From assembly GCA_948567375.1 (NCBI GenBank), contig OX419760.1, positions 18,414,001-18,478,000 of the forward strand: a DNA stretch of 64,000 bases, given 5' to 3'. Of the stretch, positions 1-64,000 are shown in pieces. Numbering within the stretch: position 1 is the first letter of the stretch; each line of letters opens with the position of its first letter. This DNA is from Lunularia cruciata (lineage: Eukaryota; Streptophyta; Marchantiopsida; Lunulariales; Lunulariaceae). The translations under genes and the position numbers were made by a program. The notes under the pieces are model-generated. The model had not been told where the DNA came from and ran no database searches. It was given only the letters and a program-made list of their open reading frames with translations.

Positions 1-77
1 CTCCTTTGGGGCATCGGAGGATTGAGTGTGAAACCTATTTCTCTCTTAGAGAGTTCTTTTATCCTTGGAGTATTCTA
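1..77 (+). repeat. 3' end of a family-C LTR
   Basis: This segment matches the terminal part of the LTRs at 10,887-11,615, 24,491-25,209 (both reverse complement) and 53,974-54,709. It ends in TATTCTA where the others end in TATTACA. The rest of the LTR lies left of the window. Confidence 0.8.
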
Positions 78-78
78 A

Positions 79-90
79 TGGTATTAGAGC
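79..90 (+). other. Primer-binding site, tRNA-Met type
   Basis: TGGTATTAGAGC differs by one base from the canonical plant retrotransposon primer site TGGTATCAGAGC, which is complementary to the 3' end of initiator tRNA-Met. It sits directly after the LTR end, as expected. The intact version is in the minus-strand copy at 24,478-24,489. Confidence 0.85.
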
Positions 91-676
91 GAGTGTTTGA
101 ATCCGAGTGGATCACCCCTCTTGGAAGAACACAAGCTACTGAAATTGAGTAATTTGAGGAGAGAACATAGTGGAATTGCTAGACTTGGGAAGTACTTTAG
201 AGAGTGGATGGGATGGATGCACCAAGAGGATAATTTCTTGCACCAAGCTTCCCATTCTTGAATATTTTCCACATCAAGATTATGTACGTCCAGCGTGAGC
301 AAATGAGAGTATCTCTAGTTTATCACTTTGGAGTAGAAATTATAGACAGAATGATGAATTCTCCAAACTTGGTGATTCTAACTTTGGTGGTATATGACAA
401 AGAGTGGGATTTGGCAATCTACATTCTACTATGATGTTATGGATCTGAATGTACCAAATTCTCACCTTTTCAACACGCAAGTAGAAATCCATTATGTAGT
501 TAGACCAAAAGTGATGTTTAGAGATTTTGTAATCCATAATTTTGGTGAGGAATATTATCAACAAGAGATAGCCTTTGAAGTTCCAATGGTAGTCCCAATA
601 GTTTGGGCACCCTCTCGAGTGATCATGTTAACTCTCTATTGAAGTAGGAAGTAGAGATTGAGTGTTTGTAGGAACC

Positions 677-1519
677 ATGGATCCGCAATTGCAAGAGGTA
701 ATGCAAGGAATGTAGAGGATGTTGAACAAGTTTTGAGAGATCAAGATGACCATAGAGGCATTACAAAGTCAAGTACAGACCTTCAAGAATGACCAAGCAA
801 TGCAAGAGGGAGAACCGTTGCAAAACTTGGTACCTACGATTGAAGCGCTTGGAGAGGCACCCATGCCAATGCCACCAAACCCGGTCAACAATGAATGATG
901 AAGAATGGATGAAGAAGACTTGCAACATTGAGCCCTACAAAGAGCAGCATTCTATGAAAGTAGTGGAGAATTGGATTTTGAGGCTGAATCGTTTGTTTGT
1001 TCTCAATGGAGATCACCAACCAATCTGCAGGCGTGTTTGCATGTGGGTACCTTGACCAATAAAGCCCTCACATGGTATGATGCTTGGGAACAATCAAGGT
1101 TGGCAGAAGGAAGAGACATCACATGGACAGCAATGCAAGAAGGATTGTGGAAGAATTTCCTATCTGTGGACTTAGTGCAAATGGCCCAAACTAGACTACG
1201 GGGATTGAGGCAGAAGAATAGCATACAAGAGTATGTGGAGGCCTTTTTTGATCTACAAGTGCAATAACCAAGTCTAGTAGAGGCACTAGACAATTTCAAA
1301 TGAGGGTTGAAGGAGCAGATTCACCAAGAAGTCATGGTACTTGAGTCTAGTAGAGGCACTAGACAATTTCAAATGAGAGTTGAAGGAGCAAATTCACCAA
1401 GAAGTCATTGTACAAAATCTTTGTATTGTATTTGAGACCATTGCTTGCACTCAAAGAATAGTTGGGGCACTTGGAGGAGTGAAGGAGTAGTTCCATCTCA
1501 ACATTACTAGGTTGAAATG
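677..1519 (+). pseudogene. Family-C gag, truncated and decayed
   Basis: The start reads MDPQLQE, as in the minus-strand copy at 23,887. The reading frame is broken several times. Recognisable pieces match a retrotransposon gag: a coiled-coil-like N-terminus, then a capsid-type segment (for example TWYDAWEQSRLAEGRD at about 1,070). A 73-bp tandem duplication at 1,271-1,410 damages it further. The C-terminal zinc-knuckle part is absent here because element A interrupts the gene. Confidence 0.75.
1271..1410 (+). repeat. 73-bp tandem duplication inside family-C gag
   Basis: The segment starting AGTCTAGTAGAGGCACTAGA at 1,271 recurs at 1,344 with only a few substitutions, so the period is 73 bp. 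The minus-strand C copy has one unit, so this is a private duplication. Confidence 0.9.
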
Positions 1520-1977
1520 TGTCATGCCATTTGTAGTTCCGCATCTAGATGCTTGGACACTGGAGTTCCAGTGATAGTAGTTAGAGTTATTCTAGCAGTT
1601 TCTTAGAGACTACTTTCCGACGGTTAGATTTTGTGTTTGGGGTATTGACTTCACAATGGGGCCCACCGTCACTTTGCACCATTCACACCATTGAGTGTGC
1701 CGTCAGCGGGACCGTTAGGGTTTCAGTGCTAGCTTGAGTCCAGGGGGTACAGTTTTGAAGTGAGCTCCAGAGAGCTCACTTCTTTGATGTTGAGCCTTCG
1801 AGTTCCTAGCCATGGTGGACAGAGGCCGGCAAGCATCACCTGGATTCTTTATGCTTGAGTGGGTGTGGCTTGACTGTAATCAATGCCCAGTTGTTGGCAG
1901 TTTATAGAGTGACAGATCACGTACTGATCTGAGTTGAGTTGAGTTGAGAGGAGAGTGGTAAGCAATCTGATTACATT
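1520..1977 (+). repeat. 5' terminal (LTR-like) region of element A
   Basis: It starts TGTCATGCC, a start shared with B (20,111 on the minus strand) and, as TGTCATAAA, with A3 (59,104). It ends near GATTACA, after a GAGTT-rich tract. A 3' copy of its right half occurs at the end of B (11,751-12,076), which supports its being a long terminal repeat. No convincing primer site follows it, so the exact LTR end is uncertain. Confidence 0.6.
1757..1782 (+). promoter_or_regulatory. Conserved 26-bp palindrome in A-family LTR
   Basis: The arms GAAGTGAGCTCC and AGAGCTCACTTC are separated by 2 bp. In B the palindrome is perfect (12-bp arms, 2-bp spacer) at 19,849-19,874 and again at 11,938-11,963. A3 keeps a weaker version near 59,344-59,368. 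Conservation in all four LTR copies suggests a protein-binding site or RNA hairpin; its function is unknown. Confidence 0.6.
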
Positions 1978-3339
1978 AGAGAAGTGAAGTCAGGGGGAAA
2001 TCGGGTGCAGGAACTGTGAGTGTTGGTGGTATCTCCAAGCTCGGTGGATCGTTGGTAGCTCGATTCAAGTTCAATGTTTCCCTAGTGTGCAGAAGCTTGT
2101 TCAGTTGATGCAGATTTGGCAGTTAGGCGGACAGTGTGCGGAAGCGCTGGCCAAATTTTGAGCAGAGAAGGAGCAATTTTCGAGCAGTGTTGTGATTTTG
2201 AGCTTAGGAGGTGAAGGCATGACCAATTTGCTACAAGTTAGGTGGAGTTGGGAAGCTCTTCTCATGAAATTGTGATTTGGAAAAACCTCTTTTGTCAACT
2301 TGGCTCGAGTGGAAAGTTAGCGGGGGATTTGACGGACAGCCATCTTTAGGGTTTACGTCAGATTTTGGCCAGATTTGGAGGAGTTTTCGCTGTTTGGCCA
2401 GATTTGGAGAAGTTTCACTAATTTCACCCATTTTGGAGGAGATTCGAAGTGGCAACAAGAAAGGCCTTATTTGGCATTTTGAGGCTTTGAGGCATAGGGA
2501 TGTGGGCTATGAGAGGCTACGACGGCCTAGAAAGGCCAGCAAGCCAGCTTGCTGGCGTGAGGCTAGCTAGTTTAGAGTAGATCTTGGTCATTGGTTGGCA
2601 AAATCTGCCTTTCCTGCTAGATTGTGCGCAGTAGGGTTTGATCCCTAGATCTCTTGTTCCTAGACTGGTGCCCTAGCCAACTGGTCCACCCTCACTTGTG
2701 TCTTAGTGACTGTGCCACTGTTATCTATACAAATGTAGCTTTGGCTAGAAGAGGCAGTTTGATCCCATTCTTGGTGATCTTGGTAGCTTAGGACTTAGAT
2801 ACAAACTGCTCTTATGTCAAATGCCAAATGGTGGCAGATTCAGTCCCGTGTTGTGTTGTGAGATGGAGAGTTTTCATTTAGATTTCTTGTGATTGGATCC
2901 CCTCCATTCTCTACTTCTTGTTTGTGCACCACATTTGTGTGAGGTGCCTTGACTTTTGAGCGTTGGTGCTCTGGTGTGCTCTCGATGGTGAGGTTGGAGT
3001 GATGACCAGTCAGACTACCTTTGTTTCTCTCCGGTGAGGCAGGAAGTGATGACCTGCAGACCATGAGAGTGCATGTTATGATGGTAGGTTACAGGTTGCC
3101 CTTTCCCCTAGTGTAGTTATCTCGGTAGAGTTACATTAGTGGGTGGTGTTTAGTTGGTGTTGGCAGGTGGTGGTGTTGGCACTTGGTGGAGTACTTGCGG
3201 TTGCAACTTGCAATTGTAGTTGGTGATTTGGGTTTGCTATTGTAGTTTCTTTGTCACGACGGAGTTCTTTGGAGATTCCAAAGGAGTTAGCCTTGCAATA
3301 CGCAGTAGGTTTACTCGGAGTGGTGCTTGGTATCAACCT
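1978..3339 (+). other. Long untranslated leader of element A
   Basis: About 1.36 kb lies between the LTR-like region and the first gag-homologous codons. Open frames are short and not shared with copy B, so I read it as leader. It contains a tRNA-like segment on the opposite strand at 2,631-2,693. The matching leader in B is about 18,400-19,655, and in A3 about 59,560-60,380. Confidence 0.6.
2631..2693 (-). other. tRNA-like (A-box/B-box) segment in the A leader
   Basis: On the minus strand, TGGACCAGTTGG matches the polymerase III A-box consensus at 11 of 12 positions. GGATCAAACCC, about 45 nt downstream, is a weak B-box. The same segment is in B at 18,889-18,957 (plus strand there), and part survives in A3 near 60,310-60,350. 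It could be a captured tRNA or SINE fossil; it is too degenerate to be a functional tRNA gene. Confidence 0.4.
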
Positions 3340-5167
3340 ATATCTTTGGTCCCAGTGAGGGAGGAGATTGACTCTGAGTTGGAGTTTGACACAGGAGCTG
3401 ATTCACTTGAGAGTGCACTTGGTGTGTCCGCACCGTTGTTGTGGACATGGACGAGATTTATGGGGCCTCCAAAGGCCCTTGGCGTTACTCTGGTACAATG
3501 GGTACCATTGAGTTGGATGACTTCATCCAGGAGTTGATAGTTGGTGTGATCTGCAGCAAATGCGGAACCCAACTTTGTTCACACCCTTCATGGCATGGAA
3601 GGAGTTGTTTCAGCACTTGGAGGGTCCACCGATGGATGACTACCATGAGTTTGAAAGAGCTCATTTGGAGGAGATTGAGTTATGGAGATTGTATTGGTCT
3701 CCACACTATGTCTCCATCACTTCAAGCTCAGTGGCCAGGAGTAGATTGGCTGTGCCTACGAGTTCTAGCTCGAGTAGTGTTGGTAGAGCTAGTGGAAGTG
3801 CACTAGCTGGAGATAGTGCTACTACGAGTGGAGGTACCGCTGCAGGAGGTGGTGTGGTACCGGGGTTTAATCCCATGGTGGAGTTCTTCTTATGTTTGAG
3901 GTAGAACTACCGGGGAGTGTGGACTTACAAGCTGAGGAGCTTGCAAGAGTTCCAGCAGAAGGCTGGAGAGAGCCTACGCGAGGCATACACTTGCATGAGG
4001 CGGCTGATCAGTTTCACTCAGGGAGTTACTGAGGCCCAGGCAGTCCAGTTTTGGTATGGGATACTGGACAAGGAGTTACAACGTAGAGTTCATGATGCTA
4101 CATTGTTGCATGCTACTTCGCCTTCTTTGGCAGTAGTCTTTGGTTTGGCTGAGCTCAATATGGTGGAGGAGAGAGTGGTGACATCTGGATTTGGTAGGGA
4201 GACCTCATCCACGGCTGTGACTTCTTCTAGAGTGCAGCAGAGTGCACCACGCCCTGTTGGTTTTTGAGGATAGGGTAGACAGCCCAGATCCTATGGAGCG
4301 AGTGGAGGGCCTAGTGGAGTTAGACCCTTACCCTCATTTTTGAGTCAGTAGCAGCCAGTGAGTGGTGGTGTTGCTTGTTGGACTTGTGGTGGACCTCACC
4401 ATAGGAGAGAGTGTACTCAAGGCAGCGGACGTGATACCTCTGGTGCATCACAGCCAGCACAGAGGCAGTGTGAGCATTGCCACAGATTTGGTCACACTAG
4501 TGACCGGTGTTTTGACCTACACCTGGAGTTACGGAGTGGTAGGGCTGCTATGGCAGGTAGTAGAGGAGCTCCAGTTCATGGATGACAAGGTGGTAGAGGT
4601 GGTGGTAGAGGATCTACACCTAGTAGGAGTGCAGTACTTGCCCTTACTTCTGACACAGCTATGGCTACTCGGATTGAGCAGTTGGAGCAGAGATTGGCTA
4701 ATATGGCTATTGCTCAAAGGAGATCAGATTTGGGTGCTGAGGCTTCCACCTCATATGTTGGTGATAAAGATGCTTTGGACTTCATGTGCGGAGCAGCACA
4801 GGTGGATGCACCTGCAGCAGTGACTAGGAGTGCAGTACGTGCTCTAGAGCCCAGAGGAACATCAGTGGAGTTGGACCCACAAAGAGGAGAGGTTGGGAGA
4901 GAGGTCAGACTTCCCCAGTCTTTCACGCTATCTGAGGCATTGCAGACGAAATCCATGGTTCCTAGACGTCCCAATGTAGGTGTGGTAGGTGGTGATGGAG
5001 TACATGATAGACTACCTGCTAGTCAGCCACCTGCTACTACAGAGACTGAGTCTAGCATGATGTTGGGGGCGGCTCAGCTAATTATGCGGCGTTCTTTGTT
5101 TTCGGCCAGTGATATGTTTACATTGGGAGTTGACCCAGCCCCAGTATTCCGGTTGGCTACACAGTAG
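3340..5167 (+). pseudogene. Element A gag with two zinc knuckles
   Basis: Homologous to the gag of B and A3. The N-terminal part (3,340-3,560) contains REEIDSELEFDTGA and DMDEIYGASKG-type sequence split over two frames. A capsid-like region follows (MDDYHEF...EEIELWR, 3,630-3,690; SLREAYT...RRLISFTQGV, 3,970-4,030). Two Cys-His motifs lie at 4,376-4,500: a variant (CWTCGGPHHRREC) and a canonical CX2CX4HX4C (CEHCHRFGHTSDRC). Stops at 3,904, about 4,266 and about 4,350 break the frame. In an active element gag would form the virus-like particle and bind RNA. Confidence 0.8.
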
Positions 5168-5389
5168 GGATGGTGCAGTTCCTACTACTAGAGTAGAGGT
5201 GGTTGGTAGTGGAGTTGACTTGGTTGAGGAGCATGGGATCCGTTCAGCGACCAGTGGTTTATGGCAGGCAGCAGCGGCTAGACTAGAGGAGTTGCCAGCT
5301 AGACCGGCCTTTGAGAGAGCGTGGTTTACACCTGGTGTTGTCCTATTGGATAACTAGAGGGGGATTTTTTGTTTGGTGGAACCTTCATG

Positions 5390-5860
5390 GAAGGTCTATA
5401 CACCACAGAGAGTCTTGTTAGACTCTGGTGTGTAGCCCCTTATGTTGGAGAAGGCTGCAATTGTTGGTCTGAAGTTACGGAAGACCGATGTGGAGAGGTG
5501 TCCATTTCAGCTCCAGACATCTCTTGGTGGTGGTTTGACACAATACATCACACATGGAGAGCTTGTTGTCTAGGTTCAGCCTGGTCATCCGACTGATAGC
5601 TCGGTGGTGAGAGCTCAGGCTATTGCGACGATAGCTGAGTCATATGATGTGCTAGTTGGGAGAGCAGTGTTATACCCCATGGGTTTCAGCATTGACTATT
5701 GGGAGGAGACAACCTCTTATAGACGTGGTTGGCAGTCTGGTGAGGGACGGGTTTGTCACCTACTAGTATGCTTTAGTAGTGGCAGTCTTGGCTCACTACA
5801 GTCCGGGACCATGGCAACATCAGTTTTAGCTTTCAGTGGTGCAGTTACTTGGCTTGGTGA
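5390..5860 (+). pseudogene. Element A aspartic protease
   Basis: The active-site loop reads RVLLDSGV followed by a stop and then PLMLEKAA (5,408-5,465). DSG is the standard retropepsin catalytic triplet. The downstream flap and second half (SYDVLVGRAVLYPMGFSIDY, about 5,640-5,700) are recognisable and continue in the same order in B (16,190-15,890). The protease would cleave the polyprotein. Two frames and a stop show decay. Confidence 0.7.
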
Positions 5861-6125
5861 TTTGTTGGAGGGGAACGCCCATGCAGAGGATACTCCAGTA
5901 CCAGAGGAGATCACTTGGCTTTGGAGTACGAGTGGGATTGTTCCATCCACCTTGGATGTTCCATTGTGGAGTTTAGAGGAGGCATTGCAGCAGCATGCAG
6001 ATCAGTTGGTGCAGCAGGCTTGGAGTGGAGCCTTTGTACTATTAGGAGATGAGTGGGAGGATGAGCCTCCAGAGGCAATTGCTTTGACACCTCTGGATAC
6101 CACACTCATTGCTTGGTAGTATCCA

Positions 6126-7090
6126 GTAGAGGAGATATGCCTATTGGAGTTGTTTGGTGGGATCAGCACCTGACTAGCTGCGGTGTTACAGGCGGGTATA
6201 CAAGTACAGAGGTATTTATATGTAGAGAGAGATGAGACTACTAGGTGAGTCTCTCTACATCATGTGGCACACTTGGCCTATTGGTATCCGGAGTTATTAC
6301 CAATGTCAGCAGTCAGAGGTTACCAAAAGGCCCTACCATGAGACATTTCCTTACTGGGGGCACATGACCTAGAGAGGCATGGGCCTATTCACTTGGTGAT
6401 TTCTGGATGGCCATGTCAGGGACATATATGTGCGGGCTGCGGTTAGGGTCTTCAGGATCCTTGTTTTGGTGTGTTTTGGGAGACATTACGGATACTACAA
6501 CATCTCCAGGTTCATATGTCTGTTTCTCCAGCTTACCTTCTGGAGAACGTTCCTTTGTTGGGTGATTCTCGCACTAGAGTAGTGGCAAGTACACATCAGG
6601 TCCATTCTTGGATGGGACCTGCTGTATTGTTAGATGCAGCCATAGTGGGATCACGGGCTCATCGTCTTCATCTTTGGTGGACAAACCTCTTACCCATAGA
6701 GGTTCTACAACGTGCTTATGATGGGATTCAGCGACTGGACCACATTCTTGTTGATGATATCTTGGATGTTGGGCGTCAGTCTCAGACAATGGTAGTGGCT
6801 GATAGGTCACATATGGTAGTGGTGAACCTAGTTAGACAGCCTAGAGCCGCATTTCCCACACTCATGAGTTTCTCAGGCTCTCATGCTTTTAGAGAGGGAG
6901 GACCTGGACTTGTTTGGGACTCACAGTTACAGCAGTTAGTGGAGCCCAACATTGATGAGAGAGAGCGGGCGATGGGTTTTCACACCGGTATTACCGCTGT
7001 TCTAGTAGTGTCAGAGGCATCTAGTCATCAGGTGTTAGGACAGGCTATGGACCTGAATTGTTTGACTTGGATTGTGAGCCTTGGCTGGGC
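6126..7090 (+). pseudogene. Element A cytosine-5 DNA methyltransferase domain
   Basis: One continuous reading register carries motif I LLELFGGIST (about 6,141-6,170), motif II YVERDET, motif IV SGWPCQGH with the catalytic Cys codon at 6,414-6,416, motif VI LLENVP, motif VIII VGSRAHR, a motif IX-type ERERAMGF, and motif X LGQAMDLNCLTW (about 7,035-7,070). Linear motif order and PCQ distinguish it from circularly permuted DRM enzymes. It would methylate cytosine C5 using S-adenosylmethionine. Three in-frame TGA stops (6,171, 6,246, 6,339) lie between motifs I and IV, but the part from 6,471 on is open. It lies between protease and reverse transcriptase, so it is an internal polyprotein domain. 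Confidence 0.85.
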
Positions 7091-7519
7091 AAAGCAGCGT
7101 AGGATGCGCTTGATAAGCATCACCACTCGGACACTTGTGAGCCTTGTGCCTATTGAGACGATTCAGGCACATGTTGGGGGCGATGGACCAAGTGGACATG
7201 GTATTCTTGGGACACATCCAGTAGCTACTAGGGAGAGTGGTCTACTTGGAGTCCATCCATGTGAGCGTGGACTACTTGGATTACACCCTTGGTCCACATG
7301 GGATGCAGCCAGAGGACGTGTGGAGCTTGTAGCCAAAGTGGAGGGAGTTTTTCACACTAAGGTTGGGATCTTTAGTGGTCGAGAGCATGACACTATTGCT
7401 CCCAAGGGCCTAATGTAGCAGTCAGTCAGTGCGTCTTCCACTCCTACAACAGTTATAGAGGATACTTGGGAGCCAGATCTTGGACCCAAGCTTATTGGAG
7501 AGGAAAGATGGAGGGTTTG

Positions 7520-8432
7520 GAGGTTCTTGAGGAGTCACACAAGTTGTTTTGCCTTCAGTTTGAAGGATTTTGGTGCTCTGAAGGGACTTGGTATACTGAT
7601 TGAATTGACTAGCGACACACTAGTTTTCCGATGTCCTTATCGATATAGTGAGATGGAGAGGACATTGATTCAGAGCCGGAGTAGTGACCTTTTTGAGGCT
7701 GGTTTGGTAGAGATTTCACATGGAGAGTATGCATAAGCGACAGTGATGCCAGCCAAGAAGGATACGCATGACAATTATACAGATAGGCGGATGTGTGGAG
7801 ATTACCATTCTATCAACCGACAGACCAGGGCTGATCGGCATGCCATGCCTACACCGGAGGAGATTTTTGATGCGATTGGGCATGCAAAGGTCTTCAGTAC
7901 TTTGGATCTTCGAGCGGGATATCATCAGTTGCCGATCAAGGAGGAGGATAAGTCCAATACGGCATTTTGGGCTATTGATCCTCACGGCAAGGATGTGTTA
8001 TATCAATGGAGGTTCTTACCATTTGGATTAAAGAACGCTCCTGCTGAGTTCCAGAGGGTCATGGATAGGATCCTAGTTGGATTGGATTTTGCTCAGTGCT
8101 ATATTGATGACATTTTGGTTTATAGCACTACTGTGGAGGAGCATGAGAGATAGTTGTTGGAGGTGTTTGAGAGGTTGAGATCTCATGGCCTCAAACTACA
8201 TCTTGGGAAGTGTAGGTTCTTCCACGAGCAGGTTGAGTATTTGGGTCACACTATCTACCCCGGAGGACTTGGTGTTCAGCAAACCAAGGTGGAGGCTATT
8301 GCACGTATTCCTGGGCCTACGGATGTGAGCAGAGTGCGAGCATTCCTTGGGTTGGCAAACTTCTATTGCCGCTATGTTAGAGGATTTAGTGCCATTGCCA
8401 AGGCCTTGACAAAGCTGACCAAGCTTACATAG
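7520..8432 (+). pseudogene. Element A reverse transcriptase
   Basis: Typical Ty3/gypsy reverse transcriptase blocks appear in order: CGDYHSINRQTRADRHAMP (about 7,790-7,850), FSTLDLRAGYHQLPIKEED (about 7,890-7,950), LPFGLKNAPAEFQRVMD (about 8,015-8,065) and the catalytic YIDDILVYS (8,100-8,126). The connection sequence with YLGHTI and FLGLANFYCRYV follows. The frame is open except for stops near 7,734, 8,151 and 8,430. It would copy element RNA into DNA. Confidence 0.9.
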
Positions 8433-8935
8433 GAGTGGTGTTGGGGAGATGAGCAGGAGAGAGCTTTTGTAGAGCTCAAGGACAGGTTGACATCTGCTCC
8501 TATTTTGAGGAGACCGATCAGAGGACGACCATTTCAGGTTCATACTGATTGGAGTATGTTGGGGCTTGGAGCGGTGCTCACCCAACATGATGATGAGGAG
8601 AAGGAATTTGTGGTGGCCTATGCTAGTTGCTCCAACAATTCAGCAGAGGTGAAGTATAGTTCATATGAGGGAGAGTGATTGGCAGCAGTTTGGGCAGTAG
8701 CACATTTCTGATGTTACCTATTTGGTAACCCCTTCACTCTCATCACTGATCATCAGCCGCTGAAGTGGTTGATGGAGTCCGACAAGCATTCAGGGAAGCT
8801 TGCATGATGGGCTCTAATTTTATAGGAGTATGATTTCACGGTTGTTCACAGACCTGGAGTGGTGAACCGTGATGCAGATGGGTTGAGTAAAACCCATGTC
8901 CTAGCCAGCAGGATCAGACCGGAGCACGTTGGCAT
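8433..8935 (+). pseudogene. Element A RNase H
   Basis: Follows the reverse transcriptase. Recognisable parts are PFQVHTDWSMLGLGAVLTQ (about 8,530-8,585), YSSYEGE (about 8,655-8,675), LITDHQPLKWLM (about 8,740-8,775) and a PGVVNRDADGLS-type end (about 8,855-8,890). The first catalytic Asp is in HTDWS. Stops at about 8,679 and 8,712 interrupt it. The B copy (13,028-12,650) is cleaner and has the same layout. Confidence 0.8.
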
Positions 8936-9269
8936 GGTGAGACAGATGAGGAGATGGTGCCAGGTTGGCATGCATCGGCCTTTTTGTGTATATTTGCAAA
9001 GGCTTTGGTGGTATCTCTCTCAGCGCATACAGGAGGAGTTATTGAGGTCATAGATCCAGAGAGTGAAGATATTGGTATAGTTCAGCGAGACATTCATGAT
9101 GATGTCTTAGTGATGGACTATCTTTGCACTGGTGTTGTGGGTGGCACAGTTGGGGCCAAGGAGAGAGACCGTGTTCTTCAGCAAGGCAGACGGTTCAGAT
9201 TGGAGGGTAGACACCTTTTGCGTGTATGGGAGGATGGTAGAGTGCAAGTTGTACCACTTCCATCACAGA

Positions 9270-10189
9270 GACCATAGTTGGTTCGTCATGCTCATGAGGA
9301 GCTAGGACATTTTGGAGTAAAGCGTACGTATAGCTAACTCCAGAGTCATTATTGATGGCGCGGTATGTAGACCAAGGTATAGCAGTTTGTTGCCAAATGT
9401 ATGGTTTGTGACCAAGTTAGAGCATCATTCAATGCTCCTACGCCACAGTTACACCCATTACCTATCATAGGATTGGGTTACCATTGGAGTTTGGACTTCA
9501 CCGGACCTTTACCGCTGACTGTGAGACATCATTGGTATGTTTTGGTGATGGTGGAGCACTTCTCCAAGTGGATTGAGTTGGTGGCACTTCCTGACAAGTC
9601 TAGTGAAGGGATAGCTTACTTGTTCCTGGATCGAGTTCTTAGTCATTTTGGTGCACCAACTGAGGTTTTGACTGATCAGGGTACATAGTTCTTGGGGGAG
9701 TTTCAGGTCTTGTGTGACAAGGCTTTGATTGATCATCGTACTACATCCTGAGATCACCTTGAGGCAGATGGCTTAGCAGAGAGAGTGGTTCAGACGGTGA
9801 AGAGAGGATTGCAAAAGTATGGTTTGCAGAGAGGCCACTTGGGAGATTGGGATCTCCAATTACCTTGGTTGGCCATGGGCTATCGGTTCCACCGGCAAGC
9901 CTCCTTAGCATCCTTCTCTCTATACTTTCTACTCTATGGACGAGATCCAGATTAACCTGTAACCATTCGTCAAGAGGCTACTGTAGTTTTGGACTTGGAT
10001 GACCCCGATGTATGGATGAGCGCATGTTCTCAGCGGGCAGAAATCTTTCAGAGAGTGATGCCGATGGCCTTTGAGAACTTGGTGATTGCTCAGCATAGAG
10101 ATACTTTACGCTATGCTACCATTCAAGGAGGAGGTTATAGACCCTCAATCCGTCAATTTCATCCAGGCGACTATGTATATCTACAGTAG
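9270..10189 (+). pseudogene. Element A integrase
   Basis: The HHCC zinc-binding part (HEELGHFGVKRT, then CMVCDQV; 9,290-9,420) precedes the DDE core: Asp in WSLDFTGPLP (about 9,494), Asp in LTDQGT (about 9,670) and Glu in DGLAERVVQT (about 9,770). A C-terminal beta-barrel-like segment (FHPGDYVYLQ, about 10,150-10,188) follows. Stops at about 9,336, 9,370 and 9,688 break it. Its C-terminus continues into a PHD finger instead of the chromodomain common in plant chromoviruses. Confidence 0.85.
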
Positions 10190-10390
10190 ACACCATCGAT
10201 GACACTTGATGTTTCTACAGGCCGCACTATCTTGAGAGTGCGTGAGGTTTTGCCATCTGGAGTCCTTGTGTTAGAAGGACGTGATGGTGTTGTTTGGAAG
10301 GATCATGTGCGCAATTGTGCGCCATGCCACCTCCCAAACATTGATGGTACTATGGACCCAAGCTTGGCACTTGTACGTGTAGGCTTGAGG

Positions 10391-10525
10391 TGTATGTTAT
10401 GTGGCTCTTCTGGTGGAGCTACTACTATGTTAGTGTGTGATAGCTGTTCGAGAGGATGGCATATGGCATGTATGACTCTTCCCCTCACAGTGGTTCCTTA
10501 GGGATAGTGGTTATGTCCTAGATGT
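10391..10525 (+). pseudogene. PHD finger at the C-terminus of element A polyprotein
   Basis: One register contains eight correctly spaced zinc ligands: CMLC at 10,391, CDSC, the core GWHMAC (His then Cys) and CPRC at the end (10,514-10,525). Hallmark residues ML before CD, and a Trp before the last Cys pair, are present. C4HC3 with these spacings is a PHD finger; members often bind histone H3 tails. Two TAG codons (10,499, 10,505) now interrupt it. It directly follows the integrase C-terminal region (10,199-10,380), which suggests a chromatin-targeting role analogous to a chromodomain (inference). Confidence 0.8.
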
Positions 10526-10689
10526 ACTTGAACTATAGCTAGTTCATTCTTTATATGGTATAGATTGCAGACATGCGACTAACGATGGGGCTTCATAGCA
10601 CCCGACCTCCTGATCTTTGCCCATTAGAGGGTATACCATATACTTAGAGTAGATGGCTATCTGGAGTTAGAGGGACCTAACCGCCAGCT

Positions 10690-10700
10690 AGGGGGGCGAT
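10690..10700 (+). other. Polypurine tract of element A
   Basis: AGGGGGGCGAT is a purine-rich run immediately before TGTGGCAC, the usual position and composition of the plus-strand primer next to a 3' LTR. Confidence 0.5.
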
Positions 10701-10804
10701 TGTGGCACTTTAGAGTCTATGTATGACTTATGTGTGAGTTGTGCTTCTATAGTGTATGCTATTGACAGTGATGTATGTTGTGTAGCGATGTATATACGCA
10801 CGAC
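10701..10804 (+). repeat. 104-bp 3' terminal piece of element A
   Basis: Runs from TGTGGCACTTTAGAG to CGCACGAC. The inverted copy ends B (11,647-11,750, ending CGCACAAC), so this is a real family terminus. It does not match the 5' terminus (TGTCATGCC). In B it follows the right half of the LTR-like region, so it may be the 3' end of a rearranged or partly deleted LTR. Confidence 0.55.
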
Positions 10805-10886
10805 AAATGCCACACATGAGTGGACCAATTCTTATGGAATTGGGCAACCTTTGGTTTCAAGATTGAGGAGCACAACCACTCCAAGG
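10805..10886 (+). mobile_element. Family-C gag remnant right of element A
   Basis: After the AAATG repeat the family-C gag homology continues (for example TTGGGCAACCT and CAAGATTGAGGAGCAC), matching the reverse complement of about 23,042-23,112. It ends at ACTCCAAGG, where an inverted family-C LTR begins. Confidence 0.8.
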
Positions 10887-11615
10887 TGTAATACTCCAAG
10901 GACAAGAGAAGAGAGAGAAACACAAATTACACACTCAACATTTGGTGCCCCAAAGGAGCACCTTCTCTTTATTATATAGACAAAGAAGATCTCCTCCAAG
11001 GAAGCTCCACCATAGGATTAGGCATATAGATAGGTGACATGTCAGCAAGCTCCACCCTTGGATTACTTACTTGGATGGGTGACATGTCGGTCTAGGTCCT
11101 ATCTGGTTGGTCAAACAAGCTTTGACCAGAAGGAATCTTTTAGGGAATCTTCCTTTAGGAGTCAAAATCACGTAAGGTACCATTGGAAAGCTCTCGACGA
11201 GACAAACCAGGGAGGAGGGAAGGCCAACCTTATCTCTATTGGGGGGTCTAGCACATTTACGAGGCCTAATTCATCCGTTTAGGCCTCTTAAATTGCCTTC
11301 AAAGATTTCAGGCATACTTAAGTTCTTATTCTATTAGTAGAAGTCTCCTTTTGGTGATACTTCTTTCTGATTTGTTTAGTCCATCATGTGTAACATCCTT
11401 TCAGATGTTACCAAACCAATTCTCATCCTTAAATCATATGTCTAGCTACTGGTTCTAAGGTTCTCAAGTCTATTTTGGTTTTTGCTCTATTAGTAGAAGT
11501 ACTCTTTTGGTGATACTTCTATCTGATCTATTTTGACCATTATGTATAACATCATTTTAGATGTTACCAAACCAAATTTCACATCTAGATCATATAGCTA
11601 GCTCTTGGTATTACA
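10887..11615 (-). repeat. Family-C LTR, minus orientation
   Basis: 729 bp; on the minus strand it begins TGTAATACC and ends GAGTATTACA. It matches the LTRs at 24,491-25,209 and 53,974-54,709. A purine-rich tract on its minus-strand upstream side (11,616-11,634) marks it as a 3' LTR. There is no target-site duplication at the left end: it abuts plus-strand gag sequence instead. It carries the TATA-like TCTATATAATAAAG on the minus strand (10,967-10,980). Confidence 0.85.
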
Positions 11616-11646
11616 GACCTCCCTCCTTTTAAGACGCAACATCCTT
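11616..11646 (-). other. Polypurine tract and last codons of a family-C element
   Basis: On the minus strand the purine-rich AAAAGGAGGGAGGTC lies directly before the LTR start TGTAATACC, the classical plus-strand primer position. Only about 30 bp of family-C sequence remain before element B begins at 11,647. Confidence 0.65.
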
Positions 11647-12076
11647 GTTGTGCGTATATACATCACTACACAACATACATCGCTGTCAACATTATACATT
11701 ATAGAAGCACAACTCACACATAAGTCATATATAGACTCTAAAGTGCCACAATAATCAGATTGCTTAACACTCTCAACTCAACTCAACTCAAATCAATACT
11801 TGATCTATCACTCTATAAACTGCCAACAATTGGGCACTGATTATAGTCAAGCCACACCCACTCAAGCATAAAGAATCCAGATGACGTTCGCCGGCCTTTG
11901 TCCACCATAGCCAGGAACTCGAAGGCTCAACATCAGAGAAGTGAGCTCTCTAGAGCTCACTTCAAAACTATACCCCCTTGGACTCGAGCTAGCACTGGAA
12001 CCCTAACGGTCCCACTGACGGCACACTCGATTGTGCAAACGATGCAAAGTGACGGTGGGCCCCACCATGAAGTCAC
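11647..12076 (-). repeat. 3' terminal region of element B: LTR right half plus 104-bp end piece
   Basis: Minus strand, in order: the right half of the LTR-like region (12,076-11,751), including the perfect palindrome at 11,938-11,963, then the 104-bp terminal piece (11,750-11,647). The left half of the LTR is missing because it is joined to the integrase at about 12,077. Confidence 0.65.
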
Positions 12077-13290
12077 GTCCGGCAAAGTCCAAACTCCAAC
12101 GGTAACCCAATCCCATGATAGGTAATGGGTGTAACTATGGCATAGGAGCATTGAATGATGCTCTAACTTGGTCACAAACCACACATCTGGCAACAAACTG
12201 CTGTACCTCGGTCTGCATACCGCGCCACCAATAATGACTCTAAAGTAAGCTATACGTACGCTTTACTCCAAAATGTCCTAGCTCCTCATGAGCATGACGG
12301 ACCAACTGTGGTCTCTAAGATGGAAGTGGTACTACTCGCACTCTACCATCCTCCCATACACGCAAAATGTGTCTACCCTCCAATCTGAATCGTTTGGCTC
12401 GCTGAAGAACACGGTCTCTCTCCTTGGCCCCAACTGTGCCACCCACAGCACTAGTGCAAAGATAGTCTATCACTAAGACATCATCATGAATGTCTTGCTG
12501 AACTATACCAATATCTTCACTCTCTGGATCTGTGACCTCAATAACTCCTCCTGTATGCGCTGAGAGAGATACCACCAAAGCCTCTACAAATATACACAAA
12601 AAGGCCGATGCATGCCAACCTGGCACCATCTCCTCATCTGTCTCACCATGCCAACGTGCTCCGGTCTGATCCTGCTGGCTAGGACATGGGTTTCTACTCA
12701 ACCCATCTGCATCACGGTTCACCACTCCAGGTCTGTGAACAACCGTGAAATCATACTCCTGTAAAATCAGAGCCCATCGTGCAAGCTTCCCTGAAAGCTT
12801 GTCAGACTCCATCAACCACTTCAGCGGCTGATGATCAGTGATGAGAGTGAAGGGGTTACCAAATAGGTAACATCGGAAATGTGTTACTGCCCAAATTGCT
12901 GCCAAGCACTCTCCCTCATATGAATTATACTTTGCCTCCGCTGAATTGTTGGAGCGACTAGCATAGGCCACCATAAACTCCTTCCCCTCATCATCATGTT
13001 GGGTGAGCACCGCTCCAAGCCCCAACATACTCCAATCAATGTGAACCTGAAATGGTCATCCCTTGATCGGTCTCCAAAATAGGAGTAGATGTCAACCTCT
13101 CCTTGAGCTCTACAAAAGCTCTCTCCTGCTCATCTCCCCAACACCACTCCTGTGTATGCTTCGTCAGCTTTGTCAAGGCCTTGGCAATGGCACTAAATCC
13201 TCTAACATAGCGGCAATAGAAGTTCACCAACCCAAGGAATGCTCGCACTCTGCTCACATCCGTAGGCCGAGGAATACGTGCAATAGCCTC
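12077..13290 (-). pseudogene. Element B RNase H and truncated integrase
   Basis: A 237-codon open frame (13,028-12,315) holds RNase H (GLGAVLTQHDDEGKEF, LITDHQPLKWLMES, PGVVNRDADGLSRNP) and the start of the integrase region. Integrase homology continues with the HHCC part to about 12,077, ending near the Asp-containing WSLDF position, where the sequence switches to LTR. The first catalytic Asp is at the break and the rest of the DDE core is absent. Confidence 0.8.
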
Positions 13291-13299
13291 CACCTTGGT

Positions 13300-14055
13300 C
13301 TACTAGACACCAAGTCCTCCGGGGTAGATAGTGTGACCCAGATACTCAACCTGCTCGTGGAAGAATCTACACTTCCCAGGATGTAATTTGAGTCCATGAG
13401 ATCTCAACCTCTCAAACACCTCCAACAACTGTCTCTCATGCTCCTCCACAATAGTGCTATAAACCAAAATGTCATCAATATAGCACCGAGCAAAATCCAA
13501 TCCAGCTAGGATCCTATCCATGACCCTCTGGAACTCAGCAAGAGCGTTCTTCAACCCAAATGGTAAGAACCTCCACTGATATAACACATCCTTGCCGTGA
13601 GGATCAATAGCCCAAAATGTTGTCTTGGACTTATCCTCCTCCTTGATCGGTAATTGATGATATCCCGCTCGAAAATCCAAAGTACTGAAGATCTTTGCAT
13701 GCCCAATCGCATCAAAAATCTCCTCCGGTGTAGGCATGGCATACCGATCAGCCCTGGTCTATCGGTTGATAGGATGGTAATCTCCACACATCCGCCTATC
13801 TGTATACTTGCCATGCATATCCTTCTTGGATGGCATCATTGTTGCTGATGCATATTCTCCATGTGAAATCTCCACCAAACCAGCCTCAAAAAGGTCACTA
13901 CTCCGGCCTTGAATCAATGTCCTCTCCATATCACTATATCGGTAAGGACATTGGAAAACTGGTGTGTCACTAGTCAGCTCAATCCGTATACCAGGTCCCT
14001 TCAGAGCACCCAAATCCTTCAAACTGAAGGCAAAACAACTTGTGTGACTCCTCAA
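13300..14055 (-). pseudogene. Element B reverse transcriptase
   Basis: Frame pieces 14,055-13,759 and 13,737-13,303 carry the same blocks as copy A: MCGDYHPINR, FSTLDFRAGYHQLPIKEED, LPFGLKNALAEFQRVMD, and catalytic YIDDILVYS (about 13,480). Only a stop near 13,756 separates the two halves, so this is the best preserved reverse transcriptase of the family here. Confidence 0.9.
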
Positions 14056-14479
14056 GAACCTCCAAATCCTCCGTCTTTCCTCTCCAATAAGCTTGGGTCC
14101 AAGATTTGGCTCCCAAGTATCCTCTGTAACTATAGTATGAGTGGAAGACGTATTGACTGGCTGCTACATTGGGCCCTTGGGAGCAATAGTGTCATGCTCC
14201 CGAACACTAGAGGTCCCAACCTCTGTGTGAAAAACTCCCTCCACTCTGGCTGCAAGCTCCACACGTCCTCTAGCTGCATCCCATGTGGACCAAGGGTGTA
14301 ATCCAAGTAGCCCATGCTCACCTGGATGGACTCCAAGTAGACCACTCTCCCTAGTAGCTACTGGATGTGTCCCAAGAATACCCTGTCCACTCGCTCCATC
14401 GCCCCCAGCATGTGCCTGAATCGTCTCGATAGGCACAAGGCTCACAAGTGTCCGAGTGGTGATGCCTATCAAGCGCATC

Positions 14480-15470
14480 CTACGCTACTTTGCCAAGCCA
14501 AGGCTCACAATCCAGGTCAAACAGTTCAAGTCCATAGCTTGACCTAACACCTGACGCCTAGATGCCTCTGACACTGCTGGAACAGCGGTAATACCGGTGC
14601 AAAAACCCATCGCCCGCTCTCTCTCATCAGCATTGGGCTCCACCAACTGCTGTAACTGTGAGTCCCAAACAAGTCCAGGTCCTCCCTCTCAAAAAGCATG
14701 AGAGTTTGGGAAACTCATGAGTGTGGGAAATGCAGCTCTAGGCTGTCCAACTAGGTTCACCATTGCCATAGGTGACCTATCAGCCACTACCACTGTCTGA
14801 GACTGATGTCCAGCATCCAAGATATCATCAACAAGAATGTGGTCTAGTCGTTGAATCCCATCATAACTACACTATAGAACCTCTCTGGGTAAGAGGTTCA
14901 TCCACCAAAGACAAAGACGATGAGCCCGTGATCCCACTCTGGCTGCATCTAACAATACAGTAGGTGCCATCCATGAATGGACCTGATGTGTACTCACCAC
15001 CACTCTAGTGCAAGAATCACCCATCAATGGAACGTTCTCCAAAAGGTAAGCTGGAGAAACAGACTGATGAACCTGGAGATGTCGTAGTATCCGTAACATC
15101 TCCCAAAACACACCAGAACAAGGATCCTGAAGACCCAAACCGCGGCCCGCACGTGTATGTCCCTGACATGGCCATCTAGAAATCACCAAGTGAATAGGCC
15201 CATGTCTCTCTAGGTCATGCGCCCCCAGTAAGGAAATGTCTCCTGGTAAGGCCTTTTGGTAACCTCTGACTGCTGACATCAATAATAACTCCGGATACCA
15301 ATAGGCCAAGTGTGCCACATGATGTAGAGAGACTTGCCTAGCAGTCTCATCTCTCTCTACATACAAGTACCTCTGTACTCGAATACCCACCTGTAACACC
15401 GTAGCTAGTCCGGTGCTGATCCCACCAAACAACTCCAATAGGCATATCCCCTCTTTTAGATATTGCCAAG
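14480..15470 (-). pseudogene. Element B cytosine-5 DNA methyltransferase domain
   Basis: A 264-codon open frame (15,666-14,872, minus) covers motif I LLELFGGISTG (residues 76-86), motif II YVERDETAR (102-110), motif IV WPCQGHTRAGRG with catalytic Cys167 (codon 15,168-15,166), motif VI LLENVP (208-213) and motif VIII RVGSRAHR (243-250). A stop at about 14,872 follows. Motif IX (ERERAMGF) and motif X (VLGQAMDLNCLTW) continue to about 14,490 in the same order as A. The Gly usually before Trp-Pro-Cys-Gln is Arg164 here, unlike copy A. Predicted reaction: C5 methylation of DNA cytosine with S-adenosylmethionine. Probably now dead. Confidence 0.85.
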
Positions 15471-15829
15471 CAATGAGTGTGGTATCCAGAGGTGTCAAAG
15501 CAATTGCCTCTGGAGGCTCATCCTCACACTCATCTCTTGATGGTACAAAGGCTCCACTCCAAGCCTGTTGCACCACTGATCTGCATGCTGCTACAATGCT
15601 TCCTCTGAACTCCACAATGGAACATCCAAGGTGGATGGAACAATCCCACTCGTACTCCAAAGCCAAGTGATCTCCTTTGGTACTGGAGTATCCTCTGCAT
15701 GGGCGTTCCCCTCCAACAAGTCACCAGGCCAAGTAACTGCACCGCTGAAAGCTAAAACTGATGCTGCCATGGTCCCAGACTGTAGTGAGCCAAGACTGCC
15801 ACTACTCAAGCGTACTGGTAGGCGACATA

Positions 15830-16200
15830 CCCGTCCTTCACCAGACTGCCAACCAGGTCTATAAGAGGCTGTCTCCTCCCAATAGTCAATGCTAAAACCC
15901 ATGGGGTATAACACTGCTCCTCCAACTAGCACATCATATGACTCAGCTATTGTCGCAATAGCCTAAGCTCTCACTACCGAGCTATCAGTCGGATGACCAT
16001 GGTGAACCTGGACAACAAGCTCTCCACGTGTGATGTACTATGTCAAACCACCACCTAAAGATGTCTGGATCTGAAATGGACACCTCTCCACATTGGTCTT
16101 CCGTAACTCCAGACCGACAACTGCAGCCTTCTCCAACATAAGGGGCTGCACACCAGAGTCTAACAAGACTCTCTGTGGTGTATAGACCTTCTCTCAAGGT
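15830..16200 (-). pseudogene. Element B aspartic protease
   Basis: Starts with the catalytic LLDSGVQPLMLEKAA (about 16,170-16,125), uninterrupted here, unlike copy A. It continues through an ATIAESYDVLVGGAVLYPMG segment. Stops near 16,033 and 15,965 break it. A linker of about 350 bp leads to the methyltransferase. Confidence 0.7.
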
Positions 16201-16419
16201 CCCACCAAACAAAAAAATCCCCCTTTGGTTATCCAATAGGACAACACCAGGTGTAAACCGCGCTCTCTCAAAGGCCGGTCTAGTTGGCAACTCCTCCAAT
16301 CTAGCCGCTGCTACCTGCCATAAACCACTGGTTGCTGAACGGATCCCATGCTCCTCAACCAAGTCAGCTCCACTACCAACCACCTCTGCTCCAGTAGTAG
16401 GAACTGCACCATCCCTACT

Positions 16420-18300
16420 GTCACACAATGTGGCAGCCAACCGGAACACTAGGGTTGGGTCAACCCCCAATGTAAACATGTCACTGGCTGAAAACAAAGG
16501 ATGCCGCATAATCAGCTGAGCCGCCCCCAACATCATGCTAGACTCAGTCTGTGTAGTAGTAGGTGGCTGACTAGTAGGTAGTCCATCATGTACTCCATCA
16601 CCACCTACCACACCTGCACTAGGACGTCTAGGAACCATGGATGTCGTCTGCAATGCCTCAGATAGCGTGAAAGACTAGGGAAATCTTACCTGTCTCCCAA
16701 CCTCTCCTCTTTGTGGGTCCAACTCCACTGATGCTCCTCTAGGCTCTGGAGCACGTACTGCACTCCTAGTCACTACTGCAGATGCATCCACCTGTGCTGC
16801 TCCGCACATGAAGTCCAAAGCATCTCTATCACCAGCATATGAGGTGGAAGCCTGAGCACCCAAATCTGATCTCCTCTAAGCAATAGCCATATTAGCCAAT
16901 CTCCGCTCCAACTGCTCAATCCAAGTAGCCATAGTTGTGTCAGAAGTAAGGGCAGGTATTGCACCCCTACTAGGTGTAGATCCTCTACCACCACCTCTAC
17001 CACCTTGTCCTCCATGAACTGGAGCTCCTCTACTACCTGCCATAGCAGCCCTACCACTCCATAACTCCGGGTGTAGGTCAAAACACCGGTCACTAGTGTG
17101 ACCAAATCTATGGCAATGCTCATACTACCTCTGTGCTGGCTGTGATGCACCAGAGGTATCAGGTCCGCTGCCCTGAGTACACTCTCTCCTATAGTGAGGT
17201 CCACCACAAGTCCAACAAGCAACACCACCACTCATTGGTTGTTGCTGACCTGAAAATGAGGGTAAGGGTCTAACTCCACTAGGCCCTCCACTCGCTCCAT
17301 AGGATCTGGCTTGTCCACCCTGTCCTTGAAAACCAATTGGGCGTGGTGCACTCTGCTGCACTCTAGAAGAAGTCACAGTTGTGGATGAGGTCTCTCTACC
17401 AAATCCAGATGTCACCACTCTCTCTTCCACCATATTGAGCTCAATACGCTCAGCCAAACCAAAGACTACTGCCAAAATGGGCAAAGTAGCCTACAACAAC
17501 GTAGCATCACGAACTCTACGTCGCAACTCCCTATCCAGTATCCCATACCAAAATTGGACTGCCTGGGCCTCAGTAACTCCCTGAGTGAAACTGATCAGCC
17601 GCATCATGCGAGTGTATGCCTTGCGTAGGCTCTCTCCAACCTTCTGTTGGAACTCCTGCAAGCTCCTCAGCTTGTCAGTCCGCACTCCCTGGTAGTTCTG
17701 CCTCAAACATAGGAAGAACTCTACCATGGAGTTAAACCCCGGTACCACCCCACCTCTTGCAGCGGTACCTCCACTCGTAGTAGCACTAACTCCAGCTAGT
17801 GCACCTCCATTAGCTCCACCAACACTACTCAAGCTAGAACTCGTGGGTACAGCCGATCTACTCTTGGCCACCGAGCCTAAAGTGATGGAGATATAGTGTG
17901 GAGACCAATATTGTCTCCATAACTCAATCTCCTCCAAATGAGCTCTCTTGAACTCATGGTAGTCATCCATCGGCGGACCCTCCAGATGTTGGAACAACCC
18001 TTTCCATGCCATGAAGGGTGTGAACAAAGTCGGGTTCCGCATCTGCTACAAATCACACCAACTATCAAACTCCTGGATGAAATCATTCAACTCAATGGTA
18101 CCCACTATACCAAAGTAACGCCTAGGGCCTTTGGAGGCCCCATAAATCTCATCCATGTCCCACAACAACGGTGCGGACACACCAAGTGCACTCTCAACTA
18201 AATCAGCTCCTGTGTCAAACTCCAACTCAGAGTCAATCTCCTCCCTCATTGGGACCTGAGATATAGGCTGATACCGAGCACCACTCCGAGTAAACCCACT
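16420..18300 (-). pseudogene. Element B gag with two zinc knuckles
   Basis: The N-terminal REEIDSELEFDTGAD segment (about 18,245), EIYGASKGPRRY, the capsid-like region 18,042-17,491, zinc knuckles at about 17,225-17,105 (CWTCGGPHYRREC and a degraded second), and a Ser/Pro/Gly-rich tail to about 16,420. Several stops and frame changes. Layout is identical to copy A. Confidence 0.8.
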
Positions 18301-18399
18301 GCATACTGCAACTCCTCTGGAATCTCCAAAGAACTCCTTCGTGACCACGTAACTGCAACAGCAAACCTGAACCACCAACTGCAACCGCAAGTCGCAACC

Positions 18400-20111
18400 G
18401 CAAGTGCCCCACCAAGTGCCAACACCAACTAGACACCACCCACTAATGTAACTCTAACCGAGATAACTATACTAGGGGAAAGGCAACCTATAACCTGCCA
18501 TCATAACACGCACTCTCACGGTCTGCAGGTCATCACTTCCTGCCTCACCGAAAGAGAAACAAAGGTAGGCTGACTAGTCATCACTCCAGCCTCACCACCG
18601 AGAGCACACTAGAGCACCAACGCTCAAAAGTCAGGGCACCTCACACAAACATGGTGCACAAACAGGAAGCAGAGAATGGAGGGGATCCAATCACAAGAAA
18701 TCTAAACAAAAACCCTCCATCTCATAACACAACACGGGACTGACTCTGCCACCATTTGGCATTGACATAAGAGCGATTCGGATCTAAGTCCTAAGCTACC
18801 AGGATCACCAAGAATGGGATCAAACTGCCTCTCCTAGCCAAAGCTACATGTGTATAGATAACAGTGGCGTAGTCACTAGGACAACAAGTGAGGGTGGACC
18901 AATTGGCTAGGGCACCAGTCTATGAACAAGAGATCTAGGGGTCAATCCCTGTTGCACACAATCTAGCAAGAAAGGCAGATTTTGCCAACCAATGACCAAG
19001 ATCTACTCTAAACTAGCTAGCCTCACGCCAGCAAGCTGGCTTGCTGGCCCTTTTAGGCCTTCGTAGCCTCTCATAGCCCATAGCCCTATGCCTCAAAGCC
19101 TTGAAGCCTTGAAATGCCGAAATTCAGCCAAATGAGGCCCTTCTTGTTGCCACTTCGAAACATCCTCCAAAATTGGCAAAACTTCTCCAAATCTACGAAG
19201 GTCCTCCAAACTAGCAAAACTCCTCCAAATCTGGCCCAAAATCTGATGTAAATCTGACATAAACCCTAAAGATGGTTGTTCCGCCAAATCCCCCGCTAAC
19301 TTTCCACTCGAGCCAAATTGACAAAACGGGTTTTTCCAAATCACAATTTTATGAGAAGAGCTTCCCAACTCCACCTTCAATTTCACTTTCTGAGCCCAAC
19401 TCGCAGCAAATTGGTCATGCCTTCACCTCCTGAGCTCAAAATCACAACACTGCTCAAAAATTGCTCCTTCTTTGCTCAAAATTTGGCCAGCGCTTCCGCA
19501 CACTGTCCGCCTAACTGCCAAATCTGCATCACTTGAACGAGCTTCTACACACTAGGGAAACACAGAACTTGAATCGAGCTACCACGATCTACCGAGCTTG
19601 GAGATACCACCAACACTCAACGTTCCTGCACCCGATTTCCCCCTAACTTCACTTCTCTGATGTAATCGGATTGCTTAACACTTTCAACTCAACTCAACTC
19701 AAATCAGTACTTGATCTGTCACTCTATAAACTACCAACAACTGGGCACTGATTACAGTCAAGCCACACCCACTCAAGCATAGAGAATCCAGGTGACGCTC
19801 GCCGGCCTCTGTCCACCATAGCCAAGAACTCGAAGGCTCAACATCAAAGAAGTGAGCTCTCTAGAGCTCACTTCGAAACTATACCCCCTGGACTCGAGCT
19901 AGCACTGGAACCCTAACGGTCCTGCTGACGGCACACTCGACGGTGCAAACGGTGCAAAGTGACGGTGGGCCCCACCATGAAGTCAGTACCCCAAACACCA
20001 AATCAGACTGTCGGAAAGTAGTCCCTGAGAAACTACTAGAATAACTCTAACTACTATCACTAGAACTCCAATGTCCGAGCAGCTAGATGCGGAACTACAA
20101 ATGGCATGACA
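18400..20111 (-). repeat. Leader and 5' LTR-like region of element B
   Basis: Minus strand: LTR-like region 20,111 to about 19,655 with the perfect 26-bp palindrome at 19,849-19,874, then a 1.25-kb leader holding the tRNA-like segment (18,889-18,957). Collinear with 1,520-3,339 of copy A. Confidence 0.7.
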
Positions 20112-20940
20112 TGTCCCACCTCTCATGCTCTTCTAAGGTGAAGCCATGTAACATGTCTTCAATTGTGTGATTAGCCCGCTCTGTTTGGCCATTTGTTTGT
20201 GGGTGGTAAGTTGTGGACATGGCCAACTTGGTTTTGAAGAAACCAAGGAGTGTTCACCAAAACAAACTGGTGAATTGAGTGCCTCTATCGGTGATAAGTA
20301 CTCTAGACAAGCCATGGTGAGAGAAGATTGCATCTAAATATAATTGAGCTAGTTGTGGAGCAGTCACATCCTTGGTGGTAGTGCACACATGAATCATTTT
20401 GCTGAGCCGGTCCATAAAGACCACGATGGAGTCAAACCCTGAGGTGGTCTTGGGTAATTCACAGACGAGATCCATACTCACTTGTTCCCAATGTTGGGTA
20501 GGCGTGGGGAGAGGTTAAAGGAGCCCTACAAGAGCTTGATTAGAAGTTTTCTTTTGTTGACAAAGTAAGTAGCTGTGCACATAGTAAATCACGTTGTTGC
20601 TCATCTTGAGCCAATAGTAATGGCATTGGATTGCATCCAAGGTCTTGTCCACTCCGACATGACCTGCAATGGCCAAATCATGACATTCCACTAGAATAGT
20701 GGTGCGTAATTCTAGGACATTTGGGATCCATAATCTACCATCACAAAAGGTGAGTCCTTGGGTACTAGTGACGCCTTTGGATGATTGCGCTTCTACAATC
20801 TATGGATCCATTTTTGTAGCAGCCAAAATCTCTAGCCAGAATTCAGGGTTAATCTTAACCTCTTTCACCAAGTTGTTTGCCATTGGCATGCGGGTGAATG
20901 CATCTCAAGTTGCTTCTTACCTTCCACATAGGTGATTGTC
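20112..20940 (-). pseudogene. Family-C integrase, truncated by element B
   Basis: HHCC part (GHVGVDKT; CQQKK) at about 20,690-20,560, then the DDE core: Asp in SMDLVCELP (about 20,475), Asp in LITDRGTQF (about 20,290) and Glu in NGQTERANHT (about 20,180). The protein ends at HERWD (20,115), where element B begins. All three catalytic residues remain; the C-terminal domain is lost. Confidence 0.85.
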
Positions 20941-20949
20941 ATGTTGAAG

Positions 20950-22250
20950 CATTGTTGCCACTCTGCCCACCAAATCTAGCAACAAGATAGATCCTTTTGT
21001 GTCTTGAGGTAGACTAGAGGTTTGTGTTCTATCTCTACTACAAATGCCTTCTCACCCAAATAGTGCTTCCAATGCTTGGTTGCCAAAATGATGGCTAGCT
21101 TTTCTCGTATTGTGATGTGGTAGTTGCACTCTACCGGTAACAACTTTTGAGAGAAATATGCAATTGGATGCCATCCTCATGCCACTCTTGTTGTAGGATT
21201 GCTCCTATTGCTACACCTGATGCATCTATAGCCAACTTGATTGGACGTTTTGAGTCATACCACTTCAAGATTGGTGCATGTAGCAAGGCGGCTTTCAATT
21301 CTTGAAAGGTCAACTCTTGTGCGGTTCCCCATGTCCACTTCTTCCCCTTGCCAAGTAGTGCCATTAAAGGTTGTGCAACCTTGGAGAAGTCCTTGACAAA
21401 TTTATGATAGAATCTTGTCAACCCCAAGAAGCTCTTGAGTTGAGTTTGATCTTTTGGGGCACTCCATTTTTGAATGACCTCTATTTTATCTGTCAATACT
21501 TGAATGCCCTCTGCACTTCTCTATGCCCCAAGTAGTCTACTTCAGACTTGCCAAACTTGCACTTTGAGATTTTGGCATACAATCGATGTTGTCTTAGAAT
21601 GTGGAGGACCTCTTATAGATGTTGTTTGTGTTTCGTCATCGTGCTATTGTATACTAAGATATCATCCAAAAAGACAATAAAAGACTTATCTAAGTATGGA
21701 TGAAATATGTCATTCATTAGACTCATGAAAGTGGCAGGTGCATTGGTGAGGCCAAAAGGCATCACAAGATACTCAAAGTGGCTATACTTGGTTCAAAAGG
21801 CAGTTTTGTACACATCTTCCTCTACAATTTGGATTTGATTATAACCACTCTACAAGTCCAATTTGGTGAAGTATCTTGCTCCATGGAGTTGATCGAATAG
21901 GTCATCTATGCGAGGTAAGGGGTATTTGTTCTTCACTGTTTGTTGATTGAGACCTCAATAGTCAATGCACATGCGCATTGTACCATCCTTCTTCTTCACA
22001 AACAAGACAAGAGCTCCATATGGTGATACGCTAGGTTGGATGAACCCCTTTTGCAGCATCTCCTCGATTTGAGTGTTACACTCTTCCAACTCATGAGGTG
22101 ATAGACAATATAGGGCCCTACAAGGAGGTGTCTTCCCCAAGAGTGTCTCAATTTTATGATCTACTCTCCTTTTTAGTGGTAATCCTGAGGGTATATCATC
22201 AGGAAAGACATCTTGAAATTCATCCACCACAGCCTTCAATTTTTCAAGAA
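20950..22250 (-). pseudogene. Family-C reverse transcriptase and RNase H
   Basis: Reverse transcriptase blocks: [20 protein letters not shown] (about 22,050-21,990), TMRMCIDY (about 21,960), [15 protein letters not shown] (about 21,760-21,715) and FLDDILVYN (about 21,685-21,660). The connection FLGLTRFYHKFVKDFSKVAQ (about 21,440-21,380) and an RNase H start (LAIDASGVAIGAILQQE, about 21,235-21,185) follow. Stops and shifts are scattered throughout. Confidence 0.85.
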
Positions 22251-22424
22251 TTTGTCCATCAAGTTGTGCACTCTAGACTTCTCTTATTAGTCCCATGAAA
22301 CATCTATTGGTCTTATAGACAGTTGCCGTCCCTATGACATATAGAGGCAGATCTTGCCTGGGTGAATTTTTTGTAACCCCAATGATTGACCATTAGTGGG
22401 TTCTCACTACTTTCTTCCTCTAAT

Positions 22425-22830
22425 CTACCTAGGGTTGTAATGCTCCATCCATGGCATGCCTAAGATTGCATCATTATGAGCTAATTGTATCACTTGCCAC
22501 TCAATTGCTTCTTGATATTCTCCTAGAGAGAGTGTGACCCGTCTAGGTAATAATTCAATCCTCTCTGTTTTCCCATTAGGCAACTCTACTTTTTCACTCC
22601 TATCTCTCTCTAGATCGATTCCCAATCTTATTGCAACATAGTGAGATAACAAATTCTCTGTTGCTCCCAGATCGATTAATACTCTCACTTGATTACCTTC
22701 TAGGACTCCATTCACAACAATCAATTGTGAGGTTGCTTTTCGGGATCTTTGCATATTAGTCTTCTTCCTTATTGAGCCAATAAGGCCATGAGGTACATTT
22801 ACTGGCAATCTTTGTTTTCTGAAGTGTTTT
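22425..22830 (-). pseudogene. Family-C aspartic protease
   Basis: The 127-codon open frame contains VRVLIDLGATENLLSHYVA (about 22,690-22,635), where Ser of the usual DSGA is Leu (DLGA), and the second-half motif [12 protein letters not shown] (about 22,480-22,445). The active-site change argues for loss of activity. Confidence 0.75.
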
Positions 22831-23887
22831 CCACCTCCTCCTCTTCAATGCGCCTCTCCATGTTGTTCAAAGATTGCCTATATGAAGACCAAGGGCCTCT
22901 AGGGAAACGAGTGCAACAATTGGTAGATATGTGGCCAATGCGGCCATAATTGTAACAACGGCATTGTTCTCCTTGAGTTCCTTCTCCACGTGGGACTCCA
23001 TCTCTTCATTCTTCTACCCGTCCACGCTCCTCTTGAAGCGGTCGTGCTCCTTGATCTTGAAATTAGAGGTTGCCCAATTCCATCAGTATGGGTCCACCCA
23101 TGTGTTGCATTTCTGCCCAATAATGTTGAGGTGGAACTACTCCTTCACCTCTATCCAATGCTCCTATTATTCTCTGTGCACAAGCAATGGCTTCAAATAC
23201 CGTGCAAGGATTTTGCACCATGACTTCTTGGCGAATCCGCTCCTTTAACCCTTGTTCAAAATTGTCGAGAGCCTCTACTGGACTCATGTTAGTTCTTGCA
23301 ACTTGTAGATTCAAAAATGCCTCCACATACTCTTGTATGATGTTCTTCTATCTCAATCCCCATAGTCAAGTTCGAGCCATCTGCATAGAATCCACCGATT
23401 AGAAATTCTTCAACAATCCTTCTTGCATTGATGTCTACGTGACCTTCCTTCTCTTTGCCAACATGGATTGTTCCCAAGCATCATACCATGTGAGGGCTTT
23501 ATCGGTCAAGTACCTACATGAAAACATGCCTACAGCATACTCCATGATCTTTGTTGAGAAAAATTGGAAATATCAATTCATTCTCGAGATCCAATTTTCC
23601 ACTACTCCCATTGTACGCTGCCCCTTGTAAGGCTCGATGTTGCAGGTCTTCTTCATCAAGATTAGAAATGTGGCTTCATCGTTGATAGGGTTCGTAGGCA
23701 CAGGTACCTCTCTAAGTACTTCAGTCGCAGGTATTGGGTTTTGAGACGGCTCTTCTTCTTCCATGGCTTGCTCATTCCTAAGGATCTGCACTTGACTTTG
23801 TAATGTCTCCATAATCATCTTAATCTCTTGAAATTCATTCAACATTCCTTGCATTCCTTGCACCAGCTCTTGCAATTGCGGATCCAT
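22830..23887 (-). pseudogene. Family-C gag
   Basis: The ATG at 23,887 opens MDPQLQELVQGMQGM, a leucine/glutamine-rich coiled-coil start (open to 23,573), followed by a capsid-type region (EAFLNLQVAR...EALDNFEQGLKERI, about 23,320-23,230) and a single zinc knuckle CRCYNYGRIGHISTNC (about 22,970-22,925). Stops around 23,530-23,290 break the middle. Confidence 0.8.
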
Positions 23888-24477
23888 GGTTCTTGCAACA
23901 CTCAATTGCTAATGTCTACTTCAATACAGAGTCAATACGATCACTCTGGAAGGCGCACAAACTATCAGAATTACCATTGGGACCTCAAAAGCTATCACTC
24001 ATTGATAATACTCCTCGCCAAAATTTCTAACCACAAAATCTCTAAACATCACTTTTGGTCTGACTACATAATGGATTTCTACTTGAGTGTTGAAAGGGAG
24101 AGGATTTGGGACATTCACATCCATATCATCATAGTAGAATGTAGATTATCAAATCCCATTCTCTGTCATATATCACCACAGGTAGAATCACCGGGTTTGG
24201 TGAGTTCATCACCCTATCCATGAATTCTATGCCAAAGTGATAAACTAGCAATACCCTCATTTGCTCATGATGGATGTACATAACCTTGATGTGGAATGGA
24301 TTTGGGAATGGAAAGCTAGGTGTAGGAAATTGTCCTCCTTGTGTATCCATCTTGTCCGCTCTCTAAAGTCCTTCCTAAGTCTCGCAATTACTCTATATTC
24401 TCCACCTCAAATTATTCAATTTCAATAGTTCATGCTCTTCCAAGAGGGAGGATCCACTCTCTTGGACTAAGACACTC

Positions 24478-24489
24478 GCTCTGATACCA
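24478..24489 (-). other. Primer-binding site, tRNA-Met type
   Basis: TGGTATCAGAGC on the minus strand, one base inside the LTR end, is the exact canonical plant primer site for initiator tRNA-Met. Confidence 0.9.
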
Positions 24490-24490
24490 T

Positions 24491-25209
24491 TGTAATACTC
24501 AGAGGACAAGAGAAGAGAGAGAAACACAAATTACACACTCAACATTTGGTGCCCCAAAGGAGCACCTTCTCTTTATTATATAGACAAAGAGGATCTCCTC
24601 CAAGGAAGCTCCACCATAGGATTAGGCACACAGATAGGTGACATGTCAGCAAGTTCCACCCTTGGATTACTTACTTGGATGGGTGACATGTTGGTCTAGG
24701 TCCTATCTGGTTGGTCAAACAAGCTTTGACCGGAGGGAATCTTCCTATAGGAGTCTCAGAATCACGTAAGGTACCGTTGGAAAGCTCTTGAAGAGACAAA
24801 CCAAGGGGGAGGGAAGGCCTACATTTCCTTTGTTGGGAAGGGAAGCTGCACATTTTTTAGACCTAATTCATCCGTTTAGGCCTCTAAAATTGCCTTCAAA
24901 GATTTCAAGCATATTTCAGTTCCTACTCTATTAGTAGAAGTCTCGTTTTGGTGATACCTCTTTTTGATTTGTTTAGTCCATCATGTGTAACATCCTTCTA
25001 GATATTATCAAACCAATTCTCACCTTTGAATCATATGTCTAGCTATTGGTTCTAAGGTTCTCAAGTCTATTTTGGTTTTTGCTCTATTAGTAGAAATACT
25101 CTTTTGGTGATACTTCTATCTGATCTATTTTGACCATCATGTATAACATCATTCTAGATGTTACCAAACCAAATTTCACATCTAGATCATATGGCTAGCT
25201 CTTGGTATT
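24491..25209 (-). repeat. Family-C 5' LTR, minus orientation
   Basis: 719 bp, collinear with 10,887-11,615. The minus-strand start is clipped: the terminal TGTAA is replaced at 25,210 by plus-strand gag sequence. Thus this LTR is joined to a second, oppositely oriented C copy with no intervening host DNA. Confidence 0.9.
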
Positions 25210-27560
25210 CACAAGGAGAACGGGGACAAGTGGAAGAACGGAGAGAGGGAGTTGCACAAGGAGAACAATGTCATTGTTACAATTATGGCCATATTGAGCA
25301 CATATCCATTAATTGTCATGCATGTCTTCTTAGATGCACCTCAGCTTCCATGTAGGAAATCTTTGAACAACATGGAGAGATGAACTAAAGAGGAGGATGC
25401 AAAAATCACCTCAAAAAATAAAGATCACCAGTAGATGTACCTTGTGGCCTTATTGGCTCAATTGGGAAGCGAAAAAGTAAGAGGAGGAAGTGGCCAAGTG
25501 TGCAAAGATCCAGAAAGGCAAACTCACAATTGATTGTTGTGAATAGAGTCCTAGAAGGCAATTAAGTGAGAGTACTGATAGATCTTGGAGCAATATAGAA
25601 TTTCTTGTCTCGCTCTATTGCACTGAGATTGAGCATGGATCTAGAGAAGGATGAGAGTGAAGAAGAGTTACCTAATAGATAGACAGAGAGGATTTAGTTG
25701 TTACCTAGAAAAGTAGCACTCTTGGTAGGAGAATATTGGGAAGCAATTGAGTGGTGAGTGATACAACTAGCTCATTATGATGCAATCTTAGGCATGCCAT
25801 GGATGGAGCACTACAATCCCATGGTTGATTGGAGAAAGAAAGTAGTGAGAGCTCACAAATGGAAGATCATTGGCGTTATAGATAGAGCACGCAAGCAAGA
25901 AGTACCTCTATATGTCATAGGGAAAACAATGATCTATAATATAGATAGATGTTTCATGGGTCTAACAAGAGAAGTTCAGAGTGCACAACTCGACAGACAA
26001 GTTCTTGAGAAATTGAAAGATGTGGTTAATGTGTTCCAAGATGTCTTCTTGTATGACTTGCCATCAAGATTACCACCAAAAAGGAGAGTAGACCATAACA
26101 TCAAGATAATTCTTGGGAAGACACCTCCTTGTAAGGCCGCATATTGTTTATCACCTCATGAGTTGGAGGAGTGTAAGGCTCAAACTGAAGATATGTTGCA
26201 AAAAGGATTTATCCAACCCAACATATCATCATATGAGGCTCCTATCTTGTTTGTAAAGAAAAAGGATGGTACAATGCGCATGTGCATTGACTATCGAGGC
26301 CTAAATCAATAGACAATGAAGAACAAATACCCCTTACCTCACATGGACAACTTGTTTGATCAACTCAACAGTGCAAAATACTTCACTAGATTGGATTTGC
26401 AAAGTAGGTACAACTACATTTGGATTAAGGGTGGAGATGATTATAAAATTTCCTTTCAAACAAGGTATAGTCACTTTGAGTACTTGGTGATGTTGTTTGG
26501 CCTCACCAATGCACCAACCACTTTCATGAGTTTGATGAATGATATATTTTGTCCATAGTTGGATAAATCTATTATTGTTTTCCTAGATGATATTCTTGTC
26601 TACAATAGGAAAATGATGGAACACAAGCAACATTTGTGAGAAGTCCTCCAAATTCTACGATAGAATCAATTGTATGCCAAAATCTCAAAGTGTGAGTTTG
26701 GCAAGTGTAAAGTAGGCTATCTGAGGCATAGAGTAAGTGCAGTAGGTATCCAAGTGTTGACAAATAAAATAAAGGTCATTCAAAAATAGTGTGCTTCAAA
26801 GGATCAGACTCAACTCAAGAGCTTCTTGGGGTTGACGGGATTCTATCATCAATTTGTCAAGGACTTCTCCAAGGTGGCACAACCTCAAACGGCATTGCTT
26901 GGCAAGGGGAAAAAGTGGATATGGAGAACCACACAAGAATTGGCCTTTCAAGAATTGAAAGATGGATTACTACACGCATCAATCTTGAAATGGTATGACC
27001 CAAAATGTCCAATCAAGTTGGCTATGGATGCATCAGGTATAGCAATAAGAGCAATCCTACAAGAAGAGTGGCATGACAGATGACACCCAATTGCATCTTT
27101 CTCTCAGAAGTTGTTACAAACAGAATGCAATTATCACACCACAAAATGAGAAGAGTTGGTCATTGTCCTTGCAACCAAGCATTGGAAGTACTATCTTGGC
27201 GAGAAGGTATTTGTAGTGGAGATAGATCACAAACCTCTAGTCTACCTTGAGACGCAGAAAGATCTCTCTCATTGAAAGATTTGGTGCACAGAGGGGAGAC
27301 AATGGTTCAACATGATTATCACATATGTGGATGGCAAAAGGCAACTCGTAAATGCATTCACCCAAATGCTTGTGGTAAACTATCTGGTGGTAGAGGTAAA
27401 GATGAACCATGAATTCTGGCCAAAGATGCTTGCTGCTTGGGGTCGTGACATCTAAAAGTATGTTACATATGATATGATGGAGAAAGTAGATTAGATAGAG
27501 ATATAACCAAAAGAGCAATTTTGGAAGACTAATCGGGATAAATTAGATTTCAAAAATATG
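25210..27560 (+). mobile_element. Second family-C copy, plus strand (C'), gag end to RNase H plus LTR trace
   Basis: Begins mid-gag at a zinc knuckle (CHCYNYGHIEHISINC, about 25,270-25,315). Protease remnants follow (LIDLGAI, 25,578-25,600; [13 protein letters not shown] to 25,810), then reverse transcriptase in two open pieces (25,758-26,312 and 26,316-26,558), FLDDILVYN at about 26,580, the connection FYHQFVKDFSKVAQ (26,840-26,885) and RNase H (LAMDASGIAIRAILQEEWHD, about 27,020-27,080). About 27,455-27,540 resembles a diverged LTR start. Integrase is absent. It lies head to head with the minus-strand C element. Confidence 0.85.
25758..26558 (+). pseudogene. C' protease end and reverse transcriptase
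   Basis: Two adjacent open stretches separated by one TAG (26,310-26,312) read [53 protein letters not shown], then [15 protein letters not shown] and [18 protein letters not shown]. They are collinear with the minus-strand copy and less damaged than it in this part. Confidence 0.85.
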
Positions 27561-28163
27561 CAATTCATTTTTTGCAGATAGGAAAGGTATGCACCTGTAG
27601 GCGTTCAGGGTTGGTTAGTTAGCCTCGAGTACGGTGGTGACGTCCGAAGAATGGTTGACAGTCGGACAAGTGTTAAGTGGTGGCGCAGAGGTTCGGGTGA
27701 CGAAAGGCGAAATCTGTCTGGTTTAACTCAATCCTTTCCTGAAGTGTTGACGACAGCCCTGCGCTCGAAACGCTTGATCTCCACTCTGAGGTCTTTGACC
27801 TTGGAAGGTCCCATCCATTCTCCTATTTGGGGTTTTAAGCTACATCCGCTTCGTTTTTGGTCACAGAGGCCTAGGTACAAAGACAAGGTTGGAGCAGGCA
27901 ACGGGGAATTGGGAGCAGTATGATAATCAACGAGGATTCCGTAATCTGGTCCTTGATGTCGAAAAGTCTCTTGGATGTAGATTGGCTGGGTATGGTTTTG
28001 GTTCCGTTCTAGGAAGAATTTTTAGTAGAGGGACCTTGAATTACTTCTATTGAGCAGAGGATTAGAAAGTCTGCCGATATGTGGAGACATTCTTTGAGAC
28101 AAGTGTGAGTGATAATTTATTGATTGCCCGAGTGATCGGGGATCAGCTGCGGAGGAAGGAGCG
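27561..28163 (+). other. Boundary between transposon nest and gene island; upstream of the GNAT gene
   Basis: No transposon homology or convincing exon is visible. A 90-codon open frame (27,651-27,923) has no recognisable motif. The stretch probably contains the promoter and 5' UTR of the acetyltransferase gene; no clear TATA box was identified. Confidence 0.4.
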
Positions 28164-31100
28164 ATGGCGATTCAGAGCCGCGGACTTGCGTTTGAAGTGT
28201 TTCCGAGTCAGAAAAATTCGGGACATATTAGCCCCGCGAGGACTGTGGCGGATGCCGGACTCGCCTTCTTTCCGTCCTGCAGGATATCTACTACCCCTCC
28301 GCATAACTATATTTCCTTAAGCGCAGCGTTTTCTGAACAATGTTCACTGGCTCCTACTCCCAATACTCCAGCGTACATGAGGCATTCACGTTGGCGAAGT
28401 CGGAAGTGCTCACCGGTTTCTTCAATTTCCTCAGAGGTAGGGAAAACATTTCGCGTATATCATGCCGGGAGGTTGTCGGTTGGCAAACGAAAACTCAGGC
28501 AGTGCTTTCTCATCTCTTCAGCTTCCAGAGGCTGCTGCGCATCGACGTGCGCATTGTCGAATTCCAGGTTCGAGCTTGAAAGACGAAGATTTAGAAGTAC
28601 TTTTTTTAGAATTTTGAAGCTTGCTACTCCGATTTGTATGTCTTGGTCGACGAAGAAGACAGGATATAGGAAGAGAGGAGCTGGTCGGGCCTCAGGGCTT
28701 GGCATGCGATGCTCGCCAACAGTATATCGCTGGCCTTCCAGTGTACACAAGTTTTTTGTAGTAATTTCCTCTTCTGTTTCTTGTGTGGAATCCAGCCACA
28801 CCAATTCCACCAACCTGTTTCGAGCTGTAAGAATTTTCCGGACTTCCGCGGATACTGGATACGGTAGCAGTATCAGCAGCGTGAGGTCGCAAGCAGAGGG
28901 TCATGCTTTGCCGGAGAAGATTATGCTTGCGGAGGATGTGCTGGTGGAAAAGGAGCAGACGTGGTCTTCTGACAGAAGACACAGGGATTTTCTGGCGACA
29001 GGATATGGTTGGAGAGTGCGGGATGCCGTCCTCCACAATCTACAGGAGCTCATGAGAGTGGCAGATATCCAAACCGATTCTTTTCACATTACTGCTGCCG
29101 CATTTGATGATCTCTTTTACAAACTCTTTCATGTGAGCACTTTCTCTCCTGTCTGTTAAGTGAGTATTGGAACTGAGACCCAATAGGAGTTCCATGGATT
29201 TCAGATGTATTCTATTTATTTGGAATAAATCAAATTTTCTTCTACATACAGTCACACTGTAATCTTTTCATCAAGTGGGGGCCTATGGAGAGGGGAGGAA
29301 TTATGAAGCACAGCAGCATTTCAGTACGAGCCCTGTGATAGATTGATGGCCGGTTTCCAGTTTGGGGTTGTTTATCCGAGCCTTTCCTCGATTTAAATTT
29401 GTTCAACTTCATCTGTCATGCTGATTGCTTCCACTGCAGGCAGAGGTATTGAGCAGTCTTCAGTATAAGGCTAGGCACTCGCCTCCGGACAGGTAAGACT
29501 TCGTACTTTTAGACAGCCGGCCACCTCTCGGTTCTCTGTTTGGTGTTAGTGGCAGTTAGTGGTCTTTTAGCCAATTTCAGATGCTTGCTTGTTGTCACCG
29601 ATATTTGTGACGGTGGATGACTGTTTTGCTTCAAGAGAACAGATAAGGATATCTTTGGGTCAGGCTTCTCTGTTTGGAGGAAGTGGCCAAGGGATCTTGC
29701 AGAACCATAGATAATCCTACGGTCACTGTTTGGCTAATCTTGCTTACTTGCAGTGCTGCCTCGGAAGACCCGTCGTTTGCGGGTTTTTTTCTTTTGCATG
29801 GAAGTAGTATTGCCTCGGATCTAGATTTTGTGTGAATCGTGAGTTGTTATTCAGCAGATTCATGGATACCTTTTTTTTGAAATTGCGAAGATAATTTGCC
29901 TTTAAAGTCTGGTTGGCAGGTATTCTTGCCTTTTGGCAGAAAAGGACGTACCACAGGAACGATGTATCGAAGAGTTCGACGGTGCTGATAAAGAACAGAC
30001 AATAGTTGGCGCGGTTGATGTCACAGCTCTGATGGATAGTAACATCGTCTCCCTTCTTCCGGGAGCATACGAATATTTGTACATCAGTGGAATGGCTGTG
30101 GATGCAGCTTACAGGTACGCTCTTATCCCATTTTTCTCTTTATTGCCTAATCAGTTCGATATACATCTATGTCTATGAGGATGGCTTATGTGCCAGAGAG
30201 GATCAACTTTAGTTGCCGTTATGTTTCTATAACACCATTATCAGCCATGAGGTCACTAGTTCGTAATCAGCGCAAGCCTTCACAGTTGGCCACCATATGT
30301 AAGATTGGCTCCAGTTTCTAAGAGAGCTCTATGCTAGTTGCTTTTTTCAGCTCAAACTTATCAGTAGATAAAATGCCCGCAACAGTCAAGAAGATACTAT
30401 CCAGGATCATCGTATCGTGGAAACCTCGAACCAGGAATAATTGTTGAACAGCGGGGACGAAGTCTAACAGCTGACCTCTTCCCTACAGAAGTGTATTCTT
30501 CCCACCTCACCGCTAGCTTTATTTAAGATCCAAAAATCTTTGAGGAAGTAAACTTCAGAGGAAAGAACGTCCAATGTCAAGCCTACTGACTTCAAATCCC
30601 ACCATGACGAGAAGTATTTTAAAGCATAGTTCATCGACGCTGGACATCCTGAGTTGATAGTTCACTGGATAGTTACCTTTAATTACACCAGCAAACAGTT
30701 CATATCGTTGTGGTGTAGTGACTTCTCCTTTTATGATAGGTCATCGGTAGGGGGAAGAGCCATACAGGCAACCTGTAGAAGCCGCCTGATCTTCTTGTCC
30801 TTCTTTAGCCCATCCTCTATATTTTTACTTGTGGGAGGTTAAATTAAGATCTTCTGGTTAGGTAAACAGACTCAATAGTTGAAGTTACTCAAATGTATCG
30901 AAACTACACCTATACTTGGCATGTAACGCTTGCTAATTATTTTTTATGCACGGCTAAGTGTATGTTCCTATTGTTACATAGTTCAGTAACACGGGACTTT
31001 AGTCAACATTTCAATCCAATTGTGTCAGTCATATTAACAGACTTGATATCTTTCTTCCTGTCTACCAACCTTTTTAAGCCCCAGTTTTCACTTCCAAGAG

Positions 31101-31529
31101 TGTTTCAAGTAACATTCTTTTAAACAACTCAAGTAACGCGGGTGGTTCGAAGACCCTTGTCAGAGACCACAGCCGGAATTCGTTGTGGCAGTAAATCAAG
31201 CGCTGCTTAAATCTTAAGCGACTGCATAACAAAGAGAAATACTAGCGTAAGATTGGCCCATCGTACTCTTAGTCATTTTCTGGTTGAACAGGAGGCGAAG
31301 TGTGGCCACCTTGCTCCTGGAAGCATGCGTTGTGAAGGCATCAGACTGGGGTTTCAAGTACCTGGTACTCCATGCATATGAGGATGACATTGGGGCGAGG
31401 AATCTTTATTCCCGAGCAGGTTTTCGAACTGTAGGTGGGGATCCGTTGTGGATGACTAAATTTTTAGGCCGGAGACGTCGGGTTGTTATGGCCAGACGGA
31501 CTATTGAGGTCTCAGATCTTTCTTCTTGA
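28164..31529 (+). CDS. GNAT-family N-acetyltransferase, probably plastid-targeted
   Basis: Four exons (28,164-29,132; 29,440-29,492; 29,920-30,114; 31,292-31,529) join in frame to 484 residues, all introns GT-AG. Residues 1-323 are Ser/Arg-rich at the start, as in a chloroplast transit peptide, with no known domain further on. The GNAT fold lies in exons 2-4: AEVLSSLQYKARHSPPDR, then strands TIVGAVDVTAL and YEYLYISGMAVDAAYRRR, where RRRSVATLLLEA forms the acetyl-CoA pyrophosphate loop, and motif B LVLHAYEDDIGARNLYSRAG. This layout resembles plant plastid GNATs that acetylate protein N-termini or lysines; paralogue and substrate are not decided. The last intron (1,177 bp) is the longest. The start is the first in-frame ATG of the open stretch; a later start is possible, since the N-terminal extension is unusually long. 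Confidence 0.8.
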
Positions 31530-34500
31530 CCTCGTGTACATTGTCCACAGATTTGTGGTTGTATTTCACATTCCATTGAATCCGAGATGTATTTGTTATG
31601 ATTGGATCCATGTACATACATTTCTGCGCAATCGTATTGTTTTGAGTTTATCTGTGTATATCCAGGCACTCATTTGCTTCAATTTTGATTAGATTCGCTT
31701 CATTTCTATCTGTATAGAGTCAGTCATGCATTTCATATGCTTTATCATGTGCACATTCTCGGTTCCATACTTAGTGGGTTCTGGATCCCCCGTTCTTCGA
31801 ACGGCTTCTGCTCTCATTTCTCAAATATCCAGGCAATCATTACGTATTGCATCTATTTAGTGTAGTCCTTTTGTCACTTGATACATGTTTTTTTTCTCAA
31901 TTTAAGATTTCATGTTTAGCTACTTAACTGACATGTATCACATTAAATTCTCTAGGTAACCACGTGAGTTCTTATGTTATATACATGCTCTATCAGTTCA
32001 AATGGAGAAGGTTTAGACCTAAGTCCAGCAGTGTCTCAAAATGCAGTAGAGAGAAAATAACAATGATTCTTTTGATATGCCACCACTTTAGAGTGGACAC
32101 AGCGAATATCTCGGCAGTTTTAAAACTTATGAACCGTTCCTGAATATTCACTATCATGAGCTAAATTCTTAAAAGAAACAACTTTGTTCGATAATTGAAC
32201 TAGTTACAATCTTGAGCACAGACACTGTAAAGAATCGTCAGTGGAGCGAAGGATTAAGTTACGCAGACGTGATGTGTATACAGTTTGGTCGTGTAATAAC
32301 CGTTTCAATACCGTTGTTAAGCCAAAAGTCTCAGAAGCAGAACTGTCCTTCACTTATCCCAAAAGTGTCAACGCCGTGTAGCATGACCAATTTCAGCCAT
32401 TCAGGAACACGTTTTCCACAGCTTGCTATTATAAGGAAATCTAAATTGACCATTCATGTCTCATCATCTCTTTTGCTTCACCTCGAAACTCGATCCCCAC
32501 ATAGTAGATGCTAGGTGAAAAGTGCCTCCTGAAAAGAACGTCGATTGGACCAGTTCTCGTGGTTGCAGTTATCACACACTGAGCATGTGGTTCCATCAAG
32601 CAAAGGAAAGAACTTACGTTCTGAAGCATTAGTCCTTGTTCCGTCTGCTGTAAACCGAAAGCAATACAGAAACAACTAGTAATCTCCATTTTGATTCCCC
32701 GTGCGTCTGTTCTCCGGAGGGGAATGAACAGGAGGTTTGAGCAAGACCGTGTCTGAACTATTAGAACCTTGTGGAATGAAATAAGACTGCAAACCATAAA
32801 TCCTTGTTCCATCTGCGGTAAGAGTTTCTGAAACACAATCAAGTAGTTATATCCAATTAAATTAACGTGCGCTGCTTAAGCATGAACTCTCTGCGTTTGC
32901 AGAGCGGAATAAAATGGAAAGCAGAACACGATTCTGTGTGGACAGTAACCTTGTGACTACCGTATATCGAATCTTTACTCTTTGGTTTCGGACCTTTGAA
33001 GCGGGAGTAATTTGAAGCTCTATTGTTACTTAACAATATTCGATATGCGGAGGGTCCGAAAGTTATCGTGAGAAAAGACATCTTATGATGAGATCATATA
33101 ACGAAGTAAACTGATATCGCTCCTGCAATCCCTTTGAATTGACGAAGGGGATCTCAATGTCGTTTCCCATCTCCAGGTAGATCTGGGTTTAATGGAAAGA
33201 ACTAGCGTACTCTCATCGTTGTCTCATCAGATTGGAAGCAATTATAGTCTAGCCTAACAGTTCCACATGTGCCTTCCTATCTTCGACACTTTTGAACATA
33301 GGGATGATGGGAAGAATGTAGTAGTGGTTGTTGAGTGTTTGTACGCTTGGGCTGGAAGTAGGGAAACTTCAGCAGTGTAAACACGCTTTGGGAAGCAGCT
33401 GTGCACGTCCCGTATCGTGGTCAGAACGCTGGTTAGTTTACCTGCTACCACAGTAACTACCCCGTCACTCTCTTGCATCTTGTATGCCGCTTTGTGCGAG
33501 GTCACATCTGATCTTTTGAGTGCACGTATAACTAATATTCGGAGTGGGTTCCGCCAAAAGCAAGCAAAAAAAGAATTGACAAGCAAGATTTATTCGAAGC
33601 TGAGAATATGCTCCACGCACTGGCCCTATGATACAGGAACTGCTGAAGATCCAAAACCGCCTGAGCTCAGCGCTGAATGTTCATTCAAGAGCGCAAAAAG
33701 TACTCTCCCTGTTTGCTGCCCAGTTTAGCCTCCTTGATCTTTGTTGAGGCAGCAGTTTCCAGCAGCTTAATACCAGAAAGTAGATGGGTTCGGCGGTCTT
33801 TGACCAGAGATTCCACATGTGCACGTTAGGAATAGTGCAAGAGTAATTGGAAAATATTCAGATCTTTGTCGAGGCAGTGGTTTCTGGAGCTGAATACCAG
33901 AAAGTGGATGGGTTAGGAGGTCTTTGACCAGAGGATCCAATTTTGGAGTATTCCGGATTTTCCAGTCAGTTGGAAATATATATGTCTTGAAGCAGTTTCA
34001 GGAGCTGAATCAGACAGGAAACGAGTTCAGGACCTTTGAAATGTGATTAAACTTTAATGTAAGGAATTTAAAAGATATAATTGAGCATATCAGCGTCATT
34101 TGGTTGCTTGGATCCATGCCGTAATCCTCGAGCTCAAGTTAGTACTACTGCTGGAGCTGCTGCCAGAAGATTCTTTCTTGCTCGAGTTTCGGCAATGAGT
34201 AACTGTTTGCACTGTGACGGGGTGGGTTATGTGAACTACAGACACCCATAGGACCCACAAAACATCCCTCTCCAAGCGTGCTCCGGCCTCTCTCATCAAT
34301 GAAGACACTACCATATTCCCAATCTCTTGAAGGCTCGGATACAGCAACGGGGAGCACGTGGTGTTGACCACATTTCCGGGATGGACAATGTCCCCACGGC
34401 CAATACTGTTGCAAGGACGACAAAATATGTGGGTTAAGAAAAAGTCTCCTCAGAGACATGACTAGTCCAGGCAATGATTAGGCAGAGAGGTGTGGGGAGG

Positions 34501-35398
34501 GTGCAGCGCAACAAGTCAACGAAAGGTGCGTCTAATATGATATAAAAACGTATTGGTACACACGGGTGACTTGGCTCATGAAGATCTTCAATGCTGACTA
34601 TAGAACCAGATGCATCGGGCAGAGCTTGGAATAGAACGATCGATCGAAACCTGCACCAGAAATGAATCAATCAGGCAAACAATCTCGGCAGAGTTCTCCT
34701 GCCATTGAGGGCCTCCAGAATATCGGGAGAGCGCTCTCTCTGCGGGCGGGCGGGCAGGTGGATGGATGCTGAAGAGCTTTTGTAGGTCCCGAAATATTTC
34801 GACAGTAAAGAGCTCAAAAATGTTCTGAGGACCACACTCAATCTGTTATCTATCTGGAGATGTTGTGTTGCCTAAAGCACCGGATGAGTCCTCTTGACGA
34901 TCGCATGAGCCCCTCTAGCAACGATTGCATTTATACTCTTGCCATTGGGGCATTGAGAATGAGTAGCAAGGTTTCTTATCATAAGAGGAAAATGTGTAGA
35001 TTGCTGCAGATGTGACCACCGCAATCTGCTAATCTATTGGTCATCACTCTACCTAAAAGTTCTTCTATCCTATATTTACATTTGCACTCGAAAACTACAG
35101 CCAGCCAACTTGGGCTTCAGGCGATTTGGTCTTTGGCGCAGTTCAGCTTTTATGATTCTAAGGCTCGCAACGAGAAGATATACTTTTCTACTGTCATTCC
35201 ACTACCGGTCAGTCTCGATGCCCGACTCATAATTCTTGTTTTCTAATATCCATCGCGCTCCATTCTTGTCTCTAGATTTTCATATCTGTTTCTTCAAGTT
35301 GGAGCGTAGATCCACCACTAGGGAGTAAAATTGTCACGGAGCTAGTTCTAAGTGAGTTAGTTTTTGGTTTCCTTCTCAGCCTTCCTGTATAGGAGAAA
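31530..35398. other. 3.9-kb intergenic region
   Basis: No coding homology recognised. Minus-strand open frames at 32,441-32,842 (133 codons), 34,145-34,474 and 34,434-34,670 have no family motif. Three decayed copies of an 80-bp unit lie at 33,735-34,040, and a GC-rich (GCGG)n-like run at 34,742-34,757. The 3' UTR of the GNAT gene and the promoter of the hydrolase gene should lie at its edges. Confidence 0.4.
33735..34040 (+). repeat. Decayed direct repeats, unit about 80 bp
   Basis: Unit 1 (about 33,735-33,815) and unit 2 (about 33,859-33,939) share GAGGCAG, ATACCAGAAAGT, GATGGGTT and GGTCTTTGACCAGAG in order. A third, shorter copy begins near 33,980. The spacing is about 125 bp. Origin unknown. 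Confidence 0.7.
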
Positions 35399-36796
35399 AT
35401 GGGTGTGTCATCCAGCAGGTCGGACTCGAGCACTCATGCTGTAGCTCCAGAGGCATCGACCTCCAAACGAGAAGTTCCAGCACCAGCTCCATCTTTCACA
35501 AAGGTCCTTCACATCTGGACTTCAATCGTTGGTTTCAGCAGCGGAAGATGCTTGCATTTTGTAATCCATTTTCTTAACGGTAGTTCTAACATTTCTTAAC
35601 GGTGGTTGTTTGCAGATCAATGACTCGGTGTATGAGCTCCATACAGAAGAGAATCCAGATGTCGAGATAGTATTCTTTCATGGTATTCAATTTACTGTGG
35701 AGGATTTGAAGGATTCATATTGGAGAACGTTTACATACAAATCTGGTGTGGGGTGCTGGCCGATGGCATTGCTTCCGCAGACATTGGCAACGATGGGATA
35801 TAAGGCACGAGTATTGACAGTCTGCTACAATACGAGCGCCTCTAAACACCACAAGAAGGGTCGGTTAGATATATATAACCTGGCGGATCAGTTGGTAGAT
35901 GCGCTGATCACAAACCCACAATCGGCTGCGTATATTGGCCAGAAAGGAGTTCCTGTAATATTGATCGGTCACAGTTTAGGTGGCAATTTGATCAAGCAGC
36001 TGATTGCGCACGTAGACGTGGAAGCTCGCGAGAAGCTGAAGCAACCCAGGCATAAAATGCTTCTAAACTTTCTGGGAAATTTCAAGGGCGTGTTCTACAT
36101 GTCGACCCCCCATCATGGGACTCAGTTGGCTAGATGGGACAAGTTGTTTCCAGACAAGAGCGTCAAGCAGGTTCCTGTAGTTGGACTTCTGGAGGTCTTG
36201 AGCAAAGATGCTTCCAGACTCAATAAAGTCATGGCTCTATTGGTCAAGAAGCACGACATCCAAGTAGCTCAAGTCATAGAGACGGAGAAAACTGATTTGG
36301 TAAGCTCCAGTCACCCGATAAATTTCTCACTTCAATTCTCTCGTGTTGGTCAAACCTATGAATTCTTATGACCAGATCTCCGTGATAATAGTACGCTGAA
36401 CATCATTTATACCTTCTTGGTTCAATTCACTTGTAATCAATCCACGAATTTTCTGGATCAGATTTCCATATATCAAGAGAAATGAGTATCATCTTACAGC
36501 TTCAATTGTGCAACTTAGTATCATTCCTTGCACAACGGATCGAATTAACGTGCTCCTTGATTGCTTGGAAACAGGGATACTTCAACGGAATTGTGGTGAA
36601 GGAACCACCTGCTGGAGTCTACGTAGATGTTTGCAGTCCGGTTTCTGACAATCATATCACTATTTGCCGACCAGAAGGTCCGAATTCCGTGACGTTCAAG
36701 CACCTGATTTCCTTCATCCAAGAGATCATGGCAGATAAGACTGCCCTCACGAAGAAGTTGGAGACGTTCAAAAGCTCCTTTAAAATTCCGACGTGA
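35399..36796 (+). CDS. SERAC1-like alpha/beta-hydrolase
   Basis: Three exons (35,399-35,503; 35,616-36,299; 36,575-36,796) join in frame to 336 residues. After a Ser/Pro-rich leader, residues 36-263 hold an alpha/beta-hydrolase core: VEIVFFHGIQ, the nucleophile elbow ILIGHSLGGNL, then FYMSTPHHGTQLARW. Exon 3 supplies the likely catalytic His in SDNHITICRPEG. The family includes SERAC1-type lipases/esterases, which act in phospholipid handling in animals; the plant substrate is unknown. The N-terminus MGVSSS fits the N-myristoylation pattern (Gly2, Ser6), suggesting membrane attachment (inference). Introns 1 and 2 are 112 and 275 bp, GT-AG. The start is the ATG at the beginning of the only open first exon. 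Confidence 0.85.
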
Positions 36797-38936
36797 CCAA
36801 TGTCAAGCTAACTTGCATGTACTTGCTAGTGTATATAGACTTCAAAGCCTTCGATTGGGTGCCATCGCTGTACATAATTATTCAAAGATAGGCCACAATA
36901 TTACATGCTTTGCCGATGAAAAGAATGGAATGTGAATATGTAAAAAATCGATCATTTACACGATCTCTCTTTGGAGTTGGATTCCATCGACTGACCTGAC
37001 AGAGTGTAGGGGGGTACAGATCCAGATTACAGCTGCTGAATCCCTTATAGATTATAACGCTACATTACTATATGGTGAGAGCTCGATTCACCGGGGAGAC
37101 TACCAGAGCAGACCGAAGTTTTGATTCGTTTAGAACGAACTCGATACAACAAATGGAAGAGTATAAAGATCGTTAATGCGGAGTGTTCTACTATCATTTT
37201 GAGTTTTTTCCGAGTCTCAGCATATGCCACTCAAATTAAATAAATGCGTTTCAATCATTGGAGATTGTGCTTCACAGTGTTGTGGATTCGGGTGATAAGA
37301 GCAAAGGGTTTCCAAGAGTTTAAAGGTTCAAGGTGTGCATGCGATATGCGCAGACTCCTTAGGACCACATCACCGGAAGAATGAACTGATATATATACTT
37401 TGTTGTGAAAAAATTGGTGATTTGATTCAAGGGAAAGCTAATGAGCACTTCTGGCACGTAGACCTGACTCTGAAAATTAATACCCTAGGGATTGAAGGAT
37501 CACACAAGCAAGCAGACAGATCACGCCAGTGTCCAGAATTTGCTAGCTTGTGGGAGGATTAAAGTGCGATCAGTTTAACAAGCAAGCTTATCCGCGAATA
37601 GGGGCGACTGTATGCGGCGACGAAGACATGATTTAAGTTGCATTCCCAGGAACGAGTACGCCTCGCGTGTGATGGTTTACTATTCTGAAGTGGGCCACGC
37701 GATAGAAAATCCGTCCATCACGTTTCGATGAAACTGTGCGGGCTGCGAAGGAGATTCAAATGTCAAATTGAAGACAACGCGTACATACATTCCATCGCAG
37801 CTTGTGAGCTGTTCATATCTACCTGAATCACGAGAAGAGCAAACCAAACGTTGATTCTGTGCGCAGTTGCGTGTACATCGTGTTCGTGCCTCACTGGTTT
37901 CTTCAAAAGAATCGCCCATATGCGAGTCGTTGTTGAACAGCTGACATATCGATATTCGTTTCCTTAGATAGCCCGGACTTATCAGGGCAATGTGTAAGAA
38001 TATGTTCTGAAGAAATCGTGGACATCATGATACAGTCGGTGGAGCTGCTCGCTTCTTCTCCTTCATGAGAGGTGGGGGATGATGACAAGGTATTGTATTT
38101 AGACCTTCCCTCCTCGGCATCGACCTAAGGTCGCCTGTGTACTTCTTCCTTATAGAATTGGGTCGGGAGTTCTCACAAGCAAGAAAAGAACTCCATTTAC
38201 GACTTCTCTAACGTCTTCCATGCCGTTACTCTCTACACTTCTACTGAGGATCCTTGTAATTGAAAGTTCATCCTTGTCCTGTCGGCGACACAAACAAGTG
38301 AAAGACTACCAGATACTTGAGATGCTAAGATCTCAGATGTCCAATTCGAGAATCCAAAATCGAAGCTTAGAACTGATTGCATGCTGTGAGCAATTCAGGT
38401 GCACAAATCCTTACAGTAGAAGTGCAGTACACCTTGAATGGCAGGATAAAAGGCAGAATTGCGAGTGTGCTAAAACTGCTACTGTCCTTGAGATCCTCGG
38501 CCGAGTCCAAATCTGTAGTATCCATCCATATCCTGCTTGAGTTTCTTGCTAAAATCTTCAAGTGCGGCAGTTTAGCCTTGTTGCCTCCGAGTCTCATTGT
38601 GGTTTCTCACATGATGAAATCGCCCGCCTCCGTCACTTCAAGGATACTAACTCAGCTTCAAACACAAAGGCGGAGAGAAAGGAGGCTTCAAGCCTTATAC
38701 ATTAAGGTGTGCTTTGAAGACAAGAAGTCCGATTGTTTGTGACAGAATCAAACCTTGAGTTCGCTAGTCTAACAGTCACTTAAACTGGGCAGCATTTTCG
38801 ACAGAATTCTTGGCTTTTAGACCAAGTTTTTCTTTCTTTTCCAGCTGAACACATTGCCACACTCCTATTAGAACCGCAGTCATCTATGCGGTGGAACAAC
38901 TTAGAATATACATGGTTTGAAGAATGGTACTAACTA
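36797..38936. other. 2.1-kb intergenic region between the hydrolase and GPN1 3' ends
   Basis: Lies between two convergent genes. Only short open frames with no recognisable motif (longest about 120 codons, 38,377-38,742). Presumably 3' UTRs and spacer. Confidence 0.4.
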
Positions 38937-41900
38937 CTAGTGTCTGTAATCTGTGTCATCCCAGTAATCATCATTATCATGATAGTCATCCTCGTCAGCA
39001 TCGGCATCGTCAACAGCATCTGAGTCGTCGTCATCTTCTTCGTCTTCATCGACGTCGGCAGCATCCTCATCTTCCGCTAGCACATCCTTCTTTGTTGCGG
39101 AAGCAAGAACAACAGGTTGTCCCTTCGTTTCTGCCATATCTTTCTCCAGCTTCGCCAAATTGGTTGCCTTCCTTTCTTCCTCTCTCTGCTCCTTCTCCCT
39201 GCGTCGTTGATCTAACTCCACTCTACATATCCAAAGATTTAAAGACCCAGTCAAGACCGGGAGACCGCAGATGTAAAGATCAAGTTTGAAGGTAGAACCA
39301 GAATTTATCGACTACTACACATATATTCACAAACATCAACTCCCCATGCACCTGGCTCAAGAACCTGGCTTCAGAAAGACCACTACACACGTTATTCTGC
39401 TGGGCAGTAAGCTTTTCAAATCACCCTAGATTGTCAGCAAGTTTGAGCGTTTATTATTTGATTGTAGTCTCCGCTTCGATAATAAGTTCCTGACCAGTGA
39501 AAACAGAGCGCACCTGTAATTTTGCATGTACTCCACACCACAAAGATCGACTGTGTTGAAAAATTCCTCCATGCCTGCTCCAGTAATCGCGGACACCCCA
39601 ACATTATGCAAGTTCTGGTAGAACTCATCAAGCACTAGGCATAAACTTCTGCTCAAATTAGCATTGTAAGACTTGTCGCTTTCAACAGCATCTTGAAACT
39701 TCTCAAAATCCTCCATCCACTGCACAAGAACCAGGTGAGCAGTTAGTTTTGTAGGTCCAAGGTGTACAAGGAAAGAGGGCACAAATGCGAAGTCTCTCAG
39801 ATCCGTCGCTGTAAAATATATCCATTTCTTACTCCAAGGAACAATAAAAGCTGAGATGTCTCAAACCTGTTAATGTACTCACAAATAGCAAAATCCTGCA
39901 AACAATAGCCTGAGGAAGCACATTTTAGCATCGGTCGACCTGACCCTCAGAACTCACAGTTTATGCCTAATCCCAGAAGTCAATCTAAAAGGAAAACCGT
40001 ACTTACACACAACTTCAGACACGACATACAGCCCCAAATTTAGGAGAATATAAACATGGATCTTGTGAAACATAAAGCCAGTCGGCAGCAGCTTGAGGAC
40101 GGGGAGCTAGCATGGGGTTTGTGGAGGACATGTATAATTCTCAAAGGAAAGGATACACAAGACTTGGTTTGCTACTTCAAAGTCGTGGAGGCTGAGGAAA
40201 CTGGTAAAAGCATTTACAAGATCTTACGGCTCGGACAAGAGGTAGTACATCATGAATCCTCTGGGCAACAACCACAGAAACGGAATAGAACGATGAAAAT
40301 GTGCAATTTAGAGGACCTGAATGTCGCCCAAATCGATATACTATTGCAAATACGGCAGAGACAGAACAGCACAGGGTGCCCACCACCTTCATCAGTTCTA
40401 ACCTTCGTGCAGCGCAGAAGGATCTCCTTCATGCTGACTTTCTGTCACATCACAAGAAGTGACGCGATAACCAAGTCTTTCTGGGAGCTTCCCCAGAGAT
40501 AGCTCCCGAATAAAGTCAATGACGGCCACAAATGGCAACACGTGCAAACACGGGTTCAAAGTAATAGCTAAACAGGTCATATGAGAAATTCCTAGAGGAG
40601 AAAATAAATGATAAGAGTGCTTTCAGCATAAGGTAAGTATAGAAGATATACTGTAGACAAAAGAGAAAAAAAATCTGTAAACAAAACACAATCCCCAGAC
40701 TAATCAGATATAGGTGCCCAAGACGATGGCAGGAGCCCAATAGTGCTGACAAGGAGATCTACATCCATCAAAGGGAACAAATAAAGTCAGAAGCAGCAGC
40801 TTTTGAGCTGATTGGGATGAAGAGCATTCAAACTCTCAACTTCTTTCATTTGAGTGGCTAGGAACTTAAAATATGTCACTGGAAACTTGTGTGCAGAATA
40901 TCGAAACATCGCCGTCTGATGAATCACGTGCAGACTAGACTGATGATGATGTCCCAAGGTGAAAAAGGTCTAAGTAGCCCAATAAATGACGGGTGTTTGT
41001 TTCCAACACAAGCTCACCATAACTTAACACCGATGTATCTCTCAGATCCTAAAGCCTCTGTTTCATTCATAAGCCGAGTATTACCTCAACGGCAAACTGG
41101 TGCTGAGATATGTCCGTCTTATTGAAGGCTAGCATCAACGGAAGGCGTGTCTTGTACAAAATCCCACATGCATACAGCATGTTACTCATAAAGGTGATAG
41201 GACTCGTGGACCGAGGAGTATCGACAACATATGTCACCACCGTTGGAAACGTCGAGGCAAAAGCCTCGGTAATAATAGCACCAGACGCTGACCACGTAAA
41301 AATTTCAATCTGTCCAGGAGTATCCACCAGTACATAATCCAGCTCGGGTGCCCTCCTCTCCACCAAACCCACCACCTGTAATGAAACGCCGGTGATATTC
41401 ATATCAGAAACATTTTTGGTACAAAAGAACTGCACAGACAGAAGCAGAGCTCCAGTAATTTCAAACGGCAATTACTTATGGGTGCCGTTTATCACGAAAA
41501 GATTTTATAACAAGTGAGGGTAGAAGATGGAGTAGAAAAAGATCGAAGATTAGCATAACGTACTCTTTATTCGGAGCCAATCCTAAATTCACAAACAAGC
41601 CAAAGAGGCTACCAACCTCGTCGAACTTCGTAGCAAATAAGTTCAATGAGGTAAGAATCCCTCCGTTTGGCCCCAGGTGATATTCTTTCATCACATTTTT
41701 GTAATTCACTGTATCTCGGATATCAATATTCGCACCATAAGGCAAACTAGTCACTGCAGGGTCCAAATTCAGCACATATCCGCGCTTTCCGGACTCTTGT
41801 ACGTGGGCCACCAGCCTGTGCATCAAAGTAGTCTTCCCGCTCCCTGTGCACCAAAGCAAGCAGAAAACATGGCGCCTTACTCATCCACACGACCTCCTCC

Positions 41901-42126
41901 ACTTCTTCAAACTGCGTAAAGAAGACCAGACATAACAGGGCAGAAAGAACTCACCAGCCATGCCAATAACGATGACAATAATAGGTTTTTTAGATGGTTT
42001 CTTCGTAGAAGAGCTAGAAGAACCCCCCGGGTCTCCCTCTGCCTCGGGTTCCAGGCTCAACTTCTTCATCTCCGCTTGCGGAGTTTCATCCTCCGCATCC
42101 GAAAGATCCAAGTCTACCTCACTCAT
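38937..42126 (-). CDS. GPN1: GPN-loop GTPase 1 (GPN1/QQT2-type)
   Basis: Five minus-strand exons (42,126-41,955; 41,843-41,617; 41,375-41,085; 39,719-39,514; 39,222-38,937) join in frame to 393 residues. An acidic N-terminus precedes the P-loop GMAGSGKTT (55-63). The family-defining Gly-Pro-Asn insert is in YHLGPNGG (115-117), switch motif DTPGQIE at about 151-157, and the guanine-specificity NKTD at 218-221. A helical [13 protein letters not shown] stretch and a very acidic Asp/Glu tail finish the protein, as in GPN1 (XAB1). In animals and yeast GPN1 works with GPN3 in cytoplasmic assembly and nuclear import of RNA polymerase II; Arabidopsis QQT2 is the likely counterpart. The 1,365-bp third intron sits at an exact Glu-Trp junction of the family. 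An in-frame TTG lies upstream; the first ATG was chosen. Confidence 0.92.
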
Positions 42127-44301
42127 GTCTCCAACAACTTGAGTCTCACCAAAATTCAACTCAACTCAGCTCGGCTCAAATTCTCCAATTCCGAATCCGC
42201 TAACGATCAAAACCTCCTATTAAACTAATCCTTCATATACTTTCCCGAGTGCATTGCATCCCTTCTGATCACTGCTGTGCTGAATGAGAATTTGCAGAGA
42301 CTGAATCGAATGCGAGGTCGTTTTGATTGTCTTGATGTCAGCAAGAGGTCAATTCAACTTCCCCATAGACCCCTCGATTCAAACCCTTGTTGGCGCTTTG
42401 CCTTTAACTAAAGACTTCCGCGGGAGTACTTGGAAATTCACTGAACTCCGCCATGACACGTAGTTTGTCGCCATAAGACGGAAAGCACCCACCGGATCTG
42501 GAAAGGGACTGCCATCGACCCTCTCGAATTTTATTAGGGTTAACCTCTCTCCCGGGAACGATGATGTTTCCGTACGTACTTTAATCGTGAGTAATCACTG
42601 GAGTTCATTAAGCACATAAAAGTTTCGTTACAGATGGAGTTAACACGTGTCGGAAGCTACTTAAATCCATCATGTGGTGCCTCCTGGGAACTATCTTAAA
42701 TTCTATGTAAGCAATGAAGCATAAAAATGATGTATCTCGAATGAATTGTATCAACTTTGTTGGAATGCATAATCTTTTACAATATGTGATATAAGAAAAT
42801 CTTCATGTTTTCATAAACGTTTTACCTAATAAGATTCAGCAGTATCAAGTTTATGTGGACTACATTCATATGTTCCATCCATGCTTCAGATAAAATTGGT
42901 CAAGAAATATATGGAACTTACTAAAGAGACCAATTAGAGAAAGGAAAGGTGAATATGAGAAAACATAGTTGAGAAAGGAAACAAGATCACAAAGAGACTA
43001 ATTACATACTCATGAGCCCTTTATCCCCTAACTCTATCTCAAATATAGCTAAAAAGGATGTTCTCATATGGGTCTCCCAAAATTACGTACTCTAATCCAT
43101 TCAGATTGATGTCCTCTTCTCTTATCAAAATTAAATTTGATATTTTTATATCGATTGGACCGCTTAACAAACGGTTGCACCACTTCAAGTTCATATAATA
43201 TAATTTAGAAACTGGAATCACCTCTACACTAAAAAGCCTGATAAGCCACATGTGACGTGATAAAGATAATAAACATCACACCAGTTTCCCTTCAACATTG
43301 ACACCGGAAGAAATCGATATAATTTTGTTAATCAACCACTAATAAAATGAGGCCCTAAATCCATGGAGGTGGGCTTTACAGTTTCTGAGTTTTACTACAT
43401 TATGTTATGATAATTCCAATCTAATTATCCCAGATTGGACGGTTACAACACTCTAAATAATCCAAGTTGCAATCGAATACCGTATAAATATTATTCATTG
43501 GGTGTGCAAGTATAAACATACTGAACTAGAGGCCCAAGGCTAATCTCTATAAGAATGAGAAATTCTTTATATACAATAAACTTATTACGCACCCGTTCAC
43601 GATAATGATATTTCATTATCTTCAATGGAAAGAATAAACATGATTCGGAGTTTTTAAAACGAATATGAAAAACAATCCACCAACTTTAACCTTATAAGAA
43701 GATTTGCACAACATATGAACAAAATATGTCATATATTAAAATCAACTGATTCTTACAGTTACTGCATGAAAAACGCTATCCAGGCACACCATAGTAAAGA
43801 AAAACCCTTGGTGAGTTACCCTGCAATTTAATCATGAAATCATGAAGTTTATGTAGGACGTCAACATCAAAGACAGTGTAGTGAGAAATAAAGAACTCCA
43901 ATCGCGAAAGAGAAGGAACGCCAGTGTAGTGAAATAAAGAAAGCCAATCGCGAAAGATAGCGCTAGCCACCGTCGAGTTACGCCGTCCAGGATGGCCGTG
44001 TGCCGTCAGGTTGACAAGAACCACCCAAATCAATTGCAGTCCTGTGCATGTGGTACCGTGCAGTCGCGTGTTGACTCTCTATTTTGAAGTGGGAGGAAGG
44101 AAGTCTACCACTGCGCCAGACATTGAAGGAGACGAAGATTGAGTCCTTCGTGGACGATAAGATCCGAGAAGGCGCTGTACAATTCCGCTGTACGCACTGT
44201 ACAGATATTGTGACATCTCCAATACTGACGGAAGAGAAGAATTGGTCGGTGTAGCCAGGCTCTGCGGGAAAAACATCAGGAGAAGCTGAGAAAGGGAAGG
44301 C
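42127..44301. other. 2.2-kb spacer between divergent genes (GPN1 and DnaJ-type gene)
   Basis: Moderately AT-rich, no transposon homology seen. Must contain both promoters. Minus-strand open frames at 43,776-44,364 overlap the start of the DnaJ-type gene in antisense and carry no known motif. No other feature recognised. Confidence 0.45.
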
Positions 44302-45857
44302 GTGAGAGATCGAGTTATGCTGCGGGTTGTTGACAATTGGATCTCCAGTGGGCCTCTGCTTCATGTTGGAGCTCAGACTGGACTTTGCTTGCGGAGGAAA
44401 ATAGTTGGAGTGCGTGCGGTATCAGCAACAGAGGAGAGAGAATTTAGCAATTCGCAGACAAGTTCCAGTGGAGGAGGATTTGTCAAGCCCTTATCTGAAT
44501 TATACCCGCGACTGCCATGCCGGCATTGCAGAGGTATGTGTTCAGGGGATTTAGGGAGAGATCCAGTGGAAATTGCCTGTTCGCTGAGTAGAAATTCTAC
44601 CACTTTGCAAACGCTTGTGGAAAGATTCCTGTTCTACTTGGGCGATTCTTATGTAAATTGAGGTATTTAATTGATTGAGTAACTTTTGTTTCTGCTCCTC
44701 TTTTCCATGAACGGCATATATGTCTTCTTCTTCGGGTTCTTATTGCAGCTGACCAATTCCAACTATACTACAGATAAGCACTTAACTCTAATATTGCGGG
44801 GAAAAGTTGCTTCAAAAACTTTGATCACTTGCCTAATCTCATTGTGATAAGCTGGAGTTGAGGATTATCTGGTTTTGGTTTTGACAGGTTCTACTGAGAT
44901 CGAATGCGATAAATGTAACGGAGAAGGAAAACTTGCGAAAGGAGGATGGCACAAGAAAAATCCTGTCAGGTTGGATCTGATTATAGGTGAGAAATTATAC
45001 TCCTATATGTGAATTGCATTTCTGAAAAGACAAAAAGAAGTTGACGAAACCTCATGTGGAATGCTGCCAAAAGTATTGTTCATGTTCAGTATAGCGGTTG
45101 AAGTGCAAAAGTATACATATTGGTTTACTTGTTAGTGCAACTGCTAGATTCTTCGGTTCATCCCGAGCATGAAGATCTAAGCAGGAAAGATATCGATTAC
45201 TGTTACTTCAGGATCGAAATGGACAGCCATGGAAAGTACTTTCGGATGGCGTCATTTTCGAGTACATTCAAAAAGAAGAGGCTCTGGACAGGATTGGTTT
45301 GTTGAAATGAGTGCCACTTGTGACGAGACTACGAGATTCTGGGTGAATATTAAGAATCTGAAGGTTCGTATTTTTCCCCTGGACAATGTAATGGGACAAA
45401 AATGAGGCTTCCAGGAAGTATGTGCTAACTTGCAATATTAGAATTATGATCTTGTATACAAACTTCATGATTGCACATCAGGAAATGCAGGGCAGATAAA
45501 TTTTGGAGACAAATTGTTGGCATTTGTCATGGCATGATATGATCTACTTTCTACACCTTACCTACCTGTTTGATGCTGGCTAGCTGAAATTTAGCGGAAA
45601 TCAGGCTTCAATGCAGCAAGTTGCATATATGAGCCTAGTTTGTCGTATGGACTCTCTATAATGTGTTGTCCGTTGTGGTTGTGTAGGAGAGGGAAAGATG
45701 GAGCATGGGCTGGCTCCAGAAAACCGAGATTTTGGCTGCCAAAGGTGAGAAGGGTTACAAATTATCTTGTAAAGCTTGTAAAGGAAAAGGGCGTCTACCC
45801 TGTGTTTGTGTTTTGCGGCCTTCAGATGATCCAGCTTTAGAGATTATTGACGTTTGA
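44302..45857 (+). CDS. DnaJ-type cysteine-rich zinc-finger protein, probably plastid
   Basis: Four exons (44,302-44,533; 44,888-44,986; 45,212-45,363; 45,687-45,857) join in frame to 217 residues. The N-terminal 45 residues are basic and hydroxylated, suggesting an organelle transit peptide. CRHCRG (73-78) pairs with CDKCNGEG (84-91) to make one split zinc site. A C-terminal CKACKGKGRLPC (189-200) with Cys202 makes another CXXCXGXG-type site. There is no J-domain HPD motif, so it is not a full DnaJ but belongs with DnaJ-related Cys-rich proteins such as BSD2-like chaperones and plastid assembly factors (family inference). The region between the zinc sites (WRHFRVHSKRRG; WVNIKNLKERERW) is not recognised. 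It is convergent with the CWF19-like gene, 1.2 kb apart. Confidence 0.75.
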
Positions 45858-47097
45858 CGTTGAGGCTACGGCGAATCGTATGCTTCCATTGATCCCTAAA
45901 CTGACAGCTATTTAGGGGTTGCATCTGACGTCTCAAACAGCCTTATGCCATTGATGCTGAGTCGTTTCTCTGCTCAAGGAATCGATGTTTGAGTCCCATG
46001 TGGTTCCCATGCATCCATTCAAACGAGGATCAGATCATGAGGTTCTAATACCCCTTTGTAATTGTCAGTATAAGGGGGGATTTAAATTTTCAATAGCAGG
46101 GTATCCCACAGTTAAATCCTTCTAACTGGAATTTCATCAGAACATCGTTGATTTGGTATTACATCTTCCCTATTCATCTTGCCTGCCTCGAGAGACCGTA
46201 AGATATTTACAATGGCCTGTCTTTGTAAATATCAAGCTGCTTAGAAAAAGGTAAAAATGGAGAGAGTGGTGCAAAGTCCTTTCGCAAATTTCAAGTATTG
46301 GCCTACGTTTCTGGTACCAAATCTTGTGCAAACTTGCCCCAAGACGATCGGTAACGACACTAAGGTAGACTTGGACACTGAAGACCACCACTTAGGATAT
46401 GAGAAAATGGGAGCAGAAGTATGCTCTTAGCATACTTCATTTGATTTCTTCATGGGATTAAGTGACACCACTTGAGTACTCTAAGAATGGAATTTGCCTC
46501 TTGCAGCTGACCTCTTTCTCTTGCTGTCATTACAATGCAAAAAGACACTGGATAAAGACCTTACACAAATAGAGAAGATGAGAACTCTCTCTCGCAATCT
46601 TACAAGGTCTTTCAGTTGGCACTTTCAATACGGTGAAGAATGATTTGTCCGCGATCTGAACTCTATGAGCAGAATGAAACTAAATGGTCTATCTTTGAAT
46701 AACTCACCAGTAGTCAAGTGAAGCTGTGTATTAAGCGCATCCTTGCCAAGAAGCACACTAAATATCACTAGTAACCTTGAATTAAAGGCAAAGGACAGAG
46801 AATGAAATAATGTGCAGGAATATGTCAAAGAATATATCACTTCACACTACCGGCACCGAACTTAAAATAATTTGCTGCATAATTTCCACATTCATGAATA
46901 TGAATGTCGTCACTGCAAAAACCCTTGTGAAGAGAGTGGGAGCAACGGAGAGAAATCAGAGGTGAAGCAAGCAGCAATAAAATATTGAATCGAAACAGAA
47001 AAGTCCTCCTTCTCTTTCCTAAGGTGGGTGACTGGGCAAAGTGCCATTCTTCTATTTTGCTCTTTATTTTCAAAAAAGTTGATAATTGCAAGATGTA
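45858..47097. other. Intergenic region between convergent 3' ends
   Basis: About 1.2 kb with short, motif-free open frames on both strands. Likely holds the two 3' UTRs. Confidence 0.4.
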
Positions 47098-50000
47098 TCA
47101 GTCGAGCATTTTAGTCCAATCAAAAGGTTCCCAAAGTTTAAGGAAATCGGCAACCCTTTTCTTCTGTTGTTCCCGCGACTCTTGCCTACGTTGCCCATAT
47201 GTATCTTCTTCTGGGAGTTCCAAGATACCTGCCACGACATCAAGACCAAAGTCGGTCTTGAAACTACTTTCATCATCAATCACATGAGCGTACCCGCCTT
47301 TCATACCGAATTCTACATGGAAGTAGGGAAAATTCTTAGGAATGCTATTCCGCAAACCCTTCACACACGTATCAAGGAGCTTCTTTGCGTTGTGCTGACT
47401 CCATTCATCTTCAGCTTCGTCTATTGCCTGTCCATACCCATTTTCCCAGTCAATGAATCGATCTGGCCAGAAATCTATTGCAACTTGTGATGGTAAAAGT
47501 TGTGATAAAGTCAGATGAAGTGAGATAGTAGACCTCAAAATGTACTCTGTTCTCCTTTGTCCGCCAACAGCTGCACATCCTATTGGAATTTGATAACCTC
47601 TAAGCAATATTACAGCCTAAAAGCTGATACGTAATAAACGATTTCTCAACCTGGGAGCAATCGTTCCTTACAGAATGTCAACAGGACAAAAATCTTCAGC
47701 AAAACACAAACTGCCAGCTAACCTTCTTGAAGTACAAGGGAGCGTCTTTGGCTGCATCAGAGGGAACAGGAATGCATTCTATAAAACAATGCTTTCGTTG
47801 ACGATTAACAGCCATGGCTGTTTCTAGAAACAACACTTCCTTGCCATGATCTGCAAACATCTGGACCAAGCACTTCTTGAAATTGCGAAACTCTTGCCAT
47901 ACACTCTCGTCCACATTTCGGCTTGCACCGTCATGCTACAGCACAAATACACACATCAGCTAAATGCAGCTCAACAAGTCCTAGTGAAAGAGCTTCACTC
48001 CAAGTCTTAGTGCCTTAAGATAGTTGCGGATAGAATCAGTTCTAAAACCAAAAACAGAAATAACTAAACTACGCCAACCAACGTACCAATGTATTTACAG
48101 ATTAGAGAACTTTTGGAAAGGTTCAACTGCGCTGTACTACCTAAAATTGGACCTGATCCTTCGGAATCCAGGTGATAAGTACCTTGCAATTTTACAAACT
48201 ATGTTTGCATATCCATTCCTCATCTGAGTTTGAGAAAGATTAGCAATTGACACAGGCACTATGTAATCAAGGTAAATCCATTACCTGCATTGGAACAATG
48301 TAGCAGTGAAAAGGCACCAAAGACGTTCGCGGGGGTATCATAAGGTACGTAGAATTGGCGATCGCAACTACGAGGTGCTTTGGTCTATCTGCGTTCTCGA
48401 AACACAACTGACAGCGCTCGTGCCTAGTTGGCATCCTTATGCTACCCTCTCCTCTTGGTCTCAAACTTTGAGCTCCATGTGGCTTCTTATTTCCTTTCTT
48501 TCCTCGAGATCCTCCTGTCTCCAACCCGTCCCCATACTCATACTCATCGTCAACATTTAAGGGCCCTTTATACAACTTATTTCCTGCAATACTTCCAGCG
48601 AGCTCTGCATCACAGCTCTGGTTCCGAGCCCTAATGTTGTCTCCAGGCAGAACAGAGTTCAAGTTCATACCACCAGCCCTGATCCTGAAAGAGTAGGGTG
48701 TTCAATTCACCAATCAAAATACATATATATCTTACATGGCACATTAATCCCAGCACCTTGCCCACTAAAAAGAAAATGGCAAGCTCTCGATCCTTAATTT
48801 CCACGCTGTTGAACCCAAGACCTAAACAATCAAGGAGAAAATAGCAAAGCTTGGTGAGGATCATTGCTGCTATTGTTACAAACTACCCAAAGCACATGAT
48901 GGTGATTTGGGTAGATTCACTTACCCATGACGCTCAGTCTGCGCGGAGACAGAAGACGCATCCTTAGATGGTAACCGAGGCACCTCTTTCGCCTTTGGGG
49001 CTTCTTTAAAATTATTCTGTAAAATTTGCAAGACGTTCAGCTTCTTGGGTAAATATATTAGAAGGTTCATGGTGTAAGTCACTAACAGCAAGGTTGTTTT
49101 GAAAATCTTGAAACTCCATGAAAGCGAATCAGCATGGTCAAAAGCTAGTCGCATATATTAAAAAGCTCATCGCCCCAGCGGTCAATTTAGGCCGCGAATG
49201 CAACACAGTTTAACTACAGGCGAAAAGGTGGCTAGAGAGAGATGTCGCACATCAATCAGAGTTCTAGTACCTCCAAGCGACACAACAAAGTTTACAGAAG
49301 TATGGTCCGGGAGAAATCACACGATATTTCTCATTGATTCATCCATGACGTTTTGTTCCCTTTTACGTAAGCTGAAAAAAGGGGAACTGGTAAATGACAA
49401 CAGTATCTGCGTTGTCCCAGGGAATAGGTTCCACTATCTTACCATAAGCTCGTCTGCCTCTTTCGATTTGCCCATCAAACGCAATTTCATCGCTTTAGCA
49501 GCAGCTTGATTTGCACTAAGACCTTCACTGCTACTGGTCGTTGGAATGCTCTTTCCTGAACCATCCCGTGTAGATGCAGCAGCTTGATTTTCACCAAGAC
49601 CAGCACTGCTACTGATTGCTTGCCCACTCTTCCTCGAACCATCCCGTGCAGATGGCTCCGTCAGTTTCCTGTGAGGGACCTCCTCTGACTCGCTACTGCT
49701 AGGATCGGACACTACTTCATCCAGCATGCTTGAGTTCCCCCATAAATTGTGATCGTCCCCTCCCAACTTGGATCTGGGACGAGGAATTTCTTGAGCAGGA
49801 GAATGCTCTTTTACGCGAGCTGGTTCTGCAGATTTGAAATTTTTTAAAAACGAACCATCATTGTCATACTTATTCATAGTTGTCGCAGCAGCACGTATAA
49901 TAGCAGCATCTTCCGGCCGAAGGGTTCGGTTCTCAGTCTTCCTCTTGTTAAAGAAAGAGGAGTCCGTCTTAGGAACTTTCATACGCGAACCGTGCTCTGG

Positions 50001-51534
50001 ACGTTGAAAAGTTCTTTCCACGAGTGCTTTTTCGACATCGTCGCCAAGTTCATCTGTAGTACGTGTCTTTCTGTTTCTAATAGCGTGAAGGTGTGCGTTA
50101 GCGTGAGCTGATCTTTTCACAGCAACACTACTGGTGAGGGATGCAAGTGAGCCCCAGCGCTCTTCAACAACCTGCGTTGGAGTTTGACGTCAGTCTTTAC
50201 TTTCCATAAGTCTCCTCAAAGGGAAATATAAGGTGCCCCAGGTCATTTCCGATGAATTGGAATGTAATAGGAAACAAATGAGGGCCCTTGGCTTGACGCT
50301 TGATTTAACCGATAAACGTACCTCATCCAGCTTGCGTCCTTCTCGAGCAGCTTGCTCCTGGGCTCTCTTCAATGCCTTCATTCGCCAACTGGCACCTCCA
50401 TCACCGACCAAAGGTCCTGCAGGTCTTGCCAATACTCGTTCTCCGCCCTCCTCGGTGCCTGAGTTTAGATAGGGATTGAGTTCCCTTGAGCTTGAAGCCG
50501 GTGTCTGTGTAAAACATTGAGATATCTCTTAAAATACAGTGCTGCTTAAGACTGAGAAATCAAAACCTTGCAGAATTAGGGTAGAACAATGACCAAGACA
50601 AAGTGTTATCTTTCTCTGCTGGAAGTGTTCGTGGTGCTATCTGCTTCACAATGACGACCATTCAACAGACAGCGTGAAGCAAAGTAACCAGGAGGTACTC
50701 TGTGCAAACGAAGTTTCTGGTAATGAAGAGTTAGAACTAAACTCTGCCCTGAAACGGCTATGTGGAATGACATCTATGACTATAAACTTCATAAAGAACT
50801 CGGTGTATGCGCTTACCTCGGAATCCAGTGTAATCTCTTCTTTAACCTCAGGCGGTGCAGGTCTATCAAACAAACGTTCTGGAGCTTTCAGCATCCATTC
50901 CATTCCCGCTTCCGTCCGTTTGGATCTAGCATCCTCGCGAATTTCTTGTACTGGTCCTTCAATATTTCTGTCTAGGGAGTAGCACCACATAAAATCAGAA
51001 CATAGAAAGTAAGTAGGCCCTCCCTCTCTAACAAGACCAGCAAGCCGACCTCAGCGAGCAATTACTCCAGAAATAGGTCATCAATACGACTACTACTTGA
51101 TGGAGAAATGCACTCATCTGGGCCACATCTTGGATTTCGACTCTCTGTCAACACACTACGCGCCATGAATGAATGCAGCTGCCTCTTATAAAGATTTCGG
51201 GTGACGTTCAAGGAATACCAACCTGATTTCTTCTCATCGTCCGAGGAAGAATCACTTGAAGAATCGTTGCTTTCAAACGAGCGCTTCTTCTTGCCTCTGT
51301 TCTTATTCTTATCCTTGCCACGATCCTTGTGCTTGTGCTTCCGCTTCTTTGAGCGCTCTCTAGAACTCTCCTTCTGAGGTACAGAGATAAAAATTTGCTG
51401 AGAAGGTCAAAAAAGTCTGTCTACCTTCTTCAAAGGCAACAACTTCCATGGGATGAAATCTACAGTTCTTTACTCATCGTCCAGTTGCTTACCTCCATCT
51501 CATCACGAGGGATGAATTTGAGAGCTCCAAACAT
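47098..51534 (-). CDS. CWF19L2: CWF19-like protein 2, spliceosome-associated
   Basis: Nine minus-strand exons (51,534-51,493; 51,373-51,223; 50,971-50,817; 50,504-50,322; 50,171-49,443; 49,016-48,925; 48,684-48,285; 47,935-47,723; 47,427-47,098) join in frame to 764 residues. The start MFGALKFIPRDEME is followed by a Lys/Arg- and Ser/Asp-rich nuclear tract and GMEWMLKAPER (conserved in the family). A long, low-complexity Ser/Glu-rich middle (exon 5) follows. The C-terminus has the two CwfJ domains: RCQLCFEN with PKHLVVAIANSTYLMIP and FHCYIVPMQHDGA (HIT-like fold, about 540-590), then AIDEAEDEW and the end EPFDWTKML. Homologues associate with late spliceosomes and are linked to intron-lariat debranching. 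All introns are GT-AG. Confidence 0.92.
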
Positions 51535-52382
51535 CTACTTGTATCTGGAACGTCAAGTAATCGATTCCTGTCTCGTCCGCTTGAACACCAGCGACAGCGC
51601 TTAGAAAATGTATACCAACAATTGAGTCGAAATTGCGCTTCGTTTCGATGTCAGGAGTCTGAATTCTTCATTCGTCGTGAAAGCAGACATCACGGACAGC
51701 GCGATGATAAGGAATTCTCCTCCTTGTTTCCGCAGAAATTTTGGTGCGACAGAATTTCTTGCATATAGTATAATTTATTCCCGCTGATGTCGTGCACAAA
51801 CATCCCACTTATTTCTTTTAAATTAGCTCAAAAATTGTAATGTTAATAATAAATTTGTGTTTTATTTATAAGAGTTCAACATACAAAAATTTTGTGGCTT
51901 TACTATAAGTCATATCATACCGAGAAATACTTTTATTGCAAATATATATTCTATATTTCAAGTTATGTTTAATATCCTTTAGCTTACTTGATTTCAAGAT
52001 ATAATGTTTTATTTCTTTCAAATACAGTTATTTCTTATATTAATTTTCTAAGTTCTCTTATAAATGATAATTCTAATTTCCATTGAGAGATTCTTCTAAA
52101 TCATCATTAAAGAAGTAAAATTAAAAAATAAATTATAACTATTTTAGCCCTAAATCTATTCAACAAAATAAAATTAACCTTTTTTTTGATAGAATAAAAT
52201 AACTCACTGGTATATAGCTTAATTATTGTATAAACCTTTGAGATAATAAAATATATGGACGGAGTGGTAATTAATTGATTCTCATTATTTCTTGTTAGGT
52301 CTTATTATAATAAGACTTATTATAATGTAAGATAAGCAAAACTATCATACGTATTACTTTGCTTTTATTTAATTTTTAGTGA
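51535..52382. other. Upstream of the CWF19-like gene; AT-rich flank of the Mutator-like element
   Basis: The first 250 bp would hold the 5' UTR and promoter of the minus-strand gene. From about 51,750 the sequence becomes strongly AT-rich with no coding signal. Confidence 0.4.
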
Positions 52383-52460
52383 TTGCTATTTTTACAGCGC
52401 TATTTACTATTTCCACCATATTTAATTGAGTTAAAGGTTAGTTAGTAACACCACTCGCCC
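52383..52460 (+). repeat. Left terminal inverted repeat of the Mutator-like element
   Basis: TTGCTATTT ... ATTTCCACCATATTTAATTGAG ... AAGGTTAGTTAGTAACACC pairs with the reverse complement of the right end. A short insertion (TACAGCGC) distinguishes it from the right copy. Confidence 0.7.
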
Positions 52461-53559
52461 TTGCAATGGTAATCATCCAATAACACATGCAAGAGGCACC
52501 ACATACTTTCTATCATGTCTAAAGCCAATCATGGAATTCCCAGAGTTTGCTTCCATTTCCATATCCATATCCCTAAGTTTCTTCTTAAAGGATTTGGAGA
52601 CCGACCTTGCATGAGATGAATCAAGGAATCTGCCATCGCATCAATAGATGTATATATGCTTCCTAGAACAAGATTCATTCAATGGTGGACAGTTCTCTAG
52701 ACCGACACGATAGTATAATGGCCAATAGTATAAATCACCTTCTTGTCTATAGCCATCGCATGAATGAATAGAGTAGAACCAGATTGTAATACTCAGAGAA
52801 AATTAAGTGGAGTCCATATCATATAACATGAAAGTTATTATCAATTCTACTCTCATTTTCATGATGTAGCGCTCCATGAAATCATAAAGTGCTCCACAAT
52901 ATCACTCTTGCTCTACTCCTTGTGGTGTACGTGATCCATAGGCATCAACAAACTCAATGCACTCATTCAATCTCAAAAGGAAAACTTGGTTTTGAATTAC
53001 ATTGGCATGAAAATCTTCTATAGTGAAGTGGGACCTTCTTATAGAAACAAAATATAGGCATAGTTAAATTGTATCTTCAATTGCTCCAAAAACAACATTC
53101 ATCTATTGGAGCTCCAATTTTCAAACACCAAGAGTTTGAAATCCCATTCTCAAAACTTCTTGACTATTTGCTTGTCGTGCTAAAAGTTTGCTATGGCCTA
53201 AAGTACAAGACCACTGTCTTGAACATAAGAAATTCAAGGAGGTGCATAAGAATGCATTGTGTGCCGATTAAGATTTTTATAAAGTAAGCAAACCTCTTTC
53301 TACAATATCAAGGATTTTGGATAAATGCAATCTCAAACGTTATGGATGAATTTGGACACCTTAAGCACATCAAAGACAAAGTGAATAATCCGATCAAGAA
53401 CGCCCTATATGCAATTAGCTCAAAAGTTGAGAGATCTCTTGCGGTTGAACTTTTGTCCTTGTTTTTAGTTCTATTGGGTCATCCTTTCAACTTCATATGT
53501 GGCGGATTGTCAAGGTCTGCATCTTGCTTGTGGCAAAGCTTGCCAATTGGGCTTGAGCC

Positions 53560-53970
53560 AATGTTTGTTGGGTAGTAGATCACAACGCGTAATGATGTTT
53601 CAATAATCATAGATCTGAGTGAAATTTCTCTAAGTGGCAAACAAGGCCCATTTCACTTTGGCATTATGGACACACTTGTATGATCTAGGTGCCAATGATG
53701 ATGAATTATTGCTAGAGGGATCAGTGTATCCCTTGACAATTTGGTAGGATCATGTGCACACGGTAATCCTATTGAAGCTCTAAAGTGGCCTATGCACTCT
53801 TTTCCATGCACTATCAAGGAAGCAATTTCTTGTTGTTGCTCCAACAACTTCAAAACGTGCACAATGACTTGGCCAACCAAATTTGCAAATATTTGACTTC
53901 ACATTTGGTGTGGAAACTTAAACTTCTTGTTGGCAATAGCCAAGCAAAATTCTGCTACTTGATATGTGAT
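53560..53970 (-). pseudogene. MULE transposase C-terminus with SWIM-type zinc finger
   Basis: The open frame 53,880-53,653 contains CIGHFRASIGLPCAHD, the CXnCXH-type SWIM motif typical of MULE/FAR1 transposases, followed by IPLAIIHHHWHLD. The reading frame upstream is cut by the nested LTR. Confidence 0.75.
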
Positions 53971-53973
53971 TAC

Positions 53974-54709
53974 TATAATACCCAGAGCTAGCCATATGAT
54001 CTAGATGTGAAATTTGGTTTGGTAACATCTAGAATGATGTTATACATGATGGTCAAAATAGATAAGATAGAAGTATCACCAAAAGAGTACTTCTACTAAT
54101 AAGGCAGAAACCGAAATAGACTTGAGAACCTTAGAACCAATAGCTAGACATATGATTTAAAGGTGAGAACTGGGTTGGTAACATCTGGAAGGATGTTACA
54201 CATGATGGACTAAACAGATCAGAAAGAGGTATCACCAAAAGGGGACTTCTACTAATAGAGTAGGAATCAAAATATGCCTGAAATCTTTGAAGGCAATTTT
54301 GGAGGCCTAAACGGATGAATTAGGCCTTGAAAATGTGCAAATCCCACCCCCCAACAAATGAAAGGCTGGCCTTCCCTCCCCTTTGCTTTGTCTCGTCAAG
54401 AGCTTTCCAATGGTACCTTACGTGATTCTGAGATTCCTATAGGAAGATTCCCTAAAAGATTCCCTCTGGTCAAAGCTTGTTTGACCAACCAAATAGGACC
54501 TAGACCAAACATGTCACCCAACCCATTAAGTAATCCAAGGGTGGAGCTTGCTGACATGTCACCTATCTGTGTCCCTAATCCTATGGTGGAGCTTCCTTGG
54601 AGGAGATCCTCTTTGTCTATATAATAAAGAGAAGGTGCTCCTTTGGGGCATCGAATGTTTGAGTGTGCAATCTGTGTTTTCTCTCTTCTCTTGTCCTCGG
54701 AGTATTACA
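53974..54709 (+). repeat. Solo family-C LTR with target-site duplication
   Basis: 736 bp, TATAATACCC start (one change from TGTAATACC) and GGAGTATTACA end, flanked on both sides by ATTAC (53,969-53,973 and 54,710-54,714). This is the signature of an insertion followed by LTR-LTR recombination. It sits in the MULE transposase gene, so it is younger than that insertion. Confidence 0.92.
54616..54629 (+). promoter_or_regulatory. Family-C LTR TATA box
   Basis: TCTATATAATAAAG, conserved at the same place in the LTRs at 10,967-10,980 and about 24,572-24,585 (both minus orientation). It lies roughly 80-95 bp before the LTR end, fitting the core promoter of the element. Confidence 0.6.
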
Positions 54710-54969
54710 ATTACATAGGCTTGTTGCTCTTGGATAACATATAGATCCTTGATGTACACTTGCAAGTATTTTTTGAGTGCCATGTGTGCTCCTACGACAC
54801 ATGATGTTGAAGTGATCCCAAAATACAAACAATCACCAACACATCTAGTGACAAATTTCATTTTATGGGGTGGACAAGTGCTTTCTAAGTACTTTTTGAT
54901 GGACGGTACATCACTTAAGGTGGCACAAAGTTCATCTTACTTTGCATCAAAGTCTATGGCTATGACTTC

Positions 54970-55430
54970 TTGACAAATACTTGACCATGTTGTCATTATT
55001 TCCTTGACTTGATTCTACGTCTTCAAAACTTTTTTGCAATTTGTGAGGATGTTCTTTTGGATGTGCAAAAGGCAAAGTAGATGTTGAGCATCAAGAAAGA
55101 CACACTTGATTGCATTTATCAAGGCATTATCTGCATTAATCATGATCATTGCTAGAATAGTGTCACCAAATTGATTACAAACTTCTACAGAGCCCATTGA
55201 TAATTTGAGATGTCCTCTCCGTTGAAGAAGGTGAAACATACCATGAATGATGTATAAGGGCATGTGTACCCAATTACATGTAGAAGAGGCATCTTGAAGC
55301 AATTTGTTCTATAGGTACACTCTATAGGGATGATTGTGGAATATGTTTGGCAAGGCCAATAGAATTTGAAAGGGGTAAGAAAAGCGTTTAATGTGGCCAT
55401 TCTCATCACACTCAAGAGCTTAGTTAAATC
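54970..55430 (-). pseudogene. MULE transposase catalytic core
   Basis: Two overlapping frames together show CTYRTNCFKMPLLHVIGYT (first catalytic region; the Asp before CTY is Glu here), FNGEDISNYQWAL, and IMINADNALINAIKCVF with HLLCLLHIQKNI (second Asp region and the conserved His). A frameshift near 55,250-55,300 and the altered first acidic residue mean it is inactive. Confidence 0.8.
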
Positions 55431-55619
55431 AATGATGTTTTAACTCATCCAAGGGTGCTTGTATAGCAAAACAAACCATAAAAATTTACATAGTGATGCT
55501 TTGCTTGGGCATTGTTCATAGTCTTGGAGGTCACAAATAAGTTTGAACTCTCCTCGTGCAACTTCATTATATTTGGCGGGTAGGGATACCCATTGTTATT
55601 ACTTCATTGATTGACTTCT

Positions 55620-56118
55620 TAGTCATTTTATTTAACCTTTGAGCACTCGATTGGCCTGATATTTCATTAGACATTTCATGATTATGGTTGTCATCATCAA
55701 TTTTCTAACTCCATCTATTTTCATTACTCTTGCGAGCAATACCTTTCCATGAGCAATCAATTTTTTGCATAATAGCTAAATGTTGTTGTTCATCAAGTTC
55801 TTTGTTGTTGCATTTCATACATGTGCCACTACGGTCACAATATACTTTGACACAACCTTGCACAAGGTCTAAGCGTTCAATAGTAATGGCAAAACCAATG
55901 TTTTGAGCATGGCTACAAACATATGAGATTACACTATCCCAATCCAAAACATTCATAATGGTGTCAAACATCATGTATTTTACATGTAAAATGCAACAAC
56001 AATGAGCAAAAGATCTAGAAAACAAGCCTTGGAGAGTCTTGGTGCATAGTGGAAGCAAAGAGAAACACATATCATAGAGCATAATGCAAAGTGAAAATAA
56101 AAGAGAGAAGTGTGACAT
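55620..56118 (-). pseudogene. FAR1-type DNA-binding domain of the MULE transposase
   Basis: The frame 56,118-55,705 contains SHAQNIGFAITIERLDL, VKVYCDRSGTCMKC, CSWKGIARK and, just past its end, HNHE. The Cys, Cys and His-X-His pattern is the FAR1/WRKY-GCM1 zinc-finger fold used for TIR binding. Start codon uncertain. Confidence 0.7.
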
Positions 56119-56179
56119 GGATGAGATAATGATAGGGAGTGGTCACAACCTCATGTTGGTTGGTTTATGATTACAATCT

Positions 56180-56257
56180 TAATGGCGGTGTTACTAAACT
56201 AACCTTTTGCTCGATTAGGTGTGGTGGAAATAATAAATTACATGGTGGAAATAGCAA
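56180..56257 (-). repeat. Right terminal inverted repeat of the Mutator-like element
   Basis: Reverse complement reads TTGCTATTTCCACCATG ... AAAAGGTTAGTTTAGTAACACC, matching the left terminal repeat. Confidence 0.7.
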
Positions 56258-57147
56258 GTCCCCTTTTTTTTTCCTTCAAAGGTAATTTATTTATAACAAA
56301 GTTTATATGTTAATATAATTTTAATAAGTTTGCCTAAAATAAATATTTATTTTTTTCTATAGTCTTATCCAAACATTTTACCAAAGATTTATGATATGTT
56401 ATAAATTCTTCATTGACATATTACCTCTTAATTCTGATATAACTTAATTAAACCAACTTTAGATCAAGAGGTCTTTTTTAGTCATATACTTTTCTCTTCT
56501 ATATATATATGAAGGAGAATACTAATATTTCTTTATTCAATATTACTTTGAGAAATGATATGTTTTTTTATTCTATTCTATCTAATAAACTTACTAAAGA
56601 TTTGTTACAAATTAGACATGCTTGTTAAATATCATCATGATAGCAATTATAAAATCTAAAAATATATATAACAAAAATTAATTAATATTATAAAATTATG
56701 GACTTATGACATATTTTCTGCACCTAAATGATCATTTTTAATAATAAAATTTGTTTTTAGAATAAAAATTATGAAATAATTATCTATATTTTTAATTCCA
56801 AAATCTAAATCTACTGTAATACAAACATAATAATGAGAATTAAACAGTTTAAATATGAAAATTCTAACTTTATTGAAAATTTTACATTAACGCTATTATC
56901 AGGTCATTAAATCTACACATAACTATAAAAAAGATTAAATTTATTGATACTAAATAAATATACTAAATATAATTAGAATTTGTTTTCTTGGTGATTAATC
57001 TGCACTTACTCATATTATGTTACTATCTGTACACAAAATGATAAATAGAAGGATAAGGACAAAATATCTCCTCATTTTATAGGTAATATAAGGAGAAGAC
57101 AGAAATATTTCCCCTTCTGAAATCTATCTTTGATGACTTATACATTT

Positions 57148-57197
<50 letters not shown>

Positions 57198-59103
57198 GGT
57201 AACCTTTTCTCAATGTTTATTGGTGGTATAAGGAATGCTAAAATTCTATACGTCATTCTTTATTCTTGTTTGTAATTTTCAATTTATTAAATTATATACA
57301 TATGCTTACAACAACTATCTTCTTGATATTCAATACAAGCCTTGGTTTATTGATCAATTGATTGAGAGATTAAGTGATAAAGATTATAGCTTCAATGGAA
57401 GAGCTAGTAATGTCATAACTCTATCCATTTGTAGAAATAAATACATGATAGAGGATTTTGTAGAGGTATTAGGCGAGAGTAAAGTATAGAGTATTAGTAC
57501 CAATTTCTTCTCTCAAATATTGGTTATTTACTGTTTTTATCACTTTTTTACTCATGATCATTCAAATCTATATGCATATGGAAGATTTGTTTGTGGATGA
57601 AGAAAACTATTCTTCAAGGAGATCAGATTATATTATTTGTGTTTATCACTATGATTATTTTAAGTTTGCATTCATGACCCTCCCGAGTTTCAGATAGCAA
57701 ACTTTAGTAGTTCCACGAATCATAATAAATAAGGTAATTTATACATAACTTTTGATAATTTCTCTTATTGTAACTTAGTCTTTCTTGTATAGATGAACAT
57801 ATTTTCTCACTTAGACTATCTAAAGAAAGAATAGGGGTTCAATTATATTTTTTATGGGTAGTGCAAGTACATGAGATTCAACTTTTTGTATGGATTAAGA
57901 CCGATAGATAGCTGTAAAACACTATGGGTAATCTGAAAGGTGACCCTTAGCTCTTTATGGCAATGCGGTCTTCACCTAGAAAATAGGGGGTTTCACTTCG
58001 CATTTGATTAAGTTTCCGGGGAAAATAGATATACCAGTAAAAATATCACAGATGACTAAAAAAGATAATTGCCTAAAAAATGAACGATATATTAAAACTT
58101 ATGATTGGGTGAAAAGAACAATTTATGAGCAAAAATTTCTGGCAAATCTTCCACTCACTTAAGTTCTACCGTACTGCGCATAACCTGTCTGAAAACATTT
58201 TCCAGTAACATTGACATAGCCCCATCGATGATACATAAATTTCACGGACGTTTTTTCTAAGGGTAAGGTTTAGTAGCAAAAAAAAAGCTAATTGAGATCC
58301 GTAATGTCTATAGTCTACCCTTAATCCTAAACCCTAAATTTCCATGTGTAACCCATAAAACTAAAATTGAAACCCCATAATCCCTAATGTATAGATAATA
58401 GTTTTAGTAATGAATAAAAACATTTGAAAATTAGTTTTAATGGGGAATTTAAACCACTTGAGCTTGAAATATAAAATTTTAGACTTTCACTAAATATTCT
58501 TACTCAAAATAGGTAAGTAATTCCTTACATCATAAAGTGTAACTGAAATTTTTTTTTAAAGCTGAAACTTGAAAACTTTATTCAGAATCTTGGGCCAATA
58601 TAAAGAATATTTTGGAATTTAGGTTTTATTTAGTCTTAAATCCAAAATCAATCTTTAGATCTATGATATTTGAATAAAACTTTCAAATCTCGTATCTTAA
58701 AGAGAGAGAGGAAAAGAAAATAAATAAATATATATTTGAATATGTAACTTCAGGTTATTTGTCTTTATTTGTCTATCTATACATACATATAATAATCTAG
58801 ATCAACTTACGTAAGTATTATGTTTGTGGTGAAACAAAAAGGATGAGAAGATCTTATTAAGTACTAAAATATAAAATCATGTCAATAATATGGTGAAGTT
58901 GTAAATATTCTTCTCATGCTTTAAAGTGAAAGAAGGAATAAGGTATACATTCATATAAGTAAATATAAAGAAATTAATTAATTAATTTCTATTATTATAA
59001 TAAGTAAAATTAATTGCTTTATAATAGCTTAAATAAAAAAGATAAAGATACATAGAACTTGATTTTAGAAAACTTAAAAGAACCACAAAATTATATAAAA
59101 AGA
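56258..59103. other. AT-rich desert
   Basis: About 2.8 kb of very AT-rich sequence without recognisable genes or transposons. An 84-codon frame (57,235-57,489) has no identifiable motif. It includes a (TA)n microsatellite (57,151-57,194) and two degenerate telomere-like CCTAAA units near 58,320-58,340. Confidence 0.5.
57151..57194. repeat. (TA)22 microsatellite
   Basis: A perfect run of 22 TA dinucleotides. Confidence 0.98.
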
Positions 59104-61033
59104 TGTCATAAAATTTGTAGAGCCAAAGCTAGATTGCTCGGGCGGTGGAGTGGTAGTGTTGGTAGTCATAGGTATTTTGATAATTACTTATAGACTACTT
59201 GTTTGCATTCTGATTTTTATATTAGGGCTATTGATCACATGGTGAGACCCATTATCACTTGCTCCGCTCACACCATCGGATGTGCCATCAATGGCATCAT
59301 TAAGGCTGGAGACCTAGGTCAAGCAAAGGGGTATACTTTTAAAGTTCAACTCCAAAGAGTTCACTTCTCTTATATTGAGCCTTTGAGCTCCTGGTTATGG
59401 TGGACCTCTGAGGTTGGCAAATGTCACTTTGAATCTCTTAGCTAGAGTGGGTATGGCTTGACTGTAATCAGTGCACAATTGTTGGAGGATTGTTGAATGA
59501 AGAATCAAGTACATATTTGATTTTAGTGTGATTTGAATGGAATAATGAATTGATTCAATTAGAGAAGTGAGATTCAAGGAGAAATTGGATGCAAGAATTG
59601 AGAGTGTTGGTGGTATCTTCAAGCTTGGTGGATCATTTTTATCAATCATGGTCCTAGAATTCCTTGACATTGATCGTGTGCAAAAGCCATGTGCAAGTTG
59701 ATGTTTCTTTTCCTTCTATTTAATCAGAAAAAGATTTATAGATTTGTCAAAGGAGTAAACGGTGCACAAAAATGCTAGCCAAATTTTTAAGAATTGAGTC
59801 AATTTGAGTGAATGGGTATTTGATTTAAGCTCAAGAGGTGAAATCAAAATTGATTTGGTACAAATTTAGCTCAAAATGAAAAGTTGAAGGTGGAATTTGG
59901 AACCCATCCTCCTAAATAAGGCACTTGGAGATCCATATCATCTCAATTTGGCATGAGTCGAGAATTAGCACAGAATTTGGTGGTCAACCAACTATAAAGA
60001 AAGTGCATCCAATTGGTAGAGATTGCTCCAAATTGCCCTAACTAGTGCTCAAGTTAGTGAAGCTTGGCTAGATTTAGAAAAGGTTTGCCAAATTTGGAGC
60101 TTGGCCAAATTTGGGGTTCAAATTGGCAAGAAAGGCATCATTTGGATAAATTTTGGCGTTTAGAGGCTTTGAGGCATGAGGCTATGGGCTAAAGAGGCTA
60201 AAAAGGCCTAGAAGGAATAGCAAGCCAACTTGTTTGCATAAGGCTAGCTAGTTTAGATGAGTTTTGGTCATTGTTTGGTAAAATTTGCACACCCTTCTAG
60301 ATTGTGCACAATAGGGTTTGAACCCTAGATCTTTGGTTCTTATATTGGTCCAACTTCATTTATTTGATAGTTGGTGTGATTTGTAGCAAACGTGGAATCC
60401 AAATTTTTTCACACCTTTCATGGCATGAAAGGGGTTAACAACACTTGGAAGGTCCATTGATGGATGATTATCATGAGTTCAAGAAGGCTCACTTTGAGGA
60501 GATTGAGCTATGGAGACAATATTGGTCTCCGAACTACATCTCCATCACTTCAAGCTTGGTTGCTAGGGGTAGATCAATAGTATTCATGAGTTCTAGCTCT
60601 AATAGTATTGGTGGATCTTGTGGAAGTGCATTGGTTGGAGATGGTGCTACTATGAGTGTGGGTACCACTACAAGAGGTGATGCAATATTGAGACTTAACC
60701 CCATGGTAGAGTTCTTCCTATGCTTGATGCAGAACTACCAAGAGTGCGGATTGACAAGCTAAAGAGCTTGCAAGAGTTCCAATAGAAGACCAAAGAGAGC
60801 CTACGTGAGGCATATACTTGCATGAGACGGTTGATCAATTTCACTCAAGGAGTTATTGAGGCCTAGGCTATCTAATTTTGGTATGGGATCATGGACAAGA
60901 AGTTGCAACGTAAAGTATGTGATGCTACATTGCTATAGGCTACTTCACCTACTTTGGCAATGGTCTTTAGTTTGGCTGAGTGCATTGAGCTCAACATGGT
61001 AGAGGAGGAAATGGTGACATTTGGATTTGGTAG
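59104..61033 (+). mobile_element. A3: third A-family copy, 5' part
   Basis: Starts TGTCATAAAATTTGTAG, aligning with the A and B termini, and continues through the diverged LTR-like region (including GGTATGGCTTGACTGTAATCA), leader and gag. The gag frame 60,445-60,762 (DDYHEFKKAHFEEIELWRQY) is open; downstream gag is broken. It is more AT-rich and diverged than A or B, so it is older. Element D interrupts it at 61,034 within gag; the rest, including any methyltransferase region, would be beyond the window. Confidence 0.8.
60445..61033 (+). pseudogene. A3 gag fragment
   Basis: MDDYHEFKKAHFEEIELWRQYWSP-type sequence, the Ser/Gly-rich linker and FNPMVEFFLCL-like segment (LNPMVEFFLCLMQNYQ) match A and B. 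After a stop at 60,760 the capsid part continues (AYTCMRRLINFTQGV) and ends at the D insertion. Confidence 0.8.
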
Positions 61034-61552
61034 TGTAATAATATGGAGTTTATAGACGAGTTAGTCAAGACTAACAAAGAAACAAATAGGCCAAATTAGC
61101 CAAGAATTTTAAGAATATTCTAGAAGCATCTAGGAAGCTACTTGGTACCTTCCAAGTATTGGGTAATGTGCATGCCAAGTGGTGACTTCTACGAGAAAGC
61201 TTCTTGGGAAACTTCTTGGCTAGCTTAGCTTCCACACCAAGTAAATGGCTTCTAGAAGGAAGCTTCTTGGGAAGTTTCTTGACTTGTTTAGCTTGCATGC
61301 CAAGTAGACAACTTCTAGAAGGAAGCTTCTTGAGAAGCTTCTTGAGAAGCTTCTTGGTTAACTTGGCTTGTACTCAAAGAAAGTAGCTTTTCAAAAACTT
61401 CTTGAGAAGCTCTTCAAGAGCCTTGTATGTTCCCTATAAATACCATAGCACAAGCTCATGCTAGGCATTTGGAGATTCACTCATTCAAAAGCTCCAATGT
61501 GATCTTTCACTTTGATCTTCCATTATCATATTTCTCTCTTTGGTCTTTTATA
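61034..61552 (+). repeat. Element D 5' LTR with internal tandem repeats
   Basis: Begins TGTAATAATATGGAG. Contains about 70-bp degenerate tandem units (61,190-61,330) sharing AAGCTTCTTGGGAA and CCAAGTA, and a short array of the self-complementary unit AAGCTTCTTGAG. A TATA box (CCCTATAAATACC) lies at about 61,431-61,443. The LTR ends about 61,552, just before the primer site. Confidence 0.8.
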
Positions 61553-61553
61553 T

Positions 61554-61565
61554 TGGTATTAAAGC
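61554..61565 (+). other. Element D primer-binding site
   Basis: TGGTATTAAAGC resembles the tRNA-Met primer site TGGTATCAGAGC with two changes, next to the LTR end. Confidence 0.7.
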
Positions 61566-61823
61566 AAGAATGTGATGGATGGAATTTATGGATCACCGAA
61601 TCCATTTCTACCAAACCATTAAGATTTTTGTGTCCATATATTATCCAAGCATCATTTCACATAATTCATCATCTCATGGTTTGGGTAATTTTTTTTGAAT
61701 GCGATCAACTTGTCCAATGAACCCTTGGTACTTCTAATTGTAACTTATAGACAACAATGTATATGTTAAATCCATGTGTTAACTTAGATAAATTGTAGGT
61801 AGGTTGATATAATAGTAATAGCC

Positions 61824-62650
61824 ATGGTGGCAATACCCAAATTTATCATTGTTATGAAACAACAAATTGAACACCTTATTTGATTGTTAGAAGAAAGAGA
61901 TCATCAACAACAAGAGTATGCAGAGAGATACCATTCTGAGAAGAAGAGTGAAAATGATTTCCAAAGCCCAAGGTATTTGAAGGTAAAAACCTCCCAAGCA
62001 CAATGGAGAATTTTGTGTTTGATTGTGAATGATATTTTGAAGCTACAAATCTTCAAGATGAATAGAGATAGATTTGTTTGGCTTCAAGCCAATTGGATGG
62101 AGTTGCAAAACTATGGGAACAATTGAGTGGAGCAAGCTTAAAGGCAATTTGTTGTGCTAATCTCAACATGGGAAGAATTCAAGAGCACAAATTGGATGAT
62201 TCTATGCTATAAATATCACACAACCTGCATGAGATAGATTGAAAAAATTGACGTAGATTGGTTTGGTAAGAAGCTACATCATTCAATTCCAAAACACCAT
62301 AATGCAAATTCTAGATATATTAGAAGGTGAAGCTTTGGATCAATTTGTGAGGGGCTTGAAGTCACATACCAAATTAGAAGTGACCATGAGGGAGCCCAAA
62401 CACTTGGAAGAAGCAATGCAATTGGCTGAGTGCTTTGATTTCTTGGTTGCGACAACATGATCTTGACTTTGACCTTCACAAAACCTACCCCCAAATTACA
62501 CATGGGTGGAAGAGCCAACACCAATGGAGATCAATGTCATCCAACAAAAACCAATTGGTCCTATAGATAGGGAAATATTATAATAAAATAGTGGTTGCTT
62601 TTATTGTTGCCAAATTGGGTATCACATTGTTGAATGTCCACTCAAGAATG
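61824..62650 (+). pseudogene. Element D gag
   Basis: Begins near the ATG at 61,824 and is spread over several frames. An open piece (62,263-62,460) has ILEGEALDQFVRGLKSHTKL, a capsid C-terminal signature of plant gypsy gag. A zinc knuckle near 62,590-62,630 reads CFYCCQIGYHIVEC, with Tyr in place of the expected His. Confidence 0.7.
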
Positions 62651-62747
62651 GACAACCTAAACAAATTGCCCAAATGGAGTTTGTGAAGTATGATGATCAA
62701 GGAAACAAGGAATCATAATAAAAGAACTCAAGCTTCCTATTGGGAAC

Positions 62748-63119
62748 TTGATTAGTTCTAATGGGATTGAAGGCTCAACCTATACCATTTTACTTCACTT
62801 GCAAGGTATGATATTTGATCGTGATTGTAAGATTTTGGTTAATTTTGGAAGTTATAAGAATTACATGTCCATGCAATTAGCAAAGGAATTAAGTACTCCT
62901 ATCAAACCAGTAATTAGAAGAAGATTGGTGATTGCAGATGGAAGAAAGAGTTCTACATTCTATACCTCACATCTTGTTACATCCAAGATTGGGAAGAAGT
63001 ATTTAGAGTGTATGAGGTTTTTAGTGGCACTTCTACACTATGATATCATTCTAGGTTCACCTTGGCTTGAAAATCATAAGGTTAAATTTGATTGGACCCA
63101 ATGCCAAATTCAAGTATAA
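62748..63119 (+). pseudogene. Element D aspartic protease
   Basis: A 123-codon open frame. KILVNFGSYKNYMSMQLAKE lies where ILIDSGATHNYMS-type active sites occur, so the catalytic Asp-Ser-Gly is replaced by Asn-Phe-Gly. The second half HYDIILGSPWLENH is conserved. Probably dead. Confidence 0.75.
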
Positions 63120-63479
63120 TACCAAGGTAAGAATTAAAAATTATTTTTTTTGGCACCTTTGAGTTAGACATCTAAGAATAGTCAATCCTAAGATGAGAGT
63201 TTTGTTAGTAAAGCAACCATAGAGCAAGCTTTGGAGGAAGATAAGGCTATTTTTGTGATGTGGATCAAGTTGATTGTGCATGGAGAATCTGATGAGGGCC
63301 AAAAGCTTCATAAAGCAATGGTTGATCAAATAGTTTAGGAGCTTGTGGATGTGTTCTTGGATGATCTAGCGAAGGGATTACCTTCCAATTGTGGTATGCT
63401 CTTCAAGAAAAATTATTGCCAAGAAATATTGCAAGGAGTAGACCAATCTCTCGGCTCTCACCAAGGAGTTGGATGAGCT

Positions 63480-64000
63480 TTGAACAACACTAATGGAGTT
63501 GTTGGAGAAGGGTTTAATACAATATAGTATATCTCTTTGGGGAGCATTGATACAATTTTTCCCAAAGAAGGATGGAGGATTTTGCTTTTGTGTTGATTAC
63601 CATGGCCTCAATAAACAGATAGTGAAGAATACATATCCCTTGCTTTGAATTGATGTCTTGCTAGATCAATTGAGTGGAGCACAATTCTTCTCCAAGTTGG
63701 ATCTCCAAAGTGGCTATTGGAAAATTCCTATTGATAGAGAAGATGTGCAAAAGATTACCTTTTGCACAAGGTATGGGCATTTTGATTAAAGAGTTCTATC
63801 TTTTGGGCTCATTAATGATCTAGTAATCTTCATAGATCAAATGCATTAGGTGTTGGATGGGCTATTGATTGGTACATAGTGGTGTTCTTGGATGATATTT
63901 TAATCTATATTAAGATGGAAGTAGAACATGAAAATCAAGTGCAAGAAGTCTTAAGATGAATACATCAATGGACATTCTATTGCAAGAAGTCAAAGTGTGC
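63480..64000 (+). pseudogene. Element D reverse transcriptase, N-terminal part
   Basis: ELLEKGLIQYSISLWGA, FCFCVDYHGLNKQIVKNTYP, FFSKLDLQSGYWKIPIDRED and, in another frame, VVFLDDILIYIKME (about 63,880-63,920) follow the gypsy order. Stops and frameshifts are frequent. Cut by the window end. Confidence 0.8.

What the first reader, a model, noticed from the sequence alone, without database searches (positions are those of the whole stretch)
14480..15666. A gypsy retroelement that carries its own cytosine-5 DNA methyltransferase (copy B, best preserved)
Between protease and reverse transcriptase, both A and B encode a domain with DNA methyltransferase motifs I (LLELFGG), II, IV (PCQ), VI (ENV), VIII (SRAHR), IX and X (GQAMDLNC) in linear order. 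In B, motifs I-VIII lie in one 264-codon open frame. Linear order and PCQ exclude a circularly permuted DRM origin. A transposon that writes DNA methylation runs against the usual picture of methylation as a host silencing mark; it could methylate its own cDNA, protect integrants, or enforce self-limiting copy number. I recall, without checking, reports of retrotransposon-borne methyltransferases in some algae and dinoflagellates; this plant version may be related or an independent capture.
Basis: partly seen in the sequence, partly recalled or inferred. Interest (0 to 1): 0.92.

Follow-up and report, generated by a model that had tools for sequence, protein, structure and literature searches.

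The report
Liverwort retrotransposon encoding DNA methyltransferase
A very common jumping gene in this plant genome, apparently that of a liverwort, carries its own DNA-methylating enzyme, which widens a known oddity of algae to a retrotransposon lineage found in green algae and early land plants.

Summary
Both window copies encode a linear, DNMT3-like C5-cytosine methyltransferase (MTase) domain, but both are decayed; copy B has a frameshift, two stops and a Gly-to-Arg change beside PCQ. The genome (566 Mb, apparently a liverwort) is rich in copies: the exact junction behind the MTase occurs 1,378 times. In copies with an open ORF1 the MTase ends a Gag-protease-MTase frame whose stop is UAG-CARYYA, the tobamovirus-type leaky context, before RT-RNaseH-IN-PHD. 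Termini are DIRS-like split repeats, yet insertions have TG..CA ends and 4-bp duplications. With CG/CHG transitions left out, variants shared by three or more copies are mostly synonymous (12:2), private ones not (27:52; p=0.0006; with all changes p=0.14), so the domain was probably selected during transposition. Relatives in Marchantia, Sphagnum, Closterium and chlorophytes form one MTase clade apart from host DNMT3. The kind is known: KnitGypsy-Dnmt3 of Klebsormidium (PMC5890265). New, as far as searched: the range, two positions of the domain, its Gag-side place before a leaky-type stop. Most likely it methylates the element's cDNA before integration; that is inferred, and copies show no methylation decay beyond that of two MTase-less Gypsy families.

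The parts
14500..15450 (-). MTase domain of copy B (matches residues 1001-1317 of the open ORF1 of L010); decayed: two stops inside, frameshift upstream, Gly to Arg before PCQ
14872..15720 (-). 282-codon open frame of copy B with motifs I-VIII (in register with the MTase up to about 15579)
14164..14166 (-). UAG that ends the Gag-PR-MTase frame, followed by CAGCCA (CARYYA); RT frame continues in phase
11646..20111 (-). Copy B as a whole: A1 repeat, coding region with the integrase end and PHD missing, A2, B2; no matching target duplication found
19663..20111 (-). A1 terminal repeat of copy B (5' end)
11752..12093 (-). A2 repeat of copy B
11646..11752 (-). B2 repeat of copy B (3' end)
13303..13758 (-). 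Reverse transcriptase part of copy B
   Evidence: RVT_1 2.6e-29
12315..13055 (-). RNase H part of copy B
   Evidence: RT_RNaseH 7.4e-36
16876..17124 (-). Gag zinc-knuckle part of copy B (EHCHRFGHTSDRC; the first Cys of the knuckle reads Y here)
   Evidence: translation; knuckles at 412 and 443 in the open ORF1 of L010
1520..10805 (+). Copy A as a whole: A1, coding, B1; A2 and B2 missing; target duplication AATG at 1516-1519 and 10806-10809
1520..1973 (+). A1 terminal repeat of copy A
6132..7082 (+). MTase domain of copy A (four stops inside)
7416..7418 (+). UAG at the end of ORF1 in copy A, followed by CAGTCA (CARYYA)
7737..8432 (+). Reverse transcriptase part of copy A, two frames
   Evidence: translation and inverted match with B; not run through Pfam
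9383..9688 (+). Integrase core of copy A
   Evidence: rve 3.7e-10
10190..10501 (+). Frame with the C-terminal PHD finger of copy A (finger about 10391-10489, truncated)
   Evidence: PHD 2.7e-7
10699..10805 (+). B1 repeat, 3' end of copy A

Best explanation
This is a high-copy Gypsy-type retrotransposon family whose Gag-side polyprotein ends in a DNMT3-like C5-cytosine MTase. Order, pieced from copies with an open ORF1: A1 repeat, Gag with two zinc knuckles, aspartic protease, MTase, UAG-CARYYA, RT, RNase H, DDE integrase, PHD finger, then B1-A2-B2 repeats. Shown: the domain, its catalytic residues, its frame, the stop, the repeats, and a contrast of variants that points to selection on the domain while the family was transposing. 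Inferred: most ribosomes stop at the UAG, so the MTase is made in Gag amounts and packed into the particle, while a few read through to make Gag-Pol. Inferred: inside the particle or in the pre-integration complex it methylates the element's new cDNA, so that the copy arrives already methylated and passes as host-like repeat DNA; the PHD finger on the integrase side may steer the complex to particular chromatin. My odds: MTase identity 0.97; selected function 0.9; Gag-side expression with readthrough 0.75; cDNA as the substrate 0.45.
Against: No activity, expression or methylation data. Not one of the ten stretches read has ORF2 open all the way to the PHD finger (longest 912 codons in L009; in L010 one in-phase stop). 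The Klebsormidium Gypsy MTase gave no methylation in yeast, which its authors call inconclusive because human DNMT3B also failed (PMC5890265, section 10). C-to-T decay at CG and CHG is about the same in two MTase-less Gypsy families of this genome (CG 0.034 and 0.044, CHG 0.035 and 0.036 per site and copy, against 0.038 and 0.043), so the enzyme leaves no visible footprint of its own after insertion. With all changes counted, the shared-versus-private contrast is not significant (26:34 against 43:93, p=0.14), and the 32 copies are not a random sample. The CARYYA context could be read as DNA only in this one genome; in Marchantia and the P0012 group only the protein end behind the MTase is seen, and four Marchantia gene models (P0004, P0006, P0009, P0015) run on into RT.
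Confidence: 0.5

Rival explanations
1. The MTase acts on the target chromatin, not on the cDNA: with the PHD finger it marks the surroundings of the insertion and helps integration or retention in silent chromatin.
For: PHD finger in phase behind the integrase in L010 and in L012 and in many relatives of the other type (89 of 168 rows show RT-RNaseH-MTase-IN-PHD).
Against: In this genome the MTase is in the Gag-side frame and the PHD in the frame beyond the UAG, so they would not be in the same main protein. No insertion-site data.
Confidence: 0.2
2. Self-restraint: the enzyme silences the element's own copies and so limits copy number, which keeps the host viable.
For: Copies are heavily changed at CG and CHG sites in the way that deamination of methylcytosine gives, so they are methylated after insertion.
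Against: Two MTase-less Gypsy families decay in about the same way, so host methylation is enough; copy number is high (1,378 exact junctions), so restraint would be weak.
Confidence: 0.1
3. The domain works on RNA or as a nucleic-acid binder in the particle, and its methyl transfer to DNA is not what is selected.
For: Its place beside Gag and the zinc knuckles; the paper on the precedent raises RNA for the LINE type.
Against: Catalytic Cys, Glu and Arg are kept nearly throughout and the fold is closest to DNA enzymes of the DNMT3 type.
Confidence: 0.1
4. A passive passenger: a gene fragment captured by chance and carried along without function.
For: Both window copies are broken; 23 of 32 fetched copies have a stop in the domain, and with all changes counted selection is not significant.
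Against: Shared variants outside methylation-type changes are mostly synonymous; 46 of 54 stops are CAG to TAG or CGA to TGA, as decay after insertion would give; the domain with its catalytic residues is kept in algae and land plants.
Confidence: 0.04
5. The UAG is a true end: ORF2 is made from a separate start, a spliced RNA or reinitiation, not by readthrough.
For: No translation data; ORF2 could start at a downstream ATG; four Marchantia gene models join MTase and RT, perhaps over predicted introns.
Against: The RT frame is in phase directly behind a single stop, and the six bases behind it fit CARYYA. By my own arithmetic with equal base frequencies, one ancestral coincidence of that context has a chance of 1 in 512.
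Confidence: 0.2

Closest known systems
KnitGypsy-Dnmt3 of Klebsormidium nitens (PMC5890265; sections 9-11 and passages read)
   Same: Gypsy domain set, intronless Dnmt3-like MTase of linear order, repeats laid out as in DIRS elements (Fig. 4 legend), purifying selection on the MTase.
   Different: There the MTase is reported in the Pol polyprotein ORF; here it ends the Gag-protease ORF before a UAG. PHD is not mentioned in the main text. Host here is a land plant with over a thousand junction copies; the paper says K. nitens has fewer copies than Symbiodinium. Sequence relation not tested.
MTase-bearing Gypsy proteins of chlorophytes found here (Chlamydomonas eustigma, Haematococcus lacustris, Monoraphidium neglectum, by its code Chromochloris)
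   Same: MTases in one clade with the liverwort ones (100/100); PHD finger at the C-terminus in many.
   Different: MTase lies between RNase H and integrase in one long frame or gene model, often with WECQ in place of WPCQ.
SymbioDIRS-Dnmt3 and SymbioLINE-Dnmt of Symbiodinium (PMC5890265)
   Same: Retroelement with a C5-MTase; the DIRS enzymes methylate CG in yeast.
   Different: Tyrosine-recombinase or LINE elements; independent acquisitions according to the paper.
Host DNMT3 of bryophytes (MpDNMT3a/b, Physcomitrium)
   Same: Linear motif order, PCQ, DNMT3-type sequence.
   Different: Separate clade, with PF11926 in the database relatives (I recall it as DUF3444) and, in this genome, exons apart.
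PAT/TOC-type DIRS elements (split direct repeats; recalled)
   Same: A1-coding-B1-A2-B2 repeat order.
   Different: Here a DDE integrase, 4-bp target duplications and TG..CA ends instead of a tyrosine recombinase.

Membership tests
C5-cytosine DNA methyltransferase (PF00145) | Match to the curated family model above its cut-off | tested here: met
   22.2 bits (copy B) and 29.8 bits (L010) against 22; only part of the profile is covered
C5-cytosine DNA methyltransferase (PF00145) | Motifs I, IV (PC), VI (ENV), VIII, X in this order with catalytic Cys, Glu, Arg | tested here: met
   (53 rows); exceptions in two rows named
C5-cytosine DNA methyltransferase (PF00145) | Transfers methyl to cytosine in DNA | not testable with these tools
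   No assay
DNMT3 | Nearest known relatives by sequence and fold are DNMT3 catalytic domains | tested here: met
   (DNMT3 rows head both lists)
DNMT3 | Placed within or next to DNMT3 in a tree with support | tested here: inconclusive
   Retro MTases are one clade on a stem of 1.9 changes per column, in an open fork with plant, animal-type and bacterial-like rows
DRM | Circularly permuted order, motifs VI-X before I-IV | tested here: not met
   Linear order in L010 and in the aligned rows; a permuted frame in the host, L020, shows the contrast
Ty3/Gypsy LTR retrotransposon | PR, RT, RNase H, then DDE integrase | tested here: met
   (protease by its LLDSGA site; no Pfam protease hit in L010)
Ty3/Gypsy LTR retrotransposon | Integrase-type ends (TG..CA) and short target duplication | tested here: met
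   4-bp duplication in 5 of 6 copies read
Ty3/Gypsy LTR retrotransposon | Same long terminal repeat at both ends | tested here: not met
   Ends are A1 and B2; B1-A2 lies before B2 in the four copies read to both ends that keep the full 3' end
DIRS (PAT-like) retrotransposon | Split direct repeats A1..B1-A2-B2 | tested here: met
   L010, L013, L015, L017
DIRS (PAT-like) retrotransposon | Tyrosine recombinase, no target duplication | tested here: not met
   rve integrase and no recombinase family in the frames scanned; duplications found
KnitGypsy-Dnmt3 | Gypsy domain set with Dnmt3 and DIRS-like repeats | tested here: met
   against the section and legend read
KnitGypsy-Dnmt3 | MTase in one clade with the Klebsormidium elements | not tested
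   No Klebsormidium protein among the listed hits (the second listed 120 of 140)
Type I stop-codon readthrough | UAG followed by CARYYA | tested here: met
   30 of 32 copies; 1,378 exact places
Type I stop-codon readthrough | Measured readthrough product | not testable with these tools
   No translation data

The most novel reading that the evidence does not exclude
One Gypsy lineage took up a DNMT3-like enzyme once, deep in the green lineage, and has kept it as a required part of its life cycle in both chlorophytes and land plants, moving it once within the element. In land plants it is coupled to Gag by a leaky UAG, so that every particle carries many MTase molecules that methylate the cDNA before it is integrated; a writer (MTase) and a reader (PHD) thus travel with one DIRS-shaped Gypsy element.
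Probability: 0.3. Interest if true: 0.82.

Novelty: new variant of a known kind. Interest (0 to 1): 0.62.

Why it matters
DNA methylation is usually the host's weapon against transposons. A successful element that keeps its own methylating enzyme suggests that the mark can serve the parasite. The published cases I found are one charophyte alga and one dinoflagellate genus. Here the same kind of element is a high-copy family in a land plant near Marchantia, an experimental model in which relatives with 60-73% identical MTases stand in the databases mostly as hypothetical proteins, so the question can be tested at the bench. It also bears on counts of plant DNMT3 genes, which retroelement MTases can inflate.

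Tried and rejected
Shared frameshift subfamily: many hits matched the out-of-frame start of copy B, which looked like a subfamily with the MTase out of phase. One search showed small deletions at different places in most such copies (L003 and L006 share one place), so B's own frameshift picked them out. Rejected.

Recent capture from the host DNMT3: rejected by the tree; the host DNMT3 lies with MpDNMT3b, not with the element.

Extra methylation footprint of the enzyme: looked for, not found. The Fisher test on CG:CHG counts there (p=0.018) is confounded by unequal site numbers and is not used. A first version wrongly pooled two families and was replaced.

Selection from all variants: not significant (p=0.11, p=0.14); it appears only after CG/CHG transitions are left out. 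The 32 copies are not random: L002-L008 were the best matches to copy B, L009-L018 were picked by me for long frames, the rest were the best Pfam scores.

RT tree: one row (window element C) was misaligned (branch 9.75) and was dropped; P0052 was dropped for its long branch; the rerun put 35 MTase-bearing RTs on one side of a branch from 3 RTs of two MTase-less own-genome families (100/99). That these lack the domain was checked afterwards: family 1 has no room for it in L080 (protease 36-125, RT from 329, RNase H to 679, integrase from 775); family 2 is 91% identical to window element C, whose pieces leave no room either. Two outgroup families are few, so this is weak evidence for one capture. 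With that root the PR-MTase-RT type (5 rows) is not a clade and the RNaseH-MTase-IN type (30 rows) is (99/99).

DNA of relatives outside this genome to check the UAG: one scan of viral contigs gave nothing. Foldseek against PDB was busy, then switched off and not tried again.

Print check: searches over open-licence PMC text; the titles and abstract starts listed showed no report of MTase-bearing Gypsy elements in land plants or chlorophytes (one search listed 20 of 33). PMC12344493 (passages) repeats the earlier cases, calling the streptophyte family Copia. Figures, supplements and closed journals were not seen.

Full report
WHAT WAS CLAIMED AND WHAT IS THERE. The frame 14872-15720 (282 codons) does contain motifs I to VIII of a C5-cytosine MTase and passes Pfam's cut-off for DNA_methylase. 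The second copy, A, lies inverted at 1520-10805 and is 93% alike over the longest ungapped stretch. Both are broken, so the element was read from relatives with open frames in the same genome.

THE SAME GENOME IS FULL OF THEM. The window is part of a 566-Mb assembly of 74 contigs. A protein search scored 138 matches (a lower bound, out of 15,295 first-look candidates), some in frames of up to 1,448 codons without a stop. The exact 25-base junction behind the MTase, with its stop codon, occurs 1,378 times, against 0 for the reversed pattern. With any codon in place of the stop it occurs 1,438 times, so TAG is there in 1,378 of 1,438. The exceptions among the places printed are TAA (4), AAG, TTG and GAG (one each).

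ANATOMY OF COPIES WITH AN OPEN ORF1. Ten 9.5-kb stretches, picked for long frames, were read (L009-L018). In 5 of 10 (L009-L012, L014) ORF1 is open over 1,428-1,448 codons. ORF1 of L010 has two zinc knuckles at residues 412 and 443, an aspartic protease site LLDSGA at about 762, and the MTase at about 1001-1317. It ends at TAG, and the RT frame follows in phase at once. Pfam finds RT, RNase H, integrase zinc finger and core, and a PHD finger (6.5e-11) downstream. ORF2 is not open to the PHD finger in any of the ten; in L010 one in-phase stop interrupts it. So these are copies with an open ORF1, not proven autonomous copies.

THE STOP. In 32 distinct ungapped copies (44 loci aligned; 9 dropped for gaps, 3 rows dropped as second fetches of the same place) the codon is TAG in 32 of 32. 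The next six bases fit CARYYA in 30 of 32 (28 CAGCCA, 1 CAGCTA, 1 CAGTCA; the two misses are CAGCTT and CAGCAA). UAG-CARYYA is the type I readthrough signal of tobamoviruses (PMC5382211, passages). Of 16 relatives looked at (Marchantia, and a metagenome group about 52% alike), 15 end 74-129 residues behind the MTase and P0008 after 16, so a stop in this place seems older than this genome, though its DNA context there was not seen. Four other Marchantia gene models (P0004, P0006, P0009, P0015) run on into RT, perhaps by predicted introns. The chlorophyte-type proteins run on from RT through the MTase without a stop.

THE ENDS. Four copies were read to both ends (L010, L013, L015, L017; L010 is 9.9 kb). 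Each has A1 at the 5' end and B1-A2-B2 at the 3' end: split direct repeats, as in PAT-like DIRS elements (recalled) and as the Klebsormidium paper says of its Gypsy-Dnmt3 element (legend read). All four start with TGTC, end with GACA and have 4-bp duplications (CATG, GTGT, CTTG, GCTT). Window copy A has AATG on both sides but consists of A1-coding-B1, as recombination between B1 and B2 would leave it. Window copy B shows no matching duplication and lacks the integrase end and the PHD finger. The inner B1-A2 joint (GACA-GC-TGTC in L010 and L017, GACA-GT-TGTC in L015, GATA-GC-TGTC in L013) looks like joined element ends. How such an element makes a linear cDNA is not explained here.

RELATIVES. 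Two database searches gave 168 retroelement proteins (only the candidates sharing most words were scored, and the second listed 120 of 140). Named hosts are Marchantia polymorpha, Sphagnum fallax, Closterium sp. NIES-53, Chlamydomonas eustigma, Haematococcus lacustris, Monoraphidium neglectum and, by its code, Chromochloris zofingiensis; most rows are unnamed metagenome proteins. By domain order (all 168): MTase before RT, or before RNase H, in 8; MTase behind RT or RNase H in 124; undecided in 36. The full order RT-RNaseH-MTase-IN-PHD was seen in 89.

TREES. MTase tree, 78 rows (52 of the 168 plus L010; 11 plant host DNMT3s, one of them this genome's; 2 animal-type; 12 bacterial-like, mostly unnamed): the 53 retro MTases are one clade (100/100) on a long stem of 1.9; the two position types are each one clade with moderate support (93/84 and 85/79); plant host DNMT3s are another (100/100), with two bacterial-like rows beside them (80/89). 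RT tree, 38 rows: 35 MTase-bearing RTs, only 5 of them of the liverwort type, lie on one side of a branch (100/99) from three RTs of two families of this genome that have no room for an MTase. This fits one capture and one move of the domain, but the outgroup is thin, and the very long stem leaves the donor open. The host is most likely a liverwort near Marchantia: its DNMT3 is 65% identical to those of two Marchantia species and the element's MTase 73% to Marchantia; this is inference.

SELECTION. Private changes arise mostly after insertion; changes shared by three or more copies passed through transposition (my assumption). Leaving out CG and CHG transitions, shared changes in the MTase are 12 synonymous and 2 nonsynonymous, private ones 27 and 52 (p=0.0006); with all changes the contrast is 26:34 against 43:93 (p=0.14). 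Against Marchantia P0001, the MTase is the best conserved part of ORF1: 234 of 317 identical, protease 83 of 135, Gag part 190 of 292, tail 29 of 77; against P0012, 169 of 317, 60 of 134, 85 of 309 and 29 of 82. RT and RNase H are kept about as well or better: 139 of 181 and 113 of 141 against P0015. The catalytic Cys is present in 51 of 51 rows that have a letter there, Glu-Asn in 53 of 53 and the Arg in 51 of 53; the Sphagnum row lacks the PCQ stretch and the Arg, so its copy looks broken or mis-modelled, P0057 lacks the PCQ stretch, and P0002 lacks the Arg.

METHYLATION OF THE COPIES. In 32 copies C-to-T type changes run at 0.039 per CG and 0.044 per CHG site and copy, against 0.007 at CHH and 0.002 for transitions at A/T. 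Of 54 premature stops in the MTase, 46 are CAG to TAG or CGA to TGA. So the copies were very probably methylated in CG and CHG. Two MTase-less Gypsy families decay about alike (11 and 9 copies of 483 bases). The host is enough to explain it, and the element's enzyme leaves no visible mark of its own after insertion.

HOW IT PROBABLY WORKS. Shown: domain, frame, stop context, ends, and the variant contrast. Inferred: MTase in Gag amounts, RT by readthrough, methylation of cDNA before integration. The authors of PMC5890265 proposed cDNA methylation for the Symbiodinium DIRS elements (section 11); the Gag-side place found here makes the particle a natural site for it. The alternatives are given with odds.

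NOVELTY. The kind is known: PMC5890265 (outline, sections 9-11 and passages read). New here, as far as ten library searches show (listed under Tried and rejected): the range over land plants and chlorophytes, the two positions, the Gag-side MTase before a leaky-type UAG, the pairing with a PHD finger, and the variant contrast. Of two bryophyte methylation papers looked at in passages, PMC5784723 lists five host DNA methyltransferases for Marchantia and PMC10952607 speaks of host enzymes in the passages seen; neither passage set mentions retroelement enzymes.

Noticed in passing
window 59363-61033: A third, more diverged relative of the element: repeat and Gag parts 74-83% alike to copies A and B, at the edge of an AT-rich region.
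   Followed up: partly
window 20254-24402 and 25485-27346 (also 161-1260): Other Gypsy-type copies (protease, RNase H, integrase pieces) without room for an MTase, in inverted pairs 78-88% alike; A and B lie among them. RT at 21519-21999 is 91% identical to the high-copy family of L063.
   Followed up: partly
window 62697-64000: Protease and RT start of another Gypsy element, 81% identical to the high-copy family of L052/L060.
   Followed up: partly
window 10887-11616, 24491-25209, 53973-54659: A dispersed repeat of about 0.7 kb, 88-96% alike, in both orientations.
   Followed up: no
L010, L013, L015, L017 (3' ends): Inner B1-A2 joint looks like joined element ends; a DDE-integrase element with DIRS-like split repeats has no worked-out replication scheme that I know of.
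   Followed up: partly
MTase rows such as P0051, P0077 and Closterium P0053: 23 of 53 rows have Glu in place of Pro in motif IV (WECQ), rare for C5 enzymes as far as I recall.
   Followed up: partly
L049 (G000:C7, about 31989 kb): Intron-bearing host DNMT3 with PCQ; a second DNMT3-like fragment at L022 and a permuted DRM-like frame at L020.
   Followed up: partly
window 41067-41471 and 48267-48701: Host gene exons: an ATP_bind_1 (GPN-loop GTPase-type) protein (5.8e-30) and a CwfJ-like protein (6.2e-13).
   Followed up: partly
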